Assembly (NCBI GenBank): GCA_903813345.2 | Contig: CAIIXF020000007.1 | Span: 35,122,538 to 35,186,537, forward strand | Length of the DNA stretch: 64,000 bases | Origin: Owenia fusiformis | Taxonomy: Eukaryota; Annelida; Polychaeta; Sabellida; Oweniidae | Reading direction: 5' to 3' | Shown here: positions 1 to 64,000 of the stretch, one piece after another | Position numbering within the stretch: the stretch's first letter is position 1 | Layout of the letters: every line of letters begins with the position of its first letter | The notes under the pieces: model-generated | Databases searched by the model: none | What the model was told of the DNA's origin: nothing | What the model saw: only the letters and a program-made list of their open reading frames with translations | Made by a program: the position numbers and the translations under genes

Positions 1-504
1 TATGCTTTTTCATTGACCGAACTGTGATCTATAAAAGGATTCTACTCATATAACTATGTTAATAATTAATTAGTTAAGTAATGAAAATCTTTGATATGAC
101 AAGCACAATGTCACTTTACGTAATGTTTAGCACATGACATGGACACGTATATGTGAATTTGGGTATGTTGACCTTGTGTGACATTCTACATACATGACCT
201 CCACACTATAAGGAAACTAGAAGGATGGGTTTCACCAAAACGCCCCTGCCCCTGGCATATTGTGATTCTATTTTCCCATACAGCATTTCTCCCTTTCATT
301 GTTCCCGTATGTAGTTCATCTATTATAGTGTTTGATTATTAGACTAGTTTAATGTGCCTTGTTGTCTTTTTACATCAAATTTTCAAGGAACACAATCTGG
401 AGGTGTTCGGTCGAAATGCCGGTAGTAGTTTGATCGAGGCGTATTGAGTTAATGTGTCTGAATTGCACCGTTTATGCTGTCTTCTTGAGTGTAAAATCTG
501 GGAA

Positions 505-725
505 TCACAGTTTGGTAGTGTCTTATCACAGACTGGGTGCTGTGTCCTATCGCAGTTTGGTTGACACAAATGGCTATAACCGGTTGGTGGTCTGGTTGTG
601 TTTATATTAGTATTGAGCTGCACAACAAATATTTCAATATCACAGTTTCGAGGGCTTTTTGGGTTGAAACAGTTGCATATCACAGTTTGGTGCATCGAGT
701 TTGGTGTGCTTTGGAATCACACTTT
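505..725 (+). repeat. Degenerate repeat of TATCACAGTTTGGT
   Basis: Near-copies of the 13-14-mer begin at about 504, 524, 547, 637, 676 and 713, spaced 20 to 90 bp apart. The intervening DNA is not obviously repeated, so this is a cluster of one motif, not a clean tandem array. Confidence 0.55.
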
Positions 726-3700
726 GGTTTATTTGTATTATATAGCTAACATTTTTAGAATTTAGAATGGCTTTTAGGGCATGGGTTTGTTTTAGATTGA
801 TGGCGTTCTTCAAATGATGCCGTTGCATCTTATGATTTTGAAACAAAAATACAGTAATAGCCAACTAAACATTAGTTTTCTAAACGATGTCACATGGTTG
901 ACCTTTTGTGAAAAATGACCACACTAATCCGCTTTGTTTCTTCTGCTAATACTCCCGTGTCTTTCATCACTGAGTGTCTGGCAAGTCTGTATATTTTGAG
1001 GTCAAGTGAAACACATCGGTGTTCTCTGACAAATAACCCTACTGATCACCCTTGACATGTGATCTCTACATTAGTGATGGAGAGTCTACTCTCACAATAC
1101 TAAGTTTGCCTGACTGTCAAGCTTACAATATACCAATCTATCACCTCCTTTAGTCACAATTCGAGCCGTCATACCCTAGACATATAATTTTCCATGCTAA
1201 ACGCTCGCCGATTTGATGAACTCTGATCTCGTTTGTGTAGCTGTAAATATGGAACACAGGTCGAGCTTTACTATCATATTGAATTCCCTATTATCATTGA
1301 ATCTGTTTGCAGCATCTGTTAGCCATGTCACCAATTTTCAAACATCATCACCTTTTACATAATCCAGAGAAGGAGGGCTGACTTGGTTGTTGTGTTGGTG
1401 TTGGACTGATTTTATCTAAACAGTATCTTCCTGATTTTAATAAATATGATAATGTTGGCCTTGCTGTGGAATATGTTAGAATGCATTTCCTGATTCTACC
1501 ACTTTCTACCAAATATGACAACCCTATCAAAATGCATAACAATAAATACTATATTCCAGTAAAGCACAGATGCGAAAACATAAAAAAAGAAAAATTGAAA
1601 ATATCAATGTGTTGACGGACACTTTTTCAGAGACAAGACCAATTGTTTCAAAATGGTTTATAGGTTCATTGGCCCTGAAACAATTGTAATTGAAAATATT
1701 ATATATACCATCGTCAATCAGCTAAATGATGTTGTTTCTGATCTGAGTAAATAAATGCTTTAATTGATTGTTTTTAATTGAGACATTCCTATGTGATTTT
1801 ATTAGTTATACACCGCATTCAACAACTGCTCTTGAATTTTGCTTTTAAATTATCAATTGGCGTGGTTAAAGGCAAGAATAGGTTCTTTTCTTAGGGGTTT
1901 AGTTGTGTTAGTGTAATGTTGCCTTTTATTCTTTATGGTTGTTTGTTGATTATTGATTCGCTTTAGGTATCTCCGGAGTAAGTTGGTGATGAAAACTATT
2001 CAAGAAGATTCATGTGTTTTGCCAATTGTACAAATGCCTGTGAATAATAAAACCATAAAGAATGACATATATCAACAAGAAATGTAAGCCCCGAACAGAC
2101 GGAGTATTGGCTCACTTACAATAAATAACTTGCACAATATTAAAGTACGAAATGGAAAATCAATAGCAAGGCTAAACTCGGCTATGTAATATCAAAATCG
2201 TTGTTCTTACCCATAAGTCAGCGTTACGTGGGTTTCCGTCTACATAAGTATCCTTGCAATATAGCTCTCTCAGTAATAAATATATCCATGTTATGCTTGC
2301 TTGGTTTGCATATATCCATTTTGTGACCTAGTATAACCATTAAGTAGGTAGGCACTGTGTACTGACATACATGAGAGTACAGAAATGATCAAGGTCACAG
2401 AGCTCAATGCTCAACTGCAGCAACACATTGCCAAAACAAAAACACAATGAATACACTAAACTTCCTATGGTTAAAAAACCAATGTGATATGAAGAGAATA
2501 TCAACTATCAGCCCATATGCTTGCTGATCAAAAGAATATAGTATATATTAATAGCGGCACCTTTTATGTGGCATTTTTTGTAAAATATGTTCTTGTTTAA
2601 AAATGATTTACAATGAATAATTCAAAACTCAACTGATTATTGCTAGCAATTACTATTTATTAAATTTTGAAATGTCAGGACACGTATACAATCTGTTTTA
2701 CCTGCTAGGCCATACACACATTTGAAAGGACTGTGTTTGTTCTCTAGTCTAAAGAGATGCATACTTCCAAAGTACAACAAAACACTATACGGATCTGGAA
2801 TTTGGATGCAGTGGAAAACGTTATCATGGTAATATAATATATAAATAGCATATCATAATGTTTGACAATGTTTTTGTTAAAAATCAGCACTTTGGGGTAT
2901 TCTTTGACAACATGTTTCTCATTGCACAGTGCTTTGGCAAGGCATGGTCTCTCGGTCTACTACAGGATGAATATTATCACAAAATACAAAAGAGAATTAC
3001 ATATGCATTCTGTCTAAGAATTTGTTTATGTATATTCCCTCTCAACAATTTGTCTATTCCTGTCTGAATATGTGCTTAATTAATGGAATTGTTTTTAAAA
3101 AGAGCATATTTAATATTGCATGGCTAAGCATCCAGATCACGAGTACAAGTGTTTCTGTCTGAAAAGTATTGCATTTGAGAAGTTATTGATAATAGGGTCC
3201 AAAAGAACAAAGACACATCTTATATTGCATAATGAGTCATCTGGGCATATCATAGAAGATTAAAGTCTTGAAGATGGCGTATGCCTCCTTGAAAATAAAA
3301 TGAGTATGCATGTCACATTACATAACCAGTTATCAGTTACACAAGCATGATTTATCGCCAATTGGCATTTAGAACACAAAGTCCAACCTTCAAAATAAGA
3401 TCTCTGAGATTCATATTGATTGTATTCCTCCATGGATATGTGTACTTGTATGAGAAACTTTAAAAAGAGCAACATTGCATTAATATGTCTAAATTATAAT
3501 GTGTTTTCCTCACACTGAATGAACATGTATTTTTGGAAAAAGCATCAGTCCAACTGGAAGCATCATTGTGCCCTTGCTCCACAAGAATAAATTATCTGGT
3601 CTAATCTTCGTTTCCCGAACACAAACCATAATTGTGTATTTTTCTTTCCAGATATCATCTGTGACAACGACGTGACAAGGTGAACTTGCAACAGTACAAG

Positions 3701-4354
3701 ACCATAGATATGTGTGCACTGCACGTTGGGGGATTGAGTACATGGATATAGATGTACTGTACCCTGCCCTCCGCCTGAAACACACAGTTTCAATCAAATT
3801 GTAAGCAATAGTACCAAAACTCATTTTTGGAAACAGTACAAAAATGATATGAATTTCTACAGCATGCAGTCAGACCATCTTGTGTGAACAGACTATGTGT
3901 TGACTTGATTCTTTTCTAGACTCCATATAACATGATAAGTTATTTGCAGCAGAAGAGCCGTGTGGCAAGTAATGGAGAAATGCCCCTATTATATAACAGG
4001 AAAATTGTAGATACCCAGACAGATACAGTATACACGATGGCTTGGGAAAGATCATCTCATCCAACATGGCAAATCTGAAACCGTCTTTCAAAGAATTCGA
4101 GTGTATTTACATGTGAGAAACAGTATGCATCATTAGGTTTGAAATGTGGAAGATATGATTGAAGATTGGTCGCATTTGCACTGAGTAAACCTGCTGATCT
4201 TTGGTGGTTTTGGATATAGAGGGTTTGTGCCATCAATCATCGGCCACATTACACTGTGAAAGCTGACACTGAGATTTATTGACTATATTTACTAAACCTC
4301 CATAAACATTTCAGCTGCCAATATGTCTTATGCTTGTCATCCATCAAGCATAGG

Positions 4355-4480
4355 CGGTGTTAGGGAGTGGTTTAGCGGACAACTTATCTGACCATGGTCA
4401 AAATTCAGTTCCAGTTCTTGTTGTATGTCGTGATGAGGGCAATAAACTGACGACGTGCAGAAGTTTTCCAGGATCACATT
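4355..4480 (+). repeat. Possible tRNA-derived SINE, degenerate
   Basis: GGAGTGGTTTAGCGGACAAC is A-box-like and AAAATTCAGTTCC is B-box-like, with tRNA-like spacing of about 40 bp. A unique tail follows. No second copy is seen in the window, so this is a weak call. Confidence 0.35.
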
Positions 4481-6515
4481 ATCAGGGGTGATTCCAGTGC
4501 CTAGTTTGTGATCTTGGAGATTGATGAGATGTTTTGCTTGTCCCATTTACCAGATTTTAAGTTTTACTTCAGTACTGGATAGGTTGTGCTATAAATTATT
4601 AATAAAAGCATTGTACGTGAACTATATTTGATGTTCTGTTCTTCACTTTCAGTTGTGTGTGTTACATAACTTGCAAGAACCAGTGCCAATGTGATTAATA
4701 TATGGGCTTTCTGTTATCCCTGTACTATTATCTGTATCATAACTAGTTCATAACTAGAGTTAGATAAAAACATGATACGAGTATGTAAAAGTACATCTCC
4801 AAGTACAATCATTCATAAAATGGGAAATCAGAATACCTAGTTGTCTATATAGTAAACCATTAGAGTCATTATAATATGTATCAATCCATTGTGTAAAAGG
4901 TCAACATGTTCACATGGTAAAAAATCAATCTATCAAATTAATAATGGTGAATTTCACATCCATGAGATTATTATAAACTCAGTGTTATGAATGAAAAGTA
5001 CTGCTGGTACTTATGAGGTCATTAAGATCCTATCAACATTAGAGCTGTGCTACATAGAGTCATACTAATTTATTCATACATTTTTATACATTTATTTAAA
5101 AACACATGATTTAAAACTATAGAACAAATCTTTGTGTAATGAAGCATGGTGGAAGAAATTTCAATGTAGAAATTTGTTAGAAAAGGGTCTGTATATTTAA
5201 ATCGAGAACAGATGCAACTAATAGGAGAAAAAACCTGTAACCACTATAAATCATATCAAGTATTGTTCATATGATATAATATGAACAATGCCGATATGTA
5301 TTTGTAAAGTGCCAAAAATAATATTAGAAATGGGGTGGTCAAAAATATGTACCTGTTCATATGAATTACAAAAATGGAGTAAGCCGCAAGTTTCCCAAAA
5401 TTGGAAATTAATAAATACCACGATATATATTAAGATCTATTCAGACATGTTAAAAATTCTAAAAATATCAAACCAACCTAAAATGTCAACTATTTCATTT
5501 GCGGATGATATCAAAACGATGTCCAAATCTTCGACCATATAATAAATCAATCAAAAATGGAAATAAAGGTAAAAAGAATTGAAAGCATTTCTGTTGAAAG
5601 CATGGCACAATATTCATTATTTTAACTGTGTAGAATACAGGCAGTAAGAGCATATGCATATTACTACTGCTTTATAGAATTTTGTGTTTTTCATTTGAGT
5701 TACATGGCCACCCTCGTTAATCATATTGACAGCAAAAAATCTCCTTTTATCTAGTTTTTCAAATATACTCTTTGATGTCTTGGTTGTGTTTGAAGTGAAT
5801 AAAGAACGCTGCTCGGCAGCTCAGTGAGAGAACACAAGTTTCATGGCTACTTTGGGGGTCTTACTGAAACGTAGTAGTTGAATGACGACGCATGTCTTTC
5901 AAAAAACAGTAAACATACACGAGTACCAAAGAAAATGGGTTTCTAGATCAAAGCAAAACATGTGCGATCAAAATTGAAGGTGCATGTATCTGTATTAAAG
6001 TGATTGAAGAGCTGGTAGTTGAAATCTTGAGACATATCTTACTTTGAGGTTTGATGCAACTTAACAGCAACATGACCATGTGAGTCTGTCCCTTGGTTAT
6101 TGATGTTTCTTATGAAACCAGATTCTATGACCCATCAATCTTAAACTTCACAGCAATAGTATGAGCAACATTGAGGCAATGACATGAAGGCTTCCTAATG
6201 TAATATCAATATATATACCCACATGGGTCGAACATTTGAAGGTGGTTAATGTTTTCAAGTCAAATTCAACATATTGTCATATCATCGTTTTTGTGATTTT
6301 GTAATGTTGCCAATTGTGCATTCTTAGTTCTCAGTTTGTTATGATAGAATTTGAAAATTTTCTGTGTTTTGCTTCCTAATGTTTCTAAATGTGTGTTTTG
6401 CCTGTGTGATAAAGTGATTGTCAAGGATTTGTGTATCAACCACTGTGATCATTGAACTTATTCATTGTATTTGAGCCCAATCAAAGCACCACATGAACTT
6501 TCTGAATAACATACA

Positions 6516-7058
6516 CAGGGTGAGCCCAAAAAGGTAACCCAAACAAATGTACGTTAATAACTCAGCCATTCAGGCTCGGTTCAAAAACATATTTGGTACA
6601 ATTAAATTTTGTCCAATGTTCTTTGCTTCTACAAATGCATTGGTCTATAAACAATGTACACGATTGTATGGCCATTTACAAGACATGCTCCAAATGCCAA
6701 AACGTGCCGAAAGATTTGTATCGGTGGGGCTTATGTCTACTCTAACAACCCTTGAAATATTGAAACAAGAAGAACCAGGTAGATTAGAAGAAACAAGAAG
6801 ATGGGAGCCATAAAACAAGATGTCTGTGCTCTTTAGTGAATAACGTTACGTTCAAATCAATCTCCTGACACGACGCTGGTATATTATATGTTTTGTAAAT
6901 GGCCATAAGATCGTGACCATTGGGGAAAGAACAAATAAACTTAATAGGATGAAAGAACAATGAACAAGGTTTGATTGTGCCAAATATGACACTAAACCCA
7001 TGCTGAATTACCATGCTGAATTAAACATTTGTTTGGGTTACCTTTTTGGCTCACCCTG
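6516..7058. mobile_element. Foldback/MITE element with CAGGGTGAGCC termini
   Basis: The ends CAGGGTGAGCCCAAAAAGG and its near-perfect inverse are flanked by TACA on both sides, or by TA alone on the right if only TA was duplicated. Similarity continues inward for about 180 bp per arm. Translating the two arms on opposite strands gives related peptides, both with IFGTIK. No transposase is present, so it is non-autonomous. The ends resemble Tc1/mariner-type MITEs. Confidence 0.8.
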
Positions 7059-7514
7059 TACAAAATTAAGAATGTATGAAAACCTTGATCTTAAAAACTA
7101 TAACAGAAATGATATCCCTGGAAGTGTATGGTAGTTTCAGTGAAGAGAGACAACAGAGTAAAGGCAAATTTTGTTCGTTTTATTCGGTGTAATAAGAACA
7201 ACTGACTGAAACGGCAACTCCACGAAGTAGCAAATCCCAGTGAACACGTTTTTCTAAAATCGCATCTCATTATGGACATTTCGTGCTAAAATAATGGCAT
7301 TTTTCGAACTCGAAATATAACCCTTTCTTTTTCTTTTCTTTATTTCACCCACACTTGTGAGTATAAGATAATATATATAATACATACTATACAAATTACA
7401 ATAATACAAATCAGTTTAAATCGTTTCTACCGATAATCTTCATTAATTTACCTAACTTCAGGGAATGCTTAACATTTGAGAATAAACCTTTTCCTCTTCA
7501 AAAAGTTATCATTC

Positions 7515-7930
7515 TATATCATTAAATATAATGATACTCATCTCCTAGTCTGTTGCACTTGGTACATAATCTCTCTGCCCTTTGTCTTTTTATGAATTTC
7601 TCTGTCTCTATAGGAAAATTATGATTAGATGTTCTAAGCTTTGTTATGTATAACCTAGTGCTAATTGGAACTCTTAACTTCGTAGGATTTAAAAATAAAT
7701 ATATATATTTTATGTTACAATATATGTAAAGTAAAATGTTTTAGCTTTATCTAAATCTGAAAGCCATTGCTGTGTGAATTGAGTTTTCAGCTTTCTCTAA
7801 CCATATTTTCCAATGCATCCCTAGATATGAATTCTTGTCTATTCCAAAACCACAATCGTTTAAAATATTTCTACTGCACATAACCATGGAATGCTGTATA
7901 CACACGTTATGTGTAATTGAAGCATAGCTT
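7515..7930 (-). pseudogene. LINE ORF2 C-terminal fragment, decayed
   Basis: On the minus strand, broken frames read LNDCGFGIDKNSYLG, then QQWLSDLDKAKTFYF, then TKLRTSNHNFPIETEKF, then RAERLCTKCNRLGDEYHY. This is the typical tail of a jockey/CR1-like non-LTR polymerase ORF, with a C-x-x-C-N-x-L-G-D-E-x-H zinc-knuckle-like end. Frameshifts and stops separate the pieces and no reverse transcriptase core was found nearby. It is a 5'-truncated dead copy. Confidence 0.75.
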
Positions 7931-7999
7931 TATAAATAGCACTACTTTTTGACTTGCTTTGTGTAAGTTTGCCCCAAATACACACCAATTATATCAAGC

Positions 8000-10900
8000 A
8001 TCCTACATCTACAGCATTATCATCTAGCATGAGCCATATCAGACAAGCAGTTTTCAAGAAATTGATTAAAATATTTTTTGAAAAAATCTAATGTCATACT
8101 ACGCTTGTAAAGCATAATCATAACATGATATATGATTCCATCAAACAGTATTCAAGTGATAAAAATGGCAACCATTCTGCATTGACCATTGTATATAGAG
8201 ATGGATAAATAGATGCCAGCACCTGTGTTGGTAAGGCTAGATACCAGCAAGTACAATGGGAAAAACTGACTAAAGTCACTCAATTTCTTAATATGGTCCA
8301 AATGGATTAACTCAATACAACTAGATGAACTTGTTAACGTTTAAATTGTGACTTAATCTTAAAGCTGTGTTCCTTAAAAGAAAAAATCACCTTTCAACAT
8401 TGTGTTAGTGGGGATTTAGCCAGACCTTTTTCAGAAAAGATAAAAATCCTTGGATATTGAATAAAAAACAACTGTGTAAATCAAGGTTTTACTATACATT
8501 CTTATAATCGCATTAAAAGTAGACTTAAGCGAGATTTCAAAACTATACAGTTATAGCAACACCGTGATAGCAAACGGTTTATTGAGAAATACTTTTGAAA
8601 ATTCCTTCTCGAGCAGAGGCCAAATGCCCAAAGAGCAGCATCCATTTAAAGTTGAGTTGTCACCCAAAACAGAACTCGGAACGGACGGACGGACGGCTTC
8701 CCCGGGAATACAGTCTTAGTTGTATCGATGCCTTTCTGTCCCATCTGACGAATTAGGTCATTACGTAAATGAATGGAAATCCGGATAATAAATTAACTAT
8801 TTACTTTTAAACCGATAGATTACTGAACCCGCCCTGGAAATGCTTACCTGCCTTCAACGTTGTATGGCTGTTACTTCGAACTAGATTACCATGAAATGTA
8901 TATACAAGGTTTATTTTATTATGATGTAAATTACATTTGAATTCTAGCTTAATATGCCCCGTTCTCATTTAATTATCCTCAACGTTTTTTCTTCATATTA
9001 GCTTAATCTAGGCACTCAGATTTGATTGGTCAAATACCGGTCAACTTTATGCAAATAGGGAGTATCATCAATGACTCCTCAGTCAGGGAAAATGATATTC
9101 TCAATGGGACTTTTTTGCATTATTTCCTGGAATGTGACAATCATTATTTGCTATCCCCTTTTGTATTCAAAGAAACAATGGAATATGGTTATTATTAGAG
9201 TTGATGGCTTCTCACATGTCTCTGGAGACAATTGCCTTAACTTAAAGTTATATGGAAATACCGTTATGAAAAAGTTTAAGAGATTGGAAATTTCTTCATC
9301 TATAACTAAAATATTTTCTATAACTTTCATATTCAATAATAATTAATAATTCTAAGGATTATGAGAGAAACATTACATATTATTTCCAAAGATTGACCAA
9401 GCAGTGTATCTCTTAAATGGTTGTGCCTTTTCCTCATTACTTTCACTCGATAACATGTATTGACCTTACAGTTTCTCATTTCATAACCATATTTTGGCTC
9501 ATGTCATTCGATGTCTGATGCCTCCTTTCTAAATTAATAATGACTCAAACCTTGTAATCGCGTTTCAGGGACAGTAATTTCTGTTGCACAAATAATGAAA
9601 AAACTTGTTTGTATTTAACTCAGTTAATAATGGTTATTCAACATAGAAGCTCAACAAATACATGGTAACGAAAAGGTTATTAATGCTGACACCTATATCA
9701 ATGAACATCATTTGTGTAACTATTATTATGTATTTGGGAAGGAAAATAACTAAGTTTTCATATATTTCGCAATTTGTTATCCAACGATGACAGGGTCTAG
9801 TTTAACTCACGATTCATATGACAAATCGCCCACAAACAATCAAAACAGAAAAAGCCAGAAATGTATGAATGTTCCCAAATAATGGATGTCTGATATGTGA
9901 TCACAAAAATCAATTATGTAAAATCTGTAAAATATGTAATAGTTCTCATGCAGTTTTTGTTTGCTATCATTTTGTGAATTAACCCAAGGGGCAAATTAAG
10001 CTTTTAGGGACACAAACATATTACATATAATAGTGAAACTCATTGCGCTTCACAGTAGCCAAGAACAATTATTTAGAAAGTTATTGACCAATCCCTCCCT
10101 ATACGATATAAATAAACAAGACTATATAAAATTGATAATTCAAAAGAGCGAATTAAAACTCACTTGACATATATGAAATATATATAATTTATTGACGATA
10201 ATTTATCAATTATACCTATTTCTACGAAACAGATATAACTACTACATGTACTAAATACTTAAGAATAATTACATTAAATGGAAAACGTAGTACAGAATGA
10301 CCACAAAGCAGGCAAAATACTAAACATCAAAATAACGAAATAAACGCCTGATTTACACGACTACTTTTTGCAATCTATCATATTAACGGGAACCTTTATT
10401 TAGTATCAAAAATACAGAATTAATGCATTGTTAAAATTCCGATAATCATATGTACTTCTCTTGCAGAATTGATGTGAAAAGATAAAGTGTTATAGATTTT
10501 TCACAAAACATAATTCAACTTGAAATAATTTGTGTATATAGCCATTTTTACAACATATTTTTATTTCAATTTCAATTGGCTTACTTTTTATTCCCTTTCG
10601 CCGACCCTCATTTGTACAATTAAATTAAAAGAGAAAGAAGCAAAGGGAGAACGTAATTGCAACATCACTAAGCATAGACTAAAATTAGTTTATACATCTG
10701 GACTAATTTGTTCTTACATGGTAGTAAAATCGTCTCTACAATAATAATTATGTTAAATCAAAACAGGAGAAGTCCGATTTTTCCAGAAAATATGGAGTCG
10801 TTTTCACATTAGTAGAAATAAGTGGTGAATAAGTCATGTTGCAATGGTAAAGTTAGTAGTTTATTTCGACACAATGCCATCTATTCGCACCAAATAATCT

Positions 10901-13900
10901 CTAATGTTTACAAATAAAACCAAATGATCATAAAACTAGACAGAAATTAACGAAATTTATACAATTATAATGTTCCTCAAGATAATTATTTCCTTAAAAT
11001 AGTGCAATAAAAATTACCATGTTTAACAGACCTAATTTGTTGTTATTGAATTGTTTATTGTCATCATTTTCATTCTTTGTCTTACTTATACGAATGAGCA
11101 ACTGAAAATAAGATGTGAAAAATATCAGATTCGGGTTCGTTATTCTCGTGATATTTAAACAAAATGAAAACAAATTTCAATAAATATTTTTATAGTAAGT
11201 AATTAGTGCAGTTAAAATAAAAAATATTTTTTATTATTTCCTGCTAAAATAAAACTAGTGTTTTCAACTCAGAAAATTCAATAGTATCCCCTGAAATGTA
11301 AATAAAGCAATAAAAATGTCATTTATTTCATATAAAACCTGATAAGTCACTTAAAATATCCTCATGCCCCAAGTTTACAGTTGAAAATTAATGTTTATTT
11401 CATTTTAAAGAAGGTATGTTTTGTGAATTTACAAAATGTAGTAAATGGATAGTTTGAGTTAATTAAGAAATTAGTGTAATAGATTTTCACTCTACTTTAA
11501 GTGTTTGATATTAGTTTATTGGCACGGTTTCACCTTTTTATCTTTAGATCGTCAACTACGTGTATAAAATACGTTATTCATGGTAGTGAATTTCAGTGGT
11601 TATGTCTCATGGCTTCTCCTATACATTTATATTTGTTTTTACTATCTATTATATTGAAGACTATAAAATACACAATTCGAGTCCACTTTACTTACAAGAA
11701 GCAAATATCGTTTGGAGTTATTTGAGGGGCAACGACATTTTATTTGATATTGTATCCATGACAAAGCGTGGAGACATATGATTGGCTTAGGTACCGATGT
11801 TTGTCTTTTAAATAAAAATATTTCATTGATTTATCTGAAATCGTTTACGTTAACATCGTCAATTTTTTTGCAAAACCTTTCGGCGAAATGTGTATATAAA
11901 TTTGTATATTTTGAAAAATATATAATTTACTCGAGTCAGTCGTCTGTATCACGCAATTAGTACGTCAAGGTTCTAAGAATTTGAAAAATGCTAAATCTGT
12001 ACATGCTAGAGATCTAAATAAAAACACATTATACCGGTTCATTCGGAAAAATTCTTTCCATTTTTTCTATATGATCATGATTTTCAACGCTTACGAGTCA
12101 ATTCGGTATTTGTTATGATGTTGACATAACGGATTGGATTGATTTTCTCAATGTATACAAACAGTTAAAGTTGAATAAATGTATATACTATTTTCAAAGA
12201 AATGCGTAACGAATAAATACGTTATTTTGCATTCAATTAAAAATCTTTATAGTGAAGAAATTGTTATTTCCAAAAGTAGAACAAGTGCTAACAATGGAGA
12301 AGTAATACCCAATAAGTTATAAGTCCATATCTTCACAGCTTTTCCGAAACCTAAACGATATTATACTGATAGTGCAATACAACATTTTATAAATGTTCCA
12401 TGGACGTACGAATGATTCTCTAAATGTCAAAAATGTGTGCAAAGGTCTTCGCTATAGATTTCAGTTTGCTATCTTTTACAACGCCAAATAGGATGATTAA
12501 CAAAACATGTTCAATATTGACTGAACTATCTTAAAGATGGATCTGGCTTAATGACATTAGTGGCTAAGGAATTGTACAGAAAGCAGAACCTTTGATAATT
12601 TTAATTTTTTTAGACTCGATTTCCCTTTGATTTCCCTCTGTTTCACATAATCAGCGCTTATTGCTCCCTTGAGAATAAGTAACAACAGTTTTTATGTCAC
12701 TAATATTGAAAATCGTTCAACATGTATTGTAATGTTATTTTAGTATAAGTGAAATGTTCCATAGCTTTGTGGTTTTGGATTGTGATAATAACGCCTGATA
12801 AGAGTAAGGTCAGAAGTAATATATAGTCGATGACTCTCTCATTTTTCGTATATCTCACAGTTGTATATTTTCAAATATCTGACAGTTTAAGGGAAAATGT
12901 GAACGGTTTTAACTTTAAGGAGTGTCTATATTCCAATTTCATTTTGTCTGAAGAATGCGAAGTCAGACTTTTCATAATATTCTAACTTGGTAATGTAATA
13001 AAAAGGTACGTATACAAGTGGACATAAAAGAGGCTAACATGCCTGCATCCTTATCAAACTAAACGTCCCATAAACGTATCTAACAATCAGTAATTGATCG
13101 GAATCATAAGTACGGTCTAAAACCAAACCATTCTTAGTCAATGGCAAATTTAAAACAAGACATTAACATGCAAAATGTCACCCCTGATATTTGTTACAGA
13201 CGCCGACCTCCGAATACTGTTACAGACACCGAACGCCGTCCACAAAAAGTTAGAGACTATAACAATTTGTCACCGCTTCTGGTGGTGACATAAGAATCCG
13301 GATTCTTTGAAATCAAAAATGGTTGCGGACGCAAGGTAACGCAATTAATCTCAAATGGTCTGACAACCAAAAGTATGCATCGGATCATATAAACATTTCA
13401 AATGGCAAATCCTCCGTTTGCAAAGCCCAAAACACAACAATTCAACCATACTAATTAAATAGTAACCAAGGTGAAAGGGCCATATAGAAAGGGGACTATG
13501 GTCCCTGATGGATCGTCCTCATAAAGGGTAGTTCTCGAGAATATTGCATCAGTACTTAGGAACTCTCTCAAATGCTAAACACCCAATGAGAAGTAACTAT
13601 GCCAAGCATTTTGAAATCACAAGGTTTCAGTTGCGGAACTTCTCCCAACCACCTTGGAGGTCGAAGATACGTGCCAAGTGCAGTTGTGTGCAAATTAACA
13701 TAGTGGAATCCACAATCTCTACTACACCTTGGAACTAGGTAAAGAGAGCCTCTGATAAATCAGAATGGTAAATTAAGGTGTACCTCATATTTGGTTATGG
13801 GAACATGAGCAACTGTGTACAGAATGTTGTGAAGCAACTCATAAAAAGGTAAACAGGGTGTGTGAAATTATGTTGTTTAGATAGATAGCCAGGTCCACAG

Positions 13901-16900
13901 TCTTCAAGCAAGACTAATGACCATATGAAGAATTGATCCATAAAGACATAACGTCTGACATACAGTCCTTTAAATAGTTTTTAGCTGACGACGGTTACGA
14001 ATAAAAGTTAAATAAACACTAGTTTACTTAATGATTTATTTAAGTATTTGAAATGCCGAATTCAAGAAGTGCATTGTCGAATGTGTACATGAGGATATAC
14101 TAACCTGTGTAAACCAATATCACTGTTGTACTTTTGAAATTACTTCGAGTTCAAGATGAATGTTAAAGAACACAATCTGTGTTCATAAGCCTAGAAAAAT
14201 ACACAATTCACAATCAATCTTATAAATTAGTTATTTTAAAATGTTATAAAAAATGAAAAGACCTAAACATGCCTATGTAGGGTCGTACATTTATAAATTA
14301 ATTATATTGTCTTATGAATTACGTTTTTTGTCACATCTATGCTATAAAAATAATGATGAATGATAGCGGTTCCTTTGATCTTAGTAGCATGGACAGAAAA
14401 CATTTATCATCTTAAGATTAAACTTTCAATATCCCTACACCAAGTGATTTATTGTTAATATTCACTATAAACCTTGTATGTGCAGCGCGAATACAATTGA
14501 TTTGAATTTTGCTCACGTACATTCAGTAATGGGGCTTATATATAATATTACAGATTGTTGTTAATTACCATGCATGACGTCTCTTCCAATGGTCACACTG
14601 ACAATTTTATCTCCCAACATATACACAAAACGTAGGTCTATTGAGTAATCGATATGAGATTCACAAACATTTAGCGTAGACATATTTTCGTGTTAGGTTT
14701 TTCATAAGAGGTCACGATGGTTTAGGCCTAATGTTTTTTTTGTATCATAAAAACCTGTAAGTATCTGTTTTCTCAAAAAGTTGTGTTATGGATAATCGGC
14801 TAATATTGGCTGATTTCATTTATTTAGCACTGCTTTCATTCGTATGTTATACTCCTTTGTTGTTATTCGTGTTGTCGTATTAGAAGTCGCATGTTATTGG
14901 AAATAACAAGACACGAAACTTCCAACAGGGGTGCCATAGCTTACATATAGCATTACATATCTCAGTATCTATAAATATATTGAAACAAATATCATAATCC
15001 CATTTCTCTAAATTTCATTAAACGATGTTCAAGGATGCTATCAATCACGTATACGAATGAGTATATATGTTATTCAGCCATTGGAATACCGAAGTAAAGA
15101 ATGACTAAGAAACAATGTGCTTAGAAGACTATTGAACTGAAGGGTTTGAGTGAATAATCATTCAGTAATCAATATCCTTGCCGAAGCATTATTCAATCAA
15201 ATGACAATTTCGAGGACAGTGGAGAATTCATTACAGCAGAGTCGCGATCGCCAAATGCAATTCTAATTGATTTCTAGATTTGCAAAATCTTGAAACAGAT
15301 AAATCTTACATACACCTGCTGGATGGCGTGCCTCTAATAGACCAATACAAGAAAACAGATAATCAATGGATATTGACTAAAGCGACATCTTTCAATAACA
15401 AACCAAAACAGTCTTATTTATGTTATTGTCGATATTTTGCTTTGAAGTGAAACTGTTGCAAAAGTAGTACATGTATTAGCAGAATTTTCATGATTTTTGA
15501 GCTGCTGTGATTGTTTTCACAAGATAAAAGACGTGTTACATGTTATAATTTAAATCAGTTGATCATTACAATTTATTCTTCAATATCTTTCAACCCTCAA
15601 ATGGTTTTTGGGTCCGTTCTGGGGACATTCTTTGCAATAATTGTATCAGAAATTAATTATTCAATCTACATACATACAATCTACGTACATGAAATTGCAT
15701 CTTATCATTAATTCATTCATTTCATTTCAGATAAGACAAACCATATGTAAATCGCATGGTAACTTTTTGTACCGAACTTGATGTCACTCACAAAATTTAT
15801 ATTCAAATCATATAGTGTTATAGATAAATGCTGACAAGTGCTACAAAATGCTAAGACACCTGTACCCGTGTAATAAGGTTTATTCATATTTTCTTGCATC
15901 AAATATATATAGTACATATATATTATGAAAGGTAATTGAATAACCTATTTCAAACTGAAATCAGAGTGGCTTCTCTGGTTGCAGAGTTATTGCAAAATAT
16001 TATGTGCTGGGGTCCATTAGAGGGCGTAAGAAACACAAAACAATTAAACATGTTTTTGCAATTGTCTTCAGTATACATAACATGGCCTGAGGTATTAGAT
16101 TGCGATAATTCTTCCTGAAAGATGGAAGATGAAGGGGGTATTTAGGTATTATATATTGTTTCTCTCAGTTTGATCATAGTTTGGGATATATAGCCTTTGA
16201 TTTCCCTAGGCCTATGCATAGATGTACTCTAGATGGTTCATTTTCTTGCTATGTTTTTGTAGACAAGTTTTTGCAACACTTTTTAATATATTCATTTGGC
16301 AATTTTATATACATATTGTAATTAGAGTCTTGTTTTGCTAAATGAGAATAATTAAAAATTGTTAACATTGTAATTCCAGTCTGGTCTTAACATAATTGAC
16401 TGTGGATGACCAGTATATCAGTATATAGACAGATTGTTATATATTTTTCTCCGATTTGTTTCTGGATTGTGTATGTTGCACTTTTGGCAACAAGTGAAGT
16501 GCTTTAAATCTGACTTATAAATTGATATTTCAATTAAAAGAGGGCAAGCGACAAATATCAACCCATTAACGAATACTTAAACAACATGTGTGCGTTTGTA
16601 CATTAAGTGTTAAAACACCAGTCAGAACTTATATATGATATGATTGATCACAAATCACCAGATAATATGCTGCTTGCTGGTTAAGTGGTGATGACCTTTC
16701 AGCAGGTGTCATGGTACTTTTTAAACACGCCTGCAATTCGAAAGTAATTGAAGATGTCTACATAATCTTATACACCATATAGAATTGGTTATTGGTGTCG
16801 AATCATGATTCACTGGGGATCAGATGGAAACGAAAACTCTAGGTCTTCCTTTAGATATTGCCCGACTTCATGGACTTCTGGAGGCAGAATTTGGTAGCTT

Positions 16901-17800
16901 TTTTGTTTTCTCAATTTAATAATTTGATTTCAACTAATTATTTAGCACGAATTTAGTGAGTGAATTCCCACTTTAGAAATAAGATTTCACTTCAGACATA
17001 CATGGTTTAATTGTTGGATATCCACGAATCAATTTCCTGAATTAAGAAGACATAATATCTTCATTTCCAGTTGATCCCCAGTAATGATAGTCATGTCTAA
17101 AACGTACAAAGGCTCAATTACATGGCAACTAAATGTAGTCTATATGTATTCACAACAAAATTAATTTAAACATAATTGTTTATTCTAATAATAGTTCAGA
17201 TATACTCGTTACTAAGTAACATGATGATCTAAAATAAACATTGTGACCAGAGAATGAGACTAAATCACTGTGTTCCTTCGTCTAATTTGTGTAAGTGTAC
17301 AATTGGTGTACGTAACGTATAATCAGATAATGTTATCAAGAGATAATAAATTGGAAGTCGGTGTCAATATTATGCATCTATCTTGAGAATTCAAGGTATT
17401 CTTCTCCATAAGTGATACACTGACATACATACATGTAACAGTATGCACATTATCCCCAACAAGTTATCTGTCAACATCTTTATAAATAGGCCTATATCCA
17501 TGTCCACTGATGATAAATGGTTTTGTGTACAGGTGGTTTTCACATGTATAAATGATTATTTTTATCTGTTTATGTGTTGTTTGTATGTTTTAATACAACC
17601 ATACACACATCATATACAGCGTGTATATATTAATAATATGTTCTTCTAACACATCATACAGTAAGTAGGCATGCATTATTGGGCAGATACACATATGCCT
17701 TCCCTATGCACCACAAAATCACTTGAGGGTCTCATTCTTCAATATATTGGCAATCAAATAACCACAGACATTCTAAACCATTGTTTGCTGCCTCTCATTT
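8000..17800. other. Long AT-rich intergenic stretch
   Basis: No exon, RNA gene or clear transposon protein recognised in about 9.8 kb. A GGAC micro-run lies at 8683-8695. The dispersed repeat at 13155-13310 is listed separately. All open frames are short and unremarkable. Confidence 0.5.
13155..13310 (+). repeat. Dispersed repeat, copy 1 (pair with 50327)
   Basis: It shares CATGCAAAATGTCACC, TTTGTTACAGAC, the GTCCA(A/C)AAAA(A)..GTT.GAGAC block and CA(C/T)TTCTGG, in the same order and strand, with 50327-50460. The family is unknown and no terminal inverted repeats are seen. Confidence 0.65.
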
Positions 17801-17813
17801 ACAAACAAACATA

Positions 17814-17819
17814 TTTATT
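17814..17819 (-). terminator. BMI1: Candidate BMI1 polyadenylation signal AATAAA
   Basis: TTTATT on the plus strand reads AATAAA on the minus strand, about 38 bp past the BMI1 TAA. That would give an unusually short 3' UTR, so a more distal signal is equally possible. Confidence 0.3.
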
Positions 17820-17856
17820 AGCTGATTCTTGATTTGATCAATTGAATCCGTATTTG

Positions 17857-20800
17857 TTAGCACTGATGGCTGGCTGAAGGAATGTTAGATTCCTGGTGTC
17901 CATTTTGTCTGACATTGTTTGTTGTGTAATAAGCACCAAATGACGTCACGCCACAATGTTGAGATGGCCCATATGTAAGTCCACGACCACTATGATGAGA
18001 TTCCTCTCTATGATGTTGGACAGCCATGTTTGTAGCATGAGAGGGCGGGGTTACATGATTCAATGGCCTTGGCAAATTTAGTTTAGTTATTGAGTTTAAG
18101 GTCTTGGTACTAGAACTTAGACCAGATAATCCTCCATGTGACTTTGTAGCCATTGCTACGGTTTTCAGTTTTGATGCCATCGATGCTAATCCTTGACCAT
18201 TTCTCATAGAGGCTATTGTTTTTGTTGTTGGCGCAGTTTTCCTCTCTGCAGCTTTGGTACTCATTACTGAGGAGACACCAAAGGTTGTAGGTGCAAGGCT
18301 TGGAGGCCTTGGAGGGGAAGAAACTACTTCAGTGAGCTTGGAGGCAGCACAGGCTACTGCAGCCTGCCTGGCATCTTCTGCACTAACAACTACATCTGGT
18401 TCTTTAGAGCATGGTACTTTTGTGATGACACTTTTATGGTTATTCACTTGGGAAGATGTCTCTAAGCCATTGGTGGCGTGGCTGATAGGGGTGCCTTCTG
18501 TTGTTGGAGAAGATATATCTTTACTAGTAGCTGTTGTTTCTGGTGTGTCTGTAGTTTTCGGCAAAGTGGCAGAATCTCCATTTGATGTTGAAGAGCGTGT
18601 TGGTGTAGCGACGCTAGTAGATGTCTCTTGACTCAATTTACGACGTTTGATGCCTCCCTCTGGAATCTCATATATACAGTAGAACAACCTCAATGGACCT
18701 CGCTGAAAAAGAATAAATAAAAATATATTAGACAACTATTACAATCTCTGACGGCTCTTTTTAAATGTCACCCCATAAGCAATCAAATAATACACCATTT
18801 GTAAATTATTTAACTTATAAATTCATATATTTATGTTTATGGTTTGATGATATGTGGTTATCCTTAAACTATTGAATATTGATTTTATGGTTCAACAATA
18901 TGTAATACCCTACTACTGCATAGACTACGTACCCTCCTCCAAGAGTAGATATATGCTATGTCCATTAAAGTGTAATCATCACTTAGGGGTTCATCAGTTT
19001 TAAACAACACAATCTAAAGAAACAAGGAACATATATATAAATTCTAATAATATAGCTTGGCAGATAAAGTTTAATGAGTTAAGGATACAATATTTTGAAA
19101 AGACATGGACACAAAGGTTTTATCAGTAAATTTGGATTTGTGAGTAAATAATATATTCTCCAAATGTTTGGACTACACTCTCTGACAGCCAGTTTCATAA
19201 TTATCCTTTGTGATCGGCTGTGAACAGTCCAATTAATTGGAGTAGGATAACCATGTAACCTTGACGAGATTAAAATTTTTAAGACGATAACAGATGTGCC
19301 AAGGTGACAGGTCTATGAGAAAGTACTACTGTTTTGTTATGTTAAATATCTCTCTAAGAGGGATGCTATATGGCTTACATTGTGAGATGGTAACAGGCTA
19401 AATTTCATCCTGATAAACTTCTTGATATGGTAGATGGACATGGCAGCAGGGCATAACAAATACCTCTTCTCTGGCACCTTGGAAAGCAATGAACAACAAT
19501 ATTTAGAAACATATTGGGTCAATATGACCTGCCTTAATATGTGTACAAAGTGTGTATGTTGGCTTTAGGCTATATCTGCTAATGGTCTCATATGAGGAGT
19601 TTTAACTCTTATATGCACATACCTCTGCGTTAGAATATACAGTGTACATGTGTTTATTTAAATATTTATTTATTTTGGTGATACTGATGCTATTTCATAC
19701 CATTTTGTTAGTATCCCCACCACCCTTAGTGCATTTTTCAGTAGGTGTGTCTTCACTTTCATCTGGAGGCCTTCCACTGAAAAACAAATGCATGTCATAG
19801 TTAATATGTTTATACTATACATGTAAATATAATTTACTTCAGTTTGTAATCATATGTCAATCATATAATTACTCAGTAATCATATAGTTACTCAGTGTAC
19901 CCATGTTTGTATGAATTTTTCTGGGTGTATATATGTGTGTATTTAAAATGATGCTTCAAATTCATGTTTTTGTTATGTTTTATCCTTTTTCATAATGCAG
20001 TAAGAATAAATTCCCATGATGTATCTGAATCTCTCTCTCTAATCTTGAATACTATGTCTCAGATATATATTACACATTGTCATCAGTATTAATATTATTA
20101 GTGAGCAATAAAGAAAAGGGGAATTGTCAGCTTCAAAGAAATTTACACTGCAGTCATCATTGCTATGATTATAGTGAATGAAATTAATGGCCCATATAGA
20201 CATAAAAGGAATTGCCTATGGCCACTTTGATACCTTTAAATGTTTCTTCATATTCAATTATATGGCATATTATTTTAAAATTAATTCTTATTCTGAATTA
20301 TTGCTACAATGTGTATTAGTTTAACAGCATATGCACATGCAGACTAGTCTCATTTAGATTAATTGAGACTTCAGTACTCCACCCACTATGAGCAATACTC
20401 TGCATTTCAGCAAATATACAAATATTGATTAGGATAATATGGTTCTACTACTATGGTTCCATTTTCTGATGACTTTTGTGAAGAAACTGTCTAATTAAGA
20501 AAGAATGTCTTTTCCAATCAATATTCACATTGACTCTGAGCATCTTTGGGAGTGGAAATCTGATGACATGCAATGTTACACCATCTTGAAGAATGAGAAA
20601 GAGATTCCTTCAGATTATAGCAAGATTAGAGAATCTCGCCTTTTTAACACCATTCAGTCAATATGCTGAATGGACATATTAAAAGGAAGATTATGGATTT
20701 TTCTGATCAGATTAATGGATATACTGTCTATCAACCACAGACATAAAGGATAATATCCTATTATAAAGATTATCAACAGTATTAAAGAAACATTGAACAA

Positions 20801-22682
20801 ACGTTATTTTGATCTGATTTGATAAAATTGATATCTTACTGTTTTTAATATCAAAAGCACTGGCAATCAGGACTGACCCACAACAAAATGTGAAGCTCAT
20901 CTCTTAACACATGAAAGAACATTACTATGCAAACAACTTACGTTGTGCTGTATTCAAGTGATAAGCTGATGTTCTCATCTTCCGTGTATATATTCCTCTG
21001 ACTCTCTGCAACATCACCCTTTTCTTCTGGTGTATGACTTGACCCTGGAAAATGGATTTCATAGTTTATCAGAGACCTAGAGGGAAAGAGAGTTGAGTTG
21101 ATCCATTGCAGTTTTACAAAAGACTGTTTGGAAGGGACATAATTGATTTCTGTCCCATTTGGGAATGCAGCACCACCATGAACACTTTTTCTAGATACAC
21201 TATAACATGTTCTACAAGTACTGATAGATCAAGTTGTGTGATTAATAAAAATGAATAAAATATTTTCTCAGGGGACTTTTCTAACTATTGCACTAGTTCC
21301 ATTGGATTTGGAATACACTTGCTCTGAGTTTTTACCCATTTGTTTTGAGCAACATACAAGCGAGGGAAGAGTGTGAACCTCACATACCTGGTACAGGGGG
21401 ATTGTCCTTAAAGAACACTCTTCTCTGTTTCATTTCATCTAAAAGAAAAAATGAATGTTAAAAAGAATTCAACAAATTGTTGATAGTATTATTAAAATCA
21501 TTAAACTATTTTTATAAGATGTTTTGACACACTTAACAGAAAATAAGTATGGGTACTTACTTTTAAACAGACCTGGTACAAGCTTATAAACAAGATCTTG
21601 AAGTGTATGGTCTGCCCTGAAATATAACAATAACAATATTCAATTATATGCAAGATGGGGCATGTTGACATTCACTTGATGTCAAATGTAGATGGTGATA
21701 AATTAGATGATATTGTTGGTCCTTCAGAATAAGTAGATTTGAGGTTAACCAAAGCAATTGAAGTCATTGGCTGACCTTGGCTAACAATAATTTGATAATA
21801 TAAGTGTTATATGAGGGTAAATAAACCTATAAGGAGGACAAATTTTATGTTTCTAATTGCTTCTTAAAGATATAGAATCTTTGTATTGAAAGAAATAATA
21901 CTCATTAACCTTGAGTGTGGAAGTACAGAGAGATAGCATATGTACCTGATATGTAGATGTGGTTTTGTTTTATGCACCATCACATCGCATATTGGACAGT
22001 ACTTGCTGGTCTCTAAATATCTAACAATGCATGTGCGGCAAACTAAAATAAAAAAGTAATATGGATAACCATGTTAATCACTTAATTTGGAATCACAGAT
22101 TCATATACATATTTAAATACAGAATTTAAATATGAGAGAGTAAAACCCAACCCACAAAGCCTGTACAGTTTTAACTGTACACCAATTACAATTGCAAAAC
22201 CAATTATAGGAAGTCAGATAGGCCTGTATTGATCAATACATTGTATGAGTTGAAACAGTCAATGTTATGTGTTGTTTTAACAAAGCATAATGACATAATC
22301 ATATTGGATTTAAATATCATATGCAAATCAATATTCAAAATGCGAACCATTACAATGCACTAACAAATCATGTGTAAGCCTTATAAACACAATATCATTA
22401 TCAATAGATGCAAAAGGTTAAAATGACATTCTGTTCATATTAAGATTGCCATCTAATCATTTTAAACATTTCAAAATAAAGACAACATCATTCACCATTT
22501 GAACAGTTTACATTCAACTAATAGACACAGAAGTCTACATCAAAGTGTAAATTTATGTTGAGGCACTTACATGAATGAAGGCATTCTATGATGGTTGTGG
22601 CATCAATGTAGTAGCCCCCACATAATACACACATCAAATGTGGGTTCAGCTCTGTTATCTTGATTTTTGTTGTTCGGTGCAT
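17857..22682 (-). CDS. BMI1: Polycomb RING finger protein, BMI1/PCGF4-PCGF2 type (9 coding exons)
   Basis: PCGF proteins pair with RING1/RNF2 in PRC1, the nuclear E3 complex that monoubiquitinates histone H2A and represses target genes. Coding exons in order: 22682-22571, 22042-21946, 21616-21561, 21438-21388, 21044-20942, 19776-19701, 19477-19379, 19013-18933, 18702-17857. All junctions are GT...AG and the phases chain exactly to 1521 bp, or 506 aa plus TAA. The start [18 protein letters not shown] is the conserved PCGF2/4 N terminus. The C3HC4 RING has ligands C18, C21, C34, H36, C39, C42, C53 and C56. Residues about 166-245 form the RAWUL domain ([24 protein letters not shown]), which in this family binds PHC or BCOR. 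A KRRK nuclear signal follows, then about 250 Ser/Thr/Pro-rich residues of low conservation. The family assignment is firm. BMI1 versus PCGF2 cannot be separated, since many invertebrates have a single pro-orthologue. Confidence 0.95.
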
Positions 22683-22684
22683 AA
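22571..22684 (-). other. BMI1: BMI1 first coding exon with acceptor two bases upstream of ATG
   Basis: A TTTTGCAG acceptor ends at 22685, so the exon carries only TT before the ATG at 22682-22680. The 5' UTR must therefore come from at least one upstream exon. The exon ends after TTCAT at 22571 with donor GTAAG. The split codon T|TT restores the conserved HSFC of the RING. This arrangement fixes the start codon. Confidence 0.9.
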
Positions 22685-22689
22685 CTGCA

Positions 22690-25600
22690 AAATTGGAATA
22701 AACAACATTAATTATTGAAGTAACAATATAATCAGACTGTAACTTTGAAAAAGAAATCAATACACAAATAACAATAATACAATGGTGTGTTGATGATCAT
22801 TATCATTTACACATTAACACCCAGTCATATTATATAAGACATATTGTACATTCTTAACTCTAGGTCTCAATTATTCTCTCAACTGTGGCAATTTTACATG
22901 TACCAGTTCAACATTCACTTACTAATACTGCTGTATCATCTGACGGTCTGACCCCATCCAAACACTGTAACATCAACATATGCACTATTACCACATCATC
23001 ATCACACGTTTAGTATTCTAGACAGCAACTTACATTACTCAAATCAATTTTTCTTTTGGTCTTAGCCTACATTCCAAACCGAATCTCCAATTGAATAGTC
23101 TGTGTATATTTCAACTTTGTTGGGCAAATTATTAAAATTGATTACTATTTAAATAAATTGCACTAAATGCTGTCATGTTTAAATTAATACATGGCCATGG
23201 TGTTCATGTTAAGAAATAGTAAAAAGTTTACGAATACCTTATAGTACCGTAGTAGACTATAATTCAACCCAATGATCTTTGACATTACACCTCTGGTACA
23301 ATTAAGAAACATTTTCTGTCAGTGCTGATGAATTCCAGAGTAAACTGTTTTCGGGGTGTAAAGGGAACCCAGCTTCACATTATAGCATTCCATAAACCAC
23401 TTTGGAGGTAACGTTTTCTGATAATATGCTACTAGTATGTACAGTTTGTACACAGACTCCGCATAAGACTTCATCCAAGGCATGTTAATGTTTTTGCTAA
23501 AGGTTACTCTTATCCATCCACTCACACACACAGTCTCCAAAACAGTCTGATTTATAAGCCTTGGTGTGGCGGAGTTACCATTTTCTCTATTTATATCCAT
23601 AGCATGCACTTATCCCAACCCCTAGCACAATCGGTCAATCAAACCCTCTAAACATTAACTAGTACTTAGTCTGTTAGTCTGAGGTTGTACTTCGCTTATA
23701 ATAACATTCTGTTACTTTGTACCTACAGGAGTAAATTGGATTAGTAATGATTCTCCCCCCCCCACGTGTATCCTCTCCCCTGTCCCCCTGAGCCAAACTC
23801 ATTGATTTTGATTCACAGTGTGGCAGTGACGCATAGGGCATAACGCATCCCTTGCCTAAACATTACAAAGCACATGCTTAATAAATCCTACCAAGTAGAC
23901 AGAGTCTGTAAGACACTGGCAAGAAACAGCCCTGCTTATCACTTATCGACGTTCTTGTTTACTAAGCTCCCTAGGGCTGTGTAATGAGCAACGCTATCGC
24001 CTACAATAATTTAACCCATAAATCATCCGCTTGCGGATTTCACTAGCTAGCATCAGTAACCAATTAATGATATCAATTTCAAACGGATGGACTTTCCTAT
24101 TAAAAATAAAAAAAAATATTCTAAGATTATTAAAAATAAAGAAAATAATGCATACTGTAAAACATATGTTATACTGCTTGGTAATATATTCAACAATCAA
24201 TTGCATTTTTAATTATGAAAATTTCAGGGTTGCATATATTAAAATATATTTGCATAAAATACTGAGCACGAACAAAGAGATTCAAAGGCGCCAATTACCA
24301 CCTGCGATTTCGTGTTCCATCGTTAATTAACATGTAACGTTTTTACTAAAATGTATATGTGACGATGACATCGTTGTTTACATCGATAAGTTGATTTGAA
24401 CGTGTTATTCTAAGTAAGTTTTATTTACTTAAGAAACACGTGTCAACAATAAAAAATGTGTGTTATGTTATGTGTAATATGACTCATGAATCGTTGAATT
24501 CCGAATGATCTGATTATCTAAAAAGTAATTAATGAAGCATTAACGGTACCAGATTACGCAAACTAATCTAATTGCACTTTGTGTATAGTGTTAGCTGTTA
24601 TTTTATTTATAAGCCCGTCAAAGCAGTAAACTAAATGTGAATACTAAACAATGACTATTTAAATCACTTGTTAATGTATTCAAAGTCATATAAAACATTT
24701 AGCAATAGATATTGTCAAATTTGAAGAATCTCGTGCCCCATTAGCTTTGAGAGAACCAAATTCCCCTTTGTCGGTACTCTCTGAAACGCAAACGATGTTT
24801 CAATATGATTGGGTTCATTTAGCTGCACTCCAAAGAAGCTGCTTGAGAAATTGATACCCACAGATGTGCTACAGTAATTAACGTCGTAAAGCGTACAACT
24901 ACAACACGGAAAATATTCAACCTTCAGACTTGTTAAGTTAATATCACAAAAAGTATAAAAACTACAACCATAAGAATTAAAATGTGTTGAAGGTGAATAT
25001 GTCCTTTATTTGATCATTACAAATTATTTGGTCTAACTATCTGGTAACATATAGTTATCGGAGTTTATTTAAAGTGACCCCCTATTCCAATTAATCCAGT
25101 GGGAAAATAGTTCTGACGTCGATAACACAACCTTAAAATGCTTGATAAAGATAAAATGTACAGGACTCAAATGTCTATGCACGTTTTAAAAATACAAGAT
25201 AGTATTTTATTTCATGTGTAAACAATTTGTTGCACGTATCCTTATAACTATTTGGAACGTGTTTCCCCATCCCTAAAACCTATCAGTGAGTTCACTATTC
25301 ATTCTCAATCATTCCCATGCGTTACATAGGCCCATTTGAATCAATGATTCTGAACAATCTAAACTAGATATAACCCAGACATACACAGTTCCCAAATAAA
25401 TAAACCCCTTAGATTATTCAGTAGAAACAGCTGTTATCAAAATCAACTCTAGATTGCATATGCATCGATTTCCTAGACCCATATCATAACCCACTAAAAA
25501 CGCCATCTTGAAAATTCTAGACGGAGCAGTCGCAATCTTCTGCACCCTCGTTCACACTCTTACATCCGAGATGCAACTCTCATTCAACAATCTAATGAAT

Positions 25601-26840
25601 GCTTGATATACACAGATGACGATAGAAGACATATTACCTATCCATACGCCCTTGTTTCAGCAAAATCAGCAAACAATCTGTCGGTTTTGAGTCCCAGTCG
25701 GCTGATGTCTGTGTTGTATTTGCTCTTCACCAATATTGATCACGTGGTACAAAAAGCCCGGATGAATGATCGATAAACATGTGTCGTCTGCGACCAAAGG
25801 CCCCAAAGCGACTGGTAATAGGATGTTTTTGACATAAAAAACGCACAACCTTACTCACACAATACAATAAAATACATCTAAACAATTAGGGCCGCTCTAG
25901 TACTTTATCTCAAAAACACTCAATCAACTTATCGCTTAAATGTGTTAGTCGGTTAGTGCATGTGTACGGTAAAATCCCACGGCGGCTCAAGTCATATTTA
26001 CTTTCTTTCAGTTGACTTTTTCAACAGTTACCGTCATCAACACAAAGTCGACGATTGATGCTAGTCAGTCGTAATTTACTTGAGGGGACGTTCGCCGACC
26101 AGTGATCGTGTTTAGGGTGCCCTTGGGTGTGCGCTAGCCCCGGGGTGATTTTTACCCGGATTGATCGGTCATTATACTTTAGAATTAGGCTTAAATGTAT
26201 GAAGAGTTGACTAACAAAATAGCAGAGCAACTGAATGCAGCACATGGTGTTTGGGTTGTTGTGGGGACGGATGAGTTTCTTCTAGGGTTTATAATTACGA
26301 ATGCTTCGTGATTGTACCTCCGGATCGTATTGCATTGTCATTAATGAAAATAGCGATGATGACGTCACCCATTTAACGATTATAAACGGAAGCACATTGC
26401 AAAACAATTTATACTCTTGGTTTCATTTTTTCCAATTGTGTGAAATTCACGATATTCGCGGGAATATATAAAGGCGAGTGACTTGAATTCTTGAATCTTT
26501 TTTTATATCCTATGAATCTCCAAGTAGCCAGTCGCCTACAGATTTTGGGACTTGGGTGGCGCTTGATAACCAAAGACTAAATACCTCCGGTTCGCTTTAT
26601 TACCCTGTACTCACTTGTTGTGTGTTTAACATTGAGTTCAAACCTTAAAATATCCCCAACAATAGAAATATGATTGGATACAACCCAAGAAGCTAATTTA
26701 CTGAACAAGAATTGGCACTGCGTCGCTGAGAAAACAAATGTAATATCAGATCATCTAATCCAACAAAAATCAATAGTAGGCGAGCGTGTATAAACCCGAA
26801 CGCTCTACACTAGCCAAATCTATTTGTAACAAAATTGTAT
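22690..26840 (-). other. Presumed BMI1 5' intron
   Basis: About 4.1 kb with no coding exon that fits PCGF proteins. It holds a poly-C run at 23755-23764, AT-rich simple sequence near 24100, and a GC-richer block after 25480. A 96-codon open frame at 23319-23609 (minus) has no recognisable similarity. Confidence 0.4.
26360..26367. promoter_or_regulatory. Consensus CRE (TGACGTCA) near the BMI1 5' end
   Basis: A perfect 8-bp CREB/ATF palindrome lies in the relatively GC-rich 25.5-26.95 kb block, about 0.5 kb downstream of the candidate BMI1 first exon. A plus-strand TATATAAAG lies 100 bp further along at 26466-26474. Function is only inferred from the consensus and location. Confidence 0.25.
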
Positions 26841-26851
26841 TTTTACTTACC

Positions 26852-26954
26852 TGCTAGCACAGCTCAGATGTCTGGAAATCGGATACGCCAAGCAAGCGTC
26901 TAAGAATTCCCCAACAGCGCTTGACACATCTCAGGTTATATGCCGTCTGTACCT
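26852..26954 (-). other. BMI1: Candidate non-coding first exon of the BMI1 gene
   Basis: On the minus strand a perfect donor, GCTAGCAG|GTAAGTAA, lies at 26851/26850, in a locally GC-richer block about 4.2 kb upstream of the first coding exon. That exon requires an upstream 5' UTR exon. The upstream limit is a guess: a CATTACAG just before 26954 could be an acceptor, making this an internal UTR exon, or transcription could start further up. No coding potential is claimed. This is inferred from splice consensus and position only. Confidence 0.35.
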
Positions 26955-27631
26955 GTAATGAAATACGTCTAGGATAAAAGAGCCCGTGATGTTAGACTGA
27001 ACCCATTTATTTAATTCTTTTTTATTCGAATCTTACCCGCACATACATGCCTACGCCAACTGGTAATTTCATTGGTTTAGTTCAAGCAATGTTTAAATGT
27101 TTTTCCAACAGTTGCCCTTTGTGCTGTTATTTTTTATAAACACATAAATCTGTCAAATACAAGTACTCCAATACATTAGAGACATTATTTTACCTTGTTC
27201 ATATTTCTCTTTAATCAAAAATGCCCTATAGGGGGTTTCCTTTTTTAATTGTTTCTCAGCAAGATACACCTGAAATATATCAAGATTACATATATAGAGT
27301 GACAAAATATAATTAATAGTAAGCGTCTATGTAACAGATACATTCACGGTGTCAGTATTCAGTATAGAGGGTAATGATTTGATCGAAACTGCATAATACC
27401 TCAGGGTTTGCCCGTTAAAAGAGTAATTCCGAGTCATTTAGAATTGATTGAGATTTCAGATATGTCAGACGTTCGTTTATCAACTATTTTATCACGCTTT
27501 TAAATCCAGTCTTGATCCCTCTAGAAAGTGTATAAATACCATGATAAATCAAGATCGACTTCCCTTTACAACGATTTCTTAACCATGGCGCGTCAAGCCT
27601 CTGGGTACTTTCCTCGGACATTAATACACAC

Positions 27632-27784
27632 CACTGGCGACCCCCCCCCCTCCCCTAGCCTTTTTATAGGCCAAATTATCAAAAATGGGCCCTAAAATTT
27701 GGGTTTTGGTTTTAAGGGCCCAAATTGCTTTTCCTGACAGGAAATGTGCCCTCCCCTCCTTGTTAGCTTCTGGATCCGCCAGTG
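27632..27784. mobile_element. MITE family H, copy 1
   Basis: Ends CACTGGCG and GGATCCGCCAGTG. It shares the internal blocks CCTTTTTATAGG, CAAATTATCAAAAATGGGCC and GTTAGCTTCTGGATCCGCC with the 36538 copy. The left end is degraded by a poly-C run. Confidence 0.7.
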
Positions 27785-28954
27785 CACTCACCTTTTTATA
27801 CCTCCCATGGGCTTACCATTTTTAATCTTGCCCGTGCTTTTGGGCAACATTGAGTTTATTCCGAGTTGATGATGTGACAATCTTTGGGATGCCCAATTCG
27901 AATTAGTTATGACTGATTCGTGGTGACAATAACCCTGAAATTACGGATTGAGAATACTATTGTTTATTTTGATTAAATGGCCAGCAAAAATCGTACAGAA
28001 CTTCACGTGGATTATTTGTCTCGTTTATCATTCCTAGATTGTCGGCATCTCCCGTTCAATGGTCTGGGTTCAAGTGGCCGTATCTGAATCCACGATTCAC
28101 CACTACGGAGTGCCCTCAGCCTTGTGCACTAGGGGTTATCAAAATACGTTTTATTAGAAGTATAGGGAAATAAGAAATTTATATCATATTTAATTTTCCT
28201 CGACATGGTAATTGGAATTTGTTTATGAATGCATTCTAAACCAAACCCTTTCACTGTGGGTCATTGCATTTTTGTCCATGTACATTTTGCAAATCGATCG
28301 TTTTTCGATTTGGACAAACACAATATTGCTGTTTATTAATGGTAAATCATTTTATCTTTCTAGCTTGCTCACAAGTTGTAGATTTTTCAGGATAAAAGTT
28401 ACTTTGCAACGAAAGACATCTGAAACAGATTACAGATGTCATTTTGGTATTTTAGTATATTTAATAGGTATGTCATGCCCAAAACTTTAATTTTAGGTAT
28501 TTTGCAAACCGATACTTATTACATCTTTCTGCCTTCAATAGAATATGCTTCTTGAGTGAAGTTAATAAAAGGCCATGACTTCTCCTGATTTATATTTTGG
28601 TATATTTTGATTTTTGTTATCCCGAACATGTACACTTTGGTAAATTTTGGTTTTCGGTATGTCTAATATGTGTTTATCATGTTTATTGGTATTTTTGGTT
28701 AATGTTTCTTCGTGTTCTGGGCTCTGATAAATAACATCTCAACATTAAAGGTATTACTCCATAGGAAAACATTTAAGTTACACATAATCACATGATGGCT
28801 CACGGTGGGTTATTTCTAGTAAAGGTAGCAGAGCGTGCAATATATGTTATCAATTAAGGTCTTAAAATCGCACTCAGAAACATCCAGGAATGCGCAATGC
28901 ATGTATAAAAGGACCTCACTTATTAAAAAAGAAGCAAGTTTCGGAAGAAATGCT

Positions 28955-29021
28955 GACTAGGGTCCGTGATGCAAACCCCAAAAATCGCACCACCCCCTTG
29001 ACAATTACTGGCTACGCCCAT
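28955..29021 (-). repeat. GGCGTAGCCAG-terminus repeat, copy 1
   Basis: On the minus strand GGGCGTAGCCAG is followed by TTGTCAAGGGG and TGCGATTT and then GCATCA. The same order is found on the plus strand at 60729. A third, shorter trace lies at 36053-36088. Confidence 0.6.
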
Positions 29022-29401
29022 GCAATGTATATAATTATAGATCAAGAAGACATGCTTAAAGTATATTTTAGTTAATTTCGACTAGGTACAACATTTGAGT
29101 ATATAAAACGCAATTAGGCTAATTTTAAAAATGAGTAACGGTCGACAACATACTTCCATATTGAAAAATCCTTATGGTATTTCACTTCAATGTAATTACG
29201 TAGAACAATAGCACGCCCTGTGATCGGAAAATGAACGGAGGGGAGTAGCCGCTTTCTGCTAGAAAATTCAACAAATCTGGAAGATTTAATTTTTCAACGG
29301 AGGAAGTAATTTACTATTGAATTGCTGAATGAATAGACGCACGGGATGGTGAAATATGCTAGGTCTTCTAGGATTTTTTGAACACTAGCAAGATATGAGA
29401 T

Positions 29402-29829
29402 CTAATAAAAAAGGCGCAACGGCACACACGTGCAAAAGTCAATGTTTTTGCTATAAATCAATAAGCAACAATGGTTTACAAGTCTACAAAGTGCCGTTAT
29501 TATCACAAATTTAATGTAATTGATGGCTTTTTTAAATAAGTTTATATTCGTTGTTTAAAAATAATACATCTCAGAAGAGTGAAAAAATAAGGACATTTGC
29601 AGTTATAAGAAATAATGTCAAGTAATATCAATACGTTCAATTTTAATCGATTATTTTGATATAACGGTATGGGAACTTATTTTTGAAAGCAAACAAGTCA
29701 ATGATATTAATTTCGGGATGATAATAACTTCACTTACAAGTATTTATTACAGGTCGTGTAGACCCCGTTGCTTAATTTATAGCAAAACATTAACTTGTGC
29801 ACGTTGATGGCGTTGCGCCTTTTTAATAG
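29402..29829. mobile_element. Foldback element with AAAAAGGCGCAACG termini
   Basis: About 65-bp imperfect inverted repeats begin TCTAATAAAAAAGGCGCAAC and close with GTTGCGCCTTTTTAATAGA. They share GCTATAAAT(C/T)AA and CACGTGCA-type blocks. The spacer is about 300 bp, AT-rich and non-coding. Short direct repeats flank it (TCTAATA and its near inverse). Confidence 0.75.
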
Positions 29830-30388
29830 ATTTCACACCTTAGAATATGTATCAGTTGTACATTAAGCGAAATACCTTATCTTTTTTCAAAGAAATTTTT
29901 CATGAAATTCCGACCAACCAACTGCAAATAGTACCAAATAACTTATGGAGCATGAATCATGAACGTTTTTTTAGACGTGGCAGAAAAACGAACGTTCAAT
30001 AATACTCATTTTGTTCGCCTTTTTCTCCCATCAATTCCTTGGAAGCCTTGTCGGTCCTATTTGATCGAGAAAAAACCATGGGCTTTCAAGAGATATTGAA
30101 AGCCCAAGGAACAACTAAAGCAAATAATAAATTCATTTCTTATGTAGCGAGATTCAATGGAACTTAACACAATAAAACCGATTAATTATCAGAGAGGCTT
30201 AAATTAAATTGTCCAACCAAAAAGGAATTATAATTTATATGTACAACCCTGGCTCACGTGTATACGTGATTATGAATATTTCTCAACTACATTGTAGTAA
30301 ATCGATTTTGCATTGTGTATTTAAAATAATGTTTATTCAGACAAGAAACATTTTAGCAGGAAAACTGAGAAACGGAAAACTGAATTGC

Positions 30389-31026
30389 AAAGGAGTGGTA
30401 TCGATAAGGTGAACTTTTTGAACGCACATTTCTCTTAAACCAGTCATCAAAGAATTCTAAAAAATTTACACATCGTCAATTTAATAGTCATCTTTTGAAT
30501 GGTAACAATATAATTTATTATATAATATATACTTCCCTTATATTGTTTTAGAAAACACATCAGACACTTCTTTTGTTCTTGGTATCATATGTTCGGAATG
30601 AAATTCCAAACCTCATTGGAACAAAACTACATAAACCCAACGTGTTTAGGTCTCTCAATAATGTAATTATACAAAGGAAATTTTGGTTGATTTTAAAAAA
30701 GTATCTTGTTAATGAAATAAAAGGTTTATCTTAATTTTTTATCTATTTTTGGGGTTTTGTTTTAATTTTTTGAATACCTTTTCTAAAGTCAACCAAAATT
30801 CATTCATTCTCAAGAATTGGTAGAAAGGAACAAAAAACAATTGAACTAAAATGTTAACAAAAACAGTTAGATAAAATTCATATAGATAATTTTCGCATCA
30901 AATTGTTGTCAATCAGTTAACATTACATAAAGGACCGTGTTTTTTTACAGAATGTTTTGATAAATTGGTTTAAGAGAAAAATATTGTTTAATTCAGTTCT
31001 CCATATCGATACTTATCCTTTGACAG
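30389..31026. mobile_element. Foldback family F, copy 1
   Basis: Ends AAAGGAGTGGTATCGATAAG and inverse CATATCGATACTTATCCTTT. A second internal inverted pair surrounds the centre (TTTTGGTTGATTTTAAAA versus AGTCAACCAAAATT). It shares these termini, plus CATTGGAACAAAA and TATACAAAGGAAA(T/G)TT, with the 61749 copy. No coding content. Confidence 0.75.
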
Positions 31027-32591
31027 GCTAAGATGTATTTTTCTAAGGGATTGATTTTCCAATGAATATTTGCATGGTGGATAATATATGAAAAATCACA
31101 AATATATTTTTATTTAAGATTTCTAAACTATCGCTTGCCTGATTAGTTGATTGTCTATAAAACTTACCACAGGGCAAGACGGTACCATGACTTAGTTCCT
31201 ACCAATTCCATACGATGACGGACGAGATATGGTGTCAAATACTGAATGTATGCCCACGTCCGTATTATCTTTTATTTATCTTGATCTTCAATTATATAAT
31301 TATGATATAAAATTAAAAAAGTGAAAAGGCACAGTCTTGAGCAAGGTTAAAGACTGATATGATTACTGATATCTGGTCAAAAATAGTATAGCATTGTTTA
31401 AGCATATATTTATGTTCTATTATTTTTTGGTGTGCGTGAATAATAATGTACAAAAATTGACATTTTGGGAAAAGATGTGGCTACGTTTCCAAACTAATGT
31501 CATCCTTCTGTTATTATTGTTTTCATGCTACATCAAATAGATATAAAGTATTTAATGTCAAGCATTTATGCCGGAATTATCAGATTTTATTTATGAGAAC
31601 AAAAATGGTAAAATATTGCGAATGATTTTGTTTCTGATTCTAGGTAAATAGTATTAAAATACTTTATAATTTTCCGTATATTCTGATCATAGAATGTGAA
31701 AATTCAAACATTATAGATTAATAATTGATTAATAATTGATTAATTTTGTATTGTTGATCGCCATCAATGATTTACCTCTACCAATAGTTAAAGTGAGGTT
31801 ATTATGATAGTACATAATTTTATGTTTTTTGTTAAATTAGCATTAGTTGGTGTAAAAAGTGAGCTGGAAAATTACTCTTAAAAATCAGAGGCCAAATGAA
31901 TTTGGTAGATTATCACGCTTTTTCAGAAAGAAAATGTATCTTGATAAAGGCTGCAAAACTTGACTTGAATAATCATGCATTTCATTTGACATAACATAAA
32001 CTCATTAGCTTTGCTTTGGCGATCAATCTACCTGATGTGAAATATTCAATTATTAACAGTAGATGCAGGTTATATATTGCTATGGTTACATAGAGCGTAT
32101 ACAATAGCTTTTTGAACAATACTGAACATCGTGAAATCCAGTTAAATATATGACAGATGCCTTCCTATATCAAATAATCATTCATCATCATTCCGTCCTT
32201 CAAATTAAAATAAAATCACGAAATGATGAAACATATTTTCCAATTTTGTAGTCTTACATTTTTTTTTAAATAATTGAAATCATTATAGAAATCATGTGAG
32301 CCGATAAGCAAATTAAACAACAAGCTCGGCACATCCGCCAAGTGTATGATCCAAAGTAAATATTCAAATTTGACGTTATTATCCCATTCTGAGTAATATT
32401 ATCGCTCTTGCTTCCTAACGAGCCAAGTGAAATAAGTTATCTTATTGTGTATTAATCAAGTTGAACAAAATAGTGGGCAAGCTGGTGGTCAAGTTCCTCA
32501 CTTAGTCTAACTTTGATAATAATGTACACCGTTTTTGCTTCACGAATTGCAAAACGTATTCCCCGAACGGCAGAAACTAGATTAGGGTGTG

Positions 32592-32733
32592 ATGCCTGGA
32601 TCACATTTGCTCCGATCCATCGGCCGGAGCCCGGACGATTGAGTGTTTTGTTCAATATTGTATTCGATTTTGAACAAAATACTCAATCGGCCGGGCGCCG
32701 TAGTGAAAATCGGAGCAAATGTGACCAAGGCAT
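32592..32733. mobile_element. MITE family G, copy 1
   Basis: Inverted ends ATGCCTGGATCACATTTGCT and its partner, ending GGAGCAAATGTGACCAAGGC. The arms continue through CCGGACGATTGAGT and ACTCAATCGGCCGGGCG into a near-complete palindrome of about 140 bp. The GC-rich centre contrasts with the surrounding AT-rich DNA. The second copy is at 34349. Confidence 0.8.
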
Positions 32734-33269
32734 AAGTGAACATCTTTCAAAGAACCAAAATTAACACTTGAAAGTACTACTACATGTGTAAGGTTTTCAT
32801 ACCGTAATGCCCTTGAATATGTCAATTGGATATTTCTGTCATGTGATACTTCAATCACTTTATCCCGACTCAGGTGTTTCTGAATGGAAACGCATCTAAT
32901 TCAGCTATATATTTCGCCACCTCTTTTGTCTGCGTAATTGAACAAGAATACAAGAATTGGTTAGTTCATATTTTAAGGTGAAATATTGTGGAAAAAGATT
33001 CGAAACATCATATTTCATTGATTTTTGAATTGTTATATTCATCAGAGACGTTTCGTATGCGTTTTACATCATTGTTGTATATGCATTATAACACTAATTT
33101 CAGTGACTGTATTTGGGTAGTCTTTCATCTTTGAAACTTTAATAAAAAATCCTATCGACTTTGTGGATCACTATAGACATTAACATTAAAACTAAACTAA
33201 AAGTAAGGTATAGACCTAAATCCCAAATTAACACTAATTAACATCTTAGACCATCATATATTAGTCTCA

Positions 33270-34270
33270 GTTAAGGTAACGCTAAAGTTAATCAAAAGTA
33301 CAAAAACATGGCAGCCATATTTTTTTGATAAAGTCACAAGATCTGTTTTCCTTATATGTGAATGCACTGACTGACTAAAGAGACATGTCAATGAAAACTT
33401 CACATTGAACGTAATTTTTATAACTGTGAATTGGAGGTGCATGGGTCCCTAAAGCTAGCATGGAAACAGTGAAGTGAGGATAACTTTTTAAAATTTCAAG
33501 GAGTAGGAGACACATTTGTAAGACTCCAAAATTTCCACAAATCATCTTACCTTACCAAGGAACATCGAAGGAGCATGAAAATGTGTGCTTCTTGCATTGT
33601 TAGAGTATAATAAAGCTCACACTATTGTGAATTCTAAATATTTCATGTCCACCATTTTGTTTGCTGGGACAATTTTCTAGTCCAAAGTAATCCTCACTTA
33701 TGTATCCATTGTTTATCATTTATAAAGCCTCAATCATGTATCTATCGTGATAATTATACTGTTATAGATAAAATATACTTGTGATTATCCATGCCATTTG
33801 GTGAAGTCACAAAACTTGTATGAGGATTAATCAGGAAGTCTAGAAGTAGTTCCAGCTAACAAAATGGTAGCCTAATGAAATGTTTATAAGAAACTATGGT
33901 TTGAGCTTTAGCATACTCTAACAAAGCAAGAAGTACACATTTTCATGCTCCTTCGATGTTCCTTGGTAAGGTAAGATGATTTGTGGAAATTTTGGATTCT
34001 TGCAAATGTGTGACTGTTGTAAGGCTACTCCTTGAAACTTTCAAAAATTAGCCTCACTTCACACTCTTCATGCTAGCTTTGGGGATCCATGCACCTCCAA
34101 TTCATAGTTTTGAAAAATGCGATTTAATGTGATGTTTTCTTTGACGTGTCTGTTTAGTCAGGAAATGAATGCACATACAAGGAAAACATTATACAAAATC
34201 TACTGACTTTATCAAAAAAATATGGGTGCCATCTTTTTGTACTTCGGATTAACTTTAATTTCACTTTAAC
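33270..34270. mobile_element. 1-kb foldback element
   Basis: Two arms of roughly 400 bp are inverted copies. GGAACATCGAAGGAGCATGA at about 33560 recurs inverted near 33940. TGGAGGTGCATGG recurs inverted as CCATGCACCTCCA near 34090. GTACAAAAACATGG pairs with CCATCTTTTTGTAC. The spacer of about 150 bp is unrelated. No protein. Confidence 0.85.
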
Positions 34271-34348
34271 ATGTATATAGTTTTTAAACAACTATAAATT
34301 AAAATCCTACACATTATACAAATGTGACCCTCGGCATAAGTGTCACTT

Positions 34349-34580
34349 ATGCTGAGGTCACATTAGCTCCGATTCATCGGCAGCCGCCCGGCCGATTGAG
34401 TCGTCTAAATTGAAGGTCAAATCTCAAATTTGAGGTCAGGATGTGTGTACGCCTGAGAACTTGTACACGATTTAGAAAAAGGTTTGGTCAATTTGAAGGA
34501 AGATGAAACCAGTTTTTAACAAAATACTGCAATCGTCCGGGCGCTGGCCGATGAATCGGAGCAAATGTGACCTAGGCATT
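34349..34580. mobile_element. MITE family G, copy 2
   Basis: Same termini as the 32592 copy (TATGCTGAGGTCACATTAGC and inverse GGAGCAAATGTGACCTAGGC), with GCCGATTGAGT and CAATCGTCCGGGCG arms and about 90 bp of extra central sequence. It is therefore a longer version of the family. Confidence 0.8.
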
Positions 34581-34814
34581 AGGAGACTTTCAGTTGAAAG
34601 TCATTTTGATCAAGGGGACGGAAACTAAAACCAGGAAAGGAGCCTAAGAAGCCTGATAATCATATAATGTAAGGTATTATGATGTAATAGTGTGAGATGT
34701 TAGGACAAACGTTCATAATTAGTTTGCTTTCATAGTGAGTGAGTGAATGGATTATTCAGTAGTGCATAAGTAGTTTGACTGAATTGAGTTTCATCTTCAC
34801 ACGCTCGGTCTTCA

Positions 34815-35045
34815 CTGCTGTGGTATTGTGTGCCTTGACATAAAAATCTTAGCGGTAGTAGCAGCAGTATTGTCAGTAGTTGCATAACAGGTTGGATATT
34901 TGCTGAAATGGTCAATGAATGTTATTACATATTTTTCATTCCATCCTCTGAGATCAGGAAAGGGACCCAAATAATCAGTTACTACATACTCGTTGATGTA
35001 ACTACTTTTGATTGGTTTAATAGAGAACATTTTATCAACAGAGTT
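34815..35045 (-). pseudogene. Gypsy-type retrotransposon integrase core fragment
   Basis: On the minus strand a short open frame holds a D-x-x-G-P-F-P, then Y-V-I-T-F-I-D-H-F-S-K-Y, then T-A-x-x-T-A-K pattern. This is the start of an rve/DDE integrase core of Ty3/gypsy elements. Only about 70 residues remain, without the rest of the pol region or recognisable LTRs. It lies immediately beside the MITE/foldback cluster. Confidence 0.75.
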
Positions 35046-36366
35046 TTAGACTTTAGAGATGGGAAGTGATTATCAATTAGTGCAATAGAGATGAGTGCAA
35101 TAATTACGACAACTACTATTTATTTTATTATTACTTCACACATAGAATTATTCAAATATGTTTCATCGAAATCAATTAATGGCAATTTGACCTTTCTGAT
35201 ACATATTGTTATTGTTCTTTAATAATTCTAGATCTACTCATTGATCAAAGGCAGTCTTTCATCTTTGCAAGTAAAATACTAATCGGTAGTTTTTTCATAT
35301 CATAAACACTTTGCAGTATTGGTTATGTTAATTTTTTTGTTCGTTGGATGTTGTAATTTTTCATTGTTTTCCTGATGTTATTTTCTGGTAGAGTTCACAT
35401 GTAAATTAGCTCTCTCCAGTTCCGAATGTAAAAAACAAAAGGTTTGCATGTAAATCTATCGAGTTGAATACTCATCAATCATCTTCACATTTAATAGGAA
35501 TATTGATCAAGTTGATGAATGCGTTAATGCACTTTTAATCAAGATTAAAATAATCGTGCGACAACGTCATCAAAGCGAACACGTGAAACTCGTGGTAAAC
35601 GGAGATTTTAATATTTTTATAAATGTCAATTCGGCTATATAGATTATAACGGCCGCACACAAAGAAGATGCTAATTTGAAGTATCGGTAACATATTCATT
35701 GAATTAATATGAATGTAAATACATGATGTAAAGATGAAGTATAGTGAGACTGTATAAGACTGTTGTGCCAGTATAATAAATAGATAAACAAATAAATGAA
35801 TAAATTGGTTTAAGAGTACCTTATTAAATTAATTGCTTTTCACAATACGTACTCGCACCATGAGAGACAACTCCATGTATATTATGAGTTAGGGCGGTGC
35901 GATTATGGCATAAACAAGCCAAAAAATCAGATTCATTTTGAATTTTACAAATATTGATGCAACTTCCTTCAAAATTGAGCTAGAAGCTTCAAATAAAAAG
36001 CACTCTTATCTTCCTCTTTCTCGTGGTTTTATTTCCATTGGTTATCGCACCCATCGCACCCCCCCTCCCCCACTGGCTACGCCTATGTGATTTCTCATAA
36101 TACTGCACTGATGTGAGTGTAGTAGTGAGATATGTGTATGATACTGTAGTATGGACATCTTTATTGATCACTTCAGTTTCATCATTTCCACCATCTACAA
36201 TGGACGTACGTTTTGTGTGCATTACGAGACATCTTTATGTAGATTACGAGTTCATCCTTCACGTTTAATTAATTTCTCAACTCTACTATTCTTATTGAGG
36301 TTACTTATAAACATGTGATGTTTAACTACAAATAAAACATGATAACGATATCTATGTATAACAGTA

Positions 36367-36372
36367 TTTATT
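36367..36372 (-). terminator. WFS1: Candidate wolframin polyadenylation signal AATAAA
   Basis: AATAAA on the minus strand lies about 395 bp past the stop. If used, the 3' UTR contains the whole MITE copy at 36538-36752. Confidence 0.3.
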
Positions 36373-36537
36373 TTACTAAGTCAGAATACAAAATACTAAA
36401 TATACAAAAACTGATTTATAATCACGGTCTCTCAGACTAGAACTGGATGGAATGTGTATATCTATTCAATGATGGATTATTTGATTTCATATTGGTAAAC
36501 ATATATTTACATTATTGGAACATGATATATTATGATA

Positions 36538-36752
36538 CACTGGCGGATCCAAATTTTGGACCCCAAAATTTTACAGGGCCTCATTTTGTGGGCCTTTTTG
36601 GGCATTGCTGGGGCTTTTTGGGCATTGCTGGGCCTTTTTAGGACAAATTATCAAAAATAGGCCTTGAATTTTCAAAATTGGGCTCACTTTTTGGATTTAG
36701 GGATCCGAAATTATTTTCCTTGTCCCCCTGTTAGCTTCTGGATCCGCCGGTG
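36538..36752. mobile_element. MITE family H, copy 2
   Basis: Ends CACTGGCGGATCC and GGATCCGCCGGTG, the better preserved of two copies. It contains a perfect short duplication of CTTTTTGGGCATTGCTGGG at about 36595-36640. It sits 15 bp past the wolframin stop codon, in the presumed 3' UTR. Confidence 0.8.
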
Positions 36753-36766
36753 TGAATTCATCCCAT

Positions 36767-38716
36767 CTAACTTTTAATTTCCACTACAGGTCGAGTGAAG
36801 AAATTGACAATGAATGCAAGACCCTCTGATATGGCACCAGTTATAGCATCATCACCCGAATTGTCATCACTTGACAGATTTACATTACAACTTATACATT
36901 CTATTGACTTGAGGTTTAATACGGGTGTCGCTCCACCTAATCCACTTTTCAATTTACCAACAAAACTGACCTCGTCACCTGGGTTTAGTTTGAACATGAC
37001 ATCCCTGAAATCATCTAGAGCAAACAGAACTACATCTTGTAATGTGTCATGTGGGTTACTGTCATCCTTAGACATTGATATTACTAACTTAAAGACATAT
37101 TCGTCGTGTGATCTCACATGACATGGGCCGTTTTGGCCTATCCAAAACCCCTTTGTCTCCCCAAACTGAGGATGATTTGCTGTGAGGTCAAATTCTGGTT
37201 GCTGTGCTGGGATTTCAGATTCTGTTTCACCCTCTTCTTCTTCGGGTGCATCTTTATCATTACTTTGTGCATTGTTAGAGCCTTCATCATCTGACTGCGC
37301 CTTTACTTCAGGGTCTTCCTCGTGTGTTTGATCTTGCTCAAACTTATCAAACTTTTCGCCATACATACACGACACCCATTCACCAACTCCCGATGGTAAT
37401 ATGTCCACAAACCGTTGAACATAATTGTTTGTACTATTTACAGAAACACTCTTGATTGTACCTGTCCACCTGACTCTAAGGTTCCTGAAATGACCACATT
37501 GAACCTGGGTCTGAACCATATTGGTGCTCTCCCATGCTCTAGGCCCACAGAAATGTTCATACTGATTCCAACTAAGAGGCTGAATGTCTTCCTTCTCGAC
37601 AGATGGCGTGGTGGCAAGTAGCAATAACAATGTAAAAACACAACCGCTTACAAGTCTGAGACCAATCCGGGCTCTTTTGGACATATTTTTGAGATTGATG
37701 AAATCTGTTGTGAAACCCATTTCTGACCACAGAGTGAAAACAACTGGGAGAGACATGAATATGACTGTACATACGAGCTGCAAAAATGATGCAGAGATCA
37801 AGAGTTTCAACACAAAGAATACGAGACCAATGAGACTGACAACGACAAACACTGGCAAAAACAACAAAAACACAGGCCAACCAAAAGCACCTCTGAACAT
37901 TCCATTCCAACTGGAACTGGCGTAGAATGTGATACCAATCTGCAGCCATAGAAACCCAACCAGTTGAGGTAACATTACATTATAAAAACCACGACCTGAA
38001 TCCGAAACAGCCATCCTGTACAATAAAATTGGGACGAACAAATACAACAATGAAGGTATACCCATGTTAAATGTCACCGCCTCGCCCAGTTGTATACTAA
38101 TGAGATCCCCTGTAAGGAACCAGACTATGGAATCGAGTACTGGAATGTCTGGGAAGTTCCTAAAAGCGGGAGACAACGCAGACACAAGATTACACAACAT
38201 GAACATATGTACATTTGTGTCATGGGGAGCCAGAAATGCGAATGCTGCAATTGAAAGCACAAGTCCAACAACTGAGAACTCTGAGCATGGTATCCAGGCT
38301 CTATCACAAAATCCCAATGATACTATAGTTATGAGGCATGCATATAAAAACGTCCAGTATGGTTTAGTTGTATATACAGCATATGCGTTTGTGGCTTTCT
38401 GTAGATCAATATCCCTGTTTTGTCTCTTCAAAATGTTCAACCACACTTCGACGTCGTGGATTTTGCGTTTATTGATGAACATCTGTAGTGACACAATCAC
38501 CATGACAATGAACGAGATGAAGAAAACAAACAATGGTAGCACCATCATGAATGAACCCATTGTCTGTAGGGCTAATGTCACGAGGAATAGCAGGAATATT
38601 AGATACATCTGTTGTATAGGGAAGATTATCATCAACCATTCGATACCTTCCGAGGCCACTATCTCTGTGATGGTACTCCACGTATATCCACATGTCTTCA
38701 TAGGATGCTTGTACAA
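36767..38716 (-). CDS. WFS1: Wolframin terminal exon: membrane domain and lumenal OB-like domain
   Basis: As in vertebrates, the whole membrane and lumenal part lies in one large last exon (649 codons plus stop). The acceptor TATTTCAG precedes TTG at 38716, an internal leucine codon and not a start. The lumenal domain has CGPRAWESTNM, GEWVSCMYGE, PCHVRSHDEYVFKL and IECISCNVNLSS, all matching human counterparts. Between GEKF and the PCHV block sits an acidic insertion (EEDPEVKAQSDDEGSN through APEEEEGETESE) of about 45 residues, larger than the human loop. Confidence 0.95.
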   Translation of the reverse strand: MYKHPMKTCGYTWSTITEIVASEGIEWLMIIFPIQQMYLIFLLFLVTLALQTMGSFMMVLPLFVFFISFIVMVIVSLQMFINKRKIHDVEVWLNILKRQNRDIDLQKATNAYAVYTTKPYWTFLYACLITIVSLGFCDRAWIPCSEFSVVGLVLSIAAFAFLAPHDTNVHMFMLCNLVSALSPAFRNFPDIPVLDSIVWFLTGDLISIQLGEAVTFNMGIPSLLYLFVPILLYRMAVSDSGRGFYNVMLPQLVGFLWLQIGITFYASSSWNGMFRGAFGWPVFLLFLPVFVVVSLIGLVFFVLKLLISASFLQLVCTVIFMSLPVVFTLWSEMGFTTDFINLKNMSKRARIGLRLVSGCVFTLLLLLATTPSVEKEDIQPLSWNQYEHFCGPRAWESTNMVQTQVQCGHFRNLRVRWTGTIKSVSVNSTNNYVQRFVDILPSGVGEWVSCMYGEKFDKFEQDQTHEEDPEVKAQSDDEGSNNAQSNDKDAPEEEEGETESEIPAQQPEFDLTANHPQFGETKGFWIGQNGPCHVRSHDEYVFKLVISMSKDDSNPHDTLQDVVLFALDDFRDVMFKLNPGDEVSFVGKLKSGLGGATPVLNLKSIECISCNVNLSSDDNSGDDAITGAISEGLAFIVNFFTRPVVEIKS

Positions 38717-41700
38717 CTGAAATATCAGATATTTTAATGATATTGTTTATTTTCAGATAGTTGGTATATCAACATGCATCAATTTAAATATACTCATTTA
38801 ATTGTGAAGGTAACGGAATTATAATTTATAGTACTCGCCATTTTTTAAATTATTGAAAGAAAGTTTCTCGTTCAAGTAGAAATAATCTGGAATTGAACTG
38901 AAAATGACATCAACATTGTTGAAACGATTGAAATACTAAAAACAGACCTAAAGCATGCATTTTTAACTGTGATAAGTAAAATGATATATTATATATTTAG
39001 TAGTTTCAATTTTTAGTAACTTTTTCAAGTTACATAATTATGATTTAGACAACCCAATTGACCATCACCTTCAGAGTTGTATTTCATAAATGAAACAATT
39101 TATTTCATTCACCCATGTAATAGTTTATAGATTTTGTATGGCACAAGCACACTTTAATTTTCAATGCGGGACTATTGCACACCAATGAAGTCTGCACACC
39201 AATGAAGTCTACATGTGTCGCCTAACTATTCTAGGGGTTGGCAACTCAATAAATAAACAATAAATGATACAATTTAAAGCTTGACTCTATTCTCCGTCTT
39301 CTTTCTCTTTCTCTTTCTAGCTATTCTCTACATTATCTATTCACACTTTGACCCCATGATGTAAGCATCTGGTTTAAAATTTAAAAGCTCGCAGTCGGAC
39401 ATAACCATATATGATATAGGTGATGGGCCCGGTGATGGGTTACCATATACGGATTATACCTGAATCGGTAATTATTCCAACGCCATCTATTGATCGAAAT
39501 GAACAATTATAAAATAGTTGTACCTGATAGAAGGTTGCATAGATTATAATGATAAACAATATCAATCATTTTAATAACCGATGAGACAATATACGTCAAC
39601 CTGGATGCTATTCAGGTAACACGGACAATTTGCCATGCATGTATTATTAGATTGAATCTCAATAAAAATTCATTGCCCTCTCTCAGTTTATAGAATATTC
39701 AAATGTGTCATCAGAAGATGTAATGTTTGTGATTAATTAAAAGATGATGAATAATTGTTACCTTTTCCCATAAACTTGATCTACTGTAGGAGTCATCCTC
39801 TACATCTGATGCTAAACGTTTTCCACTAACACCTCTTAGTCTTCTTGACACAAGCTCCACGAACTCCCCCTCACTTAACTCAGGTTTGTCCTTCAGGTGA
39901 TCTGTAATACAATTTACGATAGGAGATTATTCCTACATTCCAGTAAAACATGGAAGATGTTATATATGATTACCAGAGCTTAAGAAATGAAGTATATAGA
40001 CAACTTAAATACAAATTCCTTGAACATGTCAAAATATCACCACTTGGTAAATGCGGAATGGAAATTGTTACTTTAAAAAATTGTGTTTCAGACGTCAAAA
40101 GCCATACGCTACTGACGGTCACCAAAACAGAAGTTGTTATGAATGATAGAACCTCAACTTGAAATTGATCAACCTTGATTGGAATAAATTAATTAATCAA
40201 GATATCTTACTCTTCATCAATGTTTGTTCTTCCTCGTTATCAGTAATTTTAGCAACAAGTTCTTCCGTTGACAATTTCTCTTCGCCCTCTCTTGCTGTTC
40301 GTTTAAATAAGTCACCAGCCGTTCTTCTTATAAGTTTATCCATCTCTGGGGTCTCCACGCAGAATTTAACATCAGCCATATTATCCTGGGTTATCCCTAC
40401 AAATGCATATGTTTTGACACCCATTTTATTTTACATATGAGGTGTTCTAGAATGTTTTGAGAATACAGGTCTAACTAACTCAGATTCGTGCTCGTGGGCT
40501 TATTTATGACATACTGTGTTTACTTTTTGTACATAAATGTTAACTTTTAGAAAGACCGAGTGTAGCGTTCACTGTTTTGTATGAATATGTTGTCTCGTGA
40601 ATTCATAAATCAAAAAATACAGACATAATGTCATGACTCGTTGTTCACTTTGAATTAAACAAGTAAAAATATTTATCGTGAGAAAATCCCCAGGTGTAAC
40701 CTACTAAGGGCAATTAATTGATGAAAAAACTCTCGTTAAAATGGATTCATACATATAAATGTATATTCCCATTTAATGCAAATATTTTCAAACTCTAGTT
40801 TCTATATATCAATCCACCATGAATGTTTGTGTGACAAACTTTACCACACACTTACTTTACCCTACAATTATGAAAACAAATACGAACAAATTATATACAT
40901 CATCATCTTACCTATGTTATTCTGAAGACACTGTTGTAATGCTTTCGTAGCCTCGCTGTGACCATGCATTGATGCGAGGATCAACCAATGCACAGCAATT
41001 GCTCCATCCTGTTGTGGAGATGCGCCTGATCGAGCCTTATTCAGGTAGTACTCCCCAACTATGTTCTGATGCTGGACAGATCCTTTTTGAGCCTTGGCAA
41101 AGTTCTGTATCAGTTCAGGATCATCTGTGAATGAAAAAAATATAATTACAATCGTGTCATACCCTAAATTACTATCATTGTTTTTGTATCATTCTCTGTA
41201 CTAAAACTCTGAATTGCTATCATTGTTTTTGTATCATTCTCTGTACTAAAATACTGACCGGTTGAATGTTCCATATTTGGAGCACTAGTGTTGGGATATT
41301 TTTCAATTTATCGTGTACAGAGAATAGCTGTGTGATGTACAAATACTACTTTATTGCAGATCAAAGTTTAATTGATAAAACTTATGAATATGTGTACACA
41401 AGATAAGTTTAAATTAAAAATTACTCATCAAATATCAAATATAACTATACTTCAATGTGCTTGAATTTTATCAGGATATTTAAATTTATGATATTTAGTA
41501 ACTTACCACAAGGCGGTGATATAGTGAGCTGTTTGTCTGAAGAGCTCAATTCAGCTTGAAGTGGATTGTCCTTTCTAGCTTCAAACGTTTCGTGCATTAC
41601 ATCATCGGTCATTGTTCTTTGCTCGACTAGAATTTCGTTTTTGTCTTCCATCGGTAACTGTTGTTGCACATCGACTGTAATGTCGGGAATGTGTACAAGT

Positions 41701-44700
41701 GACTCAGTGCATATGTCACTTAGTGATCTCACGCTTGGCTCCACTGGTGAAGAAGGCACGCTGTCAACAACAGCGAAGAATATATCCGATTCTGTTGAAT
41801 TAGACTCTAAATCTTTTGGAGATGAATGATCATTAGTAGATGAGAAACATATGTTTACTTCAGGGCTAGATGTACGTTGGATATTGTCCGTGTTGTTAAA
41901 TGGATCATCTGTATGGTCTTCGTCTTCAATATCCTTTGTACCATAATTAACAATATGTGTCACTATATCATCCTCATCTGATGAAACAATTTCCCACTGA
42001 TCCTCAATAGATTTTTTATCATTTCCATTTTTATCTCCATCATTGGTACCGGAGTATGGTATTACATCTTGTAAGTTGGATAGAATTTGAGCAACAGTGT
42101 CTTCTCGGCTTGTTGACGATCCTCTACTTAGAGATGGCTTCGTTTGTGGTTCATCATCCAACGAATATTGTGCACCAGTCTTATCATTCGGTGATTTTTC
42201 GTTTGGTGCAACGTTATCATATACAAGTACAATATCATTACTGCTCTCATCAAGGCTTTCTTTCTGCTCTTCTATCTCTCCTGTTTCATTGGCTTGATCT
42301 GGCATTACAGTCCCACTGAGAACATCATAAATTAAATGCTCTCTTTGTTCGGATATTGGGTTCATTTTTGCCTGGTCAATGTCATTAACATCTATTCCGT
42401 CAGATTCATGAAGAATATCAACTGATGTCGATGAGGTTTTTCTGTTGTCTGCTTTTGTGACATCTGGCTGTTGTTTTATTCCATCAGGATCTCTCTTTCC
42501 TGTTTCATCCCTAGCTTCACCTACATCGAACTGGTCTCTGAACTGACCTAAAATGTGTCTTACTTCATCATCTGTAGCATGAAGCTGCTCTTTGATTGTA
42601 TATTCACTTATTTCATTGTTCACATTTATAGGTTTCATCGGAGAAATGGATTTGTCTTTACCCGCTGGGAAAAATGGTTTGATTGGTAAATCATGTGGAG
42701 TAGACGTTGATATTGGTTTGTCGTTATTTACATCAGCGTTAGGAGAGGATTGTTTAGGTTCGATAGCGTGCGTCTGGGATACAGATGAACTAGGCAGCGT
42801 AGTTTTTCTGTCCAACGGTGATGAAGGTTGAGTTGTTGAAATTGTTTCAGATGATCTCTCTGTGAATCTATACCTAGATGGGACATCCTGCTGAAGAGAA
42901 GTGTCTACATTACGGGAAAGAGGGTCATCGCTTGTTGGAAATAACGGTGGAGCTTTGTCGTAAAATCTCGAAGACTGGTCAGAATGAACAGAACTAGGAG
43001 GCGATAGTGACGCTGGAGTCAAACCACTTCTGTTTTCGAGTTTTATGTCCGGAGTGATAACTTTCTCCAAATTCGCTTCAAAATTTTCCAAAAGTTGTTC
43101 TTGGGATTTTCGTCGTTGTTTTAACATCTCACGCATCTTGGAGAAATAATCCGCATTCTTTTCAACTGCAGGCTCAGCTGTTTCGTCCCCTCTGGTGAAA
43201 GGTGATTTGTAAATATACGCATCCGTTGGTTTTTCTGTATGGGACAGGGCAACTACTGACTGAGTAGGAATTCGAACTGTCTTGTCAACCGGAATGTCTT
43301 CAGGTTCTTGAAAATCTCGAGGGCTGATTTGAAGCTCATTTTTAGTATCAGTAAGACTCTCCTCAGTTGCATGATCTTGTTGTTGTGTGAGGACCGGAAT
43401 TGTGTCAGGTTCCTTTAAAGTCGAGTCCTCTTGTGCATTCACTCTGTCAGATGCCTTGCTGGTTTTTCTTTTAATTTCACGTATTTTATCAGACTTAGAA
43501 TAGTAATTCGATATTCTCTCAGTTGGATCAACGTTTAGTGCCTCGATTGTTTTATCATCCGGTTCCTGTTTGATGCTTCGAGCAACGTCAGGCTCTTGTA
43601 AGGCTTTGTTATCTTCTATATTATTGGCAATATATGTAGCTGCTTCGTTAACCTTCGCCATTACTTCTGATTCAATCCTATCTGTGAATGTTTCTACCTC
43701 TGTCTTATCTCCTGCAGTGGCATCACCTTCAATTCTCTGTTGGGATTCAAAGGACATTTCTTCATAAATGTGCGTGTCTTCATCGATGTCCTTGCCAGGA
43801 ACCCCCATGGGTATGTACAAGTCCTCTTCATCGACCTGGATTATGTCCCTTTCACCATTCTCAATAATATCTCCGATTACTTGCAGCATATCCATTGTAT
43901 CAGGTACATTATGATTCAACTCAAGTCCACTGTTAAAAGGCTCATGATTTTCATATATTGGCGTTTTGTTATCATCTGTGGTGGCCGGAAATGTTTGTTC
44001 TTCAGTCGATTGTTTAGTTTTCTTTTCTTTTTCTTCGTGATTTTCATGAAGGGGACTTTCCGGAGACTTGGCTTCCTTGTTATGCATTAAAACACAAGCA
44101 TCTGACTCAGTCTCATCTTTATCTATTTTTATTTCATCCTGATTTTGGTCTTTGCTACTCTGTTCTTCATTTTCTTTTAGTTTATTCCCAGTCAACGGAT
44201 GCACTTCCCGTGTTGTTGTTTTAGTTTCTATGACATGTTTTATGTGTGTTTTGGTGGGGGAACTTTGATCTTTAACTGCATCGGGTTTCTCTACAATCAT
44301 AACGTGTGGTGATTGCCCATCCTTTACTTCAGGCTTTGATTGATTTGTATCGTCAGGGATAACATTACTTGGTGAAGTTGGGACTGACGACTTCGTGGTT
44401 ACTTCTTTCTTGAGGTCCTCCTTTGGCTGCATGGCGATGATTGCATCAAGGTCAGTTTCCATCATAACGGGGACTGGAGGAGCAGGAAACGCCACACTCT
44501 GCTCTGTGATTTTTCGTATTTCTTTCTTAAAAACACGTTTCTTTTCAGTCTTTGAATGATAATTTGACATTCTTTCTGTTGGATCTAGACTTTCCTCTAT
44601 TGGTGGGATGTCGACTGTGATCTGGTGATTTTCGTTTTCATCAACCATATCGACATGTGCTTCTTTTGTTGGAGCTTGTTCTTTCTGAATAGTTTGGTCC

Positions 44701-46505
44701 TCTATTTTCACACTTGTTTCATTGATGTATTCAGTTGGTTGAGCAACTACATTAATATTCTCTTGAGTAACTGCAGTTTCAATTTGTTTTACAATTGTTT
44801 CCTGCAGCGTCAGTCCAGGCTCATGTTGTTGCAGAGCGACTGCTTCTTCTATGTTACTTATTGGTCGTTCCTCCATCGCTTCTTCATAGTTCCCAGAATA
44901 CCTAGGCCTATATGTAATAAACCCTTCAGATGGCAGGGAATCTTCTTCATTCCAATCCCGTCTAGGTGGCATATCTTCTTGTTTCACAGCTGGCTGTATT
45001 ACTTCACCATCGGCATTCAAATTAGGTGTTTCTTGTTGACTTATTGCTCCTTCTTTTTCGGTAAATACGCCATCGGATTCGTCTTGCTTTTTGATAGAGC
45101 TAGTTCTTTTCGGTGGAGGTGGGGGACCAGCTGATTGATGAACCTTGGCGACATGTACTATTCTTGCAGGAGTGTCAGCTGGAGTGTCACCTTCCAAAGT
45201 AAGAACGGGTGAAGTAGGGGGATCGGGAGGTTTGTTTGCGGGTTTTGATATCTTGTTGGGAGTGACTTTAACTGGAGATGGAGGAGTCTCTTTCTGTATG
45301 TCATCTGGCTTAACCTCAATACTCGACTTTCTGTCTATATCTGTATCACTCTGCCTGTTCCTCATGGCTTTCCTTTTGGCTCTCGGCGACAGTCCTCGTT
45401 TAATGCCCTTCACGATTGTATTCAGGCCTTCTTTCAAGCTGTTGCTTCTAGATAGTCGTTCTCTACCTCGAGGGAGTTGAGGCATAGATTGAGCGGGACT
45501 CATGCCTTCAGAGGCAGAGTCTGATTGAATATTAGGAGTAGATTTATACAGGGCTGAATCACGTTTACCTAACTTGCTTACATCCGGTTGCGACTCGTAG
45601 AATACTTTAGGGTGCGGGGATGTTTTGGTCTCAAATGTTCTATACAAACCACCGGGCAATTCATTATTTTCATCTTCGTGAGAAAAACTGTCAAAGTCTC
45701 TATCGATTACTTCGACTGGAGCCGACCTTCTCTTGGGTTTCGGAGACATTCCTCTTTTGATATCTTTCCATGTTTTAGATATCGTTTTGCTGAAGCTGTT
45801 CTTGCGTTCACGCTTAGATTTCTTATCTAAATATTGGGGCTCTGATGAACCAGACTTCAAACCAGGAGATCCTGTTTGAACAGCAGTGTCGTCAAGTGCT
45901 CTTGGTTTGGGGATGGTTTCACTACTGGTAGATGCCTGGATGTTAGGGGTTGATTTGTAATGTTCTTTAGCTGGCATACTGATTGTTTCAGTCATGCCAT
46001 ATTCAAAGCTTGAATCAGGATCTATTGATGATTTTGAGCTTATGGAATCATCGTCTCGCAGATTGCGTTTTCTTCGAGGTTTTGGAGACATTCCCCTCTT
46101 TAAATCTTTCCAAGCAGCGGACAGACGTTGACCAAAACTTCCACTTCTTGCCCTACCGTTTCTATCAAGCTCTGGTTCGGAGGTGCTTGGTGTAAGCTTA
46201 TTTTTGCTTCTGAACTTCGACGAGGATTCTCTTCTCATTTGAGGCGTATCGGAAGCTGCTAAACTAGGGGTAGATTGTAAGCTATCTGACGATATAGAGG
46301 AATCAGGATTATCTTGGGTTTCAAGTTCGGATAAAGGGGCCCTCCCTTGTTTTTTACGTTTCTTGCTTCCGGGTGAAACACTTCTCTTAACCTGACTCCA
46401 GGCATTGGACACACCCTCTCGCATACTTCTCCTCCCACGTTGCCTCTCGGGTGCTTTTGGAACTTCATCCTTGGACGCTTTTCCTTTCCCTTTAACGTTA
46501 TCCAT
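36767..46505 (-). CDS. WFS1: Wolframin with a giant disordered N-terminal extension (5 exons, 2,495 aa)
   Basis: Wolframin is an ER multi-pass membrane protein that controls ER calcium, the unfolded protein response and secretory cargo export. Coding exons: 46505-41507, 41124-40912, 40396-40211, 39901-39762, 38716-36767. Phases chain exactly to 7488 bp ending in TAG/TAA-type stop at 36767. Residues 1-1667 are a Ser/Glu/Lys-rich extension. About 1668-1740 are the Sel1-like repeat region, followed by GITQDN matching human GITSEN. Next comes the EF-hand-like stretch (SEGEFVELVSRRLRG). Residues from 1847 hold about nine hydrophobic membrane segments with the DRAWIPCSEFSVV signature. The lumenal C-terminal OB-like domain starts near 2233 (CGPRAWESTNM) and ends in the conserved C-x-x-C region. 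Human wolframin is about 890 aa, and only the last 830 residues here align with it. Orthology is certain. That the long first exon belongs to the same mRNA is inferred from the in-phase G|AT junction, the strong donor and the absence of another first exon. Confidence 0.9.
39177..39210. repeat. Perfect 17-bp tandem duplication
   Basis: GCACACCAATGAAGTCT occurs twice head to tail in the fourth wolframin intron. Confidence 0.9.
39762..39901 (-). CDS. WFS1: Wolframin exon 4: EF-hand-like segment
   Basis: The acceptor is TATTACAG|ATCACC and the donor GGGAAAAG|GTAACA. It encodes LSEGEFVELVSRRLRGVSGK, aligning with human ALDDFVEITKKYAKGV, described for the family as a divergent EF hand. Acidic calcium-ligand spacing is not obvious here. 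Confidence 0.85.
40211..40396 (-). CDS. WFS1: Wolframin exon 3
   Basis: The acceptor is TTTGTAG|GGATAACC and the donor ATGAAGA|GTAAG. It encodes GITQDNMADVKFCVETPEMD and the following helix, aligning with human [20 protein letters not shown]. An in-frame ATG upstream at 40424 lies in the intron and is not the start. Confidence 0.88.
40912..41124 (-). CDS. WFS1: Wolframin exon 2: Sel1-like repeat region
   Basis: The acceptor is ATTCACAG|ATGATCC and the donor ATAG|GTAAG. The exon encodes 71 codons, including ELIQNFAKAQKGSVQHQNIV and AIAVHWLILASMHGHSEATK. These match the human wolframin segment around AGDPKAQTEVGKHYLQL and AVDWLVLAAKQGRREAVK. Helical hairpins of this type are Sel1-like, a protein-binding fold. 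Confidence 0.9.
41167..41256. repeat. 45-bp tandem duplication in wolframin intron 1
   Basis: Two adjacent copies begin AATT(A/G)CTATCATTG and share TATCATTCTCTGTACTAAAA, differing at only two or three positions. This is a recent duplication inside the 382-bp intron joining the giant first exon to the Sel1 exon. Confidence 0.9.
41507..46505 (-). CDS. WFS1: Single 5-kb first coding exon: repeat-containing, intrinsically disordered N-terminal region of wolframin
   Basis: The exon starts at ACCATGGATAAC, a strong Kozak context, about 83 bp below a TATATAAA. It stays open for 1666 codons to donor TGTG|GTAAGT at 41507. The composition (Ser, Glu, Asp, Lys, Pro; almost no Cys or Trp; no membrane segment or signal peptide) marks it as disordered. 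Visible elements: four basic repeats at residues about 27-52, 121-147, 236-260 and 354-379 with core WKDLKRGMSPKPRRK; the exact octamer YKSTPNIQ at 183-190 and 320-327; a GPPPPPKR site near 460; D-P-T-E-R-(M/I)-S-N-Y motifs near 639 and 990; and a basic, possibly coiled segment (DYFSKMREMLKQRRKSQEQ) near 1115. If the donor is ignored, the frame reads 19 more codons to a stop at 41445, so intron retention would give a soluble 1,686-aa protein. I recognise no named domain. Wolframin topology puts this region in the cytosol. Confidence 0.8.
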
Positions 46506-46587
46506 GGTTTCAAGTGCTACTTATCCATTCCTGTGTTAATGTTTGCCTGCACATTGAGGAGTCTATCAAGTTAAAGTGCCCTGTGTG

Positions 46588-46595
46588 TTTATATA
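46588..46595 (-). promoter_or_regulatory. WFS1: TATA box of the wolframin gene
   Basis: TATATAAA on the minus strand lies 83 bp upstream of the ATG at 46505. A start about 30 bp downstream, near 46560 in the CTCCTCAATG context, gives a 5' UTR of roughly 55 nt with no intron. This supports the 5-kb exon being the true first exon. Confidence 0.5.
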
Positions 46596-46619
46596 CAGAT
46601 TCAACACTCCTCAAACACT

Positions 46620-48750
46620 TTATTTCAGACACACATAAATGCAAACTTACATTTTTTATTTCACTATGATGTTTTGAACGCCTTTGACCCAGTTATAAAG
46701 CGGCAAACCCGTTGTTTACTAATTTACCGTGCCAATAAATATTTCGTCCTTGTGAATGTCAACTCAGTATCATCGTATATTTATCGCAGTAGTATTCCCA
46801 TGAAAAGATTTTCGAGATGCAGATTCACGAACGCGGTGTATTTACAATTTAGTGGTTATTTTCCTGCAGGCACTTATATTCTGTCAATGCATATCATTTC
46901 ATGTACTTTTGATTTGTCTTTTTAAGCTAAAACTCGGTATTTTCGATATTCACATAGGTTTTATGATAAATAGGTTTATCCGTAGTTAAATAGATGTTTG
47001 CCAGTGTTTACATTGGTATGCGTTCACTAAATAGGCTACGGGCCCGTTGACACCTGTGTCCGCCTCCCTACAGGTACTTGATTAAGTTAATCCAAATTCC
47101 AAAGCCTACCTACGCTATTGTCAATTCTATCTGGACGCTTCTTTATTAGGTAAAACCCTTTTTATTAGTTAAACTGAATTGGTTAATGAAATAAGTCATA
47201 GATCCGTGGTGTATGTGGGTTTGCATCTACTATTGACTCTCTTTAGATAACATTGGTTTGTTCAATATTTCTTTATCAGTGTTCATACTTGAGACGAGTA
47301 TCCGACGCTTAGCACTGCAAGATGTCAAGTTAATATTTGACAACATGGATCGTCACCGAATTAAAATTTTACAAATCACTTCCATGTACGTACATGTGTA
47401 GAGTATAATATGTACATGTACCTTCTCATGTTACACTAGTATATTGTGATTGTATAGAATGACTAATAGAATAAACCATGCTGCATATTAAATTTGATTA
47501 TTAAATATTGTAATGAAAACATTCATTTGTGTATTTGTTTGTAATGCATGTATGTTAACAGCTGTTGTGTCTATAGTTGGCAGGGTACTATATAAGCAGC
47601 CACTAAATTACCACCATACCATACAATGCATATTATACGATATCGGAGTTATTGCAACTCGTTCAAGCTGACCCCATAATACAAATGAGACGAACATTAT
47701 TCCAATAGATTTCACTCATTTATTTATATTTTCTTTTAAAATAGAATGTATTCACAATTCAATGGCAGTTTACCACTTTATCAGTGCATTCTATTTCTGA
47801 ACAAAGTCAGTATTCACAAACTGTAGAGATCCTTTTGAAAATACATTAAAAGCATACAAAAAATACATTATGCTTTGGGCCCTCTGCACGTTATATACCA
47901 CGATGTACTCAAAAGCAGTATAGAAATGGAGTGATTTTATCTAATTGAAATGACTGAAGACCATGATGATTGTGGCCAGGAAATTAGAGATATGCATTTC
48001 AATAGCACTTAAATAACTTCATTTCCAACCTTGAAAATACATTCAGATTTTGGAATATGTTTTGAAAGCAGGGTGTGAATAAATAATACATATGTTCATC
48101 ATAAAGGTATTACTTTTAAATCAAAAAGGAAATTACTCAAAGTACTGTAATTTCAAGGTAATTCATATAAATCTCACTAAAACGATATGACACATTCATT
48201 CCGATATTTTATAGCCAACCCATTTATGCATCTATAAAAATGTATTAATTTTATTTACATTGGAGAATGTTGCATTTGTATTGTATACCGTGTACATCCT
48301 TGATTTGGGTTAACATATGTTAGCTTTGATCACTCATTACTATCATTAGCCAAAATGTATATCAACATATTTTACTATATACAAATGATGTGATTTTGTA
48401 ACATGTGATTTTGTAATCAGCCCTTAAAGCTGTTTCCCAAATTTGTTGATATCAAAGAGCTGAAGAAATGAACAATAAAACATAGAGGATTTTTAAAATG
48501 AATTTGAAATGAGTGTATGTTATAAATGTCTTCTATGTACACTACATGTTACAAATATACAATTCTTCTCCTACATATGTACTTTACATATGCACTGTAC
48601 TTAACATATTACATATGTACAGTTCTTTTAAGTGTCCTTGACCTTATTCTTGAAGGTTATGTTACTTAGCAGCCTACATCTTTTAGAAACATGTTTACAT
48701 TCAAAGTTTGTATCTTAGCTACATGGTCGCCATTTCCACAAATTTTGACA
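46620..48750. other. WFS1-SARNP intergenic region
   Basis: About 2.1 kb of AT-rich DNA upstream of the wolframin promoter and downstream of SARNP. No gene or clear repeat recognised. Confidence 0.5.
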
Positions 48751-48755
48751 CACAG

Positions 48756-48790
48756 GGTGAGCCAAAAATGTCACTTTCTATCAAAAAACA
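48756..48790 (+). mobile_element. Solitary CAGGGTGAGCC transposon terminus
   Basis: CAGGGTGAGCCAAAAATG matches the ends of the 6516-7058 element, but no inverted partner was found in the next kilobase. It is probably a remnant. Confidence 0.45.
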
Positions 48791-48806
48791 TTAACTTTCT
48801 AATTTT

Positions 48807-48812
48807 TTTATT
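48807..48812 (-). terminator. SARNP: Candidate SARNP polyadenylation signal AATAAA
   Basis: AATAAA on the minus strand lies about 260 bp past the SARNP stop. A solitary transposon terminus (CAGGGTGAGCC at 48756) lies just beyond it. Confidence 0.3.
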
Positions 48813-49069
48813 GGAAATTTTTTTTTTTTAATAAAAGTAGAAGCAAAAATAAATAAAATGTAGCGTTAATGGGTCATGTCATATTCTTTAATATTGCTCT
48901 TCTTAAATCCAAATCCAGTCTATTTTTTAATTCACTGGACATCAATTGTGCATCTGGTCAGATTATTTACATAGTTTAACAATGTTCTGTCATTATCCAA
49001 GATAATGCACTGTAGGCTGCTGGGATAAGGGAGAGTTGAACTTCAACATCAGATTCAGCATGTCCTTTA

Positions 49070-52000
49070 CTATAAGCCAAACCTTTCAGCTCTTTTCTGT
49101 TTCTTTATCTACAATAAAAGATGGCAGTGTAGTATTATCATAGAGCTCTGCTACGAGTACGAGCACTGTATAAATGTTCTAGTACTTATTTCAATAACCC
49201 TTGACTTTCCATCATATATTATAAGGTTGAAAGAGCACATAATTTGACTAATGAACTTCATCTAGGATCCAAACACTTGTAATTGACAGCAAATCTAAAA
49301 TATGTTCTACTCTAATCTACCAACCCCAATCTCAAACAAAAACTATAATTCCCTTTATCTTTAATCAATGTCATATCAATCCCCTTAATTTTCTTACAAT
49401 GTGCTCAATATGAGAGAGATGATGCCTTGACATATCTGATTCATTCAACTTAATTTCACTTTTCCAATGATGTACAACTTGACAACATGTTGGAAAGTCT
49501 ATTTGATATCATGAGTAGTATGATTAAGATTGACAACCTGAAAAGACTGGTAAAACTAATGGGTTCCAGGAAACTGGGCATGTAAGACATGGCTATTTGG
49601 AAGAGCACTCGCCTGGATAGTAGGCAGTTGTGGGTTTGATTCCAATGGGGTGGACTTTTAAACAATGGCCCTTAGCACAGGGTTTCATTAGCTATAAAGA
49701 AGAGGAACTGAATATTCTGTATTTTAAAATGAAGTTGGCTGTGAGCACCCTGTATTCTATGAAGAAATGGACTGAACACCCTGTATTTTACTAAGGATTT
49801 AGTAATAGTAAGTCAACTTACTGCTATTTCATCTGCACTGTTAGTGTTTGATTTTGTATTTGGACCTGTTATCACTGTACCAAAACGTTCTTTCCTCTTC
49901 AGAATCTTATCAGCTGTTTCAAGCTTAAATATAAATATAAATTAATTTAATAATATATATTCACCTAACAAAGTGTATGAAACTTTGGTTGCCTCAATTA
50001 CATCATTTTTGTTCTTAGCAATAGAATTGGAAAAAGTGCCAAAAAAGTACAGATAAATTCAGATACTGTCCCCTAAACATGTAGTTTTATTTGTGGTATC
50101 ATAAACAGTAAAGTATAGTTTGTACTGCTTACCTTTGAAAGTGATGAGGACACGGTCACACCAAATCTCTCTGCTCTAGATTTGAGTTTTTGAATATCGG
50201 CATCCTGAAAACCATGGAGACAAGCCTATTGTTAAAATATTTGAAGGAAACATATTACAAAATTCTGCATTTCTATTATGCTCATTAAGACGGAGAGATT
50301 AACAAGAAATGTAATCAATTAAGATAAAACAAGGCATTGACATGCAAAATGTCACCACTAACCATTTGTTACAGACACTGACCACCAAACACCAACTGCC
50401 AGATGCTGTCCAAAAAATGTTGGAGACAGTTACAATATGTCCCCACTTCTGGCTATATAGCTTCAAGAAATGTGTCATGGTATTGACATAGAATATATCA
50501 ACAAGTGCACCGAATAAAGCAGTGGGAAAATACTTGAAAACAATTGCAAGCAAAATAAGAATTTTTCACAGTGAAAATATTTACTTTTTCTTATTAAAAT
50601 GAAGGAGTTTTAGAAAGTAAAAAATTTAATTTTTATGATGTTTCCAAATATTTGCTATTTTGTGTTTTCTAAAGGCTGTGATTTGCATTTTGTCATAATG
50701 GGTTGATGCTTTTTTATAACTATAACTATAACAAATATTTTAACTGTCAGTAGAAAGTAAATCATCAAACATCAAATTACACTAATGAGTGAATATATTT
50801 ATTAAATACACACTATCTGTGATAATGAATCCTTGTAATACATATCAGATCAAAATATTAATCTCATGTCATAATAATGAAATGTAAATAAGACAGTAAT
50901 GATATAAATGATCAATAAAATACCATTTACCGTAATACTGATATAGCTTTTCATAAAAATTGCATTCCGATAGATTTATTCTACAATGATGAACTGGCAA
51001 TGCTTTAGAACAGCATGCATAACTGAATAGTTAAAAAACCACCTCCTTGAAAGATTATATACAGAGCGATGTTTTCACTAGAATTTCTCACAACAGACTA
51101 AATAAATTAAAACAACAGGCAAAATTAATGGAAATCATAAATTTAATATGGAAAAGCTGAAAACGTCCCAAACAGGCGATTTTGTGAAAACAACCGGTGA
51201 AAATCGCCTGTTGCCTGCTGCTGAAACCACTGCAGAGTGAACACAAGTTGAAAAAAAAAAAATGAGATGGCCATGGGATAATGCAAGTTACCTTGGGGAC
51301 GGTACCACTGGTAGGTGAGGTTGTTGGAGATGTAACTGGAAGACCAAATCTCTCAGCGCGTGACTTTAACTTCTCATCGCTGGAAACCTAGATAGAAAAA
51401 AAAAAAAGATAAAAAAAAGTTAGAAAAGATTGAAACAGTTTTAGCACAAATGGCTAGCAGGATTTTTCCACTCAGGATATTTGGGTATTAAGTTCAGAAT
51501 TCTCATTTTGGCTGTTCCAGACCAGAAATCCCCATACCTGGTCAAATAATTTCAATTTTATGAACTTCTCAATTAATATCAGGATACAAAATTTTTAATT
51601 ATCAGCTAGACACTGGAAATGAGATGTTGGCTGGGAAGATCATTTATATACATGGATGCTTGTGTCTGACTAGTTTGTGAATTCTTTCAGTTTATCAAAA
51701 TATAATTGATGGTTCACTCACCTTAGATGCAGACTGTGGACTCTTTACTGGAAGTCCAAATCTAGAAAAAATAAAAAATCATGTTTACAGTTATATATAT
51801 TCTTCTCTTAATTTCTGGGAAAGCACAGGTTAATATTATGAAAGCCCCAAATTTTCCATCCTCCTAAGCAGGTGTCCAGAATCTGTACCTCCTTCTTCCC
51901 CCTGCTAAAACCAATTTGGAAGCGCCCGATTAAACTGAATCACGTGATCTTATTATGTGCAATGACTTATACATGATTTCTGTCGACAGCCAATCAGATT

Positions 52001-55000
52001 GCGAGTTCTTAATCGGGGAAATGCTTACTGCTTATCGCAGGGGGTAAAGAAAGAATATATTCTGGATTTTGAAGCCCTGTGATCGGAGGATGCAAATTTT
52101 CAAAAAATTGTAAGAACCAATTTTTACCTTATTACATTTCTGAAGAATTTTTTGACTATTTGTATATTACACTAGTATGCAAACTCAAAGTAATAGGCGC
52201 ATGTATCTCATAATCCATAAATACAAGGTCAAATACCTTTCTGCTCTCTGTAGCTTTTTATCAGTATCTGTAGGAGGGAGTCCAAATTTCTGTGCCCTGA
52301 GTTTCTGCTTCTGAAATCCAAAAATATAAAACTTTTCAATTTTGGTCTAAATAGTTTTCAAACATATATCCCTTTACTGATATGATATTATTTTAAGATG
52401 AAACATGATAAAACATTTCAGTGTCTTTCTTTTTTTGATATTAAATGTCTTGTAAAATGCATTGGGTTTTTCTTCAATGCTACAAGCGGGGTGATAAATA
52501 TATGTAATATTATGTAACTCAGTGGGTTATGAAGCATGTATCTTACCTCAGCATCTGTTAGTTCTGCAGTTGCCTTTAGTTTTACAGCTTTGTGTTCTTC
52601 TGTGCTTCTAAAATACACATTGAAATACATGTCAAATATAAACAATTTCCTGGCATCTGTGATGCTTATTCCACTTCATTTATGTAAATAAATTTTCAAT
52701 TTCAAAAGCTACAAGTGTGTCCAATTTTACCAAATATAACAAAAGCCCACAGACAAACAGTTTTAAAGAGACTGACAACCACATTTCGAGAGATCAACCA
52801 AATGAATGTCTTGCCAGGTGAACTAGCTGCTACAAACTAATACTTACATTTATATCTGCGTCCTTTACACATTGTCAAAATTATCTATCCAACAATTAAT
52901 ATAATAGGCTTTGTAAGAAAAATGTTACATTTTTGCCTGCTATTTTGCAAGATTGACCACTATTACTTAATCAAGGCAAATCTATTACAGTGTCTATTAA
53001 CTTACGGAGATCCTGGTTCAACGTTTGGTTTAGCTTCAGTAGGTTGATCTGATACCACTGGAGTTTCAGTAACAGTCTCATCATCTCCTTTCAACAACTC
53101 TTCTTCATCTGTAACACAAATATGATATACCTGAACATCGTTAATACAAGCATATACCAGGTCGTTCAATAAGTTCACTGAAAAATACTCTCATTTCAAA
53201 GATTCTTGATATTTTCTCATGAAAGTTTCACACAATGTATAACAAATGCTTTCTGATTGATTCTTAAAATATCAGCATCTCTAATTTGATTGGTCAAAAA
53301 TAAGGGTTACTTTGGTAACTTGCTTTATGGGTAGGTGGGGCACTTTTTGGTCAAATTAGAGATGCTGATATCTAAAGAATCAATCAGAAAGTATATTTTA
53401 TTCATTGTGTGAAAATCAAAAATCATTGAAATGAGAGCATTTTTCCGTGAACCTGTTGAACGACCTGGTACTTTCGCAAACATGTCAACAACACAGTATT
53501 AAAGAGAGTAATGAAAATGTATGGTATGACATACATCATTAACATCACCAGGAGTATAACCCATTATCACATAACCATTATCACATAACAAGGCTTAATA
53601 GTCATGGTATTACCAACATGATAATTTAAATCAGTTCCATAAATTGTTACATTGGTAAGGTTTTTGTCTGCTAATTCAAAATCATACCTATGAACAATGT
53701 ATGTTCAAGGTATAAATTCTAAATCAGCCCAACCATTATTTAGGTCAGATAACATAAGAATCTTGTGTGTACTCCCCTCCCCTTTTTGCCACTGAGAAAG
53801 TGGGTGTTGAATGACTGCTTCAGAGTTTCACCTTCACAATGTGGTGCAAAGTTTCACCTTCACAATGTGGTGCAGAATGGTAAGTCCGATCCCGATGTCA
53901 TTTGTTTGGAACTTCTAAATATTTTTTCAATTCAAAGGTGATACTCTCAAAGATGTTCATTTTCCATAAAGTTCATGGTAACATGACTTTGAAATATTCT
54001 TTTTTGAAGTATTTCCATTTACAGAGGTGTTTAATTTTACTTTTTTTACTGTTTCTATGACATTTCATGTTATTATTTAGACACTGGATAATATTTGGAA
54101 TTCCATGAAAATCAATGCTACAATTAAAGAGATACATACCTACACCTTCATCTAATATGGCATCATCTTTTACAGTGTCTGGGGCTGTATCAGCTGAAAG
54201 TGAAAAGTAAAATCAATTTCTTTGATTGTTTTCTTTTTTCTTTATAAGTTATTATTACGACCACAAATTGGCATGTACAGGGTGTCCCGAAAGTATGGGG
54301 CCCCCCTATGCAGACATATACCAATGTCTCCCTAGTATGTGTCATATATCATTTTAAAGCTTATCCAAAGTTACATTGATTTGCCAAGTATCATGGTTCA
54401 ACTCACAAATGGTAAAAAGTTACAGGCATTATACTTTACATTATACTACCATACTTTCGGGACACCCTGTATTGTTGTGCAGTCCTTGTTAAAAACAATG
54501 TCTAAGTTTGCATTACTTTTATCATCAGCTATCTAGTGTCAAGAATGTAAATGTTATAGCGTTACAAAGAATTGGAGTATTCACCTTTCCCCAAAGTCCA
54601 AAGTGTACTCATTTGACCGCTGCGCTGATTGGACGATGAAAATCAATGACGTCAAAGCAGGGCACATTTCGCGCCAAAACTTCAATTTGTATTAGATCGC
54701 CGATTGAGTAAAATAGATCTCATTATAAAATGATAACAAAACTAAGTGAAATATATTTTTCTGACTATTTTGTCTTAAGCTATGTCTTAAATACACCATC
54801 AGGTAAATCAAACCATAGAAATAATTGTGATACGAGTGCTCATCTTTGAACAAAGTGAATCCAACTACGCAAACCAAAGATTGACAGTCATTCAAACAAT
54901 AAGCCTGTATGGATTAGGAATATACATTTATCATGATTATTCAATTAAATAGTTCATTATGTTTCTATTAAAAAGTATATGAAGAACAGTTTTAAATGTC

Positions 55001-58000
55001 AGAGTCCACTTGCATTTTTCTCATCGGGTTGCCCAAATAATTTGCGATTGCTCATGGTCAAATTATATATTGAAGTAAATAATATTCATCATACTGTACT
55101 AGTTTGCATTTTAACTGCAATTCAAAGCTTAATTACAGGAAATTCTTTAAAAATCATGCAGTTTTTTATCATTCTGAACACTTTTCGTATGATTTTTTTG
55201 CCAAAACTGTCAAAAAGCTACCCCTTAGTAAAACCGCTCCCCCAGGTAAATCCTGACTACGGGCTAAGTGAATTGCCAGAGTTTCTCTCTTGTAGGTCTA
55301 CGTCCAAAATCCTGATAGTTCTCTAAAAAGATCGATATTTATAAGAACGCCCATGGGCTTTTCAAGAGATAAATCTCTTCAAATAGACGATCGTGGGTAA
55401 AACAAGCAACTCTGGTACATTGTCTCAAAGCATACATGAACGGCTTTAACATTGTTCAATGAAATTAGTCATCACACATGTAACCATTGTCAAATTCTTT
55501 GCATGGCAGACATAAAAGTAACATTTTCATGTGGTATAATAGTTGGCTGAACGTAAGTGAAAATAACGCACCGTTGGCCCAAATTTGAGAGTCGAATACT
55601 TTTTCTTCAAGGTTAAGTCGTATCCCCTTTTCACCCCATGAGAAAATATTACACGAACTTAAGATTACCATGAGATGTTGACATTTTGACAGATGAGAAC
55701 TAAACATGGGGTTTTGTACAATCGACGTAATTTGAAAATGTACAGGAAACATTGGACTCTTCACATTAATATTTCTCTATTTATTTGATTTCCCAGAACA
55801 ATATAAAGAAGGGGCAATAAAGACGTGAGTATAATTAATTCAATTCCATGACATTTATCATAAATATTATTACTACTCAACATAATTTGACAATAGAATT
55901 AACCCGTTTCTGTCACGATTCACATTGACTCCTAATGTGTTTAGATTTTCCCGCGAAAATCTGCCCTACTCTGACGTCAGAGATTTCAGATTTGCTAATT
56001 ATAATATTCATGAGCTGACTTTGGGGAAAGGTGAATACTTGGGGATTTACACAGTAAGCCCATATGTGCAAATTTGCCCTAGCTAACCTGGATTCCCAAT
56101 GTGCTCCTGTAGTCTTTCCACTAACTCTGTTTTGTTCCCTGAGAGGGGTAGGCCTCTTTCCTTCAATTCTTTTTTCAAGTCTGCAACCTAGAAACAAAAG
56201 AGTTTGACAGAGTCTATAGATATTAATTATTATAGTCATACAAAGCTATTTTACTTATACATTATAACAATGATGTGTTGATCTATCTGGCTTGTTTTTG
56301 ATATTGTTTTTATGACATGGATTTCCTGTATATTTCTGCATCTTTGACAGTTTTACAGTCATACTATCAATTATGTTATCAATATTTATCACATCTTCCC
56401 GAGAATATAATACTAAATGTCATTGGACATTTTTGTGACTTGTTTCCTTTCAAATGTGGCAAATATGTTTATGGATTTGTGGCGTTTAGATTTTAAGGTT
56501 ATGAATTATGTCCATTGGTCAGCCAGGTTCATTAAATGATATTACAGTAAAATCTGTCTCTAGTGGACACCCTACCTTCAAACATACTCTACTGATTTCA
56601 GTATAAATTACCCTTTCTGTAATGAACACCAACACTGAGCATTTATATCTTCGCATAAAATGTTAAATATACACAGCTTTTACTGTATATGACCTTGACA
56701 TCAAAGTATTAGTGAAAATGGAGCAAGTGCCTGTTTAACACTTCAAAAAATCAGATGAGAATAATCTACCAGGATTATAGAATCTTAAGAACGGGGGAAA
56801 ATGAGATGTACACTTCAGCCCTGGAGAAGAATAAATGAGAAATATGTTTTTTAAGCATGGACAGAGGTCATAAAAGTAATTTCGGAAAAATTTGAGTTCT
56901 TCAAATACTGTATGCCAGGTATATTTCGATGCTATTTATTTCGCAAAATTTGAGAAACTTCATTATTCTCTAAATCCTCAAGCTTTGTAAATTTAAGTAA
57001 CCTTAGACCCCCTGAACTTTTGACACAAACAATGGTTCAATTATGTACAGTAATCCTATCTACCCAATAGGGATGTCACAATTTCCCCATATTTTTCCGT
57101 CCCTCAGGACTTTGGTTTCGGGACGGGACAACCCTTGTGTACCGAAGATTTCGGTCCATGTTCAGAGTCTATTTCTCCTATATGACCACGCTGCATAGGC
57201 AAAACCGGAAATAGACGGAAAATGTAAGTTGTTGAACTGTTTTAAACTCATTAACTATTTTATTGGTTATGCCCCACCCGAATGTCCCGTCCCGAAATAG
57301 ATAATTCCCGTCCCATCCCAAAATAAAATAAATCAGCCCTTATTTGTTAAAGGCTATTTACAAACTTCCATCTTCAATCAGCATAGGTCGGGGAACATTG
57401 TATAAAAAATTGGGTCGAGTTCTGTATGATTGCACCCCACTGGCCCATAATATTTGTGTAATTCTGACCATGAGTAGGTATTTTATCCTAGAATTGTGAC
57501 TCCTCTTGACTTTACACAAACACAGGCTTTGCTGTAGATGTGTTTACCGTGAGTGAAATATATAAAATAATCTGATTGGTTTAGATCATTCGTGTGCATA
57601 ATCCCGCATGCGTGCCATCTGTGCCAGATATTTTTCTATTACTTTTTTCATTCCATGGGAATTTGTGTTTTACACGAGTTGCTTGAAACGAAAAAAGATA
57701 GCGGAAGGATAAATATTTAACAGGTAAACTCACATCGATATTTTAGAGATTTTGCCTATATTAGCAAAACTTTTGCTTTATTTGTGTATTCTATCCATGT
57801 AATAAGAGTCTTAGGCTTCTATTGGCGAATACGTTTCAGGAGGAACACTCAATTTATTTTGAAAAACCAATTCTTTTTTTATATGTTTAGCCTATAATTC
57901 TTTAGACTATATCCTCTAGTCTGACATTTTTTTGAAATTTGGAATGAAAATATTCAGACTATAGCCCACACATGTTAAAATTTGGGATTGAAAATTTATT

Positions 58001-59572
58001 TGTTTACATAGGAAGTGCCATTCAAAATGGCCGACTGGGTAAATTAATTTGCATATTTGTTACTTCCCCTAGCTTTATTTCCATTTGACAATATGCTGTG
58101 TTACTTTTTACAGCATTTAATTGTACCTTACTACTTAATTGAATTGTTATAATGCTTATTTTTGGGAAGTGAAGTTTCCTAAAATTGATAATAGTTTGCA
58201 GGAAATTTCCTGTTTTTTCCCACAGGAGGGACATAATGATCAATAGACTGAATTCTCAGGAAATTCAGTCAATTGGATATAGACTAATAATTCTTACTGC
58301 AACGGGTGAAATGAAGAAAAAAAGAAAACATTTATCTTTGAGGTTCCAAAATTTTGTTACCAAAATGAACCGTTCTAGTAACCAGCATAATCGAGTGGAT
58401 CACCAATGTACTTTACAAGCTTATCTTTTTGCAACGCATTTCCTACTTTTATTGCAATACGTAATAACTGTTATACCACTCTAAGTCAGATTACAGTTGT
58501 ATAACATGGGTCTATAACAACGATATACAGTGGAGAGTGGTAGGGCGAAGGGGTGTAACGTCGACACCGTTTTGGGGTAACTTCGACATGTGGGGTAACT
58601 TCGACACCTTGTTGTTTATTTGCTCTAATTTCCGATCTAGGGGGAAGCCATGTTTTTTTTCTCGCATGGATCGAGATCTCGCGAGATTTTAATTTTTCCA
58701 GAAATCAAACATGGCGGAAAACGGAAATTCTACTTCTAATACGTAAGTGTCGAAGTTACCCCATCTATTATGTCGACATTACCCCACACGTCGACATTAC
58801 ACTCCTTCGCCCTATATCGTCATCGTATACAACTCCTCCGTATACACTCCAGCGTATACCACTGTAGAAGTGCATTCTGGGAACTAATGAATATTGACCG
58901 AAGAACGTCAGGTGTATGTTTTGTTACACATGATTTCCTAGAATCAAGTCATAAATGGATCGAGATCAACATCGGCATTACTGAGTTGGCTATGGGATAT
59001 TTTTATGGTTTTTATAATTGTTATGATTGTGTTTGAATCAACTGTAATTGAACTTAGAATGGCATAATAAGATTATATAATTGTTCATTCTGTATATCGT
59101 TCATTTTATACTCTCGTGAGAATATAATATATTCACTCGTTCGCTACGCTCACTTGTGAATATATTATATACTCACTCGAGTATAAACACGATATACAGA
59201 ATGAACCATTATATAACCTCATAGTCTAGAATATACGATTACAAGTATACCAGGAAACCGATTCACACAAAGGAAAAATTAGATGCACTAACTCTGGAAT
59301 TATTTTTGTATTATACATCAAAATTCGGATCGAATCCATTGTATAAAAAATAAAATTACGCGTGGGGGGCGATAATATGTGAAAACTAATATTTTTAATA
59401 TTGTGATGGCGATTACTGACACATCGGACGATAAACGTTAAAAAACCAATGCACAGAACCATCAGCATAGTTTGTTCGTACTATATAACGTTGCTTATAG
59501 TATATCAGTACAATCAAAAGTGGATAATATTACCTTTAGCTTGCTCAAATCTTTCCCTCCGAATGCCGCCAT
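49070..59572 (-). CDS. SARNP: SARNP / Tho1 / CIP29, SAP-domain mRNP protein (11 exons, 259 aa)
   Basis: SARNP works in nuclear mRNP assembly and export with the helicase DDX39B/UAP56 and TREX. Exons: 59572-59534, 56187-56088, 54193-54140, 53108-53006, 52607-52547, 52310-52237, 51761-51722, 51387-51292, 50204-50133, 49923-49822, 49108-49070. They total 780 bp with consistent phases. The SAP domain spans about residues 9-43 (LSKLKVADLKKELKERGLPL) across the exon 1/2 junction. An acidic linker covers about 47-115. Six RFG-type motifs follow: RAQKFG 124-129, RAERFG 141-146, 167-172 and 199-204, RKERFG 223-228, and RAERFG 253-258 next to the C terminus. The last exon ends AERFGL-stop, like human AERFGIA. 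Human SARNP has 210 aa with about five such motifs, so this copy is longer. Exon 10 has the weakest acceptor (TTTAAG); the others are good. Confidence 0.93.
49590..49660 (+). repeat. tRNA-derived SINE head
   Basis: TGGCTATTTGGAAGAGCACT is an A-box-like stretch. GTGGGTTTGATTCCAAT about 35 bp later is a near-consensus B box (GGTTCGATTCC). There is no cloverleaf acceptor stem, so this is a SINE promoter and not a tRNA gene. It lies antisense in the SARNP intron before the last exon. Confidence 0.7.
50327..50460 (+). repeat. Dispersed repeat, copy 2 (pair with 13155)
   Basis: Same order of blocks as the 13155 copy (CATGCAAAATGTCACCA, TTTGTTACAGACAC, CTTCTGG), inside a SARNP intron. Confidence 0.65.
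51850..52100. mobile_element. MITE family D (CATCCTCC) in a SARNP intron
   Basis: The inverted arms share AAATTTTCCATCCTCC with the inverse of GGAGGATGCAAATTTT, TCCAGAAT, and CCCCCTGC with GCAGGGGG. The centre contains CACGTG. A short relative lies at 63257-63333. Confidence 0.7.
53157..53468. mobile_element. MITE with CCAGGTCGTTCAA termini and TA duplication
   Basis: TA flanks both ends (53155-53156 and 53469-53470). The inverted arms run from CCAGGTCGTTCAATAAG through ACTCTCATTTCAA to TAGAGATGCTGATAT, about 130 bp each, leaving a short loop. Tc1/mariner-like TA target, no coding. In a SARNP intron. Confidence 0.85.
53824..53874. repeat. 26-bp-period tandem duplication
   Basis: AGTTTCACCTTCACAATGTG plus GTGCA is repeated perfectly after one extra base. 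Confidence 0.85.
54278..54469. mobile_element. 192-bp MITE with CAGGGTGTCCCGAAAGTATG termini
   Basis: Perfect inverted ends CAGGGTGTCCCGAAAGTATG and CATACTTTCGGGACACCCTG, each next to TA. This is the classic TA-target mariner-type MITE structure. It lies about 85 bp upstream (in gene orientation) of SARNP exon 3. Confidence 0.9.
54576..56039. mobile_element. 1.46-kb terminal-inverted-repeat element filling SARNP intron 2
   Basis: The left end AGTATTCACCTTTCCCCAAA and right end TTTGGGGAAAGGTGAATACT are perfect inverse copies. Similarity resumes inward around TGACGTCA (54647-54654 and 55972-55979), AGGGCA and TTTCGCG. There is no transposase; the interior is AT-rich. The right end stops about 50 bp before SARNP exon 2. 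Confidence 0.8.
57116..57297. repeat. Inverted repeat TTTCGGGACGGGACA
   Basis: A perfect 15-bp inverse pair is separated by about 150 bp, flanked by further GTCCC/GGGAC-rich sequence. It is likely the core of another MITE whose ends I could not define. Confidence 0.6.
58541..58813. mobile_element. Inverted-repeat element with iterated GGGGTAACTTCGACA
   Basis: Ends TAGGGCGAAGGGGTGTAACG and inverse CGACATTACACTCCTTCGCC. Each arm carries copies of GGGGTAACTTCGACA or its variant with ATGTCGAC, two on the left and two or three inverted on the right. The loop has a GATCGAGATCTCGCGAGAT palindrome. Confidence 0.8.
59073..59216. repeat. 144-bp palindrome
   Basis: ATTATATAATTGTTCATTCT... pairs with its inverse ending AGAATGAACCATTATATAA. 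The centre repeats the pattern (GAATATAATATATTCACTCG against TGTGAATATATTATAT). It could extrude as a cruciform. Confidence 0.8.
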
Positions 59573-59582
59573 ATTGATTTTT
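59534..59582 (-). promoter_or_regulatory. SARNP: SARNP start region with ATGGCGGC initiator context
   Basis: The start is ATCAATATGGCGGCATTC. The ATGGCGGC core resembles YY1/short-5'UTR initiator motifs often placed over start codons of housekeeping genes. The palindrome TCTGCGTTCGCAGA lies about 35 bp upstream. No TATA box is visible. Outer transposon repeats begin about 70 bp upstream, at 59644, leaving very little room for a promoter. Confidence 0.35.
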
Positions 59583-59643
59583 AGTGGTTACACTAAATCT
59601 GCGAACGCAGACTAATTTTAAGAACAAGCGTAATGCGAACACT

Positions 59644-60445
59644 TTCGGCCTTATTGGACCTTTTCATGGCGTAGAATAATGGAAATAACGTCACAGCGCA
59701 TGCGCGTAAATCGACATTTCATGGTCCAAAGATTTCAATGGAGAGCAGTCTTCATCAAAATTTAAAATCTTAATATCTTTTTAGCAAATCATTTATTTTC
59801 TTAGGATTCAACGGATCCTTGTTAGACCCGACGAAGTGTTCATTTTGATATATAAAACAGCAAAATCCATCCACAGATCTTTCGGCCTTTTAATGATTTA
59901 ATTTTCGGGATATTTTGCTAAAATCCCCCATTGGCCGCCATTATAAACTTTGAAAAAACCCAAATCCGCATCATTTCATATCATTCGTTAAGTGATCTAA
60001 ACAACTCCAATCGCTTAGGATTCAACGGATTCTAAGAGATCAAAGCTAATACAATATGTTGACAACCCCCGTTTCAATATTTGCCGCATAATCTTTCGGC
60101 CTTTTAGGTTATAAATTTGTCAATATTTTGATTTTCGACCATTAATGACGTACTTGGATCCGAGATTCATTGTCCCGGGATTCATGACGCTATTTCCATT
60201 ATTCTACGCCATGTTGTGATATCTATAGGCTTAACAGTGTAAACATCAATATTCTGGTGGATAAAATAAACATAAATATAAAACCCAAAATTTGGCCCAT
60301 ATTTGGAACAATAAGGCCCATTTTCTTGACAATTTGGCCTATAAACACTTAATGTTAAGTTATATATCTGCTTTTATTTGGGCTTATTAGCCTTTTGCAG
60401 ATTATTGACATAGACATAGACAATAAAAGGTCCAATAAGGCGGAA
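59644..60445. mobile_element. Outer inverted-repeat element at the SARNP promoter, hosting a nested element
   Basis: TTCGGCCTTATTGGACCTTT and the inverse AAAAGGTCCAATAAGGCGGA (one mismatch) bracket the region. The left end abuts the nested element at 59665. The right part contains GGCCCAT/GGCCTAT-rich sequence. Confidence 0.65.
59665..60213. mobile_element. Nested 549-bp element with CATGGCGTAGAATAATGGAA termini
   Basis: Perfect inverted ends CATGGCGTAGAATAATGGAA and TTCCATTATTCTACGCCATG. The interior carries a diverged direct duplication with a period of about 213 bp: TTAGGATTCAACGGAT at about 59802 and 60016, and ATCTTTCGGCCTTTTA at about 59878 and 60092. Non-coding. Confidence 0.8.
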
Positions 60446-60728
60446 TATGCCTACACAGATCCATAAAATGACGGGAATGAGAAATATTCGTGCACAGCCA
60501 CACATTGTTATTGATTTTGACGGACGTCAGGCTACCGTGTTGACGCTGTCGATTCATAAAATCATTACGTTCTTGTAGGCCTATACATACAAAACGTTTT
60601 CTTGGAAGGGGCCCAAAAGTATTTTTTCAGACCTGAAATACCGTTAATGGCCCCTGTTAGCCCCTGGTATGAATAGTATATGTATACACCCAAATTAGAA
60701 ATACATACGAAATACCAGGTTTTAAAGG

Positions 60729-60800
60729 GCAACAGAGGCGTAGCCAGCACTTGTCAAGGGGTGCGATTTGTTTTGCATCATTGCGAGCGAAGCGAGCCCC
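60729..60800 (+). repeat. GGCGTAGCCAG-terminus repeat, copy 2
   Basis: GAGGCGTAGCCAGCACTTGT, then CAAGGGGTGCGATTTG and GCATCATTGCGAG, match the 28955 copy in inverse orientation. Poly-G followed by TGCGATCGCAC at 60913-60935 may be the same family. Confidence 0.6.
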
Positions 60801-61748
60801 AAAAAGGTAAGGGGTCATAATTGTATCTGATGCATTCTAAGTATTTCAAACTATAATTTGTCATGTTTTTTTCACTGAACAAATTTTACAAAATTGCTTT
60901 TTTGTGGGATGGAGGGGGGGGGGGGTGCGATCGCACATGGCCAAATTATTCTTATTCGGCCCAAGTAAATTTACCTCTTTGGCGTTAACAAAAATATGTT
61001 CAACGATTTTTAAGTCTTTATTTGACCCCAGCAAATCATGGACTATTTCGACCATTACAAATTGGAATGGAAGTGGTCTAATTAAAGAAAAAAACACAAA
61101 CCGAGATGTAACTCGAGCCAAATAAGCCCCCGGGGTCTTAGAGATGTCGTGCTGCCATTGTCTAGATCCTGCAGTCTCAACGTTTTGTTTTTCAAGTATA
61201 TTTGTAGCCTTGCCAAAGTCGGTAGTTTTTTACTTATCTGATCTTAATTAAGATAAGTAAATGGCCGTCTTGGGCAAGTCTAGTAGCATATATATTAAAT
61301 TTTGTTATTTGTATATAAGTTGTATAATTCAAGCTTTTATTAAAGGTTTTGTTTCTTATCAAAAAGGCACCTAATGATTTCCTTGCCTAATTCTTTACAC
61401 AATTAAATAGAAAAATACGAATACAAACTCTTTACAAATGGCAAACTTGCACGAGACTGTCTACGTCTTGTAGCTATGTATGTTAGTATAAACCAAACTT
61501 TATGGTTTGTCCACTACCCAATTCCCTTAAGGATTATTACTATCAATTAGAGAGTGACCTAACACGTACATACAGACTCGACAAGTACTAACCAACTTGG
61601 GAATACAAATCTCATGAAAAATTGCAATTGCATTCTATATTTTATGTGTATTTTGATGGATGGGTTACCTTTTGCAATGTTGTGGACTCGGAGTCATTAC
61701 ATCTTAAGGATATATGAAGCAAGGATTCGATTACATGTCGATATATTT

Positions 61749-62158
61749 CTAAAGGATTGGTATCGATATGGTGAACTGAATTCAACATTGTAAACATATT
61801 ATTGAAAACATACTTTAAAACACGATCCTTTTGGTCACTGATTGACAACAGTTTAATGCGAAAATTATTTTTATATATTTTATATAATTGTTTTTATGAA
61901 CAATTTTTGATTAAAGTGCAATTTCTTTGTTCCTTTCTACCAATTCTTGAGAATGAAATAAGATATCTTTCCGGACCTTGTTGGAACAAAATAGCATACA
62001 ACATATTCTTAGATCTCTCAATATCATAGTTATACAAAGGAAAGTTGGAACCATTCAAAAGATGACCATCAAATTGTAAAATTTTCAGATTTTTTTTGAC
62101 TGGTTTAAAAGAAACATGTGTTCAATTCAGTTCACCATATCGATACCAATCCTTTGCA
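61749..62158. mobile_element. Foldback family F, copy 2
   Basis: Ends AAAGGATTGGTATCGATATG and inverse CATATCGATACCAATCCTTT are perfect inverse copies, better preserved than the 30389 copy. The interior matches that copy (TTGGAACAAAA, TATACAAAGGAAAGTT, CAATTCTTGAGAATGAA). Confidence 0.85.
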
Positions 62159-63093
62159 GTTGTTTCGACTATATCTCAGAAATCGAAAGTTTAATAGGAG
62201 CTCGGTATGATGACGACTTTAATTCCCTTGGCACTTATCAATTAAGGTAAAACATATTTGAAACCACGTGTTATAGATGTACATGTATAATATCTAGTAT
62301 ATATATAATCTATATACAGATCAATAGGTGCCTGCCATTTGATCACCAAAATGATAAATGAATAGTTTGATATTTCGAATGGGATACACCGTTTGTCCAT
62401 TACCTGATTAGTCGAAGCATTTAGCTGTTACGTGTAAGCCCATATATATGATCTATTATCCTAATTAATTGCCAACGCGTGGCATCGGTGGTATTTTCCC
62501 ATTGTCTACAAGTGAAATTGTATACCTCGACGTTTCAGTATCTTTCCTTAATACTCAATCATGATCTATCAACATGTTGTGATTCACACAGCACTTTTAA
62601 TTTGTCTCCACTTCTTATTTTTTAATGCGTGGACAATATGACGGGATACCATTGAATGAAAAGTCATTAAACTTATCACTTAGTAATATAGGCGCACCTA
62701 CAGTAGGATTAACCCGGCTGAGTGACAAGTAAAGTTACGGTACAAGATCTCCTCAACTTCAACGCTGCACGTTACCTTGTTCCTCTGGTTAAATCAAAAT
62801 ACCCTTTGAAAACTACCGTTTGTGTCGGAGCCTAGTCCACCAGGATGCTCAACCCCTTCTAAAGAAGCAAAATCAACGATTTGATATTTGTGAACATTCA
62901 GAACAAACAACATTTCAGTTGGTTTCAATCCTGGTATTGAAGAGTTACAGAAGTACAATGCGTGTAACTACACTATATAGAATACTGTAATTGTGAATCC
63001 AATTCGATATATTGCCATGCGGGATAGTTAATTGTTGTGTGATTAGAAAGCACGGTTTTAATAATATTTTATTACATGAATGATCGTGCGGCT

Positions 63094-63160
63094 ACATATG
63101 CTGTAGTAATACCCGAGACTAACATAAAAATAAATTTATGATGGTCTCGGGTAATACGGA
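63094..63160. repeat. Short hairpin AATACCCGAGAC
   Basis: AATACCCGAGACTAACAT and GATGGTCTCGGGTAAT pair as inverted repeats around a short AT-rich loop. Confidence 0.6.
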
Positions 63161-63256
63161 CAGCCATTTGAGTACCCTGGACAGCGATTTTGAAGCTTAG
63201 AAAAACGGGATACTTCCTTTTCACTTTCAGCAAAATAATTGCCCTACGCCTATATC

Positions 63257-63333
63257 ATCCTCCCAAAGCAGGGCTCCAGACATTATCCACTCTGTTCCCT
63301 GAACTTTCTCAGAGTCGTGCGTTCGGAGGATGC
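63257..63333. repeat. Short relative of MITE family D
   Basis: CATCCTCCCAAAGCAGGGCT plus CCAGA resembles the left arm at 51857. The inverse GGAGGATGCAT closes it 60 bp later. It is probably an internally deleted copy. Confidence 0.5.
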
Positions 63334-64000
63334 ATGGATAGTATTGCCACCCAAAGTTCCATAAATTAAGTCGGGGATACTAGCATGATGTAATTGCCTT
63401 GGGTTGGTTTGATTATACATATTTGAATCGACCATGTTAGTTGAGCGTCTGCGTTGCTGTAATTTGAACCCATTGTCATTGATAAATGCTGAAACTAAAA
63501 TATGTATAGCATACATAACACTGACAAATGCGATCTGATCATTTTGAAGAATAATAGGAACGTAATACGCACTTATACAGAGATGGCATTCCCTGTATGG
63601 GCGATATATACGCAACTCTTATTGTACACGGCAACAGGAGAGATTGGAACACCAGCGACCCGACATACTACTGATGCCGAGATAAAACATTAGGAGATTA
63701 ATTTGAAGGGATATCAAGATGAGGTGTAAGATGTGGACTTTAATTGGTAAGGTCAAAAAGTTTGCTACATATAGAAGAGTACAGTAGAGTAATCGTTTTT
63801 TACTTATCTATTTTCAAAAGTTTTTATATCGTACAGCATCATGCGCGTGTAAGCATCTACTCATCTTTTATTTTCACATTCACAATTGGAAGAGTGTTTG
63901 AAATCAGAATTAAATTTATTTGTAGAATTTCGATGAGGCAAGTACCTCGCCTGCCTTAGACCTAGCTATGTCCTAGCTAAGTGTAGTTATCCAGACGTAT

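Follow-up and report, generated by a model that had tools for sequence, protein, structure and literature searches.

A wolframin gene with a probable 5-kb first coding exon in Owenia fusiformis

Results

The window, that is, the whole 64,000-nucleotide stretch of Owenia fusiformis DNA analysed, carries on its minus strand a wolframin (WFS1) gene, probably with an enlarged first coding exon that is spliced in to encode a long protein. When positions 46505-41507, 41124-40912, 40396-40211, 39901-39762 and 38716-36767 are joined they give 2,496 codons with the sole stop at the end, and recomputation (7,488 nt of spliced coding sequence, a protein of 2,495 residues) reproduced the exon coordinates, phase and codon total of the original prediction. 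The intron phases are, in order, 1, 1, 1 and 0. Exon 1 (41507-46505; 4,999 nt, or 1,666 codons plus one base) holds residues 1-1666 and the first base of codon 1667, and is marked by its sole open frame, its codon-position bias and a GTAAGT donor. Intron 1 (41125-41506; 382 nt, phase 1) runs from the donor GTG/GTAAGT to the acceptor TTTTTCATTCACAG/AT. Exon 2 (40912-41124), which is placed by splice sites and frame and begins DDPELIQNFAKAQKG..., opens the wolframin Sel1-like region, and the Pfam WSLR match begins here. The remainder of that region and the next cytosolic segment lie in exon 3 (40211-40396), placed by its frame; the phase-1 intron before it splits Gly1738. Exon 4 (39762-39901; frame, splice sites) encodes the cytosolic segment ahead of the membrane region, and exon 5 (36767-38716) encodes the membrane region, the cysteine-rich domain, the OB-fold domain and the stop. 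The neighbouring gene upstream, on the same strand, is a SAP-domain gene.

The wolframin gene is broken in human Wolfram syndrome. That exons 2-5 encode wolframin, with the Sel1 region starting in exon 2, is borne out by three Pfam domains: WSLR (Wolframin Sel1-like repeat; E 5.1e-8, 33.5 bits against a cut-off of 27) and, both in exon 5 and both over the cut-off, WC-rich (E 6.8e-25) and WCOB (OB-fold; E 7.4e-21). A simple hydropathy cut gave six separate hydrophobic segments in residues 1874-2219, where the wolframin criterion is nine transmembrane helices. A length of about 850-890 residues is typical of wolframin and not defining; with exon 1 the protein (2,495 residues) lies outside this range, and the core alone has 829. 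A PDB sequence search with exon 5 gave no match at E up to 1, and at the same threshold Pfam returned no EF-hand family between the Sel1 and membrane regions. The EF-hand-like region is divergent in other wolframins too, according to a passage of one paper (PMC7016017).

Exon 1 is genuinely coding. Each of its five other frames is interrupted by 50 to 195 stops, and with the exon's own base composition the probability of 1,666 consecutive open codons is about 10^-46. The three codon positions have GC contents of 51, 40 and 33 %. By a codon score derived from wolframin exons 2-5, the open frame reached 0.106 over the whole exon, compared with 0.014 and -0.032 in the other sense frames. It was also best in eight of the nine segments, the exception being the second, where another sense frame was slightly ahead. 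The original prediction also gave this exon a TATA box. A TATAWAWR motif does lie at 46595, but such motifs occur 49 times on the same strand of the window and two upstream ATGs (46554 and 46528) intervene before the start codon at 46505.

Exon 1 had no match in Pfam, nor in PDB at E up to 1. In Rfam nothing reached the gathering score. Among viral contigs, exon 5 gave no match and exon 1 gave 8 pattern matches, none of them confirmed; in prokaryote genomes there were 2 and 11 pattern matches, again none confirmed. Animals are not expected in either collection, and these results have no bearing on conservation. In the literature, a long N-terminal wolframin extension was absent from titles and abstract openings among the matches listed; automatic gene models may contain one.

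The donor at 41506 has the top score among the 210 GTs in the open reading frame, and only 20 GTs among the 128,000 positions of the window's two strands equal it, by a donor matrix that was not trained on this species. At that frequency, one would be expected in the last 62 bases of the frame about 0.01 times. Beyond the donor the frame stays open for 20 codons, up to the stop at 41447-41445, and the character of the encoded residues changes abruptly. Eleven of these 20 residues are hydrophobic (I, L, V, F, M, W, C), whereas exon 1 windows have a mean of 4.1 and a maximum of 9 (n=1,647), and only 1 is D, E, P, S, T or Q, whereas exon 1 windows have a mean of 10.0 and a minimum of 2. The codon score does not set this tail sharply apart, 7.4 % of exon windows being equally low. 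Donor strength and the change in composition both support an end of exon 1 at donor 41506. Phase match by itself is weak evidence, since 12 of the 16 GTs scoring 5 or more in the frame are in phase 1 anyway. Exon 2 has no in-frame ATG from the nearest upstream stop to its acceptor, so an upstream exon is needed, a role for which the 5-kb exon is the strongest candidate. Donor strength, the composition break and the lack of a start in exon 2 together make the in-frame junction of exons 1 and 2, as originally proposed, the best gene model, and splicing of exon 1 to exon 2 is strongly inferred. The second- and third-best GTs within exon 1 (46156 and 46414) are also in phase 1, and their use could leave an extension of only 116 or 30 residues. 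A search for first exons further upstream (46506-56000, donor score 7 or more) yielded five paths that used three donors, and nothing favoured any of them.

The extension consists of a basic head (residues 1-400, net charge +32) carrying four copies of a module, followed by an acidic stretch of 1,266 residues (401-1666, net charge -117), an arrangement that is newly described here. Of 1,616 exon 1 windows, 92.5 % had a FoldIndex-type score below 0; for the wolframin part, membrane helices included, the share was 25 % of 779 windows. Folding of residues 1-420 without an alignment gave a mean pLDDT of 49.8, which agrees with disorder and is weak evidence. The composition thus fits the description of exon 1 as disordered that accompanied the original prediction, but the label is incomplete, for the head contains four recurring amphipathic modules.

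Each module comprises a 17-residue amphipathic helix, Ser-Pro and a basic cluster, and all four lie on the minus strand: module 1 at 46350-46427 (residues 27-52), module 2 at 46062-46139 (residues 123-148), module 3 at 45720-45797 (residues 237-262) and module 4 at 45363-45440 (residues 356-381). Five helix-spaced columns are hydrophobic in 4/4 copies, compared with 1 of 48 cells elsewhere, and the hydrophobic moments fall between the 97th and 99.8th percentile of exon 1. Helices in the single-sequence model overlap all four modules, module 1 at low confidence. When exon 1 was compared with itself, four of the seven listed pairs (80, 68, 52, 49) beat all 30 shuffles (top shuffled score 47), and three (46, 45, 43) did not, both module 4 links among them; module 4 is recognised by the common hydrophobic columns and the core IKRG.SP..KRK. 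A profile of the four modules had three matches in PDB, which were dismissed (best E 0.17).

Two shorter repeats also occur on this strand, YKSTPNIQ at 45936-45959 (residues 183-190) and 45525-45548 (residues 320-327), and the DPTER repeat at 44535-44588 (residues 640-657) and 43479-43532 (residues 992-1009). The YKSTPNIQ copies are identical at 8/8 residues with 6/8 codons silently changed, and mismatches by codon position are 4/3/10 between modules 2 and 3 and 3/1/9 between the DPTER copies; these three pairs were chosen for protein similarity, which biases the mismatch count. The other four module pairs have a weaker third-position excess (8/4/12, 9/7/12, 4/5/8 and 9/6/12). A motif scan of the extension for SxIP, FFAT-like and PxIxIT sequences found none and so names no partner; the whole protein has no FFAT-like motif and a single S.IP, at 2346 in the wolframin C-terminal part.

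Discussion

Fly wolframin has 853 residues and human wolframin 890, as given in an excerpt of PMC5794194. Here a single 5-kb first exon would add 1,666 cytosolic residues that the human and Drosophila proteins lack, making the protein almost three times the usual size, and this departure from both counts against the long form. The main rival, absent from the original prediction and in our view unlikely, is a gene with two products, that is, the long form as a tissue-specific isoform and a short form of about 834 residues (MEHST + wolframin), supplied from a second promoter or through an untranslated leader exon and starting in a candidate 16-base exon, ATGGAACATTCAACCG/GTCAGT (41259-41274, minus strand, phase 1). 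This is the sole path in intron 1 from an ATG to a phase-1 donor with a score of 3 or more, its donor (8.3) outscores the donors of exon 3 (5.0) and exon 4 (6.5), and its product would be close to the fly and human lengths quoted from that excerpt (PMC5794194). However, an equally good path occurs in 32 of 670 other 381-nt windows, a coincidence of about 5 % which is not rare, and the mini-exon sits only 232 bases from exon 1.

That exon 1 is instead a gene by itself, intronless and encoding 1,686 residues up to the stop at 41447-41445, with polyadenylation after the AATAAA at 41355 and wolframin starting elsewhere, is less likely and in our judgement very improbable. The 20 open codons beyond the donor and the downstream AATAAA would suit such a gene, but this strand of the window carries 92 AATAAA motifs (1.4 per kb), so that about 0.5 would be expected per such intron; the composition changes at the donor and not at the stop; and wolframin would have to begin at the mini-exon or at some exon that did not come to light. 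The first coding exons of wolframin show little conservation. This fits a further alternative, in which the extension is spliced in as a fast-growing, low-complexity and unconstrained filler without a job of its own and wolframin works as usual, as does the lack of Pfam or PDB matches to exon 1. We regard this as quite unlikely, since YKSTPNIQ, modules 2 and 3 and DPTER hold their protein letters while the codons drift, although these pairs were picked for protein similarity.

With the exon spliced to wolframin, the extension would most likely be a long arm in the cytosol that serves wolframin at the ER as a tether or scaffold. The main or a major transcript would start at 46505 and join 41507 to 41124. 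Its product would be an ER membrane protein of 2,495 residues with a cytosolic N terminus lengthened by 1,666 mostly disordered residues, a flexible arm. The four modules of the basic head would bind an acidic partner, several of them at a time, and a phosphoinositide membrane, the microtubule lattice and calmodulin are candidates for it; docking might be switched through proline-directed phosphorylation beside the basic cluster, and the acidic linker would join the head with the Sel1 region, which lies at the ER membrane. Docking, switch and tether are weakly inferred, and the tether mechanism is offered tentatively. Slightly more doubtful is the broader proposal that the wolframin of this lineage, a protein linked to ER calcium and export, is itself a giant ER tether and contact-site organiser, its head attaching to another organelle, to the plasma membrane or to microtubules under the control of phosphorylation.

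The molecular role of wolframin is still debated, with calcium release, ER export and contact sites all proposed. A natural, huge cytosolic arm with docking modules would reveal which partner the cytosolic face accepts, and the modules are short enough for direct peptide tests. The cytosolic N terminus of mammalian WFS1 binds SEC24 (PMC8632972) and is required for IP3R1 binding (PMC12069674), as stated in sections of these papers, so that the arm would act on what these sections present as an interaction face.

STIM1, with its polybasic tail, and the junctophilins tether the ER at contact sites and have long cytosolic arms whose ends are basic. The protein described here might work alike, with an ER anchor, a flexible stretch and a basic amphipathic end for an acidic surface, but it has no common domain with them and is not a member of either group; only the amphipathic and basic character is seen. 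TANGO1 and Sec16 are COPII scaffolds or receptors. By analogy with them, and with WFS1 as the SEC24-binding cargo receptor portrayed in part of PMC8632972, the long disordered arm could gather coat proteins, but no proline-rich COPII-binding region was identified, and in place of the ENE motif this protein has only D-N-M. The intron that interrupts Gly1738 is the counterpart of human intron 4, which follows c.460 (codon 154); both are in phase 1. Four codons further along, human WFS1 carries the 158-ENE motif and the protein described here D1742-N-M.

Gene model and coding status of exon 1

The wolframin gene (WFS1) lies on the minus strand. Its five coding exons (exon 1, 46505-41507; exon 2, 41124-40912; exon 3, 40396-40211; exon 4, 39901-39762; exon 5, 38716-36767) join at GT/AG borders into 7,488 nt with a single terminal stop, and the total of 2,496 codons claimed in the original prediction is borne out in a clean frame. 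Judged by its Pfam domain matches, the 829-residue core is wolframin: WC-rich and WCOB are found in exon 5, and WSLR in the spliced cytosolic piece. A phase-1 intron splits the codon for Gly1738. In human WFS1 a phase-1 intron is described after c.460, at codon 154 (PMC5363171), and the 158-ENE motif, four codons past it, is described in PMC8632972; four codons past the Gly1738 intron stands D1742, followed by N. Given the same phase and the matching distance, human WFS1 and this gene probably have this intron in common, and the gene model is thereby supported in that stretch.

Exon 1 is coding. Its 1,666 codons are open in one frame while the other five hold 50 to 195 stops each, and the chance of such an open frame at this base composition is about 10^-46. 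GC content by codon position is 51/40/33 %, and with a codon score based on the exons of wolframin, the open frame comes out ahead in 8 of 9 segments.

End of exon 1

Past the donor at 41506 the exon 1 frame continues for 20 codons (GKLLNIINLNILIKFKHIEV) to a stop. This donor ranks first of the 210 GTs in that whole open frame, and equally good GTs number 20 among the window's 128,000 positions. The 20-residue tail has 11 hydrophobic residues and a single D/E/P/S/T/Q, whereas the 1,647 windows of 20 residues in exon 1 reach at most 9 and at least 2, respectively; therefore, the protein changes character at the donor rather than at the stop. The tail's codon score is -0.07; with 7.4 % of exon windows equally low, it points the same way less sharply than residue composition. 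The phase match and TATA box on which the original prediction drew are both present, but the former is weak by itself because 12 of the 16 GTs scoring at least 5 in the open frame are phase 1, and TATA (49 minus-strand copies) and AATAAA (92) are so common in this AT-rich window that such motifs near exon 1 carry little weight either way.

Start of the wolframin protein

Reading back from the exon 2 acceptor to the first in-frame stop, there is no in-frame ATG, so the start must come from some upstream exon. A short wolframin isoform is a serious possibility. Besides exon 1, the sole start candidate in intron 1 is a mini-exon on the minus strand at 41274-41259 (ATGGAACATTCAACCG|GTCAGT; donor score 8.3, phase 1), which would put MEHST ahead of the core and give a wolframin of normal size; an equally good path is present in 32 of 670 windows of the intron's size (381 nt). 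Phase-1 GTs at 46156 and 46414 within exon 1 would likewise shrink the N-terminal extension, to 116 or 30 residues. The long protein, with exon 1 joined to exon 2, is the best single model.

Organization of the extension

In the long protein, residues 1-400 of the extension form a basic head (83 K/R vs 51 D/E), and residues 401-1666 are acidic (136 K/R vs 253 D/E). The head carries four modules, starting at residues 27, 123, 237 and 356, each made up of a common 17-residue stretch, then SP, then a basic cluster. Columns 2, 6, 10, 13 and 17 are hydrophobic in all four copies, as is 1 of the 48 other cells, and with this spacing the hydrophobic residues share one helix face; hydrophobic moments fall at the 97.3, 98.4, 99.8 and 99.6th percentiles of exon 1. 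A model folded without an alignment, of low confidence (pLDDT 49.8 overall; module 1 averaging below 50), places helices at 33-39, 124-136, 228-250 and 353-369, overlapping all four modules, and an additional one at 374-387. Three of the five exon 1 tryptophans (36, 132 and 246) lie within modules.

Other repeats are YKSTPNIQ (residues 183 and 320) and DPTER (640 and 992). Because the pairs were picked by protein similarity, comparing their codons is not an unbiased test: the YKSTPNIQ pair keeps 8/8 residues with the same codon at 2 of 8 (3.4 expected by chance), the DPTER pair 12/18 with 6 (5.0 expected), and modules 2 and 3 13/18 with 8 (6.1 expected). Silent sites are thus about random while residues are retained, which fits old repeats held at the protein level.

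Wolframin is described as residing in the ER membrane with a cytosolic N terminus (PMC5363171). This N terminus is described as binding SEC24 (PMC8632972) and as required for IP3R1 binding (PMC12069674), and its Sel1 region is reported to overlap a calmodulin-binding region (PMC7016017). In the likeliest mechanism, the extension would act as a flexible acidic arm whose multivalent head, basic and amphipathic, lets ER wolframin dock on an acidic surface, and SP phosphorylation beside the basic cluster would be a plausible off-switch. Candidate surfaces are phosphoinositide membranes, microtubules and calmodulin; the extension has no SxIP, FFAT-like or PxIxIT motif that would choose between them. 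Alternatively, the same arm could serve as a COPII or IP3R scaffold.

Neighbouring features

A 292-codon Ser/Thr/Pro-rich open frame at 17857-18735 on the minus strand has a coding-like codon score and no match in a Pfam search. On the wolframin strand and immediately upstream of that gene, exon pieces at 56187-49816 belong to a SAP-domain gene, presumably most like SARNP; the SAP domain lies at 56187-56086 (E 5.4e-15), with weaker Tho1/MOS11 C-terminal matches, both below the Pfam cut-off, at 50225-50076 (E 0.0005) and 51387-51091 (E 0.027). The final recognised piece of the SAP-domain gene stops at 49816, and roughly 3 kb then remain for the promoter of wolframin. In the presumed exon 1 leader, minus-strand upstream ATGs at 46554 and 46528 open frames of 14 and 3 codons and may dampen exon 1 translation.
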